Below, in pieces: positions 1 to 64,000 of a stretch of 64,000 bases of DNA (the first letter of the stretch is position 1; each line of letters begins with the position of its first letter). The notes under the pieces are model-generated. The model did no database searches, was not told where the DNA came from, and was given only the letters and a program-made list of their open reading frames with translations. The position numbers and the translations under genes were made by a program. This DNA comes from Bremia lactucae (taxonomy: Eukaryota > Oomycota > Peronosporomycetes > Peronosporales > Peronosporaceae). The stretch lies in contig NW_027152195.1 in assembly GCF_004359215.1 (NCBI RefSeq), positions 378,282-442,281 on the forward strand, in the 5' to 3' direction.

Positions 1-166
1 AGACTTCGAAGTTAGACACCAGGAAAGTGTGTCTAGTACGAAACACAATTTCAGCCGTCAACGTTGGGTGCCATGAAGGCATACCATTGGACGAGCTCAT
101 TTACCTATGAGATAAAAGAGGACTATAGTCAGGACGACCATTGTCGCCTGCTGTTGGATCACTTCG

Positions 167-1914
167 GTGGGAAAGGTTTCCCTTCTGTCGCACCTGAAAG
201 CTAAGCTAAATCGCTTTAGCTACAGCGATGGCCTGTCATGGCATCAGCTGTCACCTTGTGAGCCCTTGAGAATCTATGTGTCTCATGACACAGATCTCAA
301 GCTGATGATCCTGAACGAGCTCCATGATGCGCCATCTAGTGGCATCTGGGCCGTGAAAAGTCATTCTTACGAGTGTCAGAGGAATTTTGGTGGCCATACC
401 TATATAGATGGGTGGCCAACTATAGTCGCTCCTGCGAACGGTGTCATCGCATTAAGCCTGCACCGTCCAGCAGTGCGCCACTGAAGCCGCTACCGATTCC
501 AACCAATTGTTAGAAGTCAGTAAGTCTGGACTTCATGTTTGGCATGCCGCCTGATCATAAGGGTCGGACGGGGCTCGTCGTCTTTGTATACAGACTGAGC
601 AAAATGGTGCATTAAGCACCATGTAAAACATCGATCACAGGCAAGGAGGCAGCTCTCTTTTTTCTAGATCATGTTTACCGACTTCACGGGATGCCCGGAT
701 CCATAGTATCGGACTGGGATCCACGTTTTACGTCTGTTTTTTGGCGACATGTGTCCGAGATGCTAGGTAGCAAGCTCTACATTTCGACCGCAGATCATCC
801 CCAGACCGATAGCCAAACAGAACGTCCCAATCGGGTCGTGGCGGATGTCTTACGCACTATAGCAACTCCAAAAGAGTGGAGCAAGCAATTGCCATTTGTG
901 GAGTTCGCTATAAATAACAGTGTCCACGCCAGTACGGGTGAGACACCGTTTCATATTAACGGACTGCGCCATCCTCGGACGCCAGTCTCGTTTGTGCGCA
1001 GCCCGAGTCTTAGTGGGGGAGGGCCCCTTACTATGCTCGGTGCAAAAGCGGGACATAGTTTCGTCAATATGACGATGACCCATGGGGGTATCATTTCAAC
1101 GACTGAAACTTGCCCTAGTGACCCTGCCAGTTTAGCAGTAATCAATAAAACTACGCCTTATGACCGACCTCTTGGCGGTATCATAGGCGAGTTTGATGCT
1201 AAAAGCGTGAGCGAGGCTCAACGTTTGTAGATAAGCGATTAGCCATCACACGTGAAGTCCGTGACGCAATGACAAGCGCACAGGACAAGCAAAAGAATAT
1301 GCGGACCGTAGTCGCAAAAATAATGAACGCTTTAAAGTGGGTGAAAAGTACTATTAAGTACTGCTACCCTACCTAAAAATGCAATTTCTGTACTACCTGG
1401 AGGTACTACGAAGTTGTTGCCGCGTTTCATTGGGCCCTTTACGGTGGTAGAAGAGGTTGGAGACCTAAATTATAGGCTCACCCTTCCCACGTATATGAAG
1501 ACGCACCCCGTTTATGACGTGGGTCGTCTGAAACGGTATGTAGACCCAAATGAGGTCACATATCCCCATCTGGCTAAGGAGACCGATGGTGACGCCGACT
1601 GTGAGTCGAGCGTCGTTCGGGTGAGGGGGGCGGTGAAGGCGAAAAGCTATCGGACCGCTTCCTCCCTCCACGAAGAGGACTTGGAGAGCGAGGGACATCA
1701 CGCGAGTAAAGCGAATCCCGCAGCATTATCTTCTCCAGAAGGTCCAAGCGAATCTTCAGGCGTTCATAACCCTGACTATGCTTCGCTCGGACATCAACGA
1801 GATCCGAGGTCAGTCGTGAGACCTGACCCTCGAGATCCGCAATATGTCGTTCAGCAGCGCTTAACGCATGCGACTAAACTGACGAAGGTAACGCAGCCGC
1901 GAGAAAGTGAGTGA
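167..1914 (+). pseudogene. Family A integrase (A1), frameshifted
   Basis: Retroviral-type integrase, which would insert element cDNA into host DNA. The N-terminal zinc-finger region is readable at 167-484 (ELHDAPSSG, then a frameshift). The core follows in another frame: LDFMFGMPPD carries the first catalytic Asp (about 525-555), VSDWDPRF the second (about 703-730), and HPQTDSQTE the Glu (about 795-822). An in-frame stop falls near 613. The ORF at 691-1230 covers the core and FAINNSVHASTGETPF. A further frame from 1414 carries the C-terminal FIGPFTVVEEVG and HPVYDVGRLKRYVDP. That frame ends in TGA at 1912-1914, but the same frame continues into the chromodomain, so this stop looks like a single nonsense change. 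All three catalytic residues remain although the gene is broken. Confidence 0.85.
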
Positions 1915-1947
1915 GATCGCCACTCCTATCGGGCGCCGCCTGCACTG

Positions 1948-2139
1948 ATGGATGCGGGTGAAAATCAACGCTACCTTGTTGGAAGGTTGCTTGCTCACAG
2001 CTCCGTGAGGCAAAGGTATCAGATCCTCGTCCAATCGAAGAGTTTTGACTCTTGGGAACCGAGCGATACCTTACGTATTGACGTGCCCAGCTTGGTGGCT
2101 GCCTATCTAAAGGAGCACCAGCTAAGGCCTCTTCGCTAG
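1948..2139 (+). pseudogene. Chromodomain tail of family A pol (A1)
   Basis: 63 codons after the nonsense codon at 1912-1914 and in the same frame as 1414-1914. It reads as a chromodomain: RYLVGRLL at the start, YQILVQSKSFDSWEP in the middle (the usual sWEP core) and a terminal helix VPSLVAAYLKEH. In chromodomain-bearing gypsy elements this module is thought to steer integration to particular chromatin. The first residues of a separate ORF are not implied: the ATG at 1948 is simply the first Met after the stop. Its TAG (2137-2139) lies inside the end of the antisense ORF (stop at 2122-2124), an 18-nt tail-to-tail overlap. Confidence 0.75.
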
Positions 2140-3059
2140 TCTAAAATGAACTAGCAGAAGCAGCGTTGTGAGAAGAAACAGGGGATACAGTACCACCCAT
2201 GATTCTTTCACGCGCAAGTGGACGAAATTAATTCGCTGCGACCGCTGTTTCATCGCATCGGAATGCGGATGATTGCGGCGCAGGAATTCGGCCTCGTATT
2301 GGTCGGGCGTTTCATTTGAACGCAACACGACCAGGAGCGGGAAAATACGCCCAAGTGATTTTCCCTGAGCCCTCCATGATTTAAAGACGCCATAATAATT
2401 ATGACCGGCTACAAGAGCGCGCTCTAGGAGCGACGCTTCTGGCCCGTTTAATCGAGGCCATTTGGATGGAGGGGGCATCTTTGGAATGCCACCCGTTACA
2501 TAGCCACGATCTAAACGACTGGTTTATGGTGCCGACTGACAATGTGTACGTGTCGTCGACGGAGTTTAGGCTCGGAATCATCTATGTCAGAACCATTAAT
2601 GGATAATGGTCTGATAATAAGGCGTTGTGGTTTTTCCCAACGGAGAAGCGGCTGCGCATTTATGGGCAGCGCTCTCATCAATGGTCGCTGCGCATTCACC
2701 GCAGACGACGAGACAGCATTCGACAATGTTGCTGTCTCCATGTATTGAGCAATAAGAGAAGTTTGGATGGGCAATAATGCGCCGTCATCCTTCCTGATGA
2801 GCTCGTTGTCTGCGTCAGTACTATGAGGTGACGGTAACGGTGTCGACTCATTGTAGTCGACAATAGCGACGGATCAGCATCCTCACTGTTAAAGTGGGAT
2901 GGATCCTTTAGTCCCGTTACGCGACACCAGCAGTAGCTGTCGGCGTTTCGACTAAGGCATTGGACGCGGCCGGCGATTAACGCGGCGCGTGCACTTAGTG
3001 CGAGGTTGTGTGGGCGTCTTCGCAGCCGACCCACCAACATTGCCTCTTTTAGATGGCAT
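2122..3059 (-). pseudogene. Antisense ORF (aORF) of family A, copy A1
   Basis: Reads opposite to the pol gene from an ATG at 3059, near the 3' LTR, down to a stop at 2122. The product begins with a basic Lys/Arg/Thr-rich stretch (MPSKRGNVGG, then KTPTQP) that could act as a nuclear localisation signal. A low-complexity middle follows, then a better conserved C-terminal part with GVFKSWRAQGKSLGRIFP, VVLRSNETPDQYEAEFLRR and INFVHLRVKE. Several frameshifts and stops break the middle. The same protein is readable in copies A2 and A3, and its start in A4. I do not recognise the family. The minus-strand open frame is not a shadow of pol here, because pol has already stopped. Confidence 0.7.
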
Positions 3060-3178
3060 CTTTGGCGCCGTGTATGAGAACACAGGTCGCTACAGTAAGT
3101 GAGGGAAGTAGTGGCGCGTTAAGCAGCTTGCAGTGCCTCCCTTCTCTTTGACGAATTTTAAGAAGTAGATTCTTTCTT

Positions 3179-3189
3179 AAGGGGGGGGG
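3179..3189 (+). other. Polypurine tract of copy A1
   Basis: AAG followed by a run of G (nine Gs in total) directly before the LTR start, the expected position and composition of a plus-strand primer. The matching C-rich tract sits at 22741-22750 in copy A2 (opposite strand), and a G-rich tract at 61478-61485 in A4. This fixes the element orientation as plus and shows that the ORF at 2122-3059 is antisense. Confidence 0.7.
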
Positions 3190-3721
3190 TAACGGGCCAA
3201 AGTTGGACTAATGTTACTTAGTCCTTGTTAAATACACTTGGCATACTTAAGGGGATGGCCTATTACTTTAATATAGTAATTAGACCCACCACTCGGGTGT
3301 GGTACACATTTGTGACTAACCCTCGTGTATGTGATGCACATAGGTGCATTCACATTAGGAAGGATGACGCCTAGCGTAATCTGTTACGCGAGACATCTAG
3401 AAAGATACGCTCGCAATACATATTAAGTGTCATCTATAGAGATGACGTTTTAATTGGTAAAAACAATTATTTATTTTATAAAACGATTAAATATGAATCA
3501 GTCTGAAAACTACTTCCTACTTAGTAAGTGCGCACGAGGAGCCGGATTACCGCTCCCGTGACGACACTTTACTAGAGTACTTAATGCGTTGGGCGAGGTC
3601 GCTAAGGCGCCCACCACAACTACCTCACTGCACGCAAGAGAAGACGGTCTAACCGCTTTCTCGCTGTGCTAAGGTGTGCGTCTAAGTAGAACGTGGCCGC
3701 ATTACGACGTGCCCGCCTACA
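3188..3721 (+). repeat. Family A 3' LTR (A1)
   Basis: About 534 bp, from the G-tract and TAACGGGC to GCCCGCCTACA. It aligns by eye over its whole length with the LTRs at 22227-22740, 26563-27094, 46733-47224, 56819-57285, 18870-19383 (opposite orientation) and 61491-62017. It contains a short perfect stem GTCATCT/AGATGAC at 3429-3446. Confidence 0.85.
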
Positions 3722-4278
3722 CACGGACCATCAGCGACTGGGCGGTATTTGTAAACCCGATGGAGCTGCATCTATGAGCGCATAAGAAGTTCTTAAAATT
3801 TATTTGATCATATTCGACGCGCTCAATGTCGCTAAAATCGACACCATGATACACTTTTGCTTGTGAGTCAACACTTGAGCTCGTCTTGCTATTGTTGAAA
3901 GGCAAGCTTCAAAGTGATGAAGTTACAAAGTCAGTTGTGTGCAAATCTCAACAGACCTGATTTAGAGCCAAAGGCTCGCTCTCTAGTTGTCAATGTAAAG
4001 ACATTTAAGGGAAAAGAGGGAGAAAACCTCCCTTATGTTACGACAAAAATCAATTTTAAAATAAAGCAGCATTGAGTCAAAATTTTATCTTAAATATGAA
4101 TAAAACTTTATTAAAAGAGAATATTGAAGTGGTACGCGTTCTATTTTTGGTTATCGTATTTACGCCGAACGACTGCCGTGAAGTTTCGTAGCAAGCTCGA
4201 GGATAATGAAATAATAATACTCTCTTTTGCCTCTTTTTTCGTGTCAACTAGTTGGTACGTTCCATTCTACTTTTAACA
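3722..4278. other. Decayed repeat sequence with gypsy gag scrap and copia LTR end
   Basis: No host gene seen. A minus-strand open frame of 62 codons at 3717-3905 has no recognisable domain. A gag fragment lies at 3947-4075. The last part, ending in ttttaaca before the primer-binding site at 4279, is probably the end of the copia 5' LTR; its left border could not be placed. Confidence 0.4.
3947..4075 (+). pseudogene. Gypsy gag fragment
   Basis: 43 codons reading LNRPDLEPKARSLVV and VKTFKGKEGENLP before a stop. This resembles the start of the retrotransposon gag domain of oomycete gypsy elements, where a K-x-F-x-G-x-E motif precedes the folded region. It is too short for a firm assignment and is not in frame with anything nearby. 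Confidence 0.4.
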
Positions 4279-4290
4279 GGTTATGAGTCC
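4279..4290 (+). other. Copia primer-binding site (half-tRNA-Met type)
   Basis: GGTTATGAGTCC immediately after the LTR end. It is complementary, with one mismatch, to the anticodon arm of an initiator Met tRNA (GGGCUCAUAACCC in yeast). Three more copia starts in this window carry the same core (12800-12810 minus, 45492-45503 plus, 48772-48781 minus). Confidence 0.6.
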
Positions 4291-4439
4291 AAAGCGTGCG
4301 GATGATAAGGGCTTCTGCGCGCGACGGCGTGCACGCGAAATCAGCCCCCGCCAACGGTCACGAAAGGGCCGATGAGCATGAAGATCACGACAAAATGAGC
4401 AAACACGGTGAAGTTCATGCGGTGGACGATACCAACACC

Positions 4440-5680
4440 AAAGTGTGACGATGTGTCAGAACTCTTGATGCTGATGAGAGGGATATCTATTCGTCTGGAC
4501 AAGCTTGAGGAGTCGCAGGCAAGTAATTTAGATGAAAAAGAAGGGGTGTGAGGTACAGGACACACCCATGACTTCGCCTGTGAATTCGAGTTTGTTTGTG
4601 GCACAAGAATGCATATGCATAGTTAAAATGGATCGTCTGTCACGCCGGTGATCAATTCGCCTAGATATGGTGACCAAAATATGAATTTAAATCTAAAAGT
4701 TGCTCAAGGATCTGGAGCTCACAATATGTTGCCTAATAATGGCAATTATGAAAATCTGCCCGAGCAAGGTCAAATTTCAATAATCAAGAATTTGGTAGGG
4801 TACAAGTTATATATCCAGATGCAAGGCATAAAAACTCGGGTTTTCGACCTTTGCTGGACGCGAACTGTACAAAGGTCTCGACTCTGTTTTTTGAAATGGG
4901 GTCGAAGATTCGAACGACAGATTTCTCTGGCTCAGTCGTCATGTGGATTTGAATGGCCGGAAGATGTAAAAGTGGAGCTGTTTGTTTGGACTGAATCTCT
5001 ATGGCACTGAAGAAAGATATTACAACAGGCAAATTACGATTTGGTGGAATCAGATACCCACTTTGCAATACGTAATGGAACAGATGCCCATTAAACACAA
5101 GCATCACGCCGACTCAAGCGATGAAGCTTTTTACACCAAAAATGACCCCAAGGAGCATGCCAGAATATTACATGAATCTGACGGCCATCTTGGGAAGCGT
5201 GCGGAAATGGTGGTGACTATTTGGTCTTGAATAGTATCGTACAGTATGCTTCAGAAGGAATGCGAACTGTTCTGTTGGCCAAGGTGGACCATACGCGAAC
5301 TGATTACTTGATTCAAGCGGAGCAACTTCCTCATTTTTCTCAAGCATATGAGTTACGCTCTGTCAGGGAAAGAACTCTCGGAAGAGTAAATGGTTGGAAT
5401 CGATTCGGAGCGCTCAGGGCGAAATCGTAAGGATACGCGTCGATGCCATTCATGCAATGAAGCCGGCCATCTAAAGGCAACGTGTCCAAAATACAAGCAT
5501 TCACATCGAATTCAGCCAAATTTGTCGCTAGCCGTTAACGAAGTGTCCGCTGAATCCAAGGCTTTTTGACTTTTAGATAGTGGTTCGAGCAGACACTTGG
5601 TCAGTGACGAGTCGTGGCTTGAAGATTTGAATTATGTGAAGCGGTTTGTCTACAATATGATGGTAAGCCACCTAACGTAA
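4440..5680 (+). pseudogene. Copia gag, zinc knuckle and protease (C1)
   Basis: Gag-type coding sequence in several frames. RLDKLEESQASNLDEK lies near 4495-4540. A UBN2-like region follows with FEWPEDVKVELFV (about 4945-4990), and SIVQYASEGMRTVLLAKVDH and TRTDYL at 5227-5310. A retroviral zinc knuckle C-x2-C-x4-H-x4-C is intact at 5444-5485 (CHSCNEAGHLKATC). A copia aspartic protease active site LLDSGSSRHLVSD lies at about 5570-5610, after an in-frame stop. Gag would package the RNA and protease would cut the polyprotein; neither can be made here. Confidence 0.75.
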
Positions 5681-5892
5681 GGAAACAGGTCAAGCTTCCA
5701 ATGAAAGTTATGGCTTGTGGCATTGAACGTGTGCTGACACTAACGTATACTTTGCGAGGGAGTTCAGCATAACTTTATTTCGTATGGAAATTTGGAGAAA
5801 AAGGGTTATACCCGTGGGTACGATGGTTCGCAACGAGTATTGATGGATAAGTATCAAGTCATGTGGCATTTAATGTTTAATTTATTTGAAAA

Positions 5893-6904
5893 GTGTTAGT
5901 GGTATCTTGTCGCAAGGAACATGCTATCACGGAATCAGTTGGTGCTATAATGGCGATACTGGATGAAGAAGTGAGTCGGTTAAGCGATGTGTCACAAGAT
6001 ATTCAGAAGGGCAGTTTGGTGGATTTTCACAGACGCTTAGAAGATCTGAGCTATGACACCATCGGACGATTAGCTCGGGATCCTTTCTCCGACTTTTTTT
6101 ACGGACACGTTGAGTTAATTGCCTAACGTGTGCGCAAGAAAAGCAGACGAAAAAAATTGCAATCGAAAAAGGACACGGGTGACCACTCCACTATCGATCG
6201 TGTTGGAGGGGTCATATGCTCGGGCATTAAAGGTTTAATGACGCCCAAGGACCGTTTATATAACCGCTTCATGATAAATTTTGCTCATCGTAAAATCAAC
6301 TATTGTCTTGTCTTTCTTGCACGTACAAAGGATGCTGCAGCCAAAAAGTTTGACCATTTTTTATAATTTCTGTAAAAACTTTTGATTGTCAGGTGCACGT
6401 ACTTCGCAGACTCAGGAGGAGAATATCAAAATGTTGAATTATTTTGTAAGAAGACGGGTGTGTCGAGGCAGCGCAGTGAAGCTCGCAATCAAGCTACCAA
6501 TGGAAAACCCGAGAGATGCACAGGACCATTATGAATATGGCCCGTGTATGATTTTTGCTTGTAATTTACCACTGAATTTGTTGGGAGATGGAGTGGACTA
6601 CGCTGCCTACATATTGAATAGGGCCCCAACCTGTGCAAATTCAGGTCGTACACTCATAAAGATGCAAACCAAGTAACCCCGTTACTTGGTGAAATTGTTG
6701 TTTTTGGATCACCATGTACTATGTACCGAGACGCAAAAAAGATTTATTTTGCACAATGAGGACAACCTGGGATTATTATCGGCATTGGTGAAGAGACCAA
6801 CCGGTACCGAGTCTACTTACCCAAACATAAAGAGGTTGTCGCACCCAACATGTACGAAATATGATATTTTGACGCACCATCTCGACCACCTGATCTTTTG
6901 ATTT
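5893..6904 (+). pseudogene. Copia integrase (C1)
   Basis: GAG-pre and integrase region. FHRRLEDLSYDTIGRLARDP (5893-6126) is the histidine-containing GAG-pre module. GGVICSGIKGLMTP and NYCLVFLARTKDAAAKKF (6200-6366) belong to the catalytic core. ADSGGEYQNVELF (about 6400-6440) carries the second Asp region, and SEARNQATNGKPER (about 6475-6520) the Glu region. The C-terminal part reads LGEIVVFGSPC at 6686-6720. At least four frameshifts or stops. The reading ends just before the copia LTR, so the downstream polymerase half has been lost. Confidence 0.7.
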
Positions 6905-6914
6905 AGGGTAGTTT

Positions 6915-7110
6915 TAGTGTTGCGGAGCTACCTCACTCCTGAAGTTAAATAAAGACTTATAGACTCAGAGAGTCTTTTCCTTCTATAGAACTAATGGGTT
7001 TAATAACTCAGAGAGTCGTACAAGCTATTGAAGCTTAATGAATACTAGTTCAAGGGATTCAGGGGTTTGTAGAACCAAGTGGCAATTATGCCCAGGAGTA
7101 TAACCTTAGA
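6915..7110 (+). repeat. Copia LTR segment (C1)
   Basis: AT-rich sequence with repeated CTCAGAGAGTC motifs. It matches, as a reverse complement, the sequence at 27095-27290 that flanks the right side of gypsy copy A2. The shared blocks include GTAGAACCAAGTGG and the GGAGCTACCTC start. Borders are approximate; the right end may run to about 7320. Confidence 0.55.
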
Positions 7111-7414
7111 AAGGCTTCTATCTCTTACAGATCACTGCGCAAGTCTTAGGAAAGCACTTAACGCTTTAAGATCAAAAGAAGAACTGCACTTTTTTATTAT
7201 TTAATCTAAATCCTTACCCTAGCTAATTTTAAAATCGATTTCGGCTGCCAGATTTATATCTGGCGGCGACCACATATAATGCCTATAATAAATGGGATAT
7301 AAGCAGTTAACTATTTAAGAATAAGATAAAAGGGTATTTTACCCATAAGGTAAATGTACCACAACAACGGTTCTCCAACCGATGTGTGCCCATTAACACC
7401 CTTTCACATCAGAC
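7111..7414. other. AT-rich noncoding repeat sequence
   Basis: No coding signal. Contains a small stem GCCAGAT/ATCTGGC near 7242-7261. Probably the remainder of the copia LTR followed by the family B LTR, but the join could not be placed. Confidence 0.35.
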
Positions 7415-7435
7415 TGTTGTCACCGAGTGACAACA
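7415..7435. repeat. Perfect stem-loop, probable family B LTR start
   Basis: Arm TGTTGTCAC, loop CGA, then the exact complement ending in ACA: a 9-bp stem. On the minus strand it begins TG and is preceded by a purine-rich tract (CAAAGAGGAAATATAGCGAA), as expected for a polypurine tract and LTR start. Families A and D show similar foldbacks at the same place. Confidence 0.45.
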
Positions 7436-7563
7436 TTCGCTATATTTCCTCTTTGAGATTGGAACCTAAACGGCTCATTGTTCGGTTGTGTTTTTCTTTC
7501 TTTTGTCTCATGACAATTAAGCGTGACTCATAGACTCTTAGCACCTTCCTCGGCGATGAGGGA

Positions 7564-8472
7564 ATGGTGGTGGACTTTGGAAGTCACTCTTTATCAGAGG
7601 AGGAGGAAGACCGTCGTTCTTACACGCCTTCTCCTCCGGATGAACGTCGGCAAGCGCCGAATCCGATCCCAGTACGTGGTGCCGCTGATGTCTTAACTGC
7701 ATTGAGCAGGACACGGGACCCTGAGTCCAACATCATCATGAAATCGCATGATGGAGAGCAAAAGCGGGAAATCATCATCGAGGAACAAGCTCGTCGTCGA
7801 GCTGCCGAGATAGCGAAAGCTAAAGCTCATAGTGAATATAGATTCACTCCGCTTAATGCGGACGAGCCACTCAAAGAGATAGCGAGTCACAGCTTGGCCA
7901 TCTGGACCTCCAATGATACGGCGAGGATGCCGAAGGAGATCGCGGCTGACGCTCTTCATGAGCGATACCTTACGCCAAAGGTTGTGACGCGAAGTCAGTA
8001 TATGCCGCGTTTACGTGATCAAGCCCGTGGGGCTTTGGTGACCTCCATGAGGTAAATTCCGATCGTTTTGTTTCCAAACGAAACAAGGAGTGAAAAGGAA
8101 GTCTCAGTTTAAGAACTTGGTCCACTGAGCCCGCCGCCTCCGTAACATTTGGAATAACAGGGAGTCTCTGATGTTCGTTTGGAATGGAAGCTTCGATTCG
8201 ATTTCGCCAAGCTTAAAGCCAAAGGCCAGTTACGTTCGGTATTTATGCCACAAAACTAAGAAAGGTCTAGTCGATATTTCAGTGCTTTGGTTGACCGTAC
8301 AACCATAAACCGAAGCCGCACTGAGGCTATAGATCCACCCAATCACACGTCTAGTGGTGGGAAGCGTCGTTGGAGGCGGATCGACCCTAAGCTTGGCGCT
8401 CAAAACGTCAACGGCGTACGGGCAATCTTGCCAAAGAGGTACCTCAAAATCTTAAAAGATTTCAGAAGATAG
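7564..8472 (+). pseudogene. Antisense ORF (aORF) of family B, copy B1
   Basis: Plus-strand frame of 163 codons (7564-8055) that continues in the same frame to a TAG at 8470-8472 with about five internal stops. Residues 1-35 are acidic and Pro-rich (SLSEEEEDRRSYTPSPP). A charged, probably helical stretch follows (EQKREIIIEEQARRRAAEIA at about 60-80), then LHERYLTPKVVTRSQYMPRL. Just after the stop at 8055 the frame reads IPIVLFPNETRSEKEV, matching IPVVLRSNETPDQYEAEF of the family A antisense ORF. It ends over the pol chromodomain stop (8452-8454), a 21-nt tail-to-tail overlap. The function is unknown to me. Confidence 0.6.
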
Positions 8473-8715
8473 ATTCCCTAGCCACTTCACCAGATACTGG
8501 CATTGGCCCCTACGACGACGTCGCTTACAAGTTTTTCCACGTGAAATTGAAGGTTCCCCCAGCGCATCAAGAAGCGCTGGAGGGGACCGAGATCTCGGCG
8601 GTAGCATTTGATGCTCTAAAGCACGAGGTGCAACTTCTTGGTGAGGTCCTTGCTCGGGTTGAGAGCTCCTTTGAGGCGATTCAGAACCGTCTTTTCGCTG
8701 CTGGAGCGCCAGCAT
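8452..8715 (-). pseudogene. Chromodomain tail of family B pol (B1)
   Basis: The frame reads PPALLDALGEPSISRGK, then RRRRRGQCQYLVKWLGN, then a stop at 8452. The QYLVKW segment is the chromodomain beta strand. The usual sWEF/sWEP part has been lost, so the domain is truncated. The overlapping plus-strand open frames at 8541-8874 are shadows of this region. The region between here and the integrase (8716-8880) keeps spacer sequence only. Confidence 0.6.
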
Positions 8716-8879
8716 CCTCGTTTAAAGGGCCAGCTGCACATCCTAGCGAGGATGCAGCAATCTGCGGCACGACCACCTGTCTGGACGCAAGCGTCTTTAA
8801 TTCCTTTTGGCAACGGTCCCGATACGGCTAAAGCAAGCCGACGTAGAACACTGTGTGTGTACGCAGCTTGCTAGGAAGG

Positions 8880-9900
8880 TTTAGCGTCTAAGCTTGGCCC
8901 TTCTTGGCCACAACCGTAAATGGTCCATAAAGCGCGGGCCCAATTTGGCCTTGAAGACCGCGGAAATCAAGTTGTTAGGTAAGTTTTTAGCGTTTAATAA
9001 AACTCGGTCTCCGTTCATATAAGAATTAATACAGCTTCTGCGATGGCATGTGCTTGTTCTTTTTGTTTTCTTGGCTATCAGCCATCGTTTCCCTTACATG
9101 TCTTAAGACACTAAATCGCGTCGCAAGAAACTCGCTTACTTGCTTCGGAACGGTAATAGGGCTGATATCAGCAAGCCTATCGGTTAATTCACTCCCACCA
9201 AGCCCTGAGCCACGCAGTGGAATCGTTAACGTAACGCGTGGGTGGGTGAGACCGTTGAAATAGAACGGAATAGCCTGTATAGCCTGTAGAGACATGTTCA
9301 GCGTTTTTTAACGCAAATTCTACCACTGGGAGCATCAGTTTGACCATCGGTCTGCGGATGGTCCGCGGTGGACATGTCCAATCTGGTGCCCAGCACTCGG
9401 AAAATTGATTTCCAGAATTAAATTGTGAAACGGGAGTCCCGATCAGAGACAATTGCCACTGGCAAACCGTGTTGTCGAAACACGCGATCGATGAACAGCC
9501 TTGCTGTTCCTTCACCATCAATGGTATCCGGCACAGCCGCTAAGTGAGCCATTTTGCTCAATCGGTCAACAAAGACCACTATGCCAGAATAACCGGTCGA
9601 ATCTTTCGGGAGTGGCTCAGCAGCATGCGCTGAGGGTTTGACCCGTTGGCAATTTCGCATGTGCGAACGTATGTGCTGACCAATTTATAAAGTTTGGGCC
9701 ACCAATAAATCTGGCTTACAGATCGGTAGGTCTTTTCTCTACCGAGATGACCACCAAGGACAGTATCGTGTGCCTCATAGAGGGTTCAGTACTTCAATTC
9801 CTCCTCATGAGGAACAACGACGCGCGGAGGATCCGCAGCGTCCGTGCCATGAAGCAATAGGTCGATATCGATAAAAAAAAATCGATGTAACCTTGCACGC
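8880..9900 (-). pseudogene. Integrase of family B (B1)
   Basis: Read right to left: RVKPSAHAA (zinc-finger side), a deletion that removes the first catalytic Asp, DSTGYSGIVVFVDRLSKMAH, then FRQHGLPVAIVSDRDSRFT with the second Asp (9418-9660). [11 protein letters not shown] follows in another frame. A second deletion then removes the catalytic Glu and jumps to [19 protein letters not shown] (9189-9330). The C-terminal part gives HPRVTLTIPLRGSGLGG (9026-9295) and the FIGPFTVVAKKGLAY-type segment near 8890-8940. Two of the three catalytic residues are gone. Confidence 0.75.
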
Positions 9901-9908
9901 AAACGTGC

Positions 9909-11183
9909 CTACAATTGAAAATTCGAGTCAGAGTTCTTTAGAGCTCGTAGCAGAGCAATACCCTGTTCATCCTTGGTGTAAGACGACCAGACTAAGTCAG
10001 TAATAGGCGACACGATAGTCGTTAAGTGAGAGAGCTCATAATCCGGCCTGCTTGATAACGCATCGGCCAAAGCATTCTGCTTGCCAGGCTTATACTTCAC
10101 ATCGAAGTTGTATTCGGCGAAAAAGGATAGCCATCGATCCATTCGCTGTGAGAGATGGGGCGACTTAGTCGCCGTGCGTAATGCGCGTGATATGTATATA
10201 TCACAAACGACTTAGAGCCGAGCAAATGAACTCTAGAGTTGACGAGAGCATACTTCATAGCAAGTAACTCTTTGTCATGAATTAGACTCGAACGCAATAA
10301 CACGTTCACGCCCATCAACATCTGTTTGTAACAGAGCACTGCCAATGGCAAAATCCGAAGCGTCACAGACGACACTGAAACGTCAATTTGGATTTGGCAG
10401 TGCCAGAATCGGGGCATGGATAAGACTATCCTTAACTGCTCGAAAAACATTATTTTCGGTGCTAGTCCAGCACCATTCTGTATCCTTTTTAAGGAGATTA
10501 GATAATGGCCTAGCCATATCATCGTAATTTTCGCTATATTTATGTAAATAATTGGCGAGACCCAACGGCTTACGCGAATCCTTTTGGTTTTTAGGAACCG
10601 GCCAATCTACTATGGCTTTTACATTAGCGGGGATCGCTCTAAGGCCTCGATTTCCAATGAAGCATCCTAAAAAAGGAATTTCATCTGCGCCAAAAATGCA
10701 TTTAGATGCATTGGCATACAATTTGTTTGTGCGCATGCACTCGAGCACTGCTCTTGGGGTGCTAACCGCTGTTAGCGGGATATCACTAACTCGCATGAGC
10801 AATTGGTAGTAACCATCGACTAAGTCCAATGCACTGTACATTGTACATGTCACCATATTGTTCTGAAGAACATCCTTTCTAGGAATGGGGGTTTGTGCTG
10901 GTATAGTGGCAGCATTAAGCTTATTTTAAGCATGTACAATGCGCCATTTACCATTTGGCTTTTTGACACATAATGTCGGTGTCGAATGAGTAGATTTTCT
11001 CTCTCGTACCATTCCAGCCTCGTGCTTAGCACGGATGAAATCGTCAATGACGTCACACTGCTCCCTTAGTAAAGGCCATTGTCTTGTTTCACAGTATTTG
11101 GTTCCCGGAACTAATTCAATTTTTTTTTCATGACGAACACCTCTATCCGGAGGTAAAAAAGATGGTGGGTTATTACATACCAC
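9909..11183 (-). pseudogene. Reverse transcriptase and RNase H of family B (B1)
   Basis: RT starts with LVPGTKYCETRQWPL and KKPNGKWRIVHA (10926-11183), then SALDLVDGYYQLLMRVSDIP and LTAVSTP. The next residues are RAVLECMRTNKLYANASKC, so about 60 residues holding the QGLSNAP and Y/F-x-DD catalytic motifs are missing without breaking the frame (join near 10760). The thumb EIPFLGCFIGNRGLRA and the connection follow. RNase H reads SVVCDASDFAIGSALLQ, the ELLAMKYALV helix and the end RMDRWLSFFAEYNF with YKPGKQNALADALSSRPDY (9909-10522), over three frames. The protein cannot polymerise DNA. Confidence 0.8.
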
Positions 11184-11189
11184 ATCTTG

Positions 11190-11540
11190 GAATTCCTTAA
11201 TTAAGGAATAAAAGGGATCCGTAGGATCTTTAAGGATCGATGACCCATTCCGCGCACTTAGTGCATCTGTTGTGTCATCCAGGACAGCTTCGTCCAGAAG
11301 TGACTATGAGTTTAACTCATTCATATGTCGAATGACCACCAACTTAGATAAGTCGCCAACCTTTTAAGGTTCGGTCGCACTTATCGATAGACATTTCGTC
11401 TAGCTCTAAAAGAGCATGTAACGCAACGAACATTGAGCGAGAAGTTAGCCTTGCGGCGTTCCGTTGCGTTAGGGCACCGGTAGGGAACATTCTTCGTCGT
11501 CTCGTGATGCTTGCAACCATTTTCGCACATAGCCTTGGTC
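11190..11540 (-). pseudogene. Protease-RT linker of family B (B1)
   Basis: Minus-strand residues such as PTGALTQRNAARLTSRSMFVA and LHALLELDEMS (about 11390-11480), then LKDPTDPFYSLIKEFQDVV leading into RT. This is the pol segment upstream of RT in oomycete-type gypsy elements. Frameshifted. It holds a perfect 18-nt palindrome at 11192-11209 (arm ATTCCTTAA). Confidence 0.45.
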
Positions 11541-11544
11541 AATT

Positions 11545-12048
11545 TTAATTTAATGTCTTGGAAATCTTTACTGGCTTACAATCCTGCATGCTGTACTTGG
11601 TCAAAAACGACTGCAAGAACTTGGTTTGTCGCATTGAGACATCACTCGACTTGCCATTTCGCTCGACTTACATACCGAGACATGACTTGAGCTCGCCTGA
11701 GTTAGAGATCTCAAACCGCTTGCTCCTAGCACGCTTGGTCGCCTCGATTAAGGCCATACTTTTGCGCGCGAAGATCAGATCGTCCACGTAGATAACCACA
11801 AAAAATAGCAGCCGTGTCATCGCGTTTGACGTGCACGCAGCTGTTCATTTCGCACTTGGCAAATCCAATCTTGCGGATGAATTCATTGATCGTCTGATTG
11901 CGCATTCGAGGAGACTGCTTGAGTCCATTTAGCGCACGCTTGAGCTTGCACACATGGTCCGAACACTTGACACTGACAAAGCCTCCAGTTGTTTCATTTT
12001 AGTCTCTTTATCCAGTAGTCCGTTTAGAAAAGCTGTCTTGACGTCCAT
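11545..12048 (-). pseudogene. Copia reverse transcriptase fragment (G)
   Basis: Reads DVKTAFLNGLLDKE next to the gag join, then VCKLKRALNGLKQSPRMRNQ and INEFIRKIGFAKCEMNSCV (11726-11953). In another frame it reads the polymerase motif IYVDDLIFA (about 11770-11800) and SKRFEISDSGELKSCLGM. The YVDD catalytic box is present but the frame is broken. Confidence 0.75.
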
Positions 12049-12750
12049 TCAATGCAACACCAGACCGTGCTGGGAATGAGCCATCTTGCCGCAGTAGTTG
12101 CACGCGTCAGTCTTCTTTCCCGGCCACCAACTGCAATTCTTGTAGTTTAACATAAATGCCTGGCCAACCACGGCTACATCGCTGTCTTGCCCCTTGCGCT
12201 TCTTGACCTCGTGAAGCAACAAAAACGTCACTAGCTCCCAAGTCGTCATGTCGGCTCGCGACTCCAACGCCGTAATCAGGAACTGGTACGACTCGCTCAC
12301 TCTCCCTATCACCAAGTCATCTTCAATGACCAGAGCGCCAGTCGCGTCGAGCTGCTCCGCCAGTGTCTCGAGCTTGTTGATATGCGCGTACACATCGTTA
12401 CATTCCACCATCATAGCGGCGAAGAAATGCCGACGAACAAAGAGCTTGTTTGTGAGGCTCTTCTTCTCGAAGTGGTCTTCCAAAATTGACCATGCATCAA
12501 ATGCCCCACTAGCCGAGCGTCCCGACGGTAGCTGCGAGTCCTCTGTCGAGAGGCATATCGCGACCATTGCCTTACGAGACGTCCGCTTCTCTGTCGCTTG
12601 GTCCAACACCGTCAGGAAGCTCTCGAACTTTACTTCGCCGCAGTCACCCTCCCACAGGCCACGCTCCTCGAGCACCATCTGCATCTTGGATTTTCAAGTG
12701 TGGAAGTTGGTTCCATTAGACTTGTCGATTTGGGTCGAAGACGAATTCAT
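12049..12750 (-). pseudogene. Copia gag (G), one nonsense codon
   Basis: Gag with a UBN2-type domain. The frame opens at an ATG at 12750 (MNSSSTQIDKSNGTNFHT), meets a TGA where other copies have Trp, then stays open for 211 codons (12049-12684). Visible blocks are FDAWSILEDHFEKKSLTNK, FFAAMMVECNDVYAHINKL and the zinc-knuckle remnant CNYCGKMAHSQH. The knuckle lacks its last cysteine because of the deletion that joins gag to RT. Otherwise well preserved, which suggests a fairly recent element. Confidence 0.75.
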
Positions 12751-12799
12751 GGCGGCAGAAGCAGAGTAGGTAGCGGCGGCGGCAAAATTGAACGAGCTT

Positions 12800-12810
12800 G
12801 GCTCATAACC
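12800..12810 (-). other. Copia primer-binding site (G)
   Basis: GGTTATGAGCC on the minus strand, 50 nt before the gag ATG. Perfect complement to the core of an initiator Met tRNA anticodon arm (GGCUCAUAACC). Confidence 0.6.
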
Positions 12811-12920
12811 TAAAGAAAAGGGCACATGGGCTGTAGGATGCAGATTGCAAAGAGAATATGTTATGGTGCTTAGTTCGTAATCTCTATTAATACCTCTAAG
12901 CCAATGATTACCTAGGAAGC

Positions 12921-12943
12921 TTCTGGAACCTTCTCGAAGCTTT
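12921..12943. promoter_or_regulatory. Heat shock element-like array in copia LTR
   Basis: Four perfect alternating pentamers, TTCnnGAAnnTTCnnGAA, followed by a near-fifth (TTT). This is the consensus bound by heat shock factor trimers. It lies about 110 nt upstream of the primer-binding site, inside the presumed U3 region. Binding is inferred from the motif only. Confidence 0.55.
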
Positions 12944-12946
12944 CAA

Positions 12947-12954
12947 TGACGTCA
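12947..12954. promoter_or_regulatory. TGACGTCA bZIP palindrome
   Basis: Perfect CRE-type octamer 3 bp from the heat-shock-type array. The related LTR at 48787-49020 has three such octamers. Confidence 0.45.
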
Positions 12955-13079
12955 AAACCGCCGTCCGAAAACCACCTTTGGACAATCTCCGTTGAATAAA
13001 TATACAGGTAGACCATTACCAGTACCTACCCGGTAACGTTGCTGCCCGTGGCACTCCCTAAACATCAAGAAATGGTACT

Positions 13080-13595
13080 CAACGGTTAGATCTGTTGTGA
13101 CAGCAGCATTTACATGTTGCTAGCAAGCCGACGCTTCGCGTCAACCCAAAAGCTGAAAGATCGAAAACTTTAAGCTTAAGGTGGTCGAAGGCGACTCCCT
13201 CTTATGATGGTTCGTCGAATTAAACGACGCCACGGAAGCTCACCGCATCAATAACGATGCGACAAAAGTGAAATTTGGCGTGTCCAACTAAGCCAGACGT
13301 GCCAAATCTTGGGCCCTATGGCTCAAGTTTCACGACCCATATGTGTTCGGGTTGTATGAGGTCTTTAAGACCCGACTCAGGCAAACGAGCCACCAGGTGC
13401 CGAGTTCAAGGCTCAAGCAGAGCTCCTGGATTTGAAGCAGGACAAGCATGACCTTCACGCATGCGCTCATAATACACGATACCTTGCAAGCTGTTTTATG
13501 GAGTCATCCAATAAATGAAAAAACAAAGGTAGCTGTGTTAATTAAAGGTCTTGCAGACGGTCCTGTCAAGACTCACCTAAATTACCTCATCTGGT
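13080..13595 (+). pseudogene. Gypsy gag fragment, family D
   Basis: Plus-strand frames give KLKVVEGDSLL, FVELNDATEAHRINND, then AKSWALWLKFHDPYVFGLYE and KTKVAVLIKGLADGPVKTHL. These are blocks of a retrotransposon gag domain. The decayed gag of the family D element at 55.2-55.5 kb (minus) matches it. Several frameshifts. It ends where family D LTR sequence begins. Confidence 0.6.
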
Positions 13596-13599
13596 AATA

Positions 13600-13935
13600 T
13601 TGACCGATAACACATTACTTCTATTGATTGGTTGATTTAAATACAAATAAACTTTAGAAATCGTCCACGACACGATTAGGCAGTGCGCGAGGAGGCGCTT
13701 TGCATAGTTAGTTATTAATGTATACAACAGATAGAAGATCGTTACCAAATAACTTCATATATTCATTTAGATCTAGTTTTCTCAATACTAAAGCCTTAGT
13801 ATCGACCTCTGGTAGCTAAGATCTCTTAGCTACTTGCATTCCTCTGCATGTCGGTGTACGCGAAGTAATCAAGGCACCTCACCTTCACTGTTATCAGTCT
13901 GGGTTGGCTAGTGGTATTGTCAGTCCTAGCGGAAT
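13600..13935 (+). repeat. Family D LTR, partial
   Basis: Matches the reverse complement of 55860-56110. Shared blocks include CGAAGTAATCAAGGCACC, the segment with TTCACTGTTATCAG, and GCGCGAGGAGGCGC. Orientation is plus, opposite to the family D element on the right side. Confidence 0.5.
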
Positions 13936-14357
13936 GTGCCTCGTTACATCAATGACACCCCACAAATTAAGTTTATATTAAGTAATGACCAATCAGAGTA
14001 AACATTCGGCACCCTTCCAAACATACACAAACTTGGTACATTCTTTGTCCTCGCATCCGCTTAATGTTTTCAAGCAACGCGTTTCACGCGTTGCGGAAAA
14101 CGAATTCTCTTTGTCCTATTTGACAGATTTCAAATATGTATAATATTGCTCTTGGATTGGTGAATGTCAGAATAGACATTTGCAAGCCGAAGCAATATCG
14201 TAGAATATGACTCGATTGCGATTGTACCATGATAAAGTTAGTTTATGCGGACATCGAACTCATTTACTACGTGACTGGATTGGAATTGATGTGAAGCGGC
14301 CATCCACACTCAAGCCAGACTTATGACGCAAACCCGCTTCATAATTAGTATGTCAAC
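13936..14357. other. Noncoding, unassigned
   Basis: No gene seen. Contains a perfect 8-bp hairpin at 14074-14094 (arm GCAACGCG, 5-nt loop) of the kind that is common in family D. Confidence 0.3.
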
Positions 14358-15013
14358 ATGTCCACCCAATCAACACCGGCTGACGGATCAAGTGTAGGCG
14401 ATCAAACACTCAATCTGATAGCGCCTCCAAAGTTAATTTCGGAGATAACTCAATTGCCAAAGTTAGAACCGAAACGGTTCTTGCGTGATCTGCGTAGAGA
14501 CAATGACAAGCAGGTTGATGTATTTGTCACAGATGACAAGTACGTGGCCGATATTCGGTCGGTAATAGTTTTTCTGGGAACGAGCGGGTTCTCAGCAGAT
14601 CATCGATGGACGAAAGTGTCCTCGATGAGAAGACTTGGATTGAACGTTTTACGTCCCAATCCTGGGAGTCCTTAGATACAAATCCTTTATATAAAGATTT
14701 GATCGACTTCAAGGATGTATTCCCTGAATCCGTACCGTGCGAGTTGCCTTAGGATAAATGCACTCGACACAAAATCGAACTGATACCAGGTTCGAAATAC
14801 TTTGTCATGAAGCTGCAGCCATTGCCTCGTGAACAAGTATTAGCGATCGGCAAATTCTTTGCCGATCGCTTTGCAGCGGGCCATTTGAGGGAGTCAATCT
14901 CCCCACATAGCTCTCCGACCTTCTGTCTGCGTAAAAGGACAGGAGGGTGGCGGATTGCTGCTGCCGTTAGGGCTGGTTTCAGGCAGGTAATGCGCACGAA
15001 TAGGTTGCGATAG
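14358..15013 (+). pseudogene. Family D pol fragment (linker and RT start)
   Basis: A 105-codon frame (14358-14675) with LNLIAPPKLISEITQLPK. RT then starts in other frames: DLIDFKDVFPESVPCELP, KIELIPGSKYFVMKLQPLP, EQVLAIGKFFADRFAAGHL and SPTFCLRKRTGGWRI. It matches 53426-53968 (minus). At 14842-14870 the coding sequence forms a perfect 13-bp-stem hairpin. The homologous site in the other copy is imperfect. RT breaks off at about 14960. Confidence 0.7.
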
Positions 15014-16480
15014 AAAGAGGTGCCTGAGCGCATAGTAATGCGATTGCGTCTAATTGAACCGTATAGTATCAGTAGGTGCTCTCGCACAGCGTTAGTCGGC
15101 AACAAGCCCCTTTTTAACGTCGTACAGGTGCCAAACCGATCGTTAATGCTGAGCAGCATTCTCCAAAGGCTTATCGAATGTACCGTCCCAACATTTTCGA
15201 AATTTAAAGACGCTCAATGCCGTCTCCCCCGGGGTACCGGCTCGGAAACTCCGAAGCGGCGGTTGTCGCGGTTGTTCGTCGATGACGCCGTTCAGAACTT
15301 TTGTTTGTCAATGCGCATCAGCTAAGCTTTACCGGAGATGAAATACCCGCTCTCATACCACCCCCAGTGAGTCGCCTCGTATTAACAGAAAGAGTCGCAA
15401 GCGTAGTTAGATGCAGAGTTATGCGAGTGAGAAAGCAACGGCATGGTTGCCGCTGGAGCAGCGAGCAAGCTTGCGTGTCGTACTGCCGTGATGCAGCAGC
15501 TTTGCCGTTTAATAGTTTACTAGAAAGTGTTGGAACTAACGGCAAAATTGAATTCGTAAACATGAGAGTACTGCGAAACTAAACCGGCAGCCGAAGATGT
15601 CGTAGCGTTTAAATATGTGTTTTTTTATGCTTGCCAATTGTATCCACATAAGCTGTCGTGCATGCAAATGCACCGATAAAGGGATAGCATAGAGAACTGA
15701 GTTTTTTTTATTACCATCGTGCCAACTTCGATGCCGTATACTTAAAAATACGCTGTTTTAAAGTTCGTGGTTGAGTCGGCATTTGACTGAGCACACTTAA
15801 AACTTGCAGCCTCCCTCTCATTAAAAACAAAAATCTATCAAAGTTTGTGTGTGTTTGTAAGGCTTATAAGTATGTGTTTTCTAGCTGAGGTTTTACTTAA
15901 TATAAAATTGATTCTGAGGTGCCGTTAACACTTCCCTAATTTTATGTTTTTTTCATATTTTTGTCTTATAGGAAATATTCTTTATTCCTCTCACAGGAAA
16001 TATTATTATTGGAACGTTACACCCGTTTCACCGAGGATAATGTCATCCGCCTTATCCAGATCGAGCTCCATAAAGGTCTCGACAGAGTCGAAATTGAAAG
16101 CGGATCCTTCGGTCCGCTACGATTCGTTGAATAAGACAATTTACCAGCTGCCAACTTTACAGCTACTGCCTCATTCGAAGTCTTTGTATTTTTAAGTACC
16201 TTAAAGGCCTTTTAGCTCTTTGGCTACTGTGACGGAGTTACGAAATATGACTTTACGCGCGTATTCTAAATCAGAGGCTAATCTAAAACTTGTATATCTT
16301 TTCTTCCTCATGCATACAGCTGATGACTCTTCCGGAGACAATTCTGCAAGCTAGTGAAATATTTGTTGATATGTATACCATCAAAGCTTGTGGCCCCTGT
16401 GGTCTCAGTTCCCTGATTGTTTTTGGCTACATTTCTGAAAGGATATAATGACTCAAGCTTGTTCACCATTAGTATTTTGG
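15014..16480. other. Unassigned sequence
   Basis: About 1.5 kb without a recognisable gene. Open frames of 61-136 codons occur on both strands (for example 15301-15582 plus, 93 codons, basic and Cys-containing), but none shows a motif I know. Probably old repeat sequence between the family D and LINE fragments. Confidence 0.3.
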
Positions 16481-16540
16481 AACACGGTTAGGAAATGTCA
16501 TTAGTGGTATGCAGCAAGGGTTTGTACGTGGACGACAGAT

Positions 16541-18865
16541 GTGAAAACGGTGATGATGATGATAGCCATACTCGAGACTGCGGAGGACGATCCGGTGCAG
16601 ATCGTAGGGATGAGTCACGCAATTTACTGTTGGACTTTGCAAAGCGTACGACACGATGTCTCGGGAATTCCTGTTTGTAGCGCTCCCCCGTTCAGCTTTT
16701 CTTCGGCCTTTGCTTTATTGATCCGCAAACTTCACGTCGGCAGAACAGAACAATTCGATGTCAACGGGGAGCTTAAGCAACCGCAGGACGTGGTATCCGG
16801 GATCCGTCAAGGGTGTCCGCTCACTCCATTGTTCTTCCTGATTGCGGCGGAAGTCCTCGCAGTAGCGATCCAGCACGACGACCGAAATACCAGCATCACA
16901 CTAACGCAAGTGAGATGGGGCAAACATAAGTTTTCGGCGTTTGTGGACAACTCCACGGTTTTTCTACACGAGGCGCGCCAATTGCTACAGGCGCTCCACA
17001 TCGTGCAGCGGTTTAGCCGGCTATCGGGCTTAATTGTGCAATCGACGAAAAGCCACGTCATCTTTCTGAACACTGCAGTTAATCTCGCAACGTTTCATGA
17101 GGTGCATTTCCTCCAGCACGGGAACACGGTGCGGTACCTTGGCTATTCCGTAGAAGCTGGTCCCCTCACCGACGTGAATTGGTCCGCGCGTATTCGTAAC
17201 ATTGAGCAGCGTTTAGCTATTTCGACTCAGCTCGCGGCCAAAGTAGAGACATGGGTACTGCTTCTCAATGTCATCATGCTGCCGTCTATGCTCTATATAG
17301 CGTCTATATTTGAGACACCGTTGTGGGCTAGGCGACAGCGATTGAACTTGCAGAAGCAGTTCTAGTGGCGTCACTCCACAGATATAGCGTCCGGTCGTCA
17401 CAAGATCTTCTCAGCACTTTTATGCAGATCAAAACAAGCTGGTAGGGTAGGCTGGCCTCAACTTTTAGTGCGTGCAAAGTTAAAGGTTAAAACACGCAAT
17501 GCTTTAGCTCATCCAACGCCACGATATACACTCTATGGCTTGGCGGGCTTGGCAATTTCGTGGAGCAAGACCGGATGAATGGCTGACGTCTTACCGCGTC
17601 TAGCTTCCAGGAAGACATATTCGGATACCTAAACAGCACCTTACGTTTCTGCTCAGTCCGTGTTTACTGCCGGTTCGGCTTGAGGGAGCACAAGAGAGGG
17701 AAAGAATGAGGCAGCGCTAGACAACCTAAAATGGGGGGGTCGCTGGGTAACACCCGAGGATTGGGTCGTAGAGATTCCCAACCCGTTCTACCTCCGATCA
17801 TGAAGATGTCGCCGACTGAGAAAGCCTCCTGGCCCACGTACTCCTGGGACAAAAATCCGTGGATACAAACTGTCGGTGCACTTTTGACGATTGACACATA
17901 CGTCAAAATTCGGCCATGTGCGATTGCTGCCCTGAATGTGCATCGCATTGGGGACAAACGCACTCTTTCGTGATTACGACGACGGGAGCAACGTTGTATC
18001 GCCAAGCCATGCTCCGACGCTGGGGTCTCGCAATTCTGCTTGGATATAGAAGAATATCTACGTGTTCAGCCGGACGTTAAGCCGCGCATCCGCCGAGATT
18101 GACCCGCGAATACGACTGATTATATATCGCACCTTGTGGCACCGCGAAACGGGGCTGGGATCTGAACCCGGCGGGAGCAGCCAGATCAATCTGGAGCAAG
18201 AAAGCAATGGCACTATTGGCATCTCGCAGCGACCAACAGAGAGGATTTGTCCACGACACCCGACAGTCAGCGGCTGCATAGGCCCCACACCGCGGATGGT
18301 ATCGTATTCTATGCTCATCCGCTCCTTCACGGGTTCCCATGGAGCGTTTACGACTCCGTTGCGAACAAACACGTTTTCTTCGATCTCAAGAAACTACCGC
18401 TCATGAGATACAGAGGTTCCGACTATGCATTGGCTTCGACTGTGCAGATCCTTCAGGACTCCTAGCGGGACACCGCCTGGCACGCCGCACCATTACAACA
18501 ACTAACCCACGACGTGTGGGCCCATCGAAACGTACTCACGAAGTACCAAGTCTGGGTCGCGTACCGAAGCGCAATGAAGTAGCTCAATCAGGGATGGACG
18601 GCTGACAACAGCTGCCGCAAGCGGCCGTGCTATTGCGGAGAGAAGTGGAAACGGCACACATCTTTTGGACGTGACCAAGCGCGCAAGCCTGTCAGTAGCG
18701 TCTGCGTTACTCGACTTTTGATGCAACGCATCAGGGCGATAATCCAGCACGAGAACTTGTCTATTGAGCGAAGCGTCATCGTCTTCTGGGCAACCGGCAT
18801 GCGGCAACGTCGCGCTATTGGAAAGTGGGAGCTCGGTCGAGCCGACACCCACCTTAAGGGGGCGC
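16541..18865 (+). pseudogene. LINE (non-LTR) retrotransposon, 3' half
   Basis: The 274-codon frame at 16541-17365 holds non-LTR RT motifs: VSGIRQGCPLTPLFFLIAAE (motif B region) and KFSAFVDNSTVFL, where FVDN replaces the usual F/Y-A/V-DD, so one catalytic Asp is lost. SRLSGLIVQSTKSHVIFLN follows. The ORF then breaks, but the C-terminal region is readable: HSTDIASGRHKIFSALLC, FPWSVYDSVANKHVFFDLKK (18247-18465) and the Cys/His segment RKRPCYCGEKWKRH near 18610-18655. 5'-truncated, as is usual for LINEs. It ends at the family A LTR. Confidence 0.75.
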
Positions 18866-18869
18866 GGCT

Positions 18870-19383
18870 TGGAGGCGGGCGCTTTTATAGCAGCCACGCT
18901 CTAATGTGCGCATACCTTCAATCACAGTGAGAAAACGGTGTGACCGTCTTCTCTCGCGTGTAGTTGGTAATTGCGGGGCGCCTAAGCGACCTCACTCAAC
19001 GAACTAGGTACCTTAGGACAAGTGTCGTCACGGAAGCGGTTACCCTGCTTCACATGCGCGCTTGTTATCTAGGAAGGCGATTTACGACTGATGTATATTT
19101 GATTGAATTAAATAATAAAGCTTTTTGAACCAATGAATAGATAACATATCTGTAGATGTGCATCCCTAGTGGCGAGCGTATTGTACCTAATAACTTTGCT
19201 CGCAAATGACGCTAGACGTCATCCCTTTCAATGCGAATGCACCTATGTGCATCACATACACAAGGCTGAGTCGCTATATGCACCACATGTCCAAGTACTT
19301 CGCATGAAATAGCTGACCATCCCGTTTAGTATACAACGTGTACTTAATGTGTGTGCAACAAAGGGCAACTTTAGCCCGTTGCA
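18870..19383 (-). repeat. Family A LTR
   Basis: Begins TGGAGGCGGGCGC and ends TTTAGCCCGTTGCA, the same sequence and orientation as 22227-22740. The following bases resemble the family A polypurine region on the minus strand, so it may be a 3' LTR whose element is lost. No matching 5-bp duplication (CGGCT left, CTAGC right). Confidence 0.7.
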
Positions 19384-20789
19384 CTAGCCCATCTTTAAGA
19401 CTGAATTATAATTTTGTAAAATGTTTGATAGAGTACCAATATGAAGCTGCTCTCGCCAGCAGTTAATTCAACGAGTCCAGAAAATTAACCAGCTCCAACA
19501 CATGCGCTGCAAGTGCATCCACTTGATAAGGACAAGCTGAAGCCTTTACGGCGTAAAGAGGACATTAAGGCGTCGAAAGCATACAAATTAGCCGCTGCGA
19601 ACTGTGTCAGCAATATTAGTAGTCGATGCGATAGCGTGGAGTAAATTGGCGGGACAAAACACTAGCTCGTCAAGCTAACGGCAAATGTTTTTCTACCGCG
19701 CAAAAGCCTTAATTTGATATAATCAACATGGTAATGCCATATGAAGTGCAGCTCCTCGAGAGTTTAACAAGAAGGGGAATTATAATTCGTTTGGAAAAGT
19801 GACTCATGAAGGAGGACGTGGACAAACCATCGGGGCGGAGAAAAACGTTTCAGAGAATATATTGGCTTTGCCCGAACACTGTGAACGACAGCAACGTTCA
19901 TGTTGTCGGCTTTACGTCGAAGACAAGGTCAAATATGCCTAGGACGGCAGCAAGTACGTTGTAGAAAGTGTGACTTCCACGAAGTACCCTCGTTTGATAT
20001 GGTACAAGGCAAATACAGTGACCGTGGCGCGTCAACGGCCGCGCACATATGCCTTTTATAAGCAGTTCCGCTCGCGCCTCATGAGCCAGATTCCGTTATT
20101 AATATTTGAAACACGCCCTTGTATCCCCAGATATCGACAGGCAACTATGATCAGGTCGGCAGCTAATTTTGAATGTCATATTATTGAATTGACTTCAAGC
20201 GATCAGATTACGCGAATTGTAAAAATAAACTGCCACAACGTTAGACGCTTAGGCTAGAGAGAAAGGACCAGAAGAGCGCACGAAGTTCGCCCAAGGTTTC
20301 TTAGATGTACATAGAAAGAGCCAACCTTATAAAACTTTAATTGAATAATCTCATGCCACAGCAGAAATATTTACAACACCCCACCAAGTCAATTCCTATT
20401 ACGACGGCAGAATGTTCGGTGACCACAGTCCCAAATAGTATCAACTATAGACAATCGGGAGATCTACGAGTCATGATTCTGGATGTTAAATATAGCACGT
20501 GCATCATTGGCGAAACAAATGAGCTAATAGACAGGCTTCCAGAACATTCCAGACCACCTGCAGCCATAAAAAGTAGGCTGCACATCGAGGACAATGCCAA
20601 CAATATCGACAAGCACCAATATTACGATTTTATGAATTTTATAGCTGAATTACATCTTCTCGCGCCGCGAAGTGGGCAGGGAATAGACACGTCAGTCCAA
20701 TTACATTAAGAAGCATCCGGATCACTTGTCAACCGGGGTTTGGGACAATTGGAAGCCATCGCCTAATGTAACGGGGCACCTTTACAACC
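19384..20789. other. Decayed coding sequence, unrecognised
   Basis: Two plus-strand open frames, 19970-20257 (95 codons; KYPRLIWYKANTVTVARQRP) and 20341-20709 (122 codons; SGDLRVMILDVKYSTCIIGE), follow a family A LTR. Many stops between them. I do not recognise either product. They could be the inside of a further retroelement. Confidence 0.3.
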
Positions 20790-21159
20790 TTCATCGATAA
20801 CAGTGAAGATGAGGTGCCTCAATTACTTCATGTACACGACGTGCAGGGAAAGGTTCTAAATAGATAAGAAGTCTTAGCTTCTTTAGGAAAAGTTAAGGCT
20901 TTAGAGTAGGAAAAGTAAAACTGTATTAATGTATTAAGTTCTTTCATGACTTACGATCTTATATCTACTAGCTCTACTATATTAATACCTAATCTGCAAT
21001 GCGCCTCCTTGCGCGACGCTTAATGTGTCTTGTAACAATTGCGGGTTTGATTTAGACATAACTCAATCAATCAATTCAATCAATAGAACTTATGTCTTAT
21101 TGCGTCAATATTACCAAATTTGAGGAGCAAATAGTCAAAATTAATGTAATATAATAATT

Positions 21160-22146
21160 GGAAACCGGTATAGGCACACACCCCTTTTGGCATAGCCACA
21201 ACCCTTTCCCGTCTGTATTAAGTAAAGATGTCATATAAATTATTCCACTGTATGGTCATTCCACTGCATCCAAAAATCAACAGTTATTCCTTTACAATCG
21301 TCTATAGACCCCCCAAATTACATTTGGAAACCGATATAGCCAAATCACTTAGTTATCTATTTCTGTATTTACGATGTAGCGTAATGGCAGAAACTTGCTG
21401 ATGAATATAATTCATGTTGAGATACCTTTATGCAGGTCTGCTCAAAAGGCCTGCAAAAAGACTTCTCAATATTTGTCTAATTTCTTTGTTAAATAGCAAG
21501 ATGCTTTTTCAACAAAGAAATTACGAGCGAAAGCCGACAAACCTGAAACATGAGTAAATTGTGGCCACAAAAAAGACTACTAAAGTTCGCCTAATTAAAA
21601 GGTAAGTATGCACTTCCGCAAAAGTTGGTAGAAGCAAAGTGAAACAAATTCTTCCTTAGCTTGACCGTTAAAGACTAACTAACATGCATGCGCAAGAGCG
21701 CACCCCCGACCCTTGTCGCTTATTTCCAGCTCAACTTATTTCTCGTGCTCGATTTGCTGCTTTTTCTTTTCGCTCGTCTTATGACTTGCCAATCAAGTGC
21801 GGGCGCTCTTGGATTTTCTCACCTTTAAAAACAGTACATTTAACATCGCCAAACGAAAACACGGTTTCTGATGTGCTCAGGGGCAGTCACACCCATTCCA
21901 CTACTTTCATGTAGATACTTAAGGCGTGTGGCTATAGCGATTCCTAAATGTACTTTAGGCTGTGTGATGGTGTACCAAAGTCCAAAAGGGGATCTAACAA
22001 GGAATAATTGCTAATTTGCGATATAGCGAAATACTTTAAATACTTTATGTTGTCATTTTAATCTGTAGTTTTACCTAATTAAAGCAAACAGACGGGAAGG
22101 GAGGGGTGTGGCAATATCAAAAGGTGTGTGTATCTATACCGGTTCC
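21160..22146. mobile_element. Terminal-inverted-repeat element, about 1 kb
   Basis: Left end 21160-21215 and right end 22088-22146 are inverted repeats of 56-59 nt, about 80 percent alike by eye, starting GGAA(A)CCGGTATAG and ending CCCGTCTGT. No transposase is visible. The inside carries a copia fragment (21602-21910) related to 33297-33560, so it may be a non-autonomous DNA element that was itself hit, or that captured this piece. No clear target duplication. Confidence 0.45.
21602..21910 (-). pseudogene. Copia 3'-end fragment
   Basis: Matches 33297-33560 at many blocks (ACTAACTAACATGCATG, TTATGACTTGCC). In the related copia element this lies just downstream of RNase H. No open reading of use on the coding strand. 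Confidence 0.45.
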
Positions 22147-22226
22147 ATAGGAAATAATACAAATAATTTCTCTTACGGGAAATAACATTTATGAAACAGG
22201 ACACCCGAGATTAATCCTTCCTAAGG

Positions 22227-22740
22227 TGTAGGCGGGCACGTCGTAATGCGTCCACGCTACACACCCTAGCACAGCGAGGGAGCGATTTGACCAGCTTCTT
22301 TTGCGTGCAGTGAGGTAGTTGCGGTGGGCGCGTTAGCGTCCACACCCAACGCACTAAATACTCTGGTTAGGTGTCGTCACGGGAGCGGTAATCCGGCTCC
22401 TCGTGCGCCTTTACCAAGTAGGAAGTAGTTTACAGACTGATTAATATTTAATAGAATTTAATATAAATACCTAAATATTCCAATCAAAATGTCAAGATAA
22501 AACTTAATATGTATTGCGAGCATATCTTTCTAGATATCTCGCGTAACGGATGACGCTAGCCGTCATCCCTACTAATGTGAATGCACCCATGTGCATCACA
22601 TACACAAGGGTTGGTCACAAATGTGAAGCACACCCGAGTGGTGGTCTGATTACTTTATTTAAGTAAATGACCATCCTGTTGAGTACACCAAGGTACTTAA
22701 CGGGGATTGTGTAACACTAAAGCAACTTTAGCCCGTTGCA
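22227..22740 (-). repeat. 3' LTR of A2
   Basis: 514 bp, TGTAGGCGGGC to CCCGTTGCA as written. Contains a stem GGATGACG/CGTCATCC near 22548-22568. Confidence 0.9.
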
Positions 22741-22750
22741 CCCCCCCTTA
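22741..22750 (-). other. Polypurine tract of A2
   Basis: CCCCCCCTTA on the plus strand, that is TAAGGGGGGG on the element strand, directly before the 3' LTR. Confidence 0.7.
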
Positions 22751-22866
22751 AGGAACGAATTTCGTTTTAAATTCGTCGAAGAGGAGCGAGGAACTGCGAG
22801 CAGGTTTATCCCCGCTATTTCACCTAATCACTCTAGCGACCTGTGTTCACATACACGACGCCAAAG

Positions 22867-23720
22867 ATGCCACCGAAAAGGGGCCACGTTGGTGGGTCGT
22901 CTGCGAAGACGCCCACTCAACCTCAAACTAAGCGCACACGCCGCGTTAACTCGCCGGCTGCGTCCAATGCCTTAGTCGAAACGCCGACAGCTACTGCTGC
23001 TGTCGTGTTAACGGGGCTAAACGATTCATCCCACTTTGCAATTGAGAATGCTAATCCGTCGCTCATTGTCGACTACAATGAGTCGACACTGTTGCCGTCA
23101 CCTCATAGTAGTGATGCGAACAACGAGCTCATGAGGAAGGATAATGGCGCATTATTGCCCATCCAAACTTCTCTTATGGCTCACAACATGGAGACAGCAG
23201 CATTTGCGAATGCTGTCTCGTCGTCTGCACTGGAAAGCGCAGCGACAGGTAATGGGAGCGCTGGCCATAAAGGCGCAGCCACTTCTCCGTTGGGCATAAC
23301 CGCAACGCCTTATGCTCAAACCATAATCAGTAAAGATTCTGACATAGAAGATTCGGAGCCTAAAGCTCCGCCGACGAGAAGTGAACGTGCTCAGTCGGTG
23401 TCACAAGCCAGTCGTTTTGAACGTGGCTATGTGACGGGTGGGGTGGTATACCAAAGATATCCCCTCCATCTAAATGGCCTCATTTAAACGGGCCAAGAGT
23501 GTAGCTCCTAGAGCGCGCTCTTCTAGACGCACATAATTGTTATGGCGTCTTTAAATTATGGAGGGCTCAGGGAAAATCGCTTGGGCGTATTTTTCCGATC
23601 CCGGTCGTGTTGCGTTCAAATGAAACGCCCGACCAATGCGAGGCAGAATTCCTGCGCCGCATTGATCCGCATTCCGATGCGATAAAATAGCGGCTGCAGC
23701 GAATTGATGCGTTTTTCAAC
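22867..23720 (+). pseudogene. Antisense ORF (aORF) of family A, copy A2
   Basis: Best preserved copy of the N-terminal part. From the ATG at 22867 it is open for 206 codons to 23487: MPPKRGHVGGSSAKTPTQ, KRTRRVNSPAAS, a Ser/Ala/Asn-rich middle, then DSDIEDSEPKAPPTRSERAQ. After the stop, other frames give WRAQGKSLGRIFP and VVLRSNETPDQ, EAEFLRRIDPHSDA. It is cut near 23710 by the internal deletion, where it joins RT. The basic start and acidic patch suggest a nuclear or nucleic-acid-binding protein, but this is inference. It is antisense to the element; its 5' end is about 125 nt from the 3' LTR. Confidence 0.7.
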
Positions 23721-24175
23721 CCTTGTGGCATCACAAGCCACTCCCAAAGCATACCGCTTGGGATGCTTACTGCCGTTTTGGCTACATCGGACTGGTCTTT
23801 CTATTGCTGTCGGGAAGGGGGCTACTCATCGTCGCTGCGTACAAAAGTGTATCTCATGAGTACCTGATAGTAGCCATCCTTCAAATCCAACGCGAAAAGA
23901 TAGTTGACTTACCCATGGAGTTCAACAAGACATCTCTCCGCGGGATTGGCGTTTGCGCCGGTATGGTCACCGTGTTCAGCATTTTGTAAGCATGAACCAC
24001 GCGCCATCCACCTGTGACTTTACGCACACAAAAGGTCGGGCTGCAGTGAGGCGATTTGCTCTCACGCACATGTCCCGCATTGGCTCGCTTGTCGAAGAAT
24101 TAATCGATATACTCGACTTGTTCTTTCAAGAGCGGCCATTGCCTGGTCACACAATACTGGTGCCAGGTTCGAGGT
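23711..24175 (-). pseudogene. Reverse transcriptase start of A2
   Basis: Minus-strand RT motifs: VRESKSPHCSPTFCVRKV, GGWRVVHAYKMLN, IPAQTPIPRRDVLL (23881-24069) and MLWEWLVMPQGLKNA at 23710-23752. The next codons come from the antisense ORF, so the deletion joins RT motif 4 to 2.7 kb or so further downstream. The catalytic YxDD region is lost. Confidence 0.75.
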
Positions 24176-25373
24176 CTATCTCGTGCCCGATGCCCCTATC
24201 TGCTGGAAGGCGGCTCGGCACTTCTTCTGGGAACACATCGCGATGTTCCACATATTTTCAATGAACGGACTGTCTCTCAAGGCATCCCAGCCTTGAGCAG
24301 CGAATTGCTTCTTTTTGTCCGCTTCTAGGACGCTCTCGTCCATTGTGGACGACGAGCTACAGTCCACCAAGTTCTCTTCTGGAACTGGTGTGACTATTTC
24401 GTGGATTTTTCCTTCCTTTAATTCGGCAAGGAGCAGATCCCGCGACATCTTCGGGAGATTTTCTATCTTCTCGGCAGATTTAAAGACTTGCCGGAGCACC
24501 TCAACTGAGGATGCCTCCAAAATTTTGTATTTGACGGCCTCGAACACCTCGGTCAAAGGCCCGTCCTCTTTATTAGAGACAGATCCAAAGGCACTCGTTT
24601 AGACGTGCCTTTGATCGTCTTAATCTGTCGCGTACTCGCTCTTCGAGTCACCACGACCTTTTTCTGGGAAGCGGGTGCCGTTGCACTCCTGGCTAACGCA
24701 CCCTTTCCAACCGCACTAGGCTCTAGGCACTGTGCCGGTTTATGCGACGCATGACTTCCTGTCAGATCGCCGTCTACTGCCTTAGGCTCTCGGCTCTGTG
24801 CAGGACATTCGGACGCATGACTTCTTGTCATCGTCCTTTTCACCACCCCAGTCTCCATGAGCTGGGCAGGAATTGGTGACGTTTGACATCCCGTCAACCC
24901 ACCCTCAACTGTAATTGACACGACATCAGCTGCATACGCCTCTCGCAGGAGCACATCCTTTCCGGTGTCCGGCGTAGAGTTCGCAACTGTGCGTGTACGC
25001 CAGTCAATCCTTGGTTGGTACTTAGCCAACCATGGCATGCCTAGGATGACTTTCCATACCTAGCACTGTGAACTTCTCTCTACAAGAGAAGTCACAAAAG
25101 CTGAAGGCGAGTTCAACCTGAACTCCCTCAGACTTAACGAGCGCGCCGTTCGCTAAACGAAGGTCGCATCTTCTCGCTTGCCATCCTGGCAAAGCGACTC
25201 AAGATCGCCAGTCTCTTTCTTAGAGCCGCGAGTTCCACAAAATCTTGTGATGCACCCGAATCCACTAGGAGAGTCATCACCTGGTCATACCCTCGTACAT
25301 GAGCGCCATAGACCAGCAGGGTTGAGGTCCGAAATTTCAAGACCTCAGGGACTATGCTACCCATTCGTTCCAC
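24176..25373 (-). pseudogene. Protease and linker region of A2
   Basis: Protease active site LLVDSGASQDFVEL in the frame at 25134-25373. A frameshift follows, then the protease end MPWLAKYQPRIDW (25038). The linker 24553-25038 has an imperfect repeat (SHASECPAQSREPKAV, SHASHKPAQCLEPSAV). The frame at 24176-24556 (126 codons, EVFEAVKYKILEASSVEVLR) leads to RT. Two frameshifts separate these pieces. In the live element the protease would mature gag-pol. Confidence 0.7.
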
Positions 25374-25472
25374 AACTCTGAACTTAGGGGTAGTTCAGAG
25401 TCCACGTCAGTAAGGCATCCCGCCCCTACTGCGCTCCTGCATTTCCCAACCCCTCAGTGGTCGATGCAAAAC

Positions 25473-26507
25473 TCATGCGTCTCGCACGCTGGTTCTTGCC
25501 ATCGCCCTTTGGGAAGGGATCCTCTTGCTGGGCATCTTCGCCCCAGCAGGGACCCTGGCATAGCAACGAGCCATCACATGGCCCCGCTTGCCGCATTTAA
25601 AACAGACAACGTCTGCATTGCCCAACTCCATGGGAGTGGCATCTGACCTCTCGGCCGACGACTTATACCAAGCTATCGCCGAGGCACCGTTGTAGGATTG
25701 CTCCTCAACCAAGGCAATTTGGATTGCCTCTTCCATAATCGACGGCACCGTTCTGAAAAGGGCCTGTCGCGATAGGCCATGCCGTAGTCCGGTCATAAAC
25801 GAAGGCACCTTAATGTGCATCGGAATCAGACCTACGGTAATGGACGTCGACAGCGAGCGCATCTCTTGCACATAATCTAGCAGAGATCGCTTCGCCTGTC
25901 GCGCTCCAAAGAAGCGCGCCTGAAGCAACACTTCGTTGTTCGGCGGCTGATACATGGCGCAAATCTTTTCCTTAAAGATCGCCCATGTAGGGAACGCCTT
26001 AGCGTCCGCCATAAGCGCCGAGTAAGCCCACTCTGAGGCCTTACCGCGTAGATGCGACATGGCGTAGGACACCATCCGGCTGTCGTCCTCGATGAGCTGG
26101 GCGACACCCCATTGCTCCACGGCCAAAAGCCAGTGGACAATCGTGTGCGCCGCAGTTCCATCGAACTTGGGCGGGTTCATCCGAGTGGGCCTCGGCTGAT
26201 GCGGCCGGGCAGAGAGCATCTCAACAGTCCTGTTGAGAGCCTCGCTCCGAGCCTGCTCATGCCTCAGCTCATCCTGAGTCTGAGTGACAGACTCTGCCGC
26301 AGCATGGCCCTGTGCCTCGGACGCGGCCCTCCGCTCTACGAGCACGAATGCCTCAAACTGCTCCAACTGAGCAACATGTTGCTCAGGAGGACTGCTCAGG
26401 AGCCTGGCCATGGCTTGTTCACCAAGTCTCTGCGCCATAAGCCCTGCCACCTCCCGATTATGTTCGGAGAGGTGGAGGAAATAAGCCCAATCAATATTGA
26501 GGCTCAT
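25473..26507 (-). CDS. Gag of family A (A2), intact ORF
   Basis: 344 codons without a stop. The start chosen is the ATG at 26507 (MSLNIDWAYFLHLSEH). The frame is open up to 26591, but the extra 28 codons run into the LTR. Residues about 35-115 look coiled-coil (LEQFEAFVLVERRAASEAQ, DELRHEQARSEALNRTVEML). A retrotransposon gag domain follows (FDGTAAHTIVHWLLAVEQWG, AMYQPPNNEVLLQARFFGAR). A CCHC zinc knuckle lies at about 305-318 (CFKCGKRGHVMARC). It would bind and package element RNA. It is the only complete retroelement ORF in the window and could assist related copies in trans. Confidence 0.8.
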   Translation of the reverse strand: MSLNIDWAYFLHLSEHNREVAGLMAQRLGEQAMARLLSSPPEQHVAQLEQFEAFVLVERRAASEAQGHAAAESVTQTQDELRHEQARSEALNRTVEMLSARPHQPRPTRMNPPKFDGTAAHTIVHWLLAVEQWGVAQLIEDDSRMVSYAMSHLRGKASEWAYSALMADAKAFPTWAIFKEKICAMYQPPNNEVLLQARFFGARQAKRSLLDYVQEMRSLSTSITVGLIPMHIKVPSFMTGLRHGLSRQALFRTVPSIMEEAIQIALVEEQSYNGASAIAWYKSSAERSDATPMELGNADVVCFKCGKRGHVMARCYARVPAGAKMPSKRIPSQRAMARTSVRDA

Positions 26508-26562
26508 CCTCACGTACACACGCAGAGATGCGGGTCGTGGAAGGATTTCAAGTGCTTTTAAG

Positions 26563-27094
26563 TGTAGGCGGGCACGTCGAAATGCGGCCACGCTTTACTT
26601 AAACACACACCCTAGCACAGCGAGGAAGCGGTTTAACCAGCTTCTCTTGCGTGCAGTGAGGTAGTTGCGGTGGGCGCGTTAGCGAACTCACCCAACGCAC
26701 TAAGTAATTCTGGTTAAGTGTCGTCACGGGAGCGGTAATCCGGCACCTCGTGCGCACTTACCAAGTAGGAAGTAGTTTTCAGACTGATTTATATTTAATG
26801 GAATTAAATATAAATACCCATTTTTACCAATCAAAATGTCATCTCTATAGATATCACTTATATGTATTGGGAGCATATCTTTCTCGATATCTCGCGTAAC
26901 GGATGAAGCTGGGCGTCATCACTCCTAATGTGATGCACCCATGTGCATCACATGCAAAAGGGTTGGTCGCAAATGTGAACCACACCCGAGTGCTGAGTCT
27001 AATTACTTCAATTAAGTAATTGACCATCCCCTTTAGTACACCAAGTGTATTTAACGGGGACTGTGTAACGTTAGGGCAACTTTAGCCCGTTACA
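26563..27094 (-). repeat. 5' LTR of A2
   Basis: 532 bp, TGTAGGCGGGC to CCCGTTACA as written. On the element strand it begins TG and forms a foldback at 27064-27094 (arm TGTAACG). No primer-binding site starting TGG is visible right after its inner end. Confidence 0.9.
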
Positions 27095-27290
27095 TAAGGT
27101 ATATACTCTCGGGCATTAGCTTCCACTTGGTTCTACGAACCACCGAGTTCCTTGAACTTGGATTCACTAAGCTCTACGAGCTTGCACAACTTACTTAGTT
27201 GTTAAAATTTTTGGTTTGTAGAACCTCAAAAACTCTTTGAGTTCAAAGTCTCTTTCTGACATAGCGAGGCAGCTCCGCTCCATTTATGCA
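27095..27290 (-). repeat. Copia LTR segment that received A2
   Basis: Reverse complement of 6915-7110 (CACTTGGTTCTACGAACC, CTCTTTGAGTTC, GGAGCTGCCTC order reversed). The piece left of A2 (22207-22226) continues the match over about 15 bp, which supports A2 having inserted inside it. Confidence 0.55.
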
Positions 27291-27440
27291 AGTTAACAAT
27301 CTAGTTATCTTTTTTTCTCTACAATTTAACATTTAAAGTGGCGATGTTAAATTGCCAAATTATTTACAATTTCCTGGAAAAACACATCGCGGTAATCTAT
27401 TTCTAATAAAATGTGTTACTTTAAATTTTTTACATAGTCA

Positions 27441-27899
27441 ATGTTCGTAGTAGTAGGCTCAAAGGAGCCACTGTACAAGATGGAGATGCGAGTACGGCGT
27501 GAAGATATTGCGCATGTGGACGAATTTGTGCTTCATGCGGCGTTGGATCTGGTTGATGAGCTCATGTGGACGACGCCTGCGATGGCGCTAAAAGTTGTGG
27601 ATCGATTTAACGACCAGCTCGTGTCGGCCTTCGTAACGGCTTCAGGGGTCAAGTTCTTGCTACTGCACGAGACCCGCAACGACGATACAATAAAGGCCTT
27701 TTTTCACGAAGTGCACGAGCTTTACGTAAAGGTAAGCTGACAATAAGTGAGCATCAGGTCATTTTATGGACGTTCAATAACTTGAAAGCGTTTGTGCTAC
27801 ATGCAGCTGCTGATGAATCCGTTTTACGAATACGACACTCCGATATTTTCAGAAGTCTTTGACGCTCGTGTGAAAACATTAGCGCGAAGATATTTGTAA
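27441..27899 (+). CDS. TRAPPC2: TRAPPC2 / sedlin, TRAPP complex subunit
   Basis: Two exons, 27441-27731 and 27807-27899, joined in phase 0 across a 75-bp GTAAGC...TGCAG intron; 127 residues (human 140). TRAPP is a multi-subunit tether and Rab exchange factor in ER-Golgi traffic, and sedlin is its small longin-fold core subunit. The match is clear by eye: FVVVGSKEPLYKMEM at the start, FVLHAALDLVDELMW (human FIAHAALDLVDENMW), VSAFVTASGVKFLLLHETRN, then exon 2 LLMNPFYEYDTPIFSEVFDA. The first ATG follows an AG (tacatag), so a further short upstream exon is possible. The nearest transposon (A2 in a copia LTR) ends about 150-350 bp upstream. Convergent with eS19. Confidence 0.9.
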
Positions 27900-28166
27900 C
27901 TGTTTATGCAAGATTCAATTTTTCAAATGTGTTAGGCGACTCAATCGTAAAGATGCAAATTCTTGAATGTTCAGGTTGACTCTAAAGCTATAATGCGCGA
28001 GGTGCTTGCTAGCGTTTGCGTAATGTAATGCTCAATGAGTATGTAACCTTTAGATATAATGTCAACTCCTTTGATGCATAAGAAGCAATTATCAGAAATA
28101 AAAACACAAAATGATTGCAAAATAAATCTCTTCGTCCAATTAAGATGTAGCAGTGAGCATTCAACC

Positions 28167-28631
28167 TTAAGCACGAACAACTTGGCCGGCGATACGGTCC
28201 AAATCCTGCTGGCCGTGGCTAGAAATTTTACGGCCGCCCTTGTTAACACCTTCAGGGCACTTTTCCACAACTTTCATCTCCTCAAGCTGCTGAAGAATGT
28301 GGCGGATAAGGCCGCCCGAAGCTTTCTGAAAGTGCTGACGGTGAACACCCTTGCGAGCAGCACCACCGTAGACTTTTTTAAGCGCGCCAACACCAGTGTA
28401 TTGACGCAAGTAAACCTTGCGAGCAATTGAGGCGGCACGAATGTAGTACCAATCCTGATCAGCTGGGGAGTATTCTTTAAAAGAAGCCGTCTTTACAACA
28501 TCCCACCATGCAGGTAGCTCGATCTTTCCCGATCGCTTCAAATGCTCAGCATAGGCCTTGATGAAGTCGGCAGGCTTCACGTCACGTACAGTCACACCGA
28601 TCGCAGTTTCTTCCTCGTCGTAGTCAGCCAT
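28167..28631 (-). CDS. RPS19: 40S ribosomal protein eS19
   Basis: 154 residues, one exon. eS19 sits on the head of the small ribosomal subunit and is needed for 18S rRNA maturation. Start at MADYDEEET (28631). The frame is open further upstream, but these extra codons lie beyond a likely splice acceptor (TTGCAACAG) 8 nt before the ATG, so I read them as 5' UTR or intron. Family blocks: [66 protein letters not shown] and [20 protein letters not shown]. Divergent from NOP58, with 567 bp between start codons. Confidence 0.95.
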
Positions 28632-28912
28632 GTTGGAGTCTGTTGCAAGTAATAGACACAGAAACGGGTTAAGAACACGTCTGTACCACCGCAACCTCCA
28701 GGCGTCACTATCAGTCGTCATTAAAGACGCGCATCAAGGTGTCGTCGGACGTGCAGGACAGTCTCGGTCTTAGAAACATTGTCATTATTCCAATTTCTTC
28801 TTGACAGATACAGTCGAGAGGCGTTTTCAGCGTACGGCAACCCTCCACTGCCCGTCTCACACCGAGCAGCCCCATACACGACCGAAAGGATAGATAAAGT
28901 CAAACCACTTAC

Positions 28913-29026
28913 TTGATTAAGGATGAACTTTGCAACAAATGGTGAGCTGGTATCAAGGACGAAACCTCGTCGAAGCTCCACCGCCAGTGAAGAGACGACG
29001 AAGACAATTGACCAATTGCACGGCAT
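28913..29026 (-). CDS. Possible first exon of a small secreted or membrane protein
   Basis: 38 codons from an ATG at 29026. A hydrophobic start (MPCNWSIVFVVSSLAVEL) could be a signal peptide, followed by FVLDTSSPFVAKFILNQ and then an exact CAA|GTAAGT splice donor. A plausible acceptor (TTTCTAAG) near 28772 would add 15 codons in frame and a stop at 28721. I do not recognise it. It lies between eS19 and NOP58 on the eS19 strand. It could instead be chance, since the space also has to hold two promoters. Confidence 0.25.
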
Positions 29027-29198
29027 CTTTTTATCTGAAAAAGCTTATCGATTGAATCAAAATAATTAAACAGCTCTACAGCCAATCGATTTGAGGGGAT
29101 ACATGCTGGACTGCAGTTTTGGTCTATTTCATGGTGTCTTCGTCACGGCCACAGGGAACCAGTCGTAAATATCAAGCCGTCAGGAGAGAAACTCTACG

Positions 29199-30698
29199 AT
29201 GCTTGTTCTTTTCGAGACAGCAGCAGGCCACGCGCTGTTTAAGGTTCAAGATGAAGCAAAGCTATCCAGTGCCGAAGATGTCTACAAGCACTTCGCGACC
29301 CCCGAGAAAGCTGCGAATATGTTAAAGCTTAAGGGTTTTAATGCCTTTAAGGACACGACGGAAGCTGTAGCTGCAGCCACCGAAATGGTGGATGGCAAGA
29401 TGGGCAAGACTCTTCGAAAGTTTTTGAAGAAGAACGTAGTGGATGCTGGTCTTAAGGACAAACTAGCCGTGTCTGACAAGGCGCTTGGGTCGCTCATCAA
29501 AGAAAAGCTGAGCATTGCCTGCGTTAATGACACCGCGATTAATGAGGTCATGCGTGGTATCCGTGCCAACATGGAAACGCTTATAACTGGCCTAAAAGAC
29601 GATGATTTAAAGGCCATGACTCTGGGTTTATCACACTCGCTTTCGCGCTATAAACTAAAGTTCAGTGCTGATAAAGTTGACACTATGATTGTGCAAGCAA
29701 TTGGTCTTTTGGATGAGCTCGACAAGGAGATCAATACATATTCGATGCGTGTGCGCGAGTGGTTTGGCTGGCATTTTCCGGAAATGGGTAAAATTGTTAC
29801 CGACAATCTTCAATACGCTAAATGCGTGCTTAAAATGGGCATGCGCACGCAAGTAAAAACTCTTGACTTTTCCGACATCCTATCAGAAGACGTGGAGGCA
29901 TCATTGCGGGAGGTCTGTGAGGTGTCAATGGGTACAGACATCTCGGACGAGGACGTGACCAATATCTCAGCCTTGTGTGACCAGGTCATCTCCCTCACGG
30001 AATACCGCGCCCAACTCTTTGATTACTTAAAAAATCGCATGAATGCTATTGCCCCGAATCTCACCGTCATGGTCGGCGAGCTTGTCGGTGCTCGTCTTAT
30101 CGCTCATGCAGGATCACTAATGAATTTGGCGAAGCATCCTGCTTCTACTGTGCAGATCCTTGGTGCTGAGAAGGCACTTTTCCGTGCTCTTAAAACGAAG
30201 CATGACACGCCAAAGTATGGCCTCATTTATCATGCTTCGCTGATCGGCCAGACCGCTCCTAAACACAAGGGTAAAATATCTCGAGTGCTGGCAGCAAAGA
30301 CATCACTTGCAGTGCGCGTCGATGCTCTTGGCGACTCTACGGAGGCCACTATTGGCTTTGATAACCGTGCAAAGGTTGAAGCTCGCGTACGGCAGCTAGA
30401 AAACGGGTTTTCAGGCGTTCCGAATAGCAATGGCAAGACTAAAACTGAGGCGAAGAAGTATGTTAAGTCCGAGTCGAGCAAGTCTTATAACGCTGACGTT
30501 GACATGACTGTGTCAAGTAAAAAGCGGAAGGCCGATGAAGCAGACATTACGGAAGAACCCAAGCTGATGAAGGAAAAAAAAGTAAAAAAGGAAAAGAAGC
30601 ATAAGAAGAAAAAGGCGGTTGAAGATGCTGTCGAGGAGAAAGAGGACAAGAAGGAAAAGAAGAAGAAGCATAAGAAAAAGAAAAGCGCTGAAGAATAG
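29199..30698 (+). CDS. NOP58: NOP58, box C/D snoRNP core protein
   Basis: 499 residues, single exon. NOP58 pairs with NOP56 and fibrillarin on box C/D snoRNAs in the nucleolus, guiding rRNA 2'-O-methylation and early pre-rRNA cleavage. The start MLVLFETAAGHALFKV matches the family start. NOP5 N-terminal domain about 2-65; coiled-coil/NOSIC part about 145-215 (HSLSRYKLKFSADKVDTMIV, REWFGWHFPEMGKIV); Nop domain about 250-395 (GARLIAHAGSLMNLAKHPAS, KYGLIYHASLIGQTAPKHKG). The Lys/Glu tail, about 445-499, is typical of NOP58. NOP56 is less likely: the first residues and the VDTMIVQAI block fit NOP58. No premature stop. Confidence 0.95.
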   Translation: MLVLFETAAGHALFKVQDEAKLSSAEDVYKHFATPEKAANMLKLKGFNAFKDTTEAVAAATEMVDGKMGKTLRKFLKKNVVDAGLKDKLAVSDKALGSLIKEKLSIACVNDTAINEVMRGIRANMETLITGLKDDDLKAMTLGLSHSLSRYKLKFSADKVDTMIVQAIGLLDELDKEINTYSMRVREWFGWHFPEMGKIVTDNLQYAKCVLKMGMRTQVKTLDFSDILSEDVEASLREVCEVSMGTDISDEDVTNISALCDQVISLTEYRAQLFDYLKNRMNAIAPNLTVMVGELVGARLIAHAGSLMNLAKHPASTVQILGAEKALFRALKTKHDTPKYGLIYHASLIGQTAPKHKGKISRVLAAKTSLAVRVDALGDSTEATIGFDNRAKVEARVRQLENGFSGVPNSNGKTKTEAKKYVKSESSKSYNADVDMTVSSKKRKADEADITEEPKLMKEKKVKKEKKHKKKKAVEDAVEEKEDKKEKKKKHKKKKSAEE

Positions 30699-31019
30699 AC
30701 AGTTGTGACCGATGAGCTACCGTCGGACCTTCTTTGGCTAGCTAGTTATTTTAGCGGAGTGGTGGCTCTTAAGCTGTTGGCATAAATGTTTAATACTTAG
30801 CATGTAAGTTTTCACCTTGTGGTAAATATATAGTTTCCAAAAAGAGTAATTAAATTGAATCATTAAGCAGTTAGCTGGTGGCTAGTTGTAATGTTGCATA
30901 CGCAAAGTATTGTCTGGCACCAAAATGTACCATTTTCTTAATTCTTCCTTAGAGTCGCGAAAATTCAAAAGGCTCATTATGTGTGTCTTGACGCAATAAT
31001 ATTTTTAGCCATAGTCAAC

Positions 31020-31382
31020 ATGAGTGAGCAAGTAGGTAACCAGAACATGTACCGCTGGTTAGAGGCGCGCGGTAACGTACAAAAAGTGATGTTTCGGCAA
31101 ACAGTGATTCGTGCAATGCAAAAGCGCGGGCTTGAGGGCGGGGCTACAAACGATCACCAGGATAGAAATCTCGTTCGAATAACGCTTTACGGAAATCCGA
31201 ATCGCATGGAAGAGCTAGTAGCTGCACTGCGCGAGGGCAAACCTATAAATGATTGGGGCGCCTCTGTCGCTAGCATTGAAGATGTGAAAAGAGAAGATGG
31301 CATGGCGCTTGATGCTCACCAAGTGACGACGACTACCGTTGACAATCGTCGCTGGAACCCTAACGTCGCAATGTACCTCTAG
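31020..31382 (+). CDS. Acylphosphatase-like protein
   Basis: 120 residues. Acylphosphatases are small enzymes that hydrolyse acyl phosphates. The active-site loop is visible as GNVQKVMFRQ (family G-x-V-Q-G-V-x-F-R) with Arg26, and Asn44 in GGATNDHQD lies 18 residues later, the same spacing as the catalytic Arg and Asn of the human enzymes. LVRITLYGNPNRMEELVAAL follows, as in the fold. The loop has Lys22 where Gly is usual, and the C-terminus is about 20 residues longer than in small acylphosphatases. Start at ATG 31020; an upstream ATG (30981) is less likely because an AG-ending tract lies between. Convergent with EMC7, 99 bp apart. Confidence 0.8.
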   Translation: MSEQVGNQNMYRWLEARGNVQKVMFRQTVIRAMQKRGLEGGATNDHQDRNLVRITLYGNPNRMEELVAALREGKPINDWGASVASIEDVKREDGMALDAHQVTTTTVDNRRWNPNVAMYL

Positions 31383-31481
31383 ACCTCTAGACCAATTGAT
31401 GCACTACAAAACTGCAAAAGTATAAAGCGCGTACTACTTTTGCCTTAAACGCGATACTACGACATTAATAAAAGCCGTTGC

Positions 31482-32147
31482 TTAGTCATCGTCGCTGTCT
31501 TCGGCATTGCCCTGGCCACCGCCAAGCATTCCAGCCAGTAGTGACGATGGATCGGCGGATCCCATTTCTGCTTGAGCTTTTTTCATTTCCTCCGGATCTA
31601 CAGGTCAATTAACCAACAACACGCCGATTAAAACGTACTTAGTTGCACAATCGTTATCCGACTACTCACCCATTCCCTCCGATAGTTTGGGCAGTATATA
31701 TAGCAGACCGATTGGAACGATGATCGTTAGGAAAGACGGGTTCATTATCAGGCTAAGCAAATTAAACTTTTCGCGCTGCTCAAAGTAGTCGAGCTGCTTG
31801 ACCGGCTCCACGACAAGAGGATAGGAGGCGTGCATCTTGGGGGCGCCCATATACTTGTATTCGAGCGCGCGGGTGAGGCCGTCAACTCCGATGTCAACTT
31901 TATACTGGCTGAAGAGGAAATGCGTCGATGGAATGTCCACCACGTAACGACCTGGTGCTAGATCGCGAAAGACGAACAAACCGTCTGCGCGCACGAAAGT
32001 CGTGTGCTCTCCACCATTTAGCTGCACTTTAAGAGGACCAATCTTCTTCGATACTGATTCCTGCAGATAAACAGTTCCACTGATTTCAAAGGCCTGAACA
32101 CCCGTTATCAGCAGTAGGGGGACCCATAGAGACAACAGCAGTGACAT
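31482..32147 (-). CDS. EMC7: ER membrane protein complex subunit 7
   Basis: Two exons, 32147-31670 and 31597-31482, with a 72-bp intron (GTGAGT...TGTAG, phase 1); 197 residues (human 242). The EMC inserts some tail-anchored and multi-pass proteins into the ER membrane; EMC7 is a lumenal beta-sandwich subunit with one membrane helix. Seen: signal peptide SLLLSLWVPLLLITGVQA; FEISGTVYLQ; TTFVRADGLFVFRDLAPGRY; YKYMGAPKMHASYPLVVEP; the membrane helix FLTIIVPIGLLYILPKL; and across the splice SEGMDPEEMKKAQAEMGSAD with an acidic end. The start is the Met before the signal peptide; the longer open frame is ignored. Confidence 0.92.
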
Positions 32148-32439
32148 ATTTCTTTTTGAAATGAATTTAGATAAATTTCGTATAAATTGCCACTTAACGC
32201 CGATAGTTTTTCTGACCAATTAGATGGTTCAGATGAAACTGCAAAAAAGCAGCAACAAAATTGCAGCAAATGGAGAACGAAACACAATAATTATGAATAT
32301 TGTCCGACTTGTTGCATCCATGCTGAGGGCACTAGGCCTATGGTATCCTCGATTTTGCACCTACCAAAACCATCGTCTTCGTCAGCTAGTAGTGGTGTAG
32401 GAGCATGCTAAACAAGAACACCGTAGCATTCCTATAGAA

Positions 32440-32592
32440 TTAATTCATGGCGCGACATCTGACACGAAATTCAACGCCGGTCCACGTGATCGCTGGTGCA
32501 GCCATATCTTTTTCATTCTTCTCCAGCCCAACAAATTGATCACCGACCTTTACGAAAACAAATAAGCGGTTAGTTGGACAGATAAACGGCAA
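32440..32592 (-). CDS. Possible terminal exon of an unrecognised gene
   Basis: The minus-strand frame ends KVGDQFVGLEKNEKDMAAPA, then ITWTGVEFRVRCRAMN and TAA at 32440. It is open back to a stop at 32594. Either CTAG at 32593-32596 or GTAAAG at about 32551 could be the acceptor. Just upstream, another frame reads GMPVEAQLKTKTNFLLILHV, which could be the preceding exon. The composition looks like a real folded protein but I cannot name it. The gene would extend to about 33.0 kb, where the minus frame LDYYPLPEETTREV follows a possible acceptor. Confidence 0.35.
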   Translation of the reverse strand: MPFICPTNRLFVFVKVGDQFVGLEKNEKDMAAPAITWTGVEFRVRCRAMN

Positions 32593-33290
32593 CTAGGTCT
32601 TGCTTGAACCAGGGCACGTGAAGAATGAGTAAAAAATTGGTTTTGGTTTTCAGTTGCGCCTCTACTGGCATTCCCATCATCAAGAATTTCTATGCAGCTC
32701 TTCTAGCAAAATTGCCAAGTTGATTGCCGGGTAAGACCCGGTCACGTCTGTAATTCTGTATGAATTCTGTATTTTTTAGAACTATATTGAAGAAATGGTT
32801 ACGCAATGCTAAGTGCTGTCCCTTAGACATGCCTGCTACGTATCTAGCAATCGAGTATATGCTTAGGACAAGTAAGTTTTGTGTTGCACGCTTCCTTCGT
32901 GCTTTAATGCTGTGTACGCCGTCAAATATCCATTCACCTAGTAAAAGGTAACAACCCACCTCCCTAGTAGTTTCTTCGGGCAATGGATAGTAATCCAACT
33001 CAAAAAATTACGCTAAACGTACAAAACTTCATATCATCCCTTACAATGACATATCCCGCAACTATGTTGATGTAAACACCTTTGCTTTTTTGTATGGTTC
33101 AAGCTTTTGCGAAGTGTGAAAAGCCACAGTATGTGAGAGGGATACGAAGCGTATTAGATGTGCAGCAGCGCGTCTGGGTTCGTGACTGGAAGGAAGACGA
33201 TTAAATAGGAGTATAACTTTTTCGAGTGTATGCTCCTCTAACGAGTTAAATCGCATGAGGTAAAGTCGGAGCGGTGGCTATTCTCCCTAC
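32593..33290. other. Edge of the gene island, unresolved
   Basis: Minus-strand open frames at 32690-32998 (102 codons) and 33062-33256 (64 codons, basic start SLEEHTLEKVILLFNRLPSS) may be exons of the gene ending at 32440. Neither was recognised. Transposon sequence starts at about 33291. Confidence 0.3.
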
Positions 33291-33559
33291 TATAAAGGTA
33301 GCAATGCGTTTCCGCAGGAGTTGATAGAAGTAAAAGTAGAAATAATTGTAGTTAGCTTTAACCTCCTACAACTAACTAACATGCATGGGAAATAGCACAA
33401 CCGATCCATTGTCGCCTATTCCAGCTCATCTTATTGCTCACGATTTGCTGCCCTTCCTTGTTGCTCTATTTATGACTTGCCTTTTAAGTGCGGCCGCTCT
33501 CGACCTTATCTCACCTGTTATAAAACCAGTACATTCTAACACTCGTCATTGCCTGTACC

Positions 33560-35110
33560 TTGCATGGCCTTCAAGTCGAATTTACACGCAGTTCGCGATC
33601 TTGGCGCAGGGAGGCCCTCGTCAGCAAATCTGCAATCATCTGACCAGGCTTCACGAAGCATGGTTGCACAATCTTGGCGCTAGTAATAAGGCAGATAAAT
33701 TTAAATTATGCTTGGGACTTTGCCGGACACTTTTTGCTTTCCAGTTTCTTGATTGCCGCTTACTTGTCAATTTCATTTGCTTGAGCTTGGTAATCCCCAT
33801 GTCCAGTTTTTGGAGCAGCTTTCGTGATCCCAATAGCTCACGACCAGCCTGCGAAGCCGCGCTAAATTCAGCTTCCATCTTACTCAGCGATTCACCAATC
33901 TGTTTTCTTGCACGACCATGTTCTTACAGCGCCGTCCATTTTAACAACACAACTTGACACAGATTTGTGATTCGATTTGTCAGCCGCGACATTGGCGTGA
34001 CTGCAGCTATTAATATCGATTTCATCTGTTGATTTGCCGACACCGCCTATCCGCAACTTTAACATCGGTATTATTCACGTATCTTAAAATGCGCTTGTCC
34101 ATCTTCAAGTCGTTCAAAGTCGGATAGTAGGCAACTGAGAAAATGGGGAGCTACGAGGGGAAAGAAGGATACTGTTTATCAACTTGTATAACTACCAGTC
34201 TTTCCATCTTTCCGATATCTTTTCTACTCCTATTTTGCTTATGCAATCGTGCTGCCACATTAGTAAGTCAACTCCACCTTTTACAAAGCGCACGAACAGT
34301 CGCCCAGATGGTCAATTTCAATACTACTGGATTCTTGGACTTCCTGGCCCCGTGTCTGCTCTGGCGTTTTAGCGCTTTGGTCCACCTCGCAAGTTTAAGT
34401 TATACCAAGAACTTGCGCATTTTCATCATCTTCGTCGCATTCAGTACCTTGTTCAGTACATCTGGTAACATCAATTCCTAGCGAACAAATTTCGGCTGAA
34501 GCATTTCGCGCCGAGAGCATTCACATAGAAACTTCAATATGCTTTGCTTTTGCCGACGACGCTTCGCCTTCAACTTGTTTTACCGCCACTTAATTATCCA
34601 CGTACATTGACATCAACAATTAGAATGATACGCCATACTCGTTTAGCATCTCTCGAATTCCCAGCAGCTCACGAGAAACTTTAGATGCAGCCACAAACTT
34701 CGCTGCCATTGTCAATAACGACACTCCGCCCTGTTTTTCTGCAAATCCAACTCACAAGCATCCCATTTAAAAGAATAACACCTCCATTGAAAGACTTTCA
34801 ATCATGCTTATCCGCGGCAAAATCTGCATTGCTGAACGAGGTGAGTTCATATAAATTCGACTCTTTCACCATGTTTTTCGTTGCTGGTTTGAGCGTCATC
34901 ATTTATTTTTATTTGGAAATCCCTCTTTTTGCCCATTTCCAATCGTTCATTCGCGGCTTGTGCGTCTGTCTGGTCGCCTTGTGTACCGCAAATGCGAAGT
35001 TTGGTCGTGTGCAACGATCGGTCCACAGCGGCGTACCAACCAGTGCCTGATTTTTTTAATTGAATGTTCGCCTCTTTCTCAAGCAACAGCAGCTCCTCGT
35101 CCAGCAATTG
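33560..35110 (-). pseudogene. RNase H region of copia C2
   Basis: MEAEFSAASQAGRELLGSRK and LLQKLDMGITKLKQMKL (33651-33878) form the conserved RNase H end of copia pol. ELLLLEKEANIQLKKSGTG (34847-35107) is the earlier connection region. Plus-strand open frames here (33385-33957, 34143-34481, 34685-35050) are shadows. Confidence 0.7.
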
Positions 35111-35205
35111 CGTCTTGTGGCAATCATTCGTTATTGGTACACGCGTCGTATTCGCCTTGTTTAGTGCGGAGTCGCGCAGTAAATCGTCAATTACTTCTTC
35201 TTTAC

Positions 35206-36740
35206 CTAATTTGTAGCCAAATTCTTCTCCAAAAATAATTTGTATGTCTTGAAATTTACTAGCATGACCAAGATTCGATATCGAAATGCCTGCATACTCA
35301 CAAAAAACTGTTCAACCGCCTCCGCATTAGTTCTCGTCACAGAAAGGTCGTCAACGTAGACGCCTACCACCACCACGTCACTAACATTGCATATGTAATA
35401 CACGCACATGTCTGTAATACATTGAATAAAATCGACATTATGTATGATATTGCTTTCCACAAATTTTAAAACAATAGAATGATTTTCAATTTTTTGGACA
35501 TATGAGGTTCCATCTACAACTGTTGCAATGTTACTTGCTTCTTCATCATGTTTGTACGGAAAATATCAGGCTGCATTCCGGGTACCGAAAAATACAAAAG
35601 AACTTAGAGTGAAGCAGTCAGCTTTATAATCGTCCCGTTAAATCCATACAAGCTTTTTTTTTGCAGCGGAAGAACGGCATTTTGTGGGCTCTGCACACGG
35701 AACGAACGCAATATTTCTTCGCCAATCTCCTTCGACCGGGACGCTAAGATATATGTCCAAATGCTCTCTTTATCAGCTTTTATGTAAGTATTCAGGATAT
35801 CACCATGTTTGACGGTTACGCCCCATGTAACAGCCAAATCTTAAATCACTTTCATGCATCATTAATACAAGTCGCGCAGTTTCAACGACGACGCTATGAC
35901 TAGCAGACTCGTCCAACTTATCGAGAGCAAATTCTATGTCGTTCACAGTCCACGTTAACGACGAAGCAACAATCAATCTCGACAGTTGTTCGGGAAAATA
36001 TTTGCCATAGTGCATCAACACTTCCTCGTAAATTTGGGATCTACGGCGCTTTTATCTGAAAATGTTGTGGAGCACAAATGGCTGCAAGTGATCGAAAAGG
36101 TAGAAATACAAATGCCTCGACATACTTTCCAGTCGCTTGAATCACTTCAGATCGTAACCATCTCCATAATCGCGGCAAATGTCATCAAATAGTCAACGCC
36201 AGATACCTTACGTTGCCACAAGCGACAAGACGTGCTTTTAGGCGTAACGTTGATCATTTTCATCGTTTTTTGCTCTAATACGGACTTGCTGCGAAGAATT
36301 TTGCATCCTTGGGCCGAGGAATTATTGTCTAAACATCATTGCTCTCGCGGGCCGTCAACATTGAATCGATCTAACCGTCGCGCCTTGAGCTATTCATGGC
36401 CTGGTTATAGCTCTTTGGGTCCGGCTCATAGACGTGATTCACCACGTCAGACATCGTCTGCTTCTGTTTTTCAGCACCGTCAAATTGTTTCGTCACAGAT
36501 TGCGTGATATGTCTTGGTTCTCGACCAAGCTTTTTTTGGTTTGATATTAACACGCGGTGCCTTGTCAACTACTTTGTTTGGTAGATTCGCTTTGTTCCAA
36601 GCAATAACTGCATCCTCTTCGAAATTGATTAAGAGATCTCGCTCGTCGGTTCCTTCTGACTGGATACATTCATCGCGTTCGCTTTCTGCCATATGACTTT
36701 GTAGCAGCTGATCATGTTCTTTCGTGAGTGTCCCCATGTT
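35206..36740 (-). pseudogene. Reverse transcriptase of copia C2
   Basis: The RT entry region NHVYEPDPKSYNQAMNSSRR (36371-36568) is followed by DIEFALDKLDESASH, then TWGVTVKHGDILNTYIKADK (35604-35837, motif with the catalytic Asp of GDI). QKKSLYGFNG stands where copia has LYGLKQ. At 35206-35460, MCVYYICNVSDVVVVGVYVD with the following DDLSVTRTNAEAVEQFF gives the YVDD active site. Spread over at least four frames. Confidence 0.8.
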
Positions 36741-36792
36741 CGCGACGTGCTGATGTCACGACAACTGCGTTCTCATTTCGAAGGTATACTTT

Positions 36793-37700
36793 CTATTCTT
36801 TCATCACGTCACTTTTCCCTAAAATCGTACCCACTTGGGCTCGATGCTGCAACGAATTCTTGAGCGGATTGCGATACACAATGCACTGCGATCTAAGCAC
36901 ACCAATTTCACTTAAATCCGTTACTGGACCTGTCAAAATTTCGATCGGTGAGGCTCTCCTTGTATATTGACCTGGTTGGGCTACGGTTGAGGATGTATGC
37001 ACAATACTCTACAGCATCTACCCAGTGACATAGTGGTAAATTGCTAGCAAACACAATATATCGTGCTATGTTCAGAATGGTACGATGCATCCGCCCAGCC
37101 CAGCCTTGCCATAATACGTTTGATTACGCGCCTCGCTATCTTGACGTGTTGCTTGCAGAATAGATCCGCATTCATGTATTCACCTCTGCCGTCTGTACGC
37201 AACGTGATAGGCAATTAAATCGTTTCTCGATGAAAATTAAAAATTCCTTGAGCATCTTCGTCACTTGGTCATTCATTTGGGCAAGAAAAACTGGACAGCA
37301 ATCCGATTTTAAATCAATAAATTTGACCAGGTACCGTTTGCCAAGCCGCTTTTTCTTGTTCGGCGGTCCTTTTAAATCGCTGCATATGACACCGCCCACC
37401 CTATAACTGGCGCGTTTAAATCGGAGTCATTCTTGGACTGCACATTTCTGTCGGCTTTCTGCTTTCCTTGCGCGCACGTCACGCAACTGACCTTACATAG
37501 AGCGTCAGTTTTATACCCGACGCTTGGTCCTGTGTCATGCGCTTGAAGGTGTTGTAACCCAAATAACCAAATCGCAAATGATAGTGCTCCAACGAGCCTA
37601 CATGGGCGTCTACTTCGGGTAATCTTACACTATTATCTTGAATGCTGACTAGCAACATGCTAACAGGGTCAGCGTACTTAGAAACCACATGCACCGCAAG
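36793..37700 (-). pseudogene. Integrase of copia C2
   Basis: GAG-pre module DAHVGSLEHYHLRFGYLGYN (37479-37694), core MGGVICSDLKGPPNKKK and KFIDLKSDCCPVFLAQMND (37172-37399), then MHRTILNIARYIVFASNLP and HWVDAVEYCAYILNRSPT (36908-37090). Frameshifted between blocks. Confidence 0.75.
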
Positions 37701-37735
37701 GACATGCTAGGACATTGCCATTACTACGTCAATTA

Positions 37736-39279
37736 CTACTTTCCAGTCGCGCGACAAACACTTACACGCCGTTCCATTGTAGTTAAGCGCGTACCCCTTT
37801 TTCTCGAGTATACACGCGAAAAAGTGTTATGAGCGAGAGATGCGGCCTCTTGTTCTGCTTTTCTCCCGCTGCCACGGTCAAACGCACATCTCATCTTAGT
37901 CACTTCAAGCACATCTTCGTCGCACGCGCCCGCTCTCGCAGCCTGTTGCATCTTCAAGGAGGCTTTCATCACTTACCAAGTGACGACTGGACCCACTATC
38001 GAGAATCCACATGTCTCGATGATTTTGATCAATATCCCGCACAGCAAGTGTATTTTCTTATACCCGCTCTCTTTTTGCTCCTAATACTTTTGTTTCTGCA
38101 AAACAGCGCTATAGGTCAATCTTCTGACACGAGTAACACTTTTGAGTATCTGCTCACGGCTTGTGATCGCTGACGCTTGCCACGACTCTACCAACCACAT
38201 CTCCGCTTCTCTTTTTTCCACAGACTGAACGAAACAAGACAATTCGTTGGCCTGGCGTAAGTAATCCGTACGCGTGTGATCATACTTAGCCATCATAACA
38301 GTTCGCAGCTCGCTTGAGGCATACTGCACCACGTTAATCCGTACAAGTAATTTAGCACCGCACTTACAGCACCAAATACAAGTTCTTATCTGGCCATGAC
38401 CTTTTTGGATCATTTTTACTTGTCATCAACTTCAATGATTGCGCTGGTATTATCATTGTCTGAACTTCTGGTGTCGTCTCTTCATGACGTGCACAAGCGT
38501 AGAATTCTCAAGCCACCACCTCTCAAGCTGTCTGACAAAGCACCGTTCGGCTGTTCCACTAAGATAGTGTCCAACAAATCTGCTTTAATCTCCTACCTCC
38601 ACTGAAAACCAAATGCGAGTTGTGACAGGTTGCTTGTCGAAGGAACTCCCCCCCCCCAGTCTAAAATTCTAGACTTAAGCCCGGTAAAGCTCTTTCCCAT
38701 CGAAAACACGTATACTAAGTTTCCACTGCCGTGTGTCCAGTACACGAATTAGACACTGACCATATTGGGGGGGGGGCTGATGAACTTGTTGCTGCTGATG
38801 ATGCTTGAAATCTTTTGAGGCTGCAGCAGCGGAGTTTGTGGTGGCACTGGATCAATAAGTGCGCCGTTCTACACGCGGCTCTCTTTCCACGTTGTAGTGA
38901 GGTTGTCTAAAGTACGGCAGTGCCGGACTTTCCTAGACTCCCACGCCTTGGTGGCGTGTGATAGAGCGCATCCACTTTCATTCGTGCCGCATCAAAAATT
39001 CGACCGAGAGCACTACCAAAGATGCCAGTTTTAATGGCGCCTTGCATTTGCTCTTCTTCATCCCGCTAAAATTTCAGAGACTTCCAGCCTCCCCAGACGG
39101 TCTTGGAGACCATCAAGTGCGGCGATATCTTCTCATTCACATTGTTTTTTGCTCGTATCCTGAGCTACAGCGGCGATTTCCATGCGCGTTTGAGATGTGA
39201 CAATTGTCTCGTAGACGACACCCTGTGGTGGCGGCTGCATGCCGTCATCACTTTCCGTATCCGGAACTATTGGGCTCAT
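37736..39279 (-). pseudogene. Gag and protease region of copia C2
   Basis: Gag begins MSPIVPDTESDDGMQPP at 39279. RGTAERCF-like and RQLERWWLENSTLVHVMKR blocks lie at 38430-38560, and VVQYASSELRTVMMAKYDH and TRTDYLRQANEL at 38200-38340, close to C1 gag. The zinc knuckle is not clearly kept. 38640-38780 holds a run of ten C and a run of ten G about 110 bp apart. Confidence 0.65.
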
Positions 39280-39599
39280 TACCTATTAGACAACAGAGAG
39301 AAAGGGGCAAAGCTATGAGGAAAAAGTTTGATACTATTAATTATTTAATTATTACAAATCTTTGGGTCTTTCCAATATTTTTTAATTCATATTTCTCTTA
39401 TGCAATCGTGCTGGTATAATATACTGAAGTAAAATCACTACCAACCGCACTCATCATCCATATAAAACTGACACATCAGTAAGTCGACGCCACCTCTCAC
39501 AAATCGCACGAAGAGTCGCCCACGTGGTCAATTCCAACAGGTTGTGTGTATGACGAGTTGCTCTGTGCACCGCAAAGCATATGTTCGGTCTTGTACAGC

Positions 39600-40742
39600 G
39601 CGCAATCCGAAGTTAACCACTCACCAGAGACAGAAACATCCTTACCCTCGCATTGCCATTTGCCGCCGTTACAGGGAGGTTGTCTGGTTCTTGGTCATTA
39701 TTTATAAAAAATATTATGACTGTTTCTTAGGTAGTTCTTATCCATTTGAGCTACCACCCCTCTTCGCTATCCTCTATCCATATTCAGCAGTAAAGCGATA
39801 GACACTTCTTGGTCTAACCCATAGTTCACCTTTTCATTCTGATAAATGCGAAGACCAAAAGCTTACTTACTTTCCCATAGCTTGTTCTCCAATAATGCCA
39901 TCTCGCCAAAAACCTTGTCCACTGCAACCTTTGATTAACGCGTACCGAGAAAAACACCCACGCGAACTCCAACTACTATGACCTCGTGTTTTTTTCTCTC
40001 TTAAAGTACAAAAACATGTATGTTGTGCCTGCATAAAATGGCGTCCCACAATTTCGAGGGCGGTAATTTGCTCCAGCCTTTACTGCCCTCGTAATTGTTG
40101 GACGCCATTTTATGCAGGCACAACATACATGTTTTTGTAAGTGAACCAGCCTTTTTTTTAACCATACGAAGATTTCTTTGATGGTAGTGCTAGCAGACTC
40201 GAGCTTTTCACACGGTGTTTTTCCAACTTGAACTTTTTGAATTCATTTTATTGAGTAATCTACATAAATGCTTTCTTTGTCCTCCTTGACATATATCTGC
40301 ATGGCGAGCCGGTCCGTTTCATCGTCGTGACATAACCAGTGCCACTTTGACTGTACTAAACTGACTGCACAAAACGTCGGGGTGTAGTCGATCCAAAATA
40401 GTTGCTCGTTACCGCATTCGACGAGTCGAGCTTTGTATCTCCCGAACGTTACATTTGCGTCTGTCTTCGCCTAGAAAACTTAGTTGCTGTACAAATTATG
40501 CGATGAATTATTCAATTATTCAATTAAATAATTAATTGATTAAAAATAATTAGGTGGCTCCAATATTTACCACATACGCTCACTTCCAAAGCCTTTAAAT
40601 TCTCAGACATTGCTGCCACCCATATGTTTTTCATTTGAGTTTTCATCGCTTCACCTAAATTGCTTGAATTAGGATCACTTGTCACACTGACAACTCCTTG
40701 ACGTTCTTCAGATGTTACAACATCATGGTCTTGATTTTGCAC
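39600..40742 (-). pseudogene. Reverse transcriptase of copia E
   Basis: RT entry NIWVAAMSENLKALEV (40524-40742), then FGRYKARLVECGNEQLFWID and YTPTFCAV (about 40390-40470), and MQIYVKEDKESIYV (about 40250-40320). LKKRLVHLQ precedes the hairpin. After it, VGVRVGVFLGTR and FGEMALLENKLW appear where copia has VGVYVDDLL. The YVDD catalytic Asp pair is replaced. Many frameshifts. Confidence 0.7.
40007..40139. repeat. Hairpin element, 59-bp stem and 15-nt loop
   Basis: Left arm 40007-40065 and right arm 40081-40139 are inverted repeats with 3 mismatches in 59. The ends are TACAAAAACATG and its complement; the loop is ATTTGCTCCAGCCTT. It interrupts copia reverse transcriptase. It could be a tiny foldback transposon or a small-RNA hairpin. 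No clear flanking duplication and no second copy noticed in the window. Confidence 0.8.
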
Positions 40743-40969
40743 CTCCGCCGAGTCAAATGTTGGTCACGCGTCCATCGAGACGACCATCCACCTTATCTGT
40801 TCGGAGGCGCCAGGGATGCGAAGTTTGCCAACGGGTTAAACCCTCGGCGCATGCTGCTGCGACACTGCTCAGCCTTCCCGTACCCACAAATGTCGACTGT
40901 TAGCCATGACGACGATAACGCTCACGATTCACGTCCCCGCATAATCGCTGCTGAAACTTGGAGATAAAG

Positions 40970-41800
40970 TTATGAACGTGCGACATGAAAACGATGTGGA
41001 ACGATATGGCGTGCTCCTCCTTATAACCAATTCCCATATAGAACCTATAAAAATCACTTTTTTACTTGTTGTATAACATTATCACATTTCGGACTTGCTG
41101 GGTGACCAACACGCTTCGAAAATTTCTATCAAATTTTATATTCCTTCGTTTCGTCACAATTCCGACGACGATAGCACTCAAGACAGGTGTCTATTTTGTG
41201 AGCATCTCAATTGGGGACACATGCCCCATGTTTGCCTTAGGAAGGCTTCCTTTAAGTATGTACGCAGCATATTCAGCTGCATCACACCAAAAACTTAAAG
41301 GTAAACCGCTTCAAACACCATGCTTCGCACCATGTTCATGATGGTGAGGTGCACCCACTCAGCCTCCGTTGCTGGCCTTGTTATTTGTTCCGCTCATTTG
41401 ACGCAAGGTACCAGCTGCCTTACAGAAAACGTCCAGAGTTTGTACACTCCACCTCCATCAGCGCGTACCACGTGAGTTCGGCAATAATTTGTCGCTCGAT
41501 TTTTTTTATCTCTGAGCAAATACGTCCTTTGTTTTTGCCAGGACGCACATTGCAATAGTTAGATTTGTGGTCGATAAAATTTACCAAAGAACGGTATCAA
41601 GACAATCGGATGTTCAGTGTGGCACTTTGGCGAAATTGTGCCTCATTGATGTTACGATACATTGTCAAAATGACCCGATACCCTGCTTCTGTTCTTAAAC
41701 TCACGAATACAAAGCGAAGTACCTATTCGGTCTGCGCTAAGGAAAAAAAAGAACGTGCAATCACGCAAGGACCCAAGAAATCCGCTAATTTATGGCATTA
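40970..41800 (-). pseudogene. Integrase of copia E
   Basis: SLVNFIDHKSNYCNV and GKNKGRICSEIKKIERQII (41470-41600) are the copia core near the first Asp. AEWVHLTIMNM-like and WCDAAEYAAYIL-like remnants lie at 41240-41360. SRPKANMGHVSPIEMLTKQT-like residues follow at about 41170-41240. Overlapping plus-strand frames are shadows. Confidence 0.65.
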
Positions 41801-41829
41801 GTGGAGTAATTGTTCCGACCTTTGGAGTT

Positions 41830-42198
41830 CAATCACTCTCCTTTGTTCTCAAGATTGCCATAGGAGATTATGTTCCACTCTAGGTTTGCCGCGTATTAGA
41901 CATCAAGAAGTCGAACTTTTTTTCTTTACGATCAGATCTTTGGCCTTCACCACCAGGCCGCCTTTCTTCGTATTTCGAAGTAGTTCATCTGATTCCGCTG
42001 TCCGACATTGACCGGTGAATCGACGTGGTCTTGCAACAAGCTAAAGTCGTTCACAAGATGGCGGCCAGAACCACTTTCATGGATAAAATTGTTTTGGTGG
42101 CTGCGCTTCAATCCCGATTGCAAGGCTATAGTCCTCTTGCTTAAGTACTTTCTTTCTATCGGAAGGGCATGCGACTTATAGGTGATCCGTTTGACCAC
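41830..42198 (-). pseudogene. Protease of copia E
   Basis: FIHESGSGRHLVNDFSLLQD stands in place of the copia D-S-G-x-x-x-H motif (Asp replaced by Glu), followed by QRNQMNYFEIRRKAAW and VKAKDLIVKKKKFDFL in another frame. Active-site Asp lost. Confidence 0.65.
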
Positions 42199-42520
42199 AG
42201 CGGTAGCCCTTTTTGCCCCTGGTGATCAGCTGAAATGCTTTAAAAACTATAACAATTTAGACGAATTGACTTCTCAATTTCCAAAGCGGCTAATTGAGGT
42301 CGATATACCCACTTGTGTCGAATGGCGCTGCTGGTGTGTCTTGGTCACGCGTACTGGGTGGTGTATTTGCTTTTGTCATGTTGTTTAATTCCATAGCCAT
42401 TTATCCGGGGTGTCTGCAGCGCAGGACAACCCTAGCCGGCATTGAGGGCATGAAAACGGTCCAGATCAGCTACGGCGTTGCTCAACCCGGACCTCTAAAA
42501 TTAACAAAAGCGCCAAATGT
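42199..42520. other. Unassigned
   Basis: Short open frames on both strands without recognisable motifs (for example 42294-42569 plus, with a hydrophobic segment). Probably repeat debris. Confidence 0.25.
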
Positions 42521-42948
42521 ATGGTGGCTGCAGGCCCCGAGACTGGGGAGAGCTACGCTGTTGTTGTGATGGCCGACAAAATGCTGCAAGCTGGCGTGGG
42601 CGAGACCGGATTAACTTTGGTGTACGAAGATGAGCTGAAGCCGAAGCGCAGACGATTACGTCAAGTACTAAGTGTATCAGGCGACGATAGAAGGAGGAAG
42701 AAGAGGATCAAGCCGAACATCCTGTAGGTCGGGTGATGGAGTATCGCGGGTATCGCGGGAGCGGCCCCGAACGTCAGTGCTTAGTCCAATGGGAGGACGA
42801 GTTTGCTGAGTCGAGTGGCGCTGATGAGCTGAAGTACTGCGCGGACTTGGTAAAGCCTTGCGACCGGTACCTCGCGAAGTATTTGGACCGCGCAAAGTGT
42901 TATGTTGAGTTCATCACCACGAACATACACAGGTTGGGTCGTGTATAA
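42521..42948 (+). pseudogene. Unrecognised ORF with a weakly chromodomain-like segment
   Basis: Two frames joined by a one-base shift near 42727. The first ends in a basic run (ELKPKRRRLRQVL, DDRRRKKRIKPN), perhaps a nuclear localisation signal. The second reads VMEYRGYRGSGPERQCLVQW and then EDEFAESSGADELKYCADLV, which recalls a chromodomain strand pattern but lacks the W-E-P signature. No relation to the three gypsy chromodomains was evident. A LINE tail begins about 100 bp later. Confidence 0.35.
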
Positions 42949-43059
42949 AAACGCTTTTGCGAAACAGTTATAGGGGCATCGGTTTCGGACCCCTGGACAT
43001 CGTGCAGATAGCGTGGTGGAGGAAAGCTTAATTGAAGATGGGGCGTTTATCGTGCATGC

Positions 43060-44170
43060 TCTCAAGACTTACCAATGCGGACATTGCGTCGCGATGCAGA
43101 AGGATGGGACACGATAGTTGTGCGGGAGGACGGCGTCACCAAGGGCATCACGACCCACCCGTGGATTGGGAGGATCAGCTTCGTCCGTTTCACTGCGGGA
43201 GCGAGCGAATATGCTAGTAAAACAATTTTGTGGAAGGGATCCGTGTTTCCGCTGCTCACACTTCCACTACTACGTTCTTTGCCGACACCACGACCCTGCT
43301 GAGCAATATCACCCCAATTAACAGTCACAGCTTCAGCTTGTACACGCGTGCTGCCGCGGCTTGGGCGCAAAGCTCAACCTGTCCGAGTCTGTGCTGCTTG
43401 CGCCAAATCCGAAAGACAGCGTGCTTATTGCTTACAGGAATGAACGTTACATAGGTGAACGGATACGTTGAAGTTCCTTGTCTTCCCGTTGGAGCAGTCA
43501 TCAGTTGATGCTATCATAGTAAAATTTCTCGGAACAGCGGCCCTACCATGGCTTCAAACAATGGTTCTGCTAGGCATGCACGCTTCGAGGCCGCTTGCTA
43601 CTGGCTCCGGTGATAATGAACTTATCTCGCTTTTGGCACTATACGCAACATGTCTCCATTCCTGTGCCGACGGTGAGGCGATGGCAATCGATGCTTAAAT
43701 CGATCCGTCTTGAGCCAAAAGCATGATCGAGCCTCATCACACGTCCACCTGACTCCGAGCGGTTTTTGTATCAGCGTTGCCAAGACGGTTAGGTGTCCCC
43801 AGCCTGGAAGCCCGCCTCAAACGTCAACGAATTCAGCTACTCCACTAATGCGGGAGATAGGCTCGCTTGGATAACGCGAATGGACATCGGCCGACCAGAA
43901 GCTTCTTACGCTGATACCTCCACAAACAGATCGGCATTTCGCCTTGGACTTCCTCACGAGCTCTCCACCTCCCAGTGGCTGGATGCTCACCCACCCGGCT
44001 TCTTCACGATGGAACGGGATGCGGGAGTTGTGGTATGGGAAATCACGTGACACGACGTTCCTCCTGATGACCGCGAGTGGTACGGGCTTCATAGAACGAT
44101 ATAATTTAACGCCAATGCAGCTCTTGACTTCCACCACTACATCTCACCGCCGCTGCATCGGTATGTAGTG
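43060..44170 (+). pseudogene. LINE RT C-terminal part and tail
   Basis: Non-LTR RT active-site remnant FFADTTTLLSN (43260-43295, one Asp of FADD lost), then LGAKLNLSKSV-like and RNERYIGERIR-like blocks to about 43470. The tail reads LYATCLHSCADGEAMAID and FRLGLPHELSTSQWLDAHPP (43900-44000). At least five frameshifts. Confidence 0.6.
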
Positions 44171-44179
44171 GAGCCGCAA

Positions 44180-44440
44180 TGGAATTTCCGGATGCGCTTG
44201 TCCCGTGAATTTGACTTCAATTATCCTATTATCTTCGTGGCGATCCATTCACCACTACGTCCGGTTTCGTGCCGATCAACAAGACCTGATAACCGTTCGG
44301 GACGAAGAAGCATACGCGCTGCCTTGGACTATGAAAACGCCTGTGACCGCGTCAACTGGGACTACATGTTCCGCCTGCTTAATTAGATGGGCTTCGGCTC
44401 AAAGTCTGCTCATGGTTCGAATTCTTTAAACGGACTTTTA
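44180..44440 (+). pseudogene. LINE RT palm fragment
   Basis: AALDYENACDRVNWDYMFRL at 44310-44375 is the first catalytic motif of non-LTR RT (D-x-E-x-A-x-D-R-V). It lies downstream of a more C-terminal LINE piece, so the two come from separate copies. Confidence 0.6.
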
Positions 44441-44483
44441 AGCCCATCTCCTGCTTAGTCAGAATATTCAGTCTGCACTGATT

Positions 44484-45036
44484 TCATCTTGGGGGGTCAA
44501 GAAGGCGATCTTCTTTCGGCTCTTGTCCTAACCAAACCATCCAGCCACCATAAAACCTGCTGTGGTCACATTTGATGAAGATTGACTGATCCGGGTGTCG
44601 ATACGTCAGCGCCTTTGACAACACCTTGACATCGGCCTGCACGAGGGCATTCCTACGATAGTTGCCAAGGTGCGCACGTGGGCCTTTCTTGTGGAGCAAC
44701 ACGACAGCTGGCTTGCGTTGGGAGGGAAGAAGCTTTTCAAGGTGGAACTGATCATGAAAGAGTATGCTTAGGGATTCACCAAATACATAAGAGACACCTA
44801 AAAAGAGACGTCAAGCCGTCCATGCCCGGCGCCGAATTTGAGCGTTGATAGCAAATCGCAACTGCCAAGTCTGCAGCCGTAACCGGAATGTTTAAGGTGG
44901 CATGGTTAATTATGAATACGAAGCTGGTTAATGCGGCAATAAGATTTCGCAGCATGACGTCGTCTGGAGGAGGGGCGCGCCCAGTCGGACTGGAAGGATC
45001 GCCCCTGAGAACCAAAAAAGCGAAGATAAATGTCAT
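44484..45036 (-). pseudogene. LINE RT N-terminal fragment, minus strand
   Basis: DLAVAICYQRSNSAPGMDGL (44776-45036) and LLHKKGPRAHLGNYRRNALV with QADVKVLSKALTYR (44484-44702) are the opening motifs of a LINE RT. It is head-to-tail inverted relative to the palm fragment at 44180-44440. Confidence 0.7.
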
Positions 45037-45166
45037 GAGTTGGTCAAGTCCTACCTCTCCTGAGCTCGATAACTTTGATTAATACACGGTAGAAACCGGT
45101 ATCCAGCGGTCAGAAGAAGTGCTACATCGATTTTTCGAAGTTGGCGGCATAAATGTCTAACACAGT

Positions 45167-45491
45167 TGTTGTAATATGCCCCGACTCGAAGCGGTTGGGA
45201 TATTTTAGGCCTATTTATCGCTGGGTTCTACAAAAAAAAAACATAATGGAGAACAAACGAGTCGAGAACAGGACGATTCGACAACTGTAAGTGGTAGTTA
45301 GCAGGTTATCAGGAATCGTAAGCATAAGAGCTCAGTCGTAAATTTACGAGAGACAAAGCAAGTCGTCACTAGCAAGAAAGAGCTAAGCTAAGTAATTTAT
45401 TGAGTGTTAGATAAACAAATTCGGTGCTGTTTTGTTTTATCAGGAGCACGGTACTAGCTTAAAGTTTATTATCGCTATTGAGATTACAACA
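45167..45491 (+). repeat. Copia LTR (H)
   Basis: 325 bp with terminal inverted repeats TGTTGTAAT / ATTACAACA, directly followed by the primer-binding site. Borders are therefore firm. Confidence 0.75.
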
Positions 45492-45503
45492 GGGTTATGA
45501 GCC
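45492..45503 (+). other. Copia primer-binding site (H)
   Basis: GGGTTATGAGCC directly after the LTR end, a 12-nt perfect complement to the initiator Met tRNA anticodon arm GGCUCAUAACCC. Confidence 0.65.
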
Positions 45504-45719
45504 GAAGCCTGACCGAGGCTTAAGTGAAACAAAGACCTGTGACGCCCTTACGAGAAATGCTCTAAGTGGTTGGCTGCAAACAGATACCGCTTTTGAACGT
45601 GCACGTAAATACTAATCAGCCACTTGCAAGAGCAAGCGTATCTGAGTGACGATTCTACCTAAGTGACGAGACAATTCAAGCAATGTAGAGCTGAACAATT
45701 ATGAGAAACCAATAGGAAG

Positions 45720-46563
45720 GCATGGCCAGTCCTTGATGTACTACAAAGGAGTACTGAAAGTGGCATTCGATGAAAGAGACGTGTTAGATCATGCTATGGG
45801 CGGAAAACTTTCGCATCTAATGCAAGCGCGAACGAAGTGCCGGCATTTCGAAATACTCAAGCTAAAATTAAGCAGATATCGCTTCGCTAGCAATGGAGTT
45901 AGGTCAGCGTGCAATGACAAAGGCAATGTGCACTGAGATGTGGAGGTACCTGGACGTCTTTTACAAGCAAAAATAAATTCGGCAACCCGCACAAATCAAG
46001 AAGTTATCCTTAATAACAAGCTAAATGCGATAAGTTCAAGACAAATTAAAACATAACACAGCGCGTGGAAAACATGTTGATGATTAAAGATCAATCGGAA
46101 GCTGTGCACGCAGGGGTTCGTGATCCAATCTTCACGCAAACGCTAATTCGATCGCTGCAGCGAATTCACGCTTTGATCGCCTGAAGGGAATTATGAAGAG
46201 CGGAGACGACAAAGTCGGCACTTGGAAAAAATTAAAAGACCAGATTTTGCAATTAGATAGTGTGACCGGTAGCTTGGTACTCATGGTGGCATTGGAAATA
46301 TGCAGGACAGTGGAGGCAGTCAAGCTGCTACGAGCAGGTCTAGTGATATCAATACAAGAACAGCAGCAGCAAGCCAAGATATGCTGACAACGATTGCCAG
46401 GGAACGATGACAAAGTCTGATAAGCAGCACGAAAGCTAATTTTAAGCTGTCAAAAGCATAAACACCGTTTTAGAGACTGCCCTGTAATGAAAAAAACAGG
46501 AGCATACGATCAGAAGGCCGCATTTGCAAAGCAATTGAAGCAGAAGCATGTGATGGAATTTTA
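45720..46563 (+). pseudogene. Copia gag (H)
   Basis: Frames give GQRAMTKAMCTEMWRYLDVF, NQEVIL-like, SGDDKVGTWKKLKDQILQLD (46190-46390) and, near the end, HRFRDCPVMKKTGAYDQKAA, where H-x4-C is the tail of a zinc knuckle. Frameshifts throughout. No pol follows: a family A solo LTR lies 170 bp further on. Confidence 0.6.
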
Positions 46564-46732
46564 GGAAAGCTGACGGTTTAAATTAATTAAGTAACGTACG
46601 TCAGAAGCCACGTGAACCTTTGACACGTTTTCAAGACACCATACTATAGTCGAAATACGCATAAATGAATTCGGCAATCAAGCGCTGCATTACGTGAGCA
46701 GAGCGTCAAAATCCCGAATATACTATCAAGAA

Positions 46733-47224
46733 TGTAGGCGGGCGCTTCTATAGCTGCTACGCACTACTTAAGCACACACATTTAAGCACAGTGAGGAAGC
46801 GGTGTGATAGTCTTCTCTCACGTGCAGTGAGATAGTTAATGGGAGCCTAAGCGACTTCACCCAGCAAACTAAGTATCTTAGGACAAGTATTGTAACGGAA
46901 GCGGTAATTCGGCTTCACGCGCGCACTTGTTAACTAGGAAGTAGCTTTAAGATTGATATATATTTAGTAGATTAAAATATAAGACGTTTTTTATTAATCA
47001 ATAGATGCCACCTCTGCAGATATGCACCCCTACATCGCGAGCGTATAATTCTGAATATGGCGCTAGCCGTCATCCCTTCCAATGTGAATGCACCTATGTG
47101 CATCACATACACAAGGGTGGGTCACTATGTGAAATACATATCACATGAAGTAATTGACCATTCCAGTAAGTACGCTAAGTAATTAACGGGCTTGTGAATC
47201 ATAGGGCAGCTTTAGCCCGTTACA
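46733..47224 (-). repeat. Solo LTR of family A with target duplication
   Basis: 492 bp, TGTAGGCGGGCGC to CCCGTTACA, flanked by AAGAA at 46728-46732 and 47225-47229. No internal element sequence adjoins it. It formed by recombination between the two LTRs of a former element. Confidence 0.85.
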
Positions 47225-47567
47225 AAGAAGGTGATTTCCGACGGCGGCGGGAAACTTGTGAATAAAAGGATGAATATATGGAACAGAAATTGAGTTAAGA
47301 CATTATTTCTACTGATTGGTTGATTCGTCTCGCCGAACGCACCCCATTGATCGCACCTAAAATATGTAAAAAAGAGCACACCAGACCTTAGTACACATGA
47401 TGAAGACAATGATGGTAACCGCAACAACTACCACAATCATTTTGGATATACGCACTAGGATTGTGTCTACTGTAGATCAATAAATGATACTGATGATGAA
47501 TAAGAAGCGAGACCTGCATGATATGAGAGAGTTGGATCTTTCGCATACGTTCATCAAGCCAACGTAC
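47225..47567. other. Unassigned spacer
   Basis: No gene or repeat recognised. The short segment at about 47300-47330 resembles 13605-13640. Confidence 0.25.
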
Positions 47568-48152
47568 TCAAGCCAACGTGTCTTCATAGGGAGGTGCTTG
47601 ATGATAACTGCCGAATTGGCTTTCTTGTGGGATACATGGAAGGACAGTCAGGCTTTGAAGCTTATTTTTCCAGCAGAAATTGTGATACAGCACGTGTTGG
47701 ACGCTAGCCATTCCATTCAGTTGGGGCGTGTACGGCGGTGTGAATTTCTGCACGACTTCTCGCTCGCTGCAGACCTTGGCCATTTCATGCGACTTGTACT
47801 CACCGCCGTTGTCACCCCAAAGCTGCTTCACATTAGGCAAATTCACGCAACTACTCATCTAAAATTCGGCAAACACCACGAACTCCGCAAACTTGGCCGC
47901 CACTTCCGACTTGTTTCGGAGCAAGTACCACACAAAAGTGAGAGCCGAAGTACTTCTTGCCACCGACATTTGTGTATACAACGGCCTGCCGACATCGCTG
48001 TTTATGACTTCCAATATATATTTTTGGCACGGTTTGGTGACTTTAAATGTAACGTTTTGCTTACAGAGTGCACACCCAACGCACAACTCCACTGCTTCAC
48101 AGCCGCCAAACTTTTTCCATCGCCAGTTATCTACTTGAAGATAGCGTCTCAA
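47568..48152 (-). pseudogene. Copia integrase (F)
   Basis: VGCALCKQNVTFKVTKPCQK, then YILEVINSDVGRPLYTQMS (first-Asp region), and FVWYLLRNKSEVAAKFAEFV (47859-48152). After a frameshift, VKQLWGDNGGEYKSHEMAK carries the second Asp and PPYTPQLNGMA the Glu region (47568-47858), where Glu has been lost by a frameshift after NGMA. The 250-codon plus-strand frame here is a shadow. Confidence 0.75.
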
Positions 48153-48613
48153 CCGCCATGGCTAATAAGGTACAGTGGAAGATGTCATAGTTTGATTTGG
48201 TGTCCCCATGGCATCCCATCAACTTTGCCCCATTAGCCTCGTTAGGCATGATAAACGTCATGCACAACAGAAAAGTCCCTAGCCTTCACTTGCTTTAAGC
48301 TACCACTTGATGTTCTTAGTCTGGCGAAGCACCGTCGCGCTTAAGCGTCCCAGACCCAACAACCTTGGTAAATAGCCCGAACGAAAACAGTTTACGTAAT
48401 AGCTTTAGAATATGATACACCGGTGAGCACACCACTGACCGAGAGCAGATAGTTGCCCTCAACCTCGACTTTATTATCATTCGCACATTCGCTCGCTGAG
48501 GCTTCTGTTGCTCCGCGTTCTCACAAATTCAAATTGGGCACTTAACGACCCAATAACCTTGTTCACCACAGTTTAGCAGGCACTATTCTTCTACGCTCCC
48601 ACCGATCCCTCCG
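48153..48613. other. Decayed copia interior
   Basis: Between integrase and gag of copia F. It should hold the zinc knuckle and protease, but I could not read them. Confidence 0.3.
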
Positions 48614-48750
48614 CTACCAAGTTCCCATAGGTTGCGGTCTTCTAGCATCCGCGTTTTGAGCTTTCACGTATGGAAGTTTGTTCCGTTGAACTTGTTGATG
48701 CGGCTGGTAGCTTTCAAGGCGAAGGCGTGGGAGGAGGCGGGAGCGAAGAG
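48614..48750 (-). pseudogene. Copia gag start (F)
   Basis: INKFNGTNFHTWKLKTRMLE, DRNLWELG in shifted frames, matching gag of copia G (NKSNGTNFHT, KMQMVLEERGLWE). Lies just after the primer-binding site (48772-48781). Confidence 0.55.
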
Positions 48751-48771
48751 GGCAGAGTCTGTGAGACATAA

Positions 48772-48781
48772 GCTCATAACC
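48772..48781 (-). other. Copia primer-binding site (F)
   Basis: GGTTATGAGC on the minus strand, fourth example of the same motif. Confidence 0.5.
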
Positions 48782-48786
48782 AAACA

Positions 48787-49020
48787 AAAAGTGCACTTGA
48801 TGGCAAAATGCAAGGTAACTATTTAAGGCCCTTCGTTCGAAAACATTATGCTACTTTAAGCCAATCATCACTGTAGCAATTTTTTAGAAGCTACTGACGA
48901 TATCTGCTGACGTCATCTCCTGACGTCATCTGCTGACGTCATCCTCATGGCGTTACACTACGACGTCATTATCGCTATTAAATTAGTACTCTTGCGAGAC
49001 TCGACATGCTCTTTGTAACA
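48787..49020 (-). repeat. Copia LTR (F)
   Basis: Probable LTR on the minus strand starting TGTTACAAAG at 49020. Similar in layout to the LTR of copia G. It contains the TGACGTCA triplet (48908-48941). Borders are approximate. Confidence 0.45.
48908..48946. promoter_or_regulatory. Three TGACGTCA sites in a 13-bp tandem repeat
   Basis: TGACGTCA starts at 48908, 48921 and 48934, exactly 13 bp apart (unit TGACGTCATCTSC). Likely bZIP/CREB-type enhancer of the copia LTR; binding is inferred from the motif. Confidence 0.55.
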
Positions 49021-49023
49021 TAG

Positions 49024-49200
49024 CACATTTTGCTAGTGCCGATAACAGTACTAGCCAGCCTACACTGATTACAGTAAAGGTGGGCTCCTCGATTACTTCA
49101 CATACACGACGTGCAGAGGGAGGTCTAAGAATCTTAGTAGTCTTAGCTAGTAAGGGCACTCCCTCCTCCTCAACAGTCACTTTAATGACTGATATAGAGT
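49024..49200 (-). repeat. Family D 3' LTR remnant
   Basis: Matches 55857-56000 (TTTGCTAGT, GATTACAGT, CTCGATTACTTC, ACACGACGT). It adjoins the copia F LTR on its left, so the rest was lost or replaced. Confidence 0.5.
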
Positions 49201-49273
49201 GACAGAGAGTACTATTATGTGTCTGTAAATTAGGACTTGTTGGCTCTATTTCAATTCCAACTTTTAATTGCGC

Positions 49274-50190
49274 ATGGTTTCGAAACCCGTGCGCGTAGTC
49301 TGTAAAGCCGCAAAGCTGGCACCTGCACGGCTCAGTGCAGTTGTAAGCGATAAAAATGTTTCAGTAGACGCTAATACGTCTACTGTGGGGAGTGCTTCAC
49401 CTATAATCCTATTTGAGGTGAATGGTACAAGCCACCTGGTATTTCCATTACAGATGACTGGGCCGAGTTGGCGTTTCATCGTATTTTAGGGAAAGAACGG
49501 ATTATATCATCGCCCGACTGGGCCGAGTTGGCGTCATCGCCCGACTCAGTGGCAACTGTTAAGACCTCGGATCGACCTGGGCCACGTCCGTTTTATTTAC
49601 GGATTCTAACGTGACAACCAAAGAGGTGTTGCCGAAGTTTTTTTTTTTCGTCAGACCTCTTTGATGCGGGGTCATCTTGTGATGGCTCCATGGACGACGA
49701 TAACTCGGGTGATGTCAGAATGCATCACTAGGAACGAAGTGATCGTAAAGGTCACTGCAATAAGCATACTACTGGTGATGCTATTATGCATCACCAGGGA
49801 CGGAGTGATTCTAATGACTACTCCGAGATTAATGCTAGCGTTAACGTTAACATGAACCAACGGGAGGGACCGCAATGTTTCGAGGTTCTCCCCGAAGTGA
49901 AGCTCTAGTTACCCTCTAAGGGCAACTTAACGCGCTTGTCTGGTATGACCAATGATCGATACCAATTTCCGTTATTCGACTCATCCAGGCTTCACAAGCC
50001 TGGTGAGGATGACATCGATGGTAATTATGTCACTCCTTTGTTCTAGGCTTGGGAAGCATTTGTACACAATGTGCAAAGCATAGGCCGCGAGGCCAGGCAT
50101 GACAAACTGAATGCTATCGGTGAGCGGCTCGAAAATCAGACCGTAGTCGGTGTGCACTACAAGCTGCAACGTCTGTCTTGCGAGGCAAGG
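49274..50190 (+). pseudogene. Possible antisense ORF of family D
   Basis: Plus-strand readings from an ATG at 49274 (MVSKPVRVVCKAAKLAPAR, basic), then DGSMDDDNSGDVRMHH (acidic), NREGPQ-like, RLHKPGEDDIDGNYVTPLF and AWEAFVHNVQSIGREARHDK with LNAIGERLENQTVVGV. It stops near 50175, before the chromodomain. The position matches the antisense ORFs of families A and B, but several stops interrupt it and no clear shared motif was found. Low confidence that it is homologous. Confidence 0.35.
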
Positions 50191-50299
50191 TCATGCCCAT
50201 AAGGAGTGCAAACTCTCTTAAGAGGATGCTCATCTCTTGTGAGATGTGCGAACGGATTGAGAACCTCTAATTCTTTTACGAGCGCGGGAAGTGCTTGTT

Positions 50300-50490
50300 C
50301 TCTGAAGGACTCTCTGTCGAGGAGGATGGGTCTCGTCAAACTGTCGAACAAGACCCGAAACATATCCGTCATCATTTTGAAACGAGGTTGCCAGCTTTCA
50401 TGCGGAGGTGGATACCCTCGCCATCGAACAGGTAACTCGTTAGAACCCCTTTCACTCCACGGTGATTCAAGAAGCGTTCAACTAGGAAAC
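50300..50490 (-). pseudogene. Chromodomain of family D pol
   Basis: SGEKRFLVERFLNHRGV in one frame, then, after a shift, LPVRWRGYPPPHESWQPRFK, the RWRGYP..ESWEP core of a chromodomain (Q in place of E). This shows that pol runs to about 50.3 kb on the minus strand. Confidence 0.6.
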
Positions 50491-50899
50491 GCTTTTCACC
50501 ACTCGAATCCGTCAATTAATGTGGAGGGGATGTAAAATTGGTTTTGCCTCATTCGCCAAATCCGATTGAACACCGTGACTTGGATCACGTCCTCCACTAT
50601 GTACGAACGATCCCGTCGTCGCGACTTAGCGATGACGGCCGATGTCGATGGTGTTTCTCGTGGTCAGTTGAAAAATTGTGCGCAAGTATCAGTTTATAAA
50701 CTGGTGTTCAAATGGACACGTCAGTCCCTTCAAAACGAGCTGGTGACAGCTCGTCAGAAGCCTTCGTCCTTAAAGGATGTAGTGAAACGTCTAATTTGTG
50801 ACAGCCAGACTCTGTCCCCAGACTATCCTGCTTTGGCTTGGGACCGTCAGGCTTTGGTAGACACCTTAGACCGGTGGGATTCGGATTCGGAACCGGAAG

Positions 50900-52158
50900 A
50901 AGCCTCGTATCGATGGTACGGGCGGCGACATAAAACGTAGGATGCGTACGCATCCACGAAGCAGGTTGATCGTGTACGCATTGCCTTGGCGGCAACGTGT
51001 ACTCATCCATTTTACTCTTTCGTTTTTGTCAGAGTTCCGTTTCTGTCGGTCCACCGCATCCGCACGAATCCTGTACGGAATGGGCCACTGCTTTTTAAGC
51101 CAGCAGAAACTCTCCGCAGACTCGATTTTGTTTTTGTCTTCAGTGCGACCGGTGCGCACTGCGGATATGTCATCCTTCTTATCAGTAAGAGCATTATTGT
51201 TCTCGCTATTATTATTGTTTTTGATGCTAGTATATTAGCATCGTTAATAAAGTCAGTAATAGCCTTATCGCTATATACCACTTCATTGTTTATTAAATCC
51301 ACATTGGTATCCTGCGCATTGCCCGAGAGCCAATGCGTGATGAGCAAGAGCTCATTGCTCAAGCGAGCCCTCAACCTTTGAATGAGTGTTACTCTTAAAC
51401 AAGGTGGATATACGTGGATGGCGTAAGCCATTCACAAAAAATGGTGTATGCTTTGTAGAAGTATACACTGAATTGTTGGTGGCAAATTCTGCCATCAGCA
51501 AGAACTCGCTCCAGATCGTAAAAGTGGACGTATCCACTATGCATCTCTTCGAGGATACGATTTGCACGTTCTGTCTGACCATCTGTTTCAGGATGTTCAG
51601 AAGCTCACAGTTTCAGCTGTGTTCCAAATGATTTGAACACAGTTTGCCAAAACTCAGTCGTAAATCTGGGGTCTCGATCTAAGACCAGTTCACAGGATAA
51701 CCCACGGAGTCAAAGTATTGTGTCAATGAAGACACGAGCACAGCCTTTTTGGCCGTAATCGACTCCCGGACTGCAGCAAGATGTACCATCTTCTGAAATG
51801 GTCAAGAAACACAAGATTACTGGTTTTCTTGTGATCGTCTTCGGGAAATTCGAAGACGAAGTTCATAGAAACGGACTGCCAATACTCTGCCGGAACAGCC
51901 AGAAGTTAGGACGGACCACGGTGTGAAGCACTGGGCTTCACCCGTTGACAACTTCACAAGAACGTATGTACTTGCGGACGAACTCATTCTGGCGTGACCA
52001 GTAGAAGCGCGAATTATCGTGAGATAGGTCATCTCACGTCCACGATGCCCACTTATTGGTGTACCGTGGCACTCGTACATGATGCGTAAACGAAAATCAT
52101 TATGGATGGGGATGACGTCACGAGGTCTGTCGCCAGTAATGACTGTGCAATACAGCAA
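50900..52158 (-). pseudogene. Integrase of family D
   Basis: Zinc-finger histidines in MYECHGTPISGHRGREMT (51817-52158). The first-Asp region is SVSMNFVFEFPED (about 51830-51880, Asp to Asn). The Glu motif HPETDGQTERANRILEEMHS lies at about 51530-51600. LLMAEFATNNSVYTSTKHTP and FFVNGLRHPRI follow (51352-51582), and the C-terminal RQGNAYTINLLRG lies near 50990. Frameshifted. Confidence 0.7.
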
Positions 52159-52412
52159 ACCGTTGCGTGTTGTGTATCGATCCGTTGAGGATCATTACAA
52201 TTTCGAAAATCCTTTAAAGGGTTGCTGTGAATGGAATTGTAAGGTAATCAATCAATCTTATAAGAGCCTTATCTTCTTGATAGGCTCTTCTATCGTCGTC
52301 AAGTAATGCAGACGACGGAACACTTATTGTTGCAAAAGTGGGCATATCCTCACTATTGTTTTGCGCGCAGCCGGCACAAAATTGGGCCGGCGCGAAATGG
52401 CATCAGCGGTGG

Positions 52413-53758
52413 TCATGGTTTATATCTCACGCAGAAGTTGCACTTCGCGAAATAAGACAACCATCTCGTCATTCTTTGCGAGAGGTGTGGACTTCTTATG
52501 GCCGTGCGTAAAGACGCATGGTCCGTATAAATAATTAACGGTCTATCTCCCAAGAGATAAACCGTAAACTTAGCCAGTGCATATTTAATGGCATGGAGTT
52601 CCTTGTCATTCACTGGGGAATTGCGTTCAGCTGGTTGAAGCTGACGCAATTATTAGCAGACGACGCGCTCTGCGCCGTCTGTGACATATTGCATTAACTC
52701 ACAGCCGATTGCAGATTCGCTGACATCACAGACCACATGAAATTGTCTGTCTTGGTCCCCAATCGCCAGGATTGGCGATTGTATCAAACTTAGCTTGATA
52801 CTCACAAAGGAACGCTGACAATCAGCGTTCCATGACTACTTTATATTCTTCTTCAACAAAGAAGAGATATGTACTGTCATTTCGGCATACCTGCTTTGTC
52901 ATTTCGGCATACCTGTGGGGGGACTTATGTAAGTACGCCGCTAAGCCGAGAAACTTTCGTAGTCCCTTTACATCGACAAGCACAGGCCACCCGGTGATCA
53001 CCTTCATATTTTCCGGATCAGAACGTACATCGTGGTTACCCACGATGCACCCAAGAATGGTGGTTCGCTTGCAGCGAATTTACTGAGATTTGCATACAAC
53101 TTATGCTTACGCATAAGTGTAAGAACCTTTTAGACATGGGTACGATGTACTTCAACATCCGACTTTCCGTTTATGACTCTGCAATAAATAAAGACGTCAT
53201 CATAGTAACTCGGCTCGAATCTCGCCCCGATCTCAACAGATTGGTTACATTTCTGTTGAATGTTGCAGGGGCATTACTAAGCCCCTGTGGCATAACTAGG
53301 CACTCCCACAGCATTCCGATTAGGTTGCTTACTGCTGTGAACGGGATATCCTGTTCAAGCATAAAAACTCTGAAAATATCCATCTATGAGATCCATTGAC
53401 GAAACGATGGTACTTTGACCAACCATCAATATTTACGTCTTTTACTGGTATTGGCGTTTGAGCTAGTACCGTTGCAGCATTCAACTAATTGAATACGTTC
53501 ACAATCCGCCACTCTCCGGTGCTTCACGCACACAGAAGGTCGGAAAGCTATGTAAGAAGGTGACTTCTCGAAATGGTCCGTCGCTAAGCGATCGGCCAAG
53601 AATTTGTCGATCGCTAATACTTGTTGACGAGGCAGTGGCCACTTCTTAATGGCGCAGTATTTCGAACCTGGAATCAGGTCGATTTTGTGTCGTGTGCCGT
53701 TATCCTTAGGCAACTCGTACGGTACGGATTCAGGAAATACATTCTTAAATCCGATCAA
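52413..53758 (-). pseudogene. Reverse transcriptase and RNase H of family D
   Basis: RT entry KIDLIPGSKYCAIKKWPLPR (53426-53758). Palm IPFTAVSNLIGMLWECLVMP and QGLSNAPATFNR (53171-53383). Catalytic YYDDV in a shifted frame at 53193-53207. The connection PFLGCIVGNHDVRSDPENMK and FLGLAAYLHK (52822-53043) contains a 19-bp direct duplication (52875-52913). RNase H reads NDKELHAIKYALAKFTVYLL and IYTDHASLRTA (52413-52649). YDD and the RNase H TDH remain, but the frame is broken in at least five places. Confidence 0.8.
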
Positions 53759-53764
53759 ATCCTT

Positions 53765-54660
53765 TTATAAAGAATTTGTCCTCAAAGACTCCCAGGATTG
53801 AAATGTAAAACGTTCAATCCGAGTCTTCTCATTGAGGACACTTTTGTTCATCGATGAGCTGCTGACAACCCGTTCGTTCTCAGGAATACTGTTGCCGACC
53901 GAATATCGACCACGTATTGGCATCTGTGGCAAGTAAGATCTGCTAGACTTTACGACCACGCAGATCAAATATCGCGCTAGTAGAATAAGTGAATAAGCTC
54001 CTATACTTAAGCAGCTTTTACTAAGATGTTTAATGTCTCAGTTTCCTCTTTGGAACTTACTTTCAAAGGTACCTGGAAACCTGTGACCACAGGTTTCTGG
54101 ATTATTATTCCCGCAGAATCTTGGGGACTTCTTCCTTCAATTTATAGGGAGTTTCCTTCCCAATTGCCTCTAGCTGTGATTGCGCAATCACAGCGAGATC
54201 TTCTATTATCGACTCTCCAGTCGATCTAGGACTTTTGCACTGTCACTTACAGACAGGCAATTGGAACTTTCTAGGAAGTGATTTCTAAGCAAGCATCCTT
54301 CTTTTGTACCACGCAACTTATTCGAGTGGTCGAACTTCAACGCTGCCTGTGATTGTGCGCAGCCGTCGGCATCTAGCTCCACAGTTTGATGGGTTGTCAC
54401 ACTGAGGTATTGTGCAGTCGTGCAAATGACCGAACCACAAGTGATACCATCGCACTCACTCGTGTGACATCCACACGCTTGTGGACGCTCCAAAAAGGCG
54501 TATATCAGATGACCATCTAATGAACAATAGGCAGGCAACGTCACGGCTTGATGCTGCCAGTTTATGCATGGCTCATACTTTCTGAGCCATGGAAATCCAA
54601 GGATGACATCAAATTTGTCATTTAAATCCAGTATAATAAAATCATCATCATACCGTTTCC
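53765..54660 (-). pseudogene. Protease end and linker of family D
   Basis: PWLRKYEPWINWQH-like protease end near 54550-54600, ITCGSVICTTAQYLSVTTHQ in the frame 54206-54544, then the frame 53765-53968 leading to RT. The active-site DSG was not found. Confidence 0.5.
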
Positions 54661-54731
54661 CATTTATAATTTATCAGTACAAACTACACGTTTCTTTACT
54701 GTTGGAGAAGCGCCTGTTGCTGGGCGCACTC

Positions 54732-55520
54732 TCAGCTTCGTAGCGGGAGGTCGATCGTTTCGCTAAGTGTTTCTAGGCACTGGGCGTAGGCACTGCACTC
54801 AAAGGTGTATGGTCCGTCTTTTGGCAACGATTGCATTTTTGCAATCGTTTGTAACTTCAAGAGCGAGGTTTTTAGCTCTCTACATACGAGAGGTCCATAG
54901 GTTCTGGACTCCCTTTTCTTGTCGTCTCGGAAGCGATAAGCTCCAGAGTGGACGAAAGCCTGTATAAGGCTGAAGTCCTCCTGTTCCGATACAGAGATCG
55001 ATTGGTCTAGCGTCTGTAGTTCAAGAGCGGAACAGGTGAGACTTGACAGGGCCGTCTGCAAAAACTTTATAAACACATTCACCTGTGTTTGTTCATCTAT
55101 TGGATGAATCAAGTTACAATTACAAGGTATCTTGTTTGTTAGGCATAAGCGTGAAGATCACGCGAGCTCGGCTCGAGCTCTGAATTCGGAACATGGCGGC
55201 ACAAATGTTTGCCTGAGTTGTGTCTTAACGACCTGATACGACCAACAAATCAATATCGTGAACCTTGACCTACGTCCCAGATTGTCACGTCCGGCTAAGT
55301 TGGACATGCCAAATTTCACTTTGTCACATCGTCATTGATGCGGCGAGCTTCAATGGCGTCATCTAATTCGACGAATCATCTTAAAAGGATATCGCCTTTG
55401 ACTGCTTTAAACTTAGAGACTTCTATCCATAAGTTTTCGGGTCGACGCGGAAGCGTCGGGCCGCTAGCAGCATGTAAATCCTGCTGCCTCAACAGTTCTA
55501 ACTGTTAGGTCTCCTGTCCT
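54732..55520 (-). pseudogene. Gag of family D
   Basis: Frame 54732-55112 (QTQVNVFIKFLQTALSSLTC, SEQEDFSLIQAFVHSG) fits the gag C-terminal region. 55241-55500 has scattered gag residues that match 13.1-13.6 kb (LVEG, DDAIEARRINDD-like, KVKFGMSN-like). Heavily decayed; no zinc knuckle seen. Confidence 0.5.
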
Positions 55521-55844
55521 CTTAACACCTCTGCATGTTAAGAGTCTTGTTAGTATAGCAAAACTACTTTTTCTTGGGCCTTGTCGAGTTCATGTTAAAT
55601 GAACTCAGCTATAGCCGCATGTTGCTCGTCTCTTCGTTGAGTGAACAACATGGCGCTAACTGCTGGCCCGCCTACGGCCGAATTCATGCTTTCGATCGCT
55701 CTCCATTCAAGGTCACATATTTGAGTGATTTTTACGCGTTGCGTGATAGCCTTGTTGGGGTACTTAAAAGCATTCTCCTTCTTTATCTAACATGTCTAAT
55801 TTGATGGAACTTGCGTAGGCCTTTAAACGGACGAAGAAGTGCTA

Positions 55845-56300
55845 CCAGGTGCAACAAGGCACCTTTTGCTAGTACTGATAACAGCACTAGTCACCTACAC
55901 TCATTACAGTGAAGGCGGGGTGCCTCGATTACTTCTCGTACACGACGTTCAACGGGAGGTTCCAAGAAGCTAACATGTCTTAGCTACAAGAGGAAATTTC
56001 TAAGGCTTTACAATAAAGAAAAAGTAAAACTGTATTAATACATTAAGTTGATTAAAAACGATCTTTTATTTACTGGCTTTAATATATTAAAAACTAACTA
56101 TGCAATGCGGCTCCATGCGCGACGCCTAATCGTGTCTTGTAACGAATGGCGGAGTTGATTTAAACTTTAATTAACATGTAATAAGTCAAATTAATAAAGA
56201 TAATAGTTTGTACTAAATAATTTATTTCCTCTCATAGCAAATAATATTTATCATTCCTCGTGTAGGTAATAACAATTATGTAACGGGACACCCCGTTACA
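55845..56300 (-). repeat. Family D 5' LTR
   Basis: On the element strand it begins TGTAACGGG with a 9-bp foldback (56279-56300) and ends near TTGTTGCA at about 55845. Two bases later TGGTAGCACTTC could be the primer-binding site. Matched by 13600-13935 and 20790-22206. Confidence 0.6.
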
Positions 56301-56329
56301 CTCTTGAGCGGTGCAATACAGCTGGTCTA

Positions 56330-56475
56330 GACGCTTTCTTGATAACATGCATCACCTACACAACGGTGGTCACTAAGTGAGCCTTAACTGAGTGACAGAT
56401 CAATTAACTTCACAAAAATTATTGACCTTTTCGTTAGTGAACTTAACGGGCCTGTAACCTAAGACAGCCCGTTTC
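56330..56475 (-). repeat. Family A LTR end fragment
   Basis: CATGCATCACCTACACAACGG... to TAACGGGCC and CAGCCCGTTTCA, matching the last 150 bp or so of family A LTRs as written. Confidence 0.5.
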
Positions 56476-56818
56476 AACTTACAGTTGCTAGGCCACGCTT
56501 AGCAACCGAAAAATCCTCTCTGCACGTCGTGTACGTGAATTATTTGGAGGTACAATGTCATCATTGCACGATAGCGACCACTGAAGCAATACTAGCGGTA
56601 GAAGCTCCGTTAAACTGTCTCTAGTCCAGAAATTTGTTCTGAACACTAAGTAGGCAACAAATTCTTTATATTAACAGGATGCATTCTTGAAAAATGAATC
56701 CACAGGCCGCCGACGAACCGGAATTTCCAATAATACGCGTGCATCGAGGTTTTTACCTTAGCCATGAGAGAATACCTAGATCCCCATGAAGTCAGCTCAT
56801 ATAAGATTAGCTAATTGG
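56476..56818. other. Unassigned spacer
   Basis: No coding signal. A short stretch (56520-56560) resembles family D LTR sequence in the opposite orientation. Confidence 0.25.
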
Positions 56819-57285
56819 TGTGGGCGGGCGCTGATCTAGCAGCCACCGCTCAACTTAATCGCACACCTTCAAGCACAATGATGGTGCGGATTAACCGTCT
56901 TCTCTGACGTGCAGTGAGGTAGTAGGTGGTGCCTAAGTGACCTCACCCAATAAACTAAGTACCTAAGGACAAGTGTCACCACGGAAGTGGTAATCCGACT
57001 TCACGTGCCACTTATTCACTAGGAAGTTGAGGCTGATTTATATTTAATAAATTAGAATATAAAACCTTTTAAACCAATCTATTTATGACACCTTTGTAGA
57101 TGTGCATCCTTACATTCCAAGCTTATTATTCTGAATACCTCGGATTACGGATGACTCTAGCCTTCATCCCTTCAATGTGAACACACCTTTGTGTGCATCA
57201 GGGTGGGTCACTTTGTGCACTTAGGTCTAAGTACTTCACATGAAGTAATCGGCCATTTCGTTAAAAACACAAAGTGTTTGTTATC
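56819..57285 (-). repeat. Family A LTR (A3), inner end deleted
   Basis: Starts TGTGGGCGGGCGC; lacks about 45 bp of the end (TTTAGCCCGTTACA and before). Confidence 0.75.
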
Positions 57286-57304
57286 ACACGGCGCCTGACA
57301 TGCC

Positions 57305-58210
57305 ACTTAAGAGGGGCAAAGATGACGGGTCGTCTGCGACGACACCCACAGAACCACGCACGAAGCGCACGCGCAGCGATAAACGCCGCCGTCGCCTAGT
57401 GCCTCAGTTGCAAAGCCGATAGCCACTAAAGCTGCTGTCGCGCTCGACTTAATGATTCAACCATTTGCGCAGTAAAGATGTAGAACTGTCGCTCATTGTT
57501 GACTACATGAGTCAACACCGTTGCCATCACCTCATAGTAGTGGTGAGCGCAGCGAGCTAATGGGGATGGGCGATGGCGCTGTATTGCCCATCCAAGCTTT
57601 ATTCATTGCTCCTAACATGGAGACACCCAACGTTGCGAAGGCCAACTAGCCTATCGTCAACAAAACAACTGGCTCGCCGTCTGCGCTAGCTAGCGCAGCG
57701 ACCATTCATGAGAGCGCTGCGCATAAAGGTGCAGCTGCATCTCATTTGGGCAGAACCACAACACTTACCGTATAGGCCATCATATTCAATGGGTGTGACG
57801 CAGAAGAGCCTGAGCTTAAAGCCCCACCGACGGCACGTGGACATGTCCAGTCGATGTCACAATTAAGCCGTATCGAATGCGGCTATGTGACCACCGATAC
57901 CACCTCCACCCAATGGCCTTATTCGAATCGAACTAGTGCGTTCTCCTAAAGCGCGCTACTCTAGATGCACATAATTATTATGGCTTTTAAAATTCATGGA
58001 AGGTTCAGGGGGAATCACTTGGGCGTGTTAAATCGATCCCGGTCGTGTTGCGTTCGAATGAATTATCCTATCATTACGAAGCGGGATACCTGCGCCGCTT
58101 TCAGCCACATTTTGGTGTGGCGAAACAACGTTTGCAGCGACTTGACTTCGCTCACTTGTGTGTGAGAGAAATCAATGGCGCTACTGTACCCTTTTTTCCT
58201 ATCATCACAC
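57305..58210 (+). pseudogene. Antisense ORF (aORF) of family A, copy A3
   Basis: Starts MPLKRGKDDGSSATTPTEPR with KRTRS (basic). After many shifts, a readable C-terminal part is IPVVLRSNELSYHYEAGYLR, RFQPHFGVAKQRLQRLDFAH, LCVREINGATVPFFPI (58020-58200). Compared with A1 and A2, residue changes such as QYEAEFLRR to HYEAGYLRR are conservative, which points to protein-level selection in the past. Beyond about 58205 the same frame is only a shadow of the chromodomain. Confidence 0.65.
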
Positions 58211-58617
58211 CGCTTCTTGTAGTCCATTCGTACCTAGAGGAGCAACAACTGGTGATCCTTTTCAAAGGCAGACACCAGGCCCGGTACGTCGACATGCAGG
58301 GCGCCGACCGGTTCCCAAGAGTTGAAACGCTTCGGGTATCCTCTCCACTGAACGAGGATTTGAAGCTTCTGCTGCACGGAGCGGTGGGCAATCAATTATC
58401 CAACAAGGAAGCATTGGCTGCCGGCAGCATTTATAAGTGAGCGTGGCGCTCGATAGGAGCAACGATTTTGCACACCTACTCGCGGCAGCCTATCCCGCTT
58501 CTGCTCAGTCGCAGGCATTAAGCTCTGCTGAACGACGGATCGAGGAACTCGAAAATCAAGTCTCGCGACTGACTTCGGATCTCCACGATGTCTGCGCGAA
58601 GGATCGCCAGTGACCAA
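58208..58617 (-). pseudogene. Chromodomain of family A pol (A3)
   Basis: NAAGSQCFLVG, stop, then LIAHRSVQQKLQILVQWRGY, PKRFNSWEPVGALHVDVPGL and VSAFEKDHQLLLL, ending at about 58208. It keeps WRGYP and SWEP, more complete than A1. The upstream linker is readable at 58440-58617 (VPRSVVQQSLMPATEQK). Confidence 0.7.
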
Positions 58618-58883
58618 AGGCTAAAACTTCGACTGGTCCTTTTGGAGAAGCTTATGCGGAAGGATCCGCATAACTCGCGTGATACCCCTCACTTTCCAAG
58701 CCCATATCGCGGTGGGAGGAATTATTTGGCTGGAAGACTATAATCTTCCCCGTCTTTTTCACCCGACCGACGCTCGACTCACAATCAGCGTCACCATTGG
58801 TCTTCTTAGACGAATGAGGGTATGTGATCTCTTCTGAATTAACATTCCATTACAGACGCCTCACGTAAAAGAAGGGTGTGTCT

Positions 58884-59987
58884 TCATATACGGCGGGAGT
58901 GTGAGCCTATAATTAAGGTCTCCAACCTCCTCGACCACCGTAAACGGCCCGATGACACGCGGCAATAATTCCGTAGTACCCTTAGGTAGTATAAAGCTGC
59001 ACTTTTAGGTAGGGTAGCACTGCTTAATAGTACTTTATCTCCCACTCTAGCGTTCATTAATTTTGCGACTATTTTGGTCGCATAATGTTTTTGCTTGTAC
59101 TGTGCGATTGCCATCGCGTCACAACTTTTTGTTTGATGACTAATCGCAAACGAAGCGTTGAGCCTCGCTCACGCTATTAGCATCAAATTCGCCTATGACA
59201 CCGCCGAGAGGCCGGTCATAGGACGTACCTGCCAAAACGAAACTCGTTATCGTTTAGGAGCACAGGCATTTCTTATTGTGACTCCATACTGACCACTGCT
59301 AAACCGGAAGGGTCCTTAGGGCAAGTTTCCGTCGTTGACAAGATACTCTCACGGATCATCGTCATGTTAACAAAACTATGTCACCAAGCGTAGTGAGTGG
59401 CCCTACCCCGCTAAGCCTCAGGCTGCGCACAAACGAGATTATCATTCGAGGATGGCGCACTCCGTTTATATAAAACGGCGTCTCAGCCGTACTGGCGTGG
59501 GCACTGTTATTTATAGAGAACCTTCACGAAGGGCAATTGCTTGCTCCATTCCTTGGGAGTCGCTACCGTGCGCAATACATCCGCCACGACCCGATAGCCT
59601 CGTTCCGTTTAGCCATTGGTCTGGGGATAACCGGCTGTTGACATGTACCTAGCAGCGCAAACACATGACGCAAAAACGCGACGTAAATCGTGGATCCCGA
59701 TCCGATACTATGTATTCGGGCATCCGGTCGGTACACATGATCCAAGAACAAGATAGCTGCATCCTTGCCTGTGATCGTGGTGCTACATGGCGCTAAATGC
59801 ACCGTTTTGCTCAGTCTGTCTACAGAGACGACGAGCCCCGTCCAACCCGTATGATCAGGCGGCATGCCAAACATAAAGTCCAGACTGACCGACTTCCAAC
59901 AATCCGTTGGAATCGACAGCGGCTTCAATGGCGCACTGCTAAACGGTGCAGGCTTTATGCGCTGAGCGAACAAAATTGGCCAACCAT
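58884..59987 (-). pseudogene. Integrase of family A (A3)
   Basis: SVSLDFMFGMPPDHTGWTGL and VVSVDRLSKTVHLAPC (59563-60009 frame) carry the first Asp; FLDHVYRPDARIHSIGSGST covers the next block after a shift. The C-terminal MNARVGDKVLLSSATLPK lies at 58884-59114. Decayed. The first residues of the 60009 frame already belong to A4 sequence. Confidence 0.7.
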
Positions 59988-60055
59988 GTAAAACATAGAT
60001 CACAGGCATTGACGCAGCTCTCTTGTTCTTGGATCATGTTTAACGACTTCACGGG

Positions 60056-61178
60056 ATGCCTGAGTCCATACTATCGGACCGGAATCCACGTCTTACGTCT
60101 GATTTTTGGCCACACGAATTCGAGCTGCTTAATAGCAATCTCCACCTGTTGACCGCAGATCATCCTCAGACCGATGGCCAAACAAAACGTGCCAATTGGG
60201 TCGAGGCGGATGTCTTGCGCACTATAGCGACTCCCAAAGAGTGGAGCAAGCAATTGCCCTTTGTGGAGTTCGCTATAAATAACAGTGTCCACGCCAGTAC
60301 GGGTGAGACACCGTTTTATATTAACGGACTGCGCCATCCTCGGACGCCAGTCTCATTTGTGCGCAGCCCGAGTCTTAGTGGGGAGGGCCCCTCACTATGC
60401 TCGGTGCGAAAGAGGGACATAGTTTCGTCAAAATGACGATGACCATGAGGGTATCATCTCAAAAAAAGAAACTTGCCCTAGTGACCCTGCCAGTTTAGCA
60501 GTGGTCAATAAAACAACGCCTTATGACCGACCTCTTGGCGGTATCATAGGCGAGTTTGATGCTAAAGCGTGAGCGAGGCTCAACGCTTTGTGGATGAGCG
60601 ATTAGCCATCACACGTAAAGTCCGTGACGCAATGGCAAGCGCACAGGACAAGCAAAAAGAATATGCGAAACGAAATGATCGCAAAAATAATGAACGCTTT
60701 AGAGTTGGTAAAAAAGTAACATTAAGTACTGCTACCCTGCCTAAGAATGCAATTTCTGTACAATCTAGAGGTACTACGAAGTTGTTGCCGCGTTTTTTTA
60801 TTGGGCCTTTACGGTGTTAGAATAGGTTGGAGTCCTAAATTATAGGCTCACCCTTCCCCCGTATTTAATGACGCACCCTGTATTTTCCGTGGGTCGTCTG
60901 AAAAGGTTTGTAGATCGAAATGAAGCCACATACCCTCATCCGTCTAAGGAGACCGATGGTGACGCCGGCTGTGAGTCAAGCATCGTTCGGGTGAGGAAGA
61001 CGGTGAAGGCAAAAAGCTATCAGATTCCTCCCTCCACGAACAGGACTTGGAGAGCAAGGAACATCACGCGAGTAACACGGATCCCTCAGCGTTATCCGTT
61101 CGAAAAGGTCCAAGCAAGTCTTCAGGCGTTCATAGCCCTGACGAGCCTTCGCTCGGACATCAACGAGATCCGAGGTCA
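60056..61178 (+). pseudogene. Integrase of family A (A4)
   Basis: ESILSDRNPRLTSDFWPHEF (second Asp as SDRNP), [19 protein letters not shown] (Glu to Lys), then EFAINNSVHASTGETPFYIN, closely matching A1. AQRFVDERLAITRKVRDAMA and KEYAKRNDRKNNERFRVGKK at 60569-60720; HPVFSVGRLKRFVDRNEATY at 60868-60960. Breaks at about 60436, 60568 and 60815. Runs into the gap. Confidence 0.8.
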
Positions 61179-61278
61179 NNNNNNNNNNNNNNNNNNNNNN
61201 NNNNNNNNNNNNNNNNNNNNNNNNNNNNNNNNNNNNNNNNNNNNNNNNNNNNNNNNNNNNNNNNNNNNNNNNNNNNNN
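61179..61278. other. Assembly gap (100 N)
   Basis: Exactly 100 N. The flanks correspond to A1 positions 1812 and 2981, so the real missing sequence is probably about 1.17 kb of family A (chromodomain and most of the antisense ORF). Confidence 0.9.
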
Positions 61279-61357
61279 CGCGGCGCGTATGCTTAGTTTG
61301 AGGTTGAGTGGGCGTCTTCGCAGACGACCCACCAACGTGGCCCCATTTAGGTGGCAT
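61279..61357 (-). pseudogene. Antisense ORF start of family A, copy A4
   Basis: MPPKWGHVGGSSAKTPTQ and KHTRR from the ATG at 61357, cut by the gap. Fourth copy of the same N-terminus. Confidence 0.6.
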
Positions 61358-61490
61358 CTTTAGCGCTGTGTATGAAAACACAGGTCGCTAGAGTGATTAA
61401 GTAAACTAGCGATGCGTAAAGCTGCTCGCAGTTCCTCTCTCCGCTTTGACGAATTATAAAATGTAAATTCGTTTTTAAAGGGGGGTATGG

Positions 61491-62017
61491 TGGAACTGGC
61501 TAAAGTTGCCCTAATGTTACACAGTCCCCGTTAAGTACACTTGGTGTACTTAAGGGGATGGTCAATACTAAATTATAGTAGACCCAACACTCGGGTGTGG
61601 TGCACATTTGTGACCAACCCTTGTGGATGTGATGCACATGTGTGCATTCACATTAGGAGGGATGACGCCCAGCGTCATCCGTTACGCGAGGTATCTAGAA
61701 AGATACGCTCGCAATACATATTAATTGTTATCTATAGAGATAACATTTAATTGGTAAAAATGGGTATTTGTATTTAATTCTATTAAATATTAATCAGTCT
61801 GTAAACAACTCCCTACTTGGTAAGTGCGCACGAGGAGACGGATTGCCGCTCCCGTGACGACACTTAACCAGAGTACTTAGTGTGTTGGGTGAGGTCGCTT
61901 GCGTGCCCACCACAACTATCTCACTGCACGCAAGAGAAGCAGGTTTAACCGCTTCCTCGCTGTGCTAGGTTGTGTGTCTAAGTATAGCGTGGCCGCATTA
62001 CGACGTGCCCGCCTACA
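61491..62017 (+). repeat. Family A 3' LTR (A4)
   Basis: 527 bp, TGGAACTGGC to GCCCGCCTACA. Contains stems at 61660-61680 (arm GGATGACGC) and 61727-61744 (arm GTTATCT). Preceded by the purine tract AAAGGGGGG. Confidence 0.85.
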
Positions 62018-62095
62018 TTGTTTGTGGATTTGCTTTCCTTTGTCCCATGACAACTAAGCGTGAGTCCCAGACGTTTTAGCAATTTCCTCGACGAT

Positions 62096-62480
62096 GAAAT
62101 AATGGTGGACATGAAAGCCACATTCCATCGGAGGATCAGGAGAAAGAACGCCGCTCTTACACGTGCCTCAAATCCGTTCCAGACCGTGGTGTCGCCGATT
62201 TGATAACTGAATTGCGCAGGACACAAGACCCTGAGTCCAACATTATTACGAAACCGCTCGATGAAGAGCAAGAGCGAGCAATCCTCATACAGGGACAAAC
62301 TCGTCGTCGAGCTGCAGATAGCGAAAGCTAAAGCTCACAGTGAATACATATTCACTTCACTTAGTGTGAAAGAGCGTCTCAAGAGGTCACGGGCACAGCT
62401 CCCAAGAGTTTTCAAAGGAGGGTTACCCCATCCACTTCACCAGATTCTGGTATTGGCTCTTACGACGGCGTCGCTTTAAA
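62096..62480 (+). pseudogene. Antisense ORF remnant of family B (B2)
   Basis: Readable blocks IAKAKAHSEYIFTSLSVKER and LKRSRAQLPRVF match B1 (IAKAKAHSEYRFTPLNADE). Earlier parts are frameshifted (EEDQEK.RRSYT-like). The IP[VI]VL..NET part is deleted: the sequence jumps to the chromodomain region at about 62420. Confidence 0.5.
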
Positions 62481-62807
62481 ATATCCCCCACGTTAATCTG
62501 AAGGTTCCCTCGCGCAGTAAGCAGCGCGGAAAGGGGCTGAAATCTATACGGAAGCATCTGATGCCCTAAAGCACGAAATGCAACTTCTTCGCGAGTTGCT
62601 CGGGTTAGAGGCTCTTTTGAGACGGTTCAAGACCGTCTTTTAATGGCCAGCTGGACATCCTGGTGCAGTTGCAGCAGACTGCGTCTCGCCGCCTTTTTCG
62701 GCGCAAGCGCCTCCAAGTCCTCATGGAAGGGTTCCGATATGGCATAAGCAAGCCGACGTAGAATTCTTAATGTGTACGAACCTTTCTAGGAAGGTTTAGC
62801 GTGTAAG

Positions 62808-63760
62808 CTAGGCCCTTCTTGGCCACGACCGTAAATGCCCCAATAAAGCGCGGGCGAAATTTGGTCTCGTAGACCGCGGAAGTCCAGTTAGTAGGTAAAT
62901 TTTAAGCGTCAAATAAATTTGGCCTCCGACCGCATAAGAATTAATACAGCTTCTGTCTCTGTCTCTGGCATCTGCTTGTTTTTTTTTGTTTGTCTTGGTT
63001 ATCAGCCATCGTGTCACGTACATGTCTTAAGACACTAAATGGCGTCGCGAGAAACTCGCTTACTTATTTTTAAATGGTAACAGGGCTGATATTAGCAAGC
63101 CTATCGGCTAATTCTCCTCCACCAAGCCCTGAGCCACGTAGTGGTATCGGTAACGGAACGCGTGGGTGGGTGATACCGCTGACATAGAACAGAGTGTAGG
63201 CTGTAGAGGCATAGACAGAGCGAGTTAACCCAAATTCCAACACTGAGAGCATTTACCAACAGCGCCTTGATGGGCATGATTCTTGCTTAGGGTGCGAGAG
63301 GTATCAATAGTATACGGGATGGCCGCTAAATGAGCCATTTTGCTCAACCGGGCAACAAATACCACTATGCCGGTGTAACCGGCCGAATCATTCGGTAGGC
63401 CGAAAACAAAATCCATACTAATGGACTCCCAACACCTTTTGAGTACGGTCAGACTTGCCAGTGGTGTAGCAGAATGAGCCGAGGGTTTAACCCGTTCGCA
63501 AATTTCGCATGTGCGAACATGAGTGCTGACCCATTCGTAAAGTTATGCCTCCAATAAATCTGGCTTACAGAGCCGTAGGTCTTTTCTCTACCGAGATGAC
63601 CACTAAGGACAGTATCGTGTGTCTCATAGAGGAGTCGATACTTCAAATCCTCATCATGAGGAACAACGACGCGCGGAGGATCTGCAGCGTCCGTGCAATA
63701 AAGCAACAGGTCGTTAGCGATAGAAAATCGATGTAACCTTGCACGCAAACGTGCCGACAA
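62808..63760 (-). pseudogene. Integrase of family B (B2)
   Basis: Zinc-finger histidines in YETHDTVLSGHLGREKTYGS (63449-63760). MDFVFGLPNDSAGYTGIVVF with the first Asp (63225-63416) is then joined by a deletion to LEFGLTRSVYASTAYTLFYV (63070-63252), which removes the second Asp and the Glu. HPRVPLPIPLRGSGLGGGEL follows. The C-terminal FIGAFTVVAKKGLAYTLNLP region lies near 62770-62860. Confidence 0.7.
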
Positions 63761-63769
63761 ATTTAGAGC

Positions 63770-64000
63770 CTGATTCAGTGCTCTTTACAGCTCGTAGCAG
63801 CGCTACACACTGTTCATCCTGGGCGTAAGCCGAACGATTAATTCAGTTGTAGGCGACATTTTAGTCGTTAAATGAGAGAACTCATAATCCGGCCTGCGCG
63901 ATAACGCATCAGCCAAAGCATTCTGCTTGCCAGGCCTTTACTTCGCCTCGAAGTTGTATTTGGCGAAGAAGGATAGCCATCGGACTATTTTCTGTGAGAG
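63770..64000 (-). pseudogene. RNase H end of family B (B2)
   Basis: RWLSFFAKYNFEAK, PGKQNALADALSRRPDYEFS and HLTTKMSP on the minus strand, with an in-frame stop. It continues beyond the window. Confidence 0.65.

Follow-up and report, generated by a model that had tools for sequence, protein, structure and literature searches.

Template-switch mutations at quasi-palindromes have been described for DNA replication, where they occur at scattered sites (PMC8794818, PMC8604942). In positive-strand RNA viruses, ordered RNA structure appears as a folding-energy excess, with a genome mean of 15% in SARS-CoV-2, 23.4% in the highest coronavirus and local peaks above 50% (PMC7642675). The mitochondrial genes of nematomorphs contain coding palindromes of up to 284 bp, and the authors discuss conversion of the arms by template switching (PMC6649704). 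The RNA genomes of Ty3 and Ty1 are an example of structured RNA of LTR retrotransposons (PMC11381356, PMC9503155).

The Ty3/gypsy-like family D of Bremia lactucae, which we describe here, resembles each of these systems in part. With the quasi-palindrome cases (PMC8794818, PMC8604942) it shares short inverted repeats with compensated changes and inverted spacers, and perhaps also with homogenised arms; what sets it apart from those accounts is that saturation extends over an entire retroelement family, whose transposing lineage has kept the pairing. As in RNA viruses (PMC7642675), the folding-energy excess runs along the whole genome, coding parts included, with consecutive stem-loops, and the mean excess in D (21-29%) is similar to or slightly above that of the highest coronavirus (23.4%), the shuffling methods being different. 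On the other hand, D, a probable LTR retrotransposon, has many perfect Watson-Crick stems and no wobble preference on either strand. Like the nematomorph palindromes (PMC6649704), the D hairpins are perfect inverted repeats in functional coding sequence, but their arms are mostly 6-11 bp long and they belong to a nuclear retroelement. Hairpin saturation is not stated in the parts of the Ty3 and Ty1 papers cited here (PMC11381356, PMC9503155). Since a single genome offers D in dozens of diverged copies, the dead ones among them serving as an internal neutral control, the old question of whether mutation (template switching) or selection gives rise to hairpins can be put to a direct test.

The window, a stretch of 64,000 nucleotides of contig NW_027152195.1, holds a broken copy of D. 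A first-pass annotation, made from the letters alone, had placed a family D gypsy at 49271-55606; blastn to fetched loci shows that the homology to other D copies is wider, about 7.3 kb on the minus strand (49014-56300), and stop-to-stop frames show that its reading frames are interrupted. There are at least 41 matches to the family in the B. lactucae genome. An aspartyl protease remnant of pol lies at 54206-54670 on the minus strand (Pfam RVP_2, E = 2.4e-5). The stretch at 53426-53764, also on the minus strand, is a reverse-transcriptase remnant by virtue of its relatives, which encode RT; searched alone against Pfam it gave no match, and the relative L041 matches RVT_1 (E = 5.1e-19). With RVP_2 in the window copy and RVT_1 in L041, D has the gag-pol character of Ty3/gypsy elements. 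The gag-like frame P0001 had no Pfam match. We were not able to find a clear D LTR pair in a self-comparison of 20 loci, a relative in viral contigs searched with the D reverse-transcriptase segment, a match in the window among 4227 Rfam families at gathering score, or anything in a tRNA scan. The ends of locus L023 carry inverted stretches of about 175 and 490 bp (70-75%), and L020, L021 and L022 resemble L023 at 100%, 97.9% and 99.9%. Large inversions inside copies were noted as well; we do not take them as evidence.

Between 49271 and 55606 there are 17 perfect inverted repeats with arms of at least 8 bp and a loop of at most 8 nt. The first-pass annotation had counted 15; its claim of an excess stands, as does its figure of five hairpins with arms of at least 10 bp. 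The shuffled control that it proposed gives far lower numbers, with a mean of 0.77 hairpins and a maximum of 4 in 1000 dinucleotide shuffles of the interval (mean 0.68, maximum 5 in an earlier set of 60). Order-2 Markov sequences gave the same mean and maximum (0.77 and 4, 500 sequences), and mirror repeats of matching geometry number 3. The hairpins of D are far beyond chance. Their excess is concentrated at loops of 0-15 nt, with a peak at 4, and arms of 6-11; both coding and non-coding parts have them. Some open frames are very rich in hairpins: one of 296 codons contains 11, where shuffling of synonymous codons gives 0.35. One locus, L033, has a single hairpin in 2.1 kb of D.

The excess is not a property of D alone. 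With arms of at least 8 and a loop of at most 10, and with the D interval set by hand at 49014-56300, class D has 22 hairpins in the window (2.43/kb; shuffled 0.18). The second gypsy family, G2 (e.g. at 22.2-27.1 and 57-62 kb), has 21 (1.55/kb); as its shuffled value is 0.08, D is not the sole hairpin-rich family.

The individual hairpins, with arm length in bp and loop length in nt in brackets, begin at 49362-49385 (9, 6), 49772-49797 (10, 6) and 49985-50003 (8, 3). They continue with 50735-50754 (8, 4), which is identical in L023, 50940-50955 (8, 0), 51835-51859 (9, 7), which has arms of 10 in L023, and 52018-52038 (8, 5). At 52760-52831, where three hairpins in a row had been reported, we find two, 52760-52781 (9, 4; arms of 10 in L023) and 52809-52831 (10, 3), and the third of the cluster, 52781-52801 (7, 7), has arms of 7 bp. 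Further along are 53028-53047 (8, 4) and 53099-53118 (8, 4), the latter retained in L041, L042 and L043. In the hairpin at 54076-54097 (10, 2), two letters of one arm are unlike the local majority of other copies, and the one at 54173-54194 (11, 0) differs from L023 by a paired change, G-C/A-T. The remaining ones are 54567-54591 (9, 7), common to the window copy and L023, 54826-54849 (10, 4) and 55519-55544 (9, 8), with similar hairpins in L036 and L023, respectively, and 55586-55606 (8, 5), which has arms of 9 in L023 and shows paired changes among copies.

Next, we compared the copies. L001-L008, which are parts of later loci, were excluded from every comparison; L020, L021 and L022 were excluded from most, being near-identical to L023, and several left out L029. 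A minimum alignment length of 80-200 bases was applied, with an upper limit of 97-98% identity in one of the covariation counts and in the spacer-inversion comparison, and majority tests required five or six other copies. Of 329 testable hairpins, 196 have a stem that the local majority of the remaining copies also carries in perfect form. Asked whether they are shared or private, a check suggested by the first-pass annotation, the hairpins are mostly shared, and most testable ones are older than the divergence of the copies. Alleles shared by at least three loci occur at 0.110 per site in stems (95% interval 0.083-0.138), 0.167 in matched pseudo-stems and 0.219 in loops, whereas alleles of one locus are evenly spread (0.637 in stems, 0.653 in loops, 0.658 outside). 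Stems thus have fewer of the shared changes and loops have more, and the private changes are even: the lineage that transposes has kept its pairing, which decays neutrally within each copy. Double changes found in at least two loci are paired in 20 cases and unpaired in 3 in stems, against 113 and 173 in the null (p = 1e-5). Compensated alleles in at least three loci show no excess per pair (6 of 715 pairs in stems, 34 of 4303 in the null). A first set of covariation counts, whose null overlapped other hairpins, had given no excess and later counts a modest one; the covariation signal is mainly a scarcity of unpaired changes.

The hairpins are best taken as a trait that D, a probable LTR-retrotransposon family, passes on by descent and that G2 shares in part. 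We tentatively propose that template switching on folded-back cDNA writes and re-perfects them in the course of reverse transcription. Such an origin is the best reading, not proven, with selection for a structured genome as a close rival. Single-stranded cDNA would fold back during reverse transcription, and the polymerase would copy the opposite arm, as in template switching at quasi-palindromes, so that hairpins are written and re-perfected at the DNA level. Small loops would be an advantage, as the nascent strand has to get to its own neighbour; the need to encode protein would limit this process and not stop it. If the retroelement's own polymerase is responsible, reverse transcription would be a palindrome-making process that shapes element-rich genomes. 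It is also conceivable, if rather unlikely, that the lineage writes palindromes into itself in each cycle of reverse transcription, gag and pol turning over time into strings of hairpins without ceasing to encode protein, and that the hairpin-rich genome gains protection from degradation or silencing.

The interpretation given in the first-pass annotation is supported in part. Template switching, which it offered as one of two causes and placed in reverse transcription, does occur at these hairpins, as three clean polarised spacer inversions between intact arms show. The inversion in L010 is alone among 15 aligned rows and that in L015 among 31; the one in L040 was seen among 13 rows, with L033 perhaps similar. 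Counted as comparisons, spacer inversions were found in 20 of 3634 loops and 2 of 8315 control windows, the copies being related and 2 of the 14 distinct rows being trivial self-matches. Private rewriting of an arm with at least four derived letters in 8 gives a small excess of the reverse complement (7, against 1 reverse, 0 complement and 4 direct), which is weak at three letters or more (15, 6, 3 and 16). On the other hand, by a hand count, private hairpins that need two repairs have them in the same arm in 11 cases and in different arms in 12, so the one-arm pattern of template switching is not seen. This count also speaks against template switching in reverse transcription as the origin, together with the restriction of each clean inversion to one copy, the lack of enrichment of compensated alleles and the near absence of hairpins in L033.

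The other cause offered at the outset was selection for a structured RNA (or cDNA) along the whole genome, as in RNA viruses. It would act on the transposing lineage, where hairpins would shield the RNA from small-RNA silencing or nucleases or aid packaging, and we regard it as plausible, if somewhat doubtful. In its favour, the folding-energy excess over dinucleotide-matched shuffles (350 nt) is 21-29% in four D copies, with genes at -5 to 5%; short open-frame stretches, two or three 350-nt pieces long, reach 40-52%. In folding energy, D thus resembles genomes with ordered RNA structure throughout. Selection would also fit the deficit of shared changes in stems, their surplus in loops and the paired changes inside one hairpin that are seen across copies. 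In one open frame, derived stem changes are non-synonymous in 9 of 14 cases, against 60 of 155 outside stems, and hairpins remain abundant in a subfamily whose frames are broken and which has 14 identical RT stretches. The coding parts of G2, with high folding energy and few perfect hairpins, also fit selection better than template switching.

What speaks against a structured sense RNA is that G-U pairs are not preferred in sense, either for alleles in at least three loci (36 G-T and 56 A-C, null 533 to 554, p = 0.08) or for shared internal mismatches at the level of sites (23 and 29, no significant strand preference). By wobble pairing, our own yardstick for structure of the sense RNA, D does not behave as one. 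One-mismatch hairpins pooled over copies gave 58 G-T and 101 A-C in sense (203 and 272 in another count). We dropped the antisense hint in these figures, as the copies are related and the site-level numbers are not significant; the mismatches of G2 hairpins have no antisense bias (16 to 15). The loops show no strand-specific excess of A, and tetraloops of the GNRA type are in the minority (GTAA 6; the commonest, TCAC, 8). Sense folding energy has no consistent excess over antisense. In three G2 copies the antisense folds better, the paired difference per piece being 4.3 (se 1.15), 2.3 (se 0.7) and 2.6 (se 1.6) kcal; the two pieces of L041 also fold better in antisense (9.9), and the other D copies do not. 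Lastly, selection would not lead one to expect spacer inversions.

Potentially, slippage and template switching in host replication could produce hairpins on any neutral DNA of the genome, independently of the retroelement cycle. Mutations of this type are known for DNA polymerases (PMC8604942, PMC8794818). Furthermore, each clean inversion is private to a single copy, so it may post-date insertion, with host polymerases possibly involved, and locus L037, which has no D and is weakly homologous to G2 over no more than 176 bp, contains 4 hairpins against 0.9. As a general source of the hairpins, however, host replication is improbable. Window DNA that is neither D nor G2 has 9 hairpins in 41.4 kb (0.22/kb; shuffled 0.14), so that a lack of excess is partly seen, two stretches made up of genes alone contain 2 and 0 hairpins, with 0.85 and 1.05 expected, and private changes are as frequent in stems as elsewhere, so that no maintenance after insertion is seen. 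The first-pass remark that neighbouring host genes and copia elements lack the excess holds for the genes examined; copia has 1 hairpin in 3.2 kb. Copia uses a reverse transcriptase too without a dense pattern, an observation that counts against template switching. Finally, repeated insertion of mobile hairpin elements into the retrotransposon, which the scatter of similar-sized hairpins might suggest, is hardly credible and is refuted for the bulk, as no two of the 17 window hairpins have a common stem 7-mer and, of 451 hairpins in D-aligned segments, 360 have no insertion relative to the reference copy.

The window (G000:C110:378282-442281) belongs to an assembly of 115.9 Mb in 220 contigs; excerpts of the description of the published Bremia lactucae assembly give 115 Mb, 24 Mb of gaps and 58.6% Gypsy (PMC6570648). 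Besides host genes for ribosomal S19e, a Nop-domain protein and EMC7, and a copia gag, two gypsy families are present. The hairpin-rich stretch is one broken copy of the first of them, family D, and blastn homology to other copies places this copy at about 49014-56300 on the minus strand. It contains a protease remnant, RVP_2, and RVT_1 is encoded by its relatives. An RVT_1 remnant at 16505-17365 may be LINE-like, as we presume from its motifs, and the window's hairpin list shows no dense cluster in its surroundings.

In the D stretch we counted 17 perfect hairpins (arms of at least 8, loops of at most 8), compared with a mean of 0.77 and a maximum of 4 in shuffled sequence (n = 1000). Five of the 17 have arms of at least 10, the number that the first-pass annotation had given, and mirror repeats of the same geometry occur three times in the same stretch. 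In D segments pooled from 24 loci of the same genome (122.9 kb; loci are numbered L below), the excess lies mainly at loop lengths of 0-15 nt, where it peaks at 4, and is about twofold at loops of 16-30 nt. With loops of up to 20 it grows with arm length, from 8-fold (8 bp) to 17-fold (9) and 23-fold (10). The density differs between loci, from 0.5 per kb (L033) to 9.4 per kb (L034). The closing pair 5'A-T3' is about twice as common as 5'T-A3' (164 vs 76, counted over related copies), a bias that by symmetry is valid on both strands.

Our survey took ten stretches of 6 kb at round coordinates, one of them mostly N. Four stretches with D pieces (L034, L036, L039 and L040) have 9-19 hairpins each, two that consist mostly of the second gypsy family, G2 (L031 and L032), have 5 each, and L033, with pieces of both, has 2. 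In L037, whose repeats are not D and whose G2 homology is weak and only 176 bp long, we counted 4 vs 0.9 expected; the two gene-only stretches, L035 and L038, gave 2 and 0 vs 0.85 and 1.05. G2 is found in the window at 22226-27094, 57286-62017 and 857-3722, and in L030 at 1848-6000; its terminal repeats are structured (folding-energy excess 32-48%), as are its coding parts.

In open frames the hairpin density can be higher still. Compared with synonymous-codon shuffles, the L034 frame at 881-1768 has 11 hairpins vs 0.35, and the reverse-transcriptase frame of L041 has 11 vs 0.61 (arms of at least 7) or 4 vs 0.20 (at least 8). The open frames of L042 and L043 have 5 vs 0.26 and, with arms of at least 8, 7 vs 0.30. 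Several open stretches of L023 have hairpins not clearly above their own shuffles, and the longest (606 bases) has none. Cut into 350-nt pieces, four D copies have folding energies 21-29% below those of shuffles on either strand; the difference is 49-52% in L034 (3 pieces), 40-52% in L041 (2 pieces) and 40-44% in L042 and L043 (2 and 3 pieces); the values are 19-28% for G2, 7-9% for copia and a difference of -5 to 5% for genes and the 34-46 kb stretch. For 350-base fragments of coronaviruses, the excerpted text of PMC7642675 gives genome means of 15% (SARS-CoV-2) and 23.4% (the highest case), and local peaks above 50%. Judged by that excerpt, and with shuffling procedures that differ, the D means over whole copies equal or slightly exceed the highest coronavirus genome mean, and the values of short D stretches are high, yet have local coronavirus parallels.

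Are the hairpins shared between copies or private to each one? Mapped on one D copy, they form 161 distinct sites over 10.85 kb; at 98 of these the hairpin is perfect in two or more loci, at the other 63 in a single locus. Among 329 testable hairpins, the local majority of other copies has a perfect stem for 196, one mismatch for 90 and two or more for 43; most D hairpins are therefore inherited. At 360 of 451 hairpins the sequence has no insertion when compared with the reference copy. In a D subfamily with broken frames (L020, L022, L023 and others), one RT stretch of 202 residues is matched at 100% by 14 places; compared with L023, L020 is 100% identical over 8.9 kb and L022 99.9% over 6.7 kb, which suggests that they were copied recently, either in trans or through duplication.

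Alleles found in one locus are spread evenly per site (stems 0.637, loops 0.653, outside 0.658), an evenness that neutral decay of inserted copies would produce. For alleles present in at least three loci the rate in stems, 0.110, is below that in matched pseudo-stems (0.167), and loops have more of them (0.219). Of double changes in at least two loci, 20 keep pairing in stems and 3 lose it; the null gives 113 and 173. Per pair, stems have no higher frequency of compensated alleles than the null, and the signal therefore consists mainly in unpaired changes being avoided. Stems at the 59 sites whose local majority is perfect have a derived rate of 10.3%, compared with 12.3% for flanks and 13.8% for loops. 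Paired change is illustrated by the hairpin CAAGTTCAT...ATGAACTTG, which is CGAATTCAT...ATGAATTCG in L023, read on the other strand, and CGAGTTTAT...ATAAACTCG in L018. One paired change in the L043 open frame, T-A to C-G, consists of one synonymous and one non-synonymous replacement.

Two causes had been proposed initially, template switching during reverse transcription and selection for a structured RNA genome. Template switching does occur at D hairpins. An inverted spacer is clearly the better fit in 20 of 3634 loop comparisons between copies vs 2 of 8315 control windows (trivial self-matches account for 2 of the 14 distinct rows). Three spacer inversions are clean and polarised: GTTGA to TCAAC with intact arms in L010, alone of 15 rows, GAA to TTC in L015, alone of 31, and CGAATGAG to CTCATTCG in L040, among 13. 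Rewriting of one arm from the other with at least four derived letters is seen 7 times vs 1 and 0 in two controls (direct copies 4), and with at least three letters 15 times vs 6 and 3 (direct copies 16); two-change cases number 11 in the same arm and 12 in different arms. That the process made most of the hairpins is what we infer.

Selection on the sense RNA would imply that G-U is tolerated over A-C on the sense strand. The counts show no such preference, either among alleles in at least three loci (G-U 36 vs A-C 56) or among shared internal mismatches (23 vs 29). Neither a strand-specific A excess in D loops nor a consistent strand difference in D folding energy was found, save for two L041 pieces with stronger antisense folding; GNRA-type tetraloops are a minority among D loops, and in three G2 copies antisense folds better than sense. 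This strand pattern suits a DNA-level process, though a similar one would result if perfect Watson-Crick stems were under strong selection.

We tentatively favour fold-back template switching, in which cDNA would fold back in reverse transcription and switching there would make hairpins, because the excess occurs in two gypsy families but is absent from the genes examined, only the transposing lineage maintains pairing, the hairpin geometry matches fold-back copying over short loops, and the mismatches favour neither strand. A structured genome maintained by selection, which accounts for the same maintenance and for the G2 pattern, seems to us only slightly less probable, and the two causes can operate jointly. 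Among the open-licence PMC matches listed, titles and abstract openings report no hairpin-saturated retrotransposon family.

Some D copies also contain kilobase-scale inversions with matching breakpoints (L013 at 3693-3730 and 7384-7558; L016 at 1386 and 4627), and one inversion junction contains a 28-bp perfect hairpin. The ends of L023 (near C12:2000149 and C12:2010853) are inverted stretches of about 175 bp (75%) with no obvious direct LTRs, and the locus has a further inverted pair of about 490 bp (70%).
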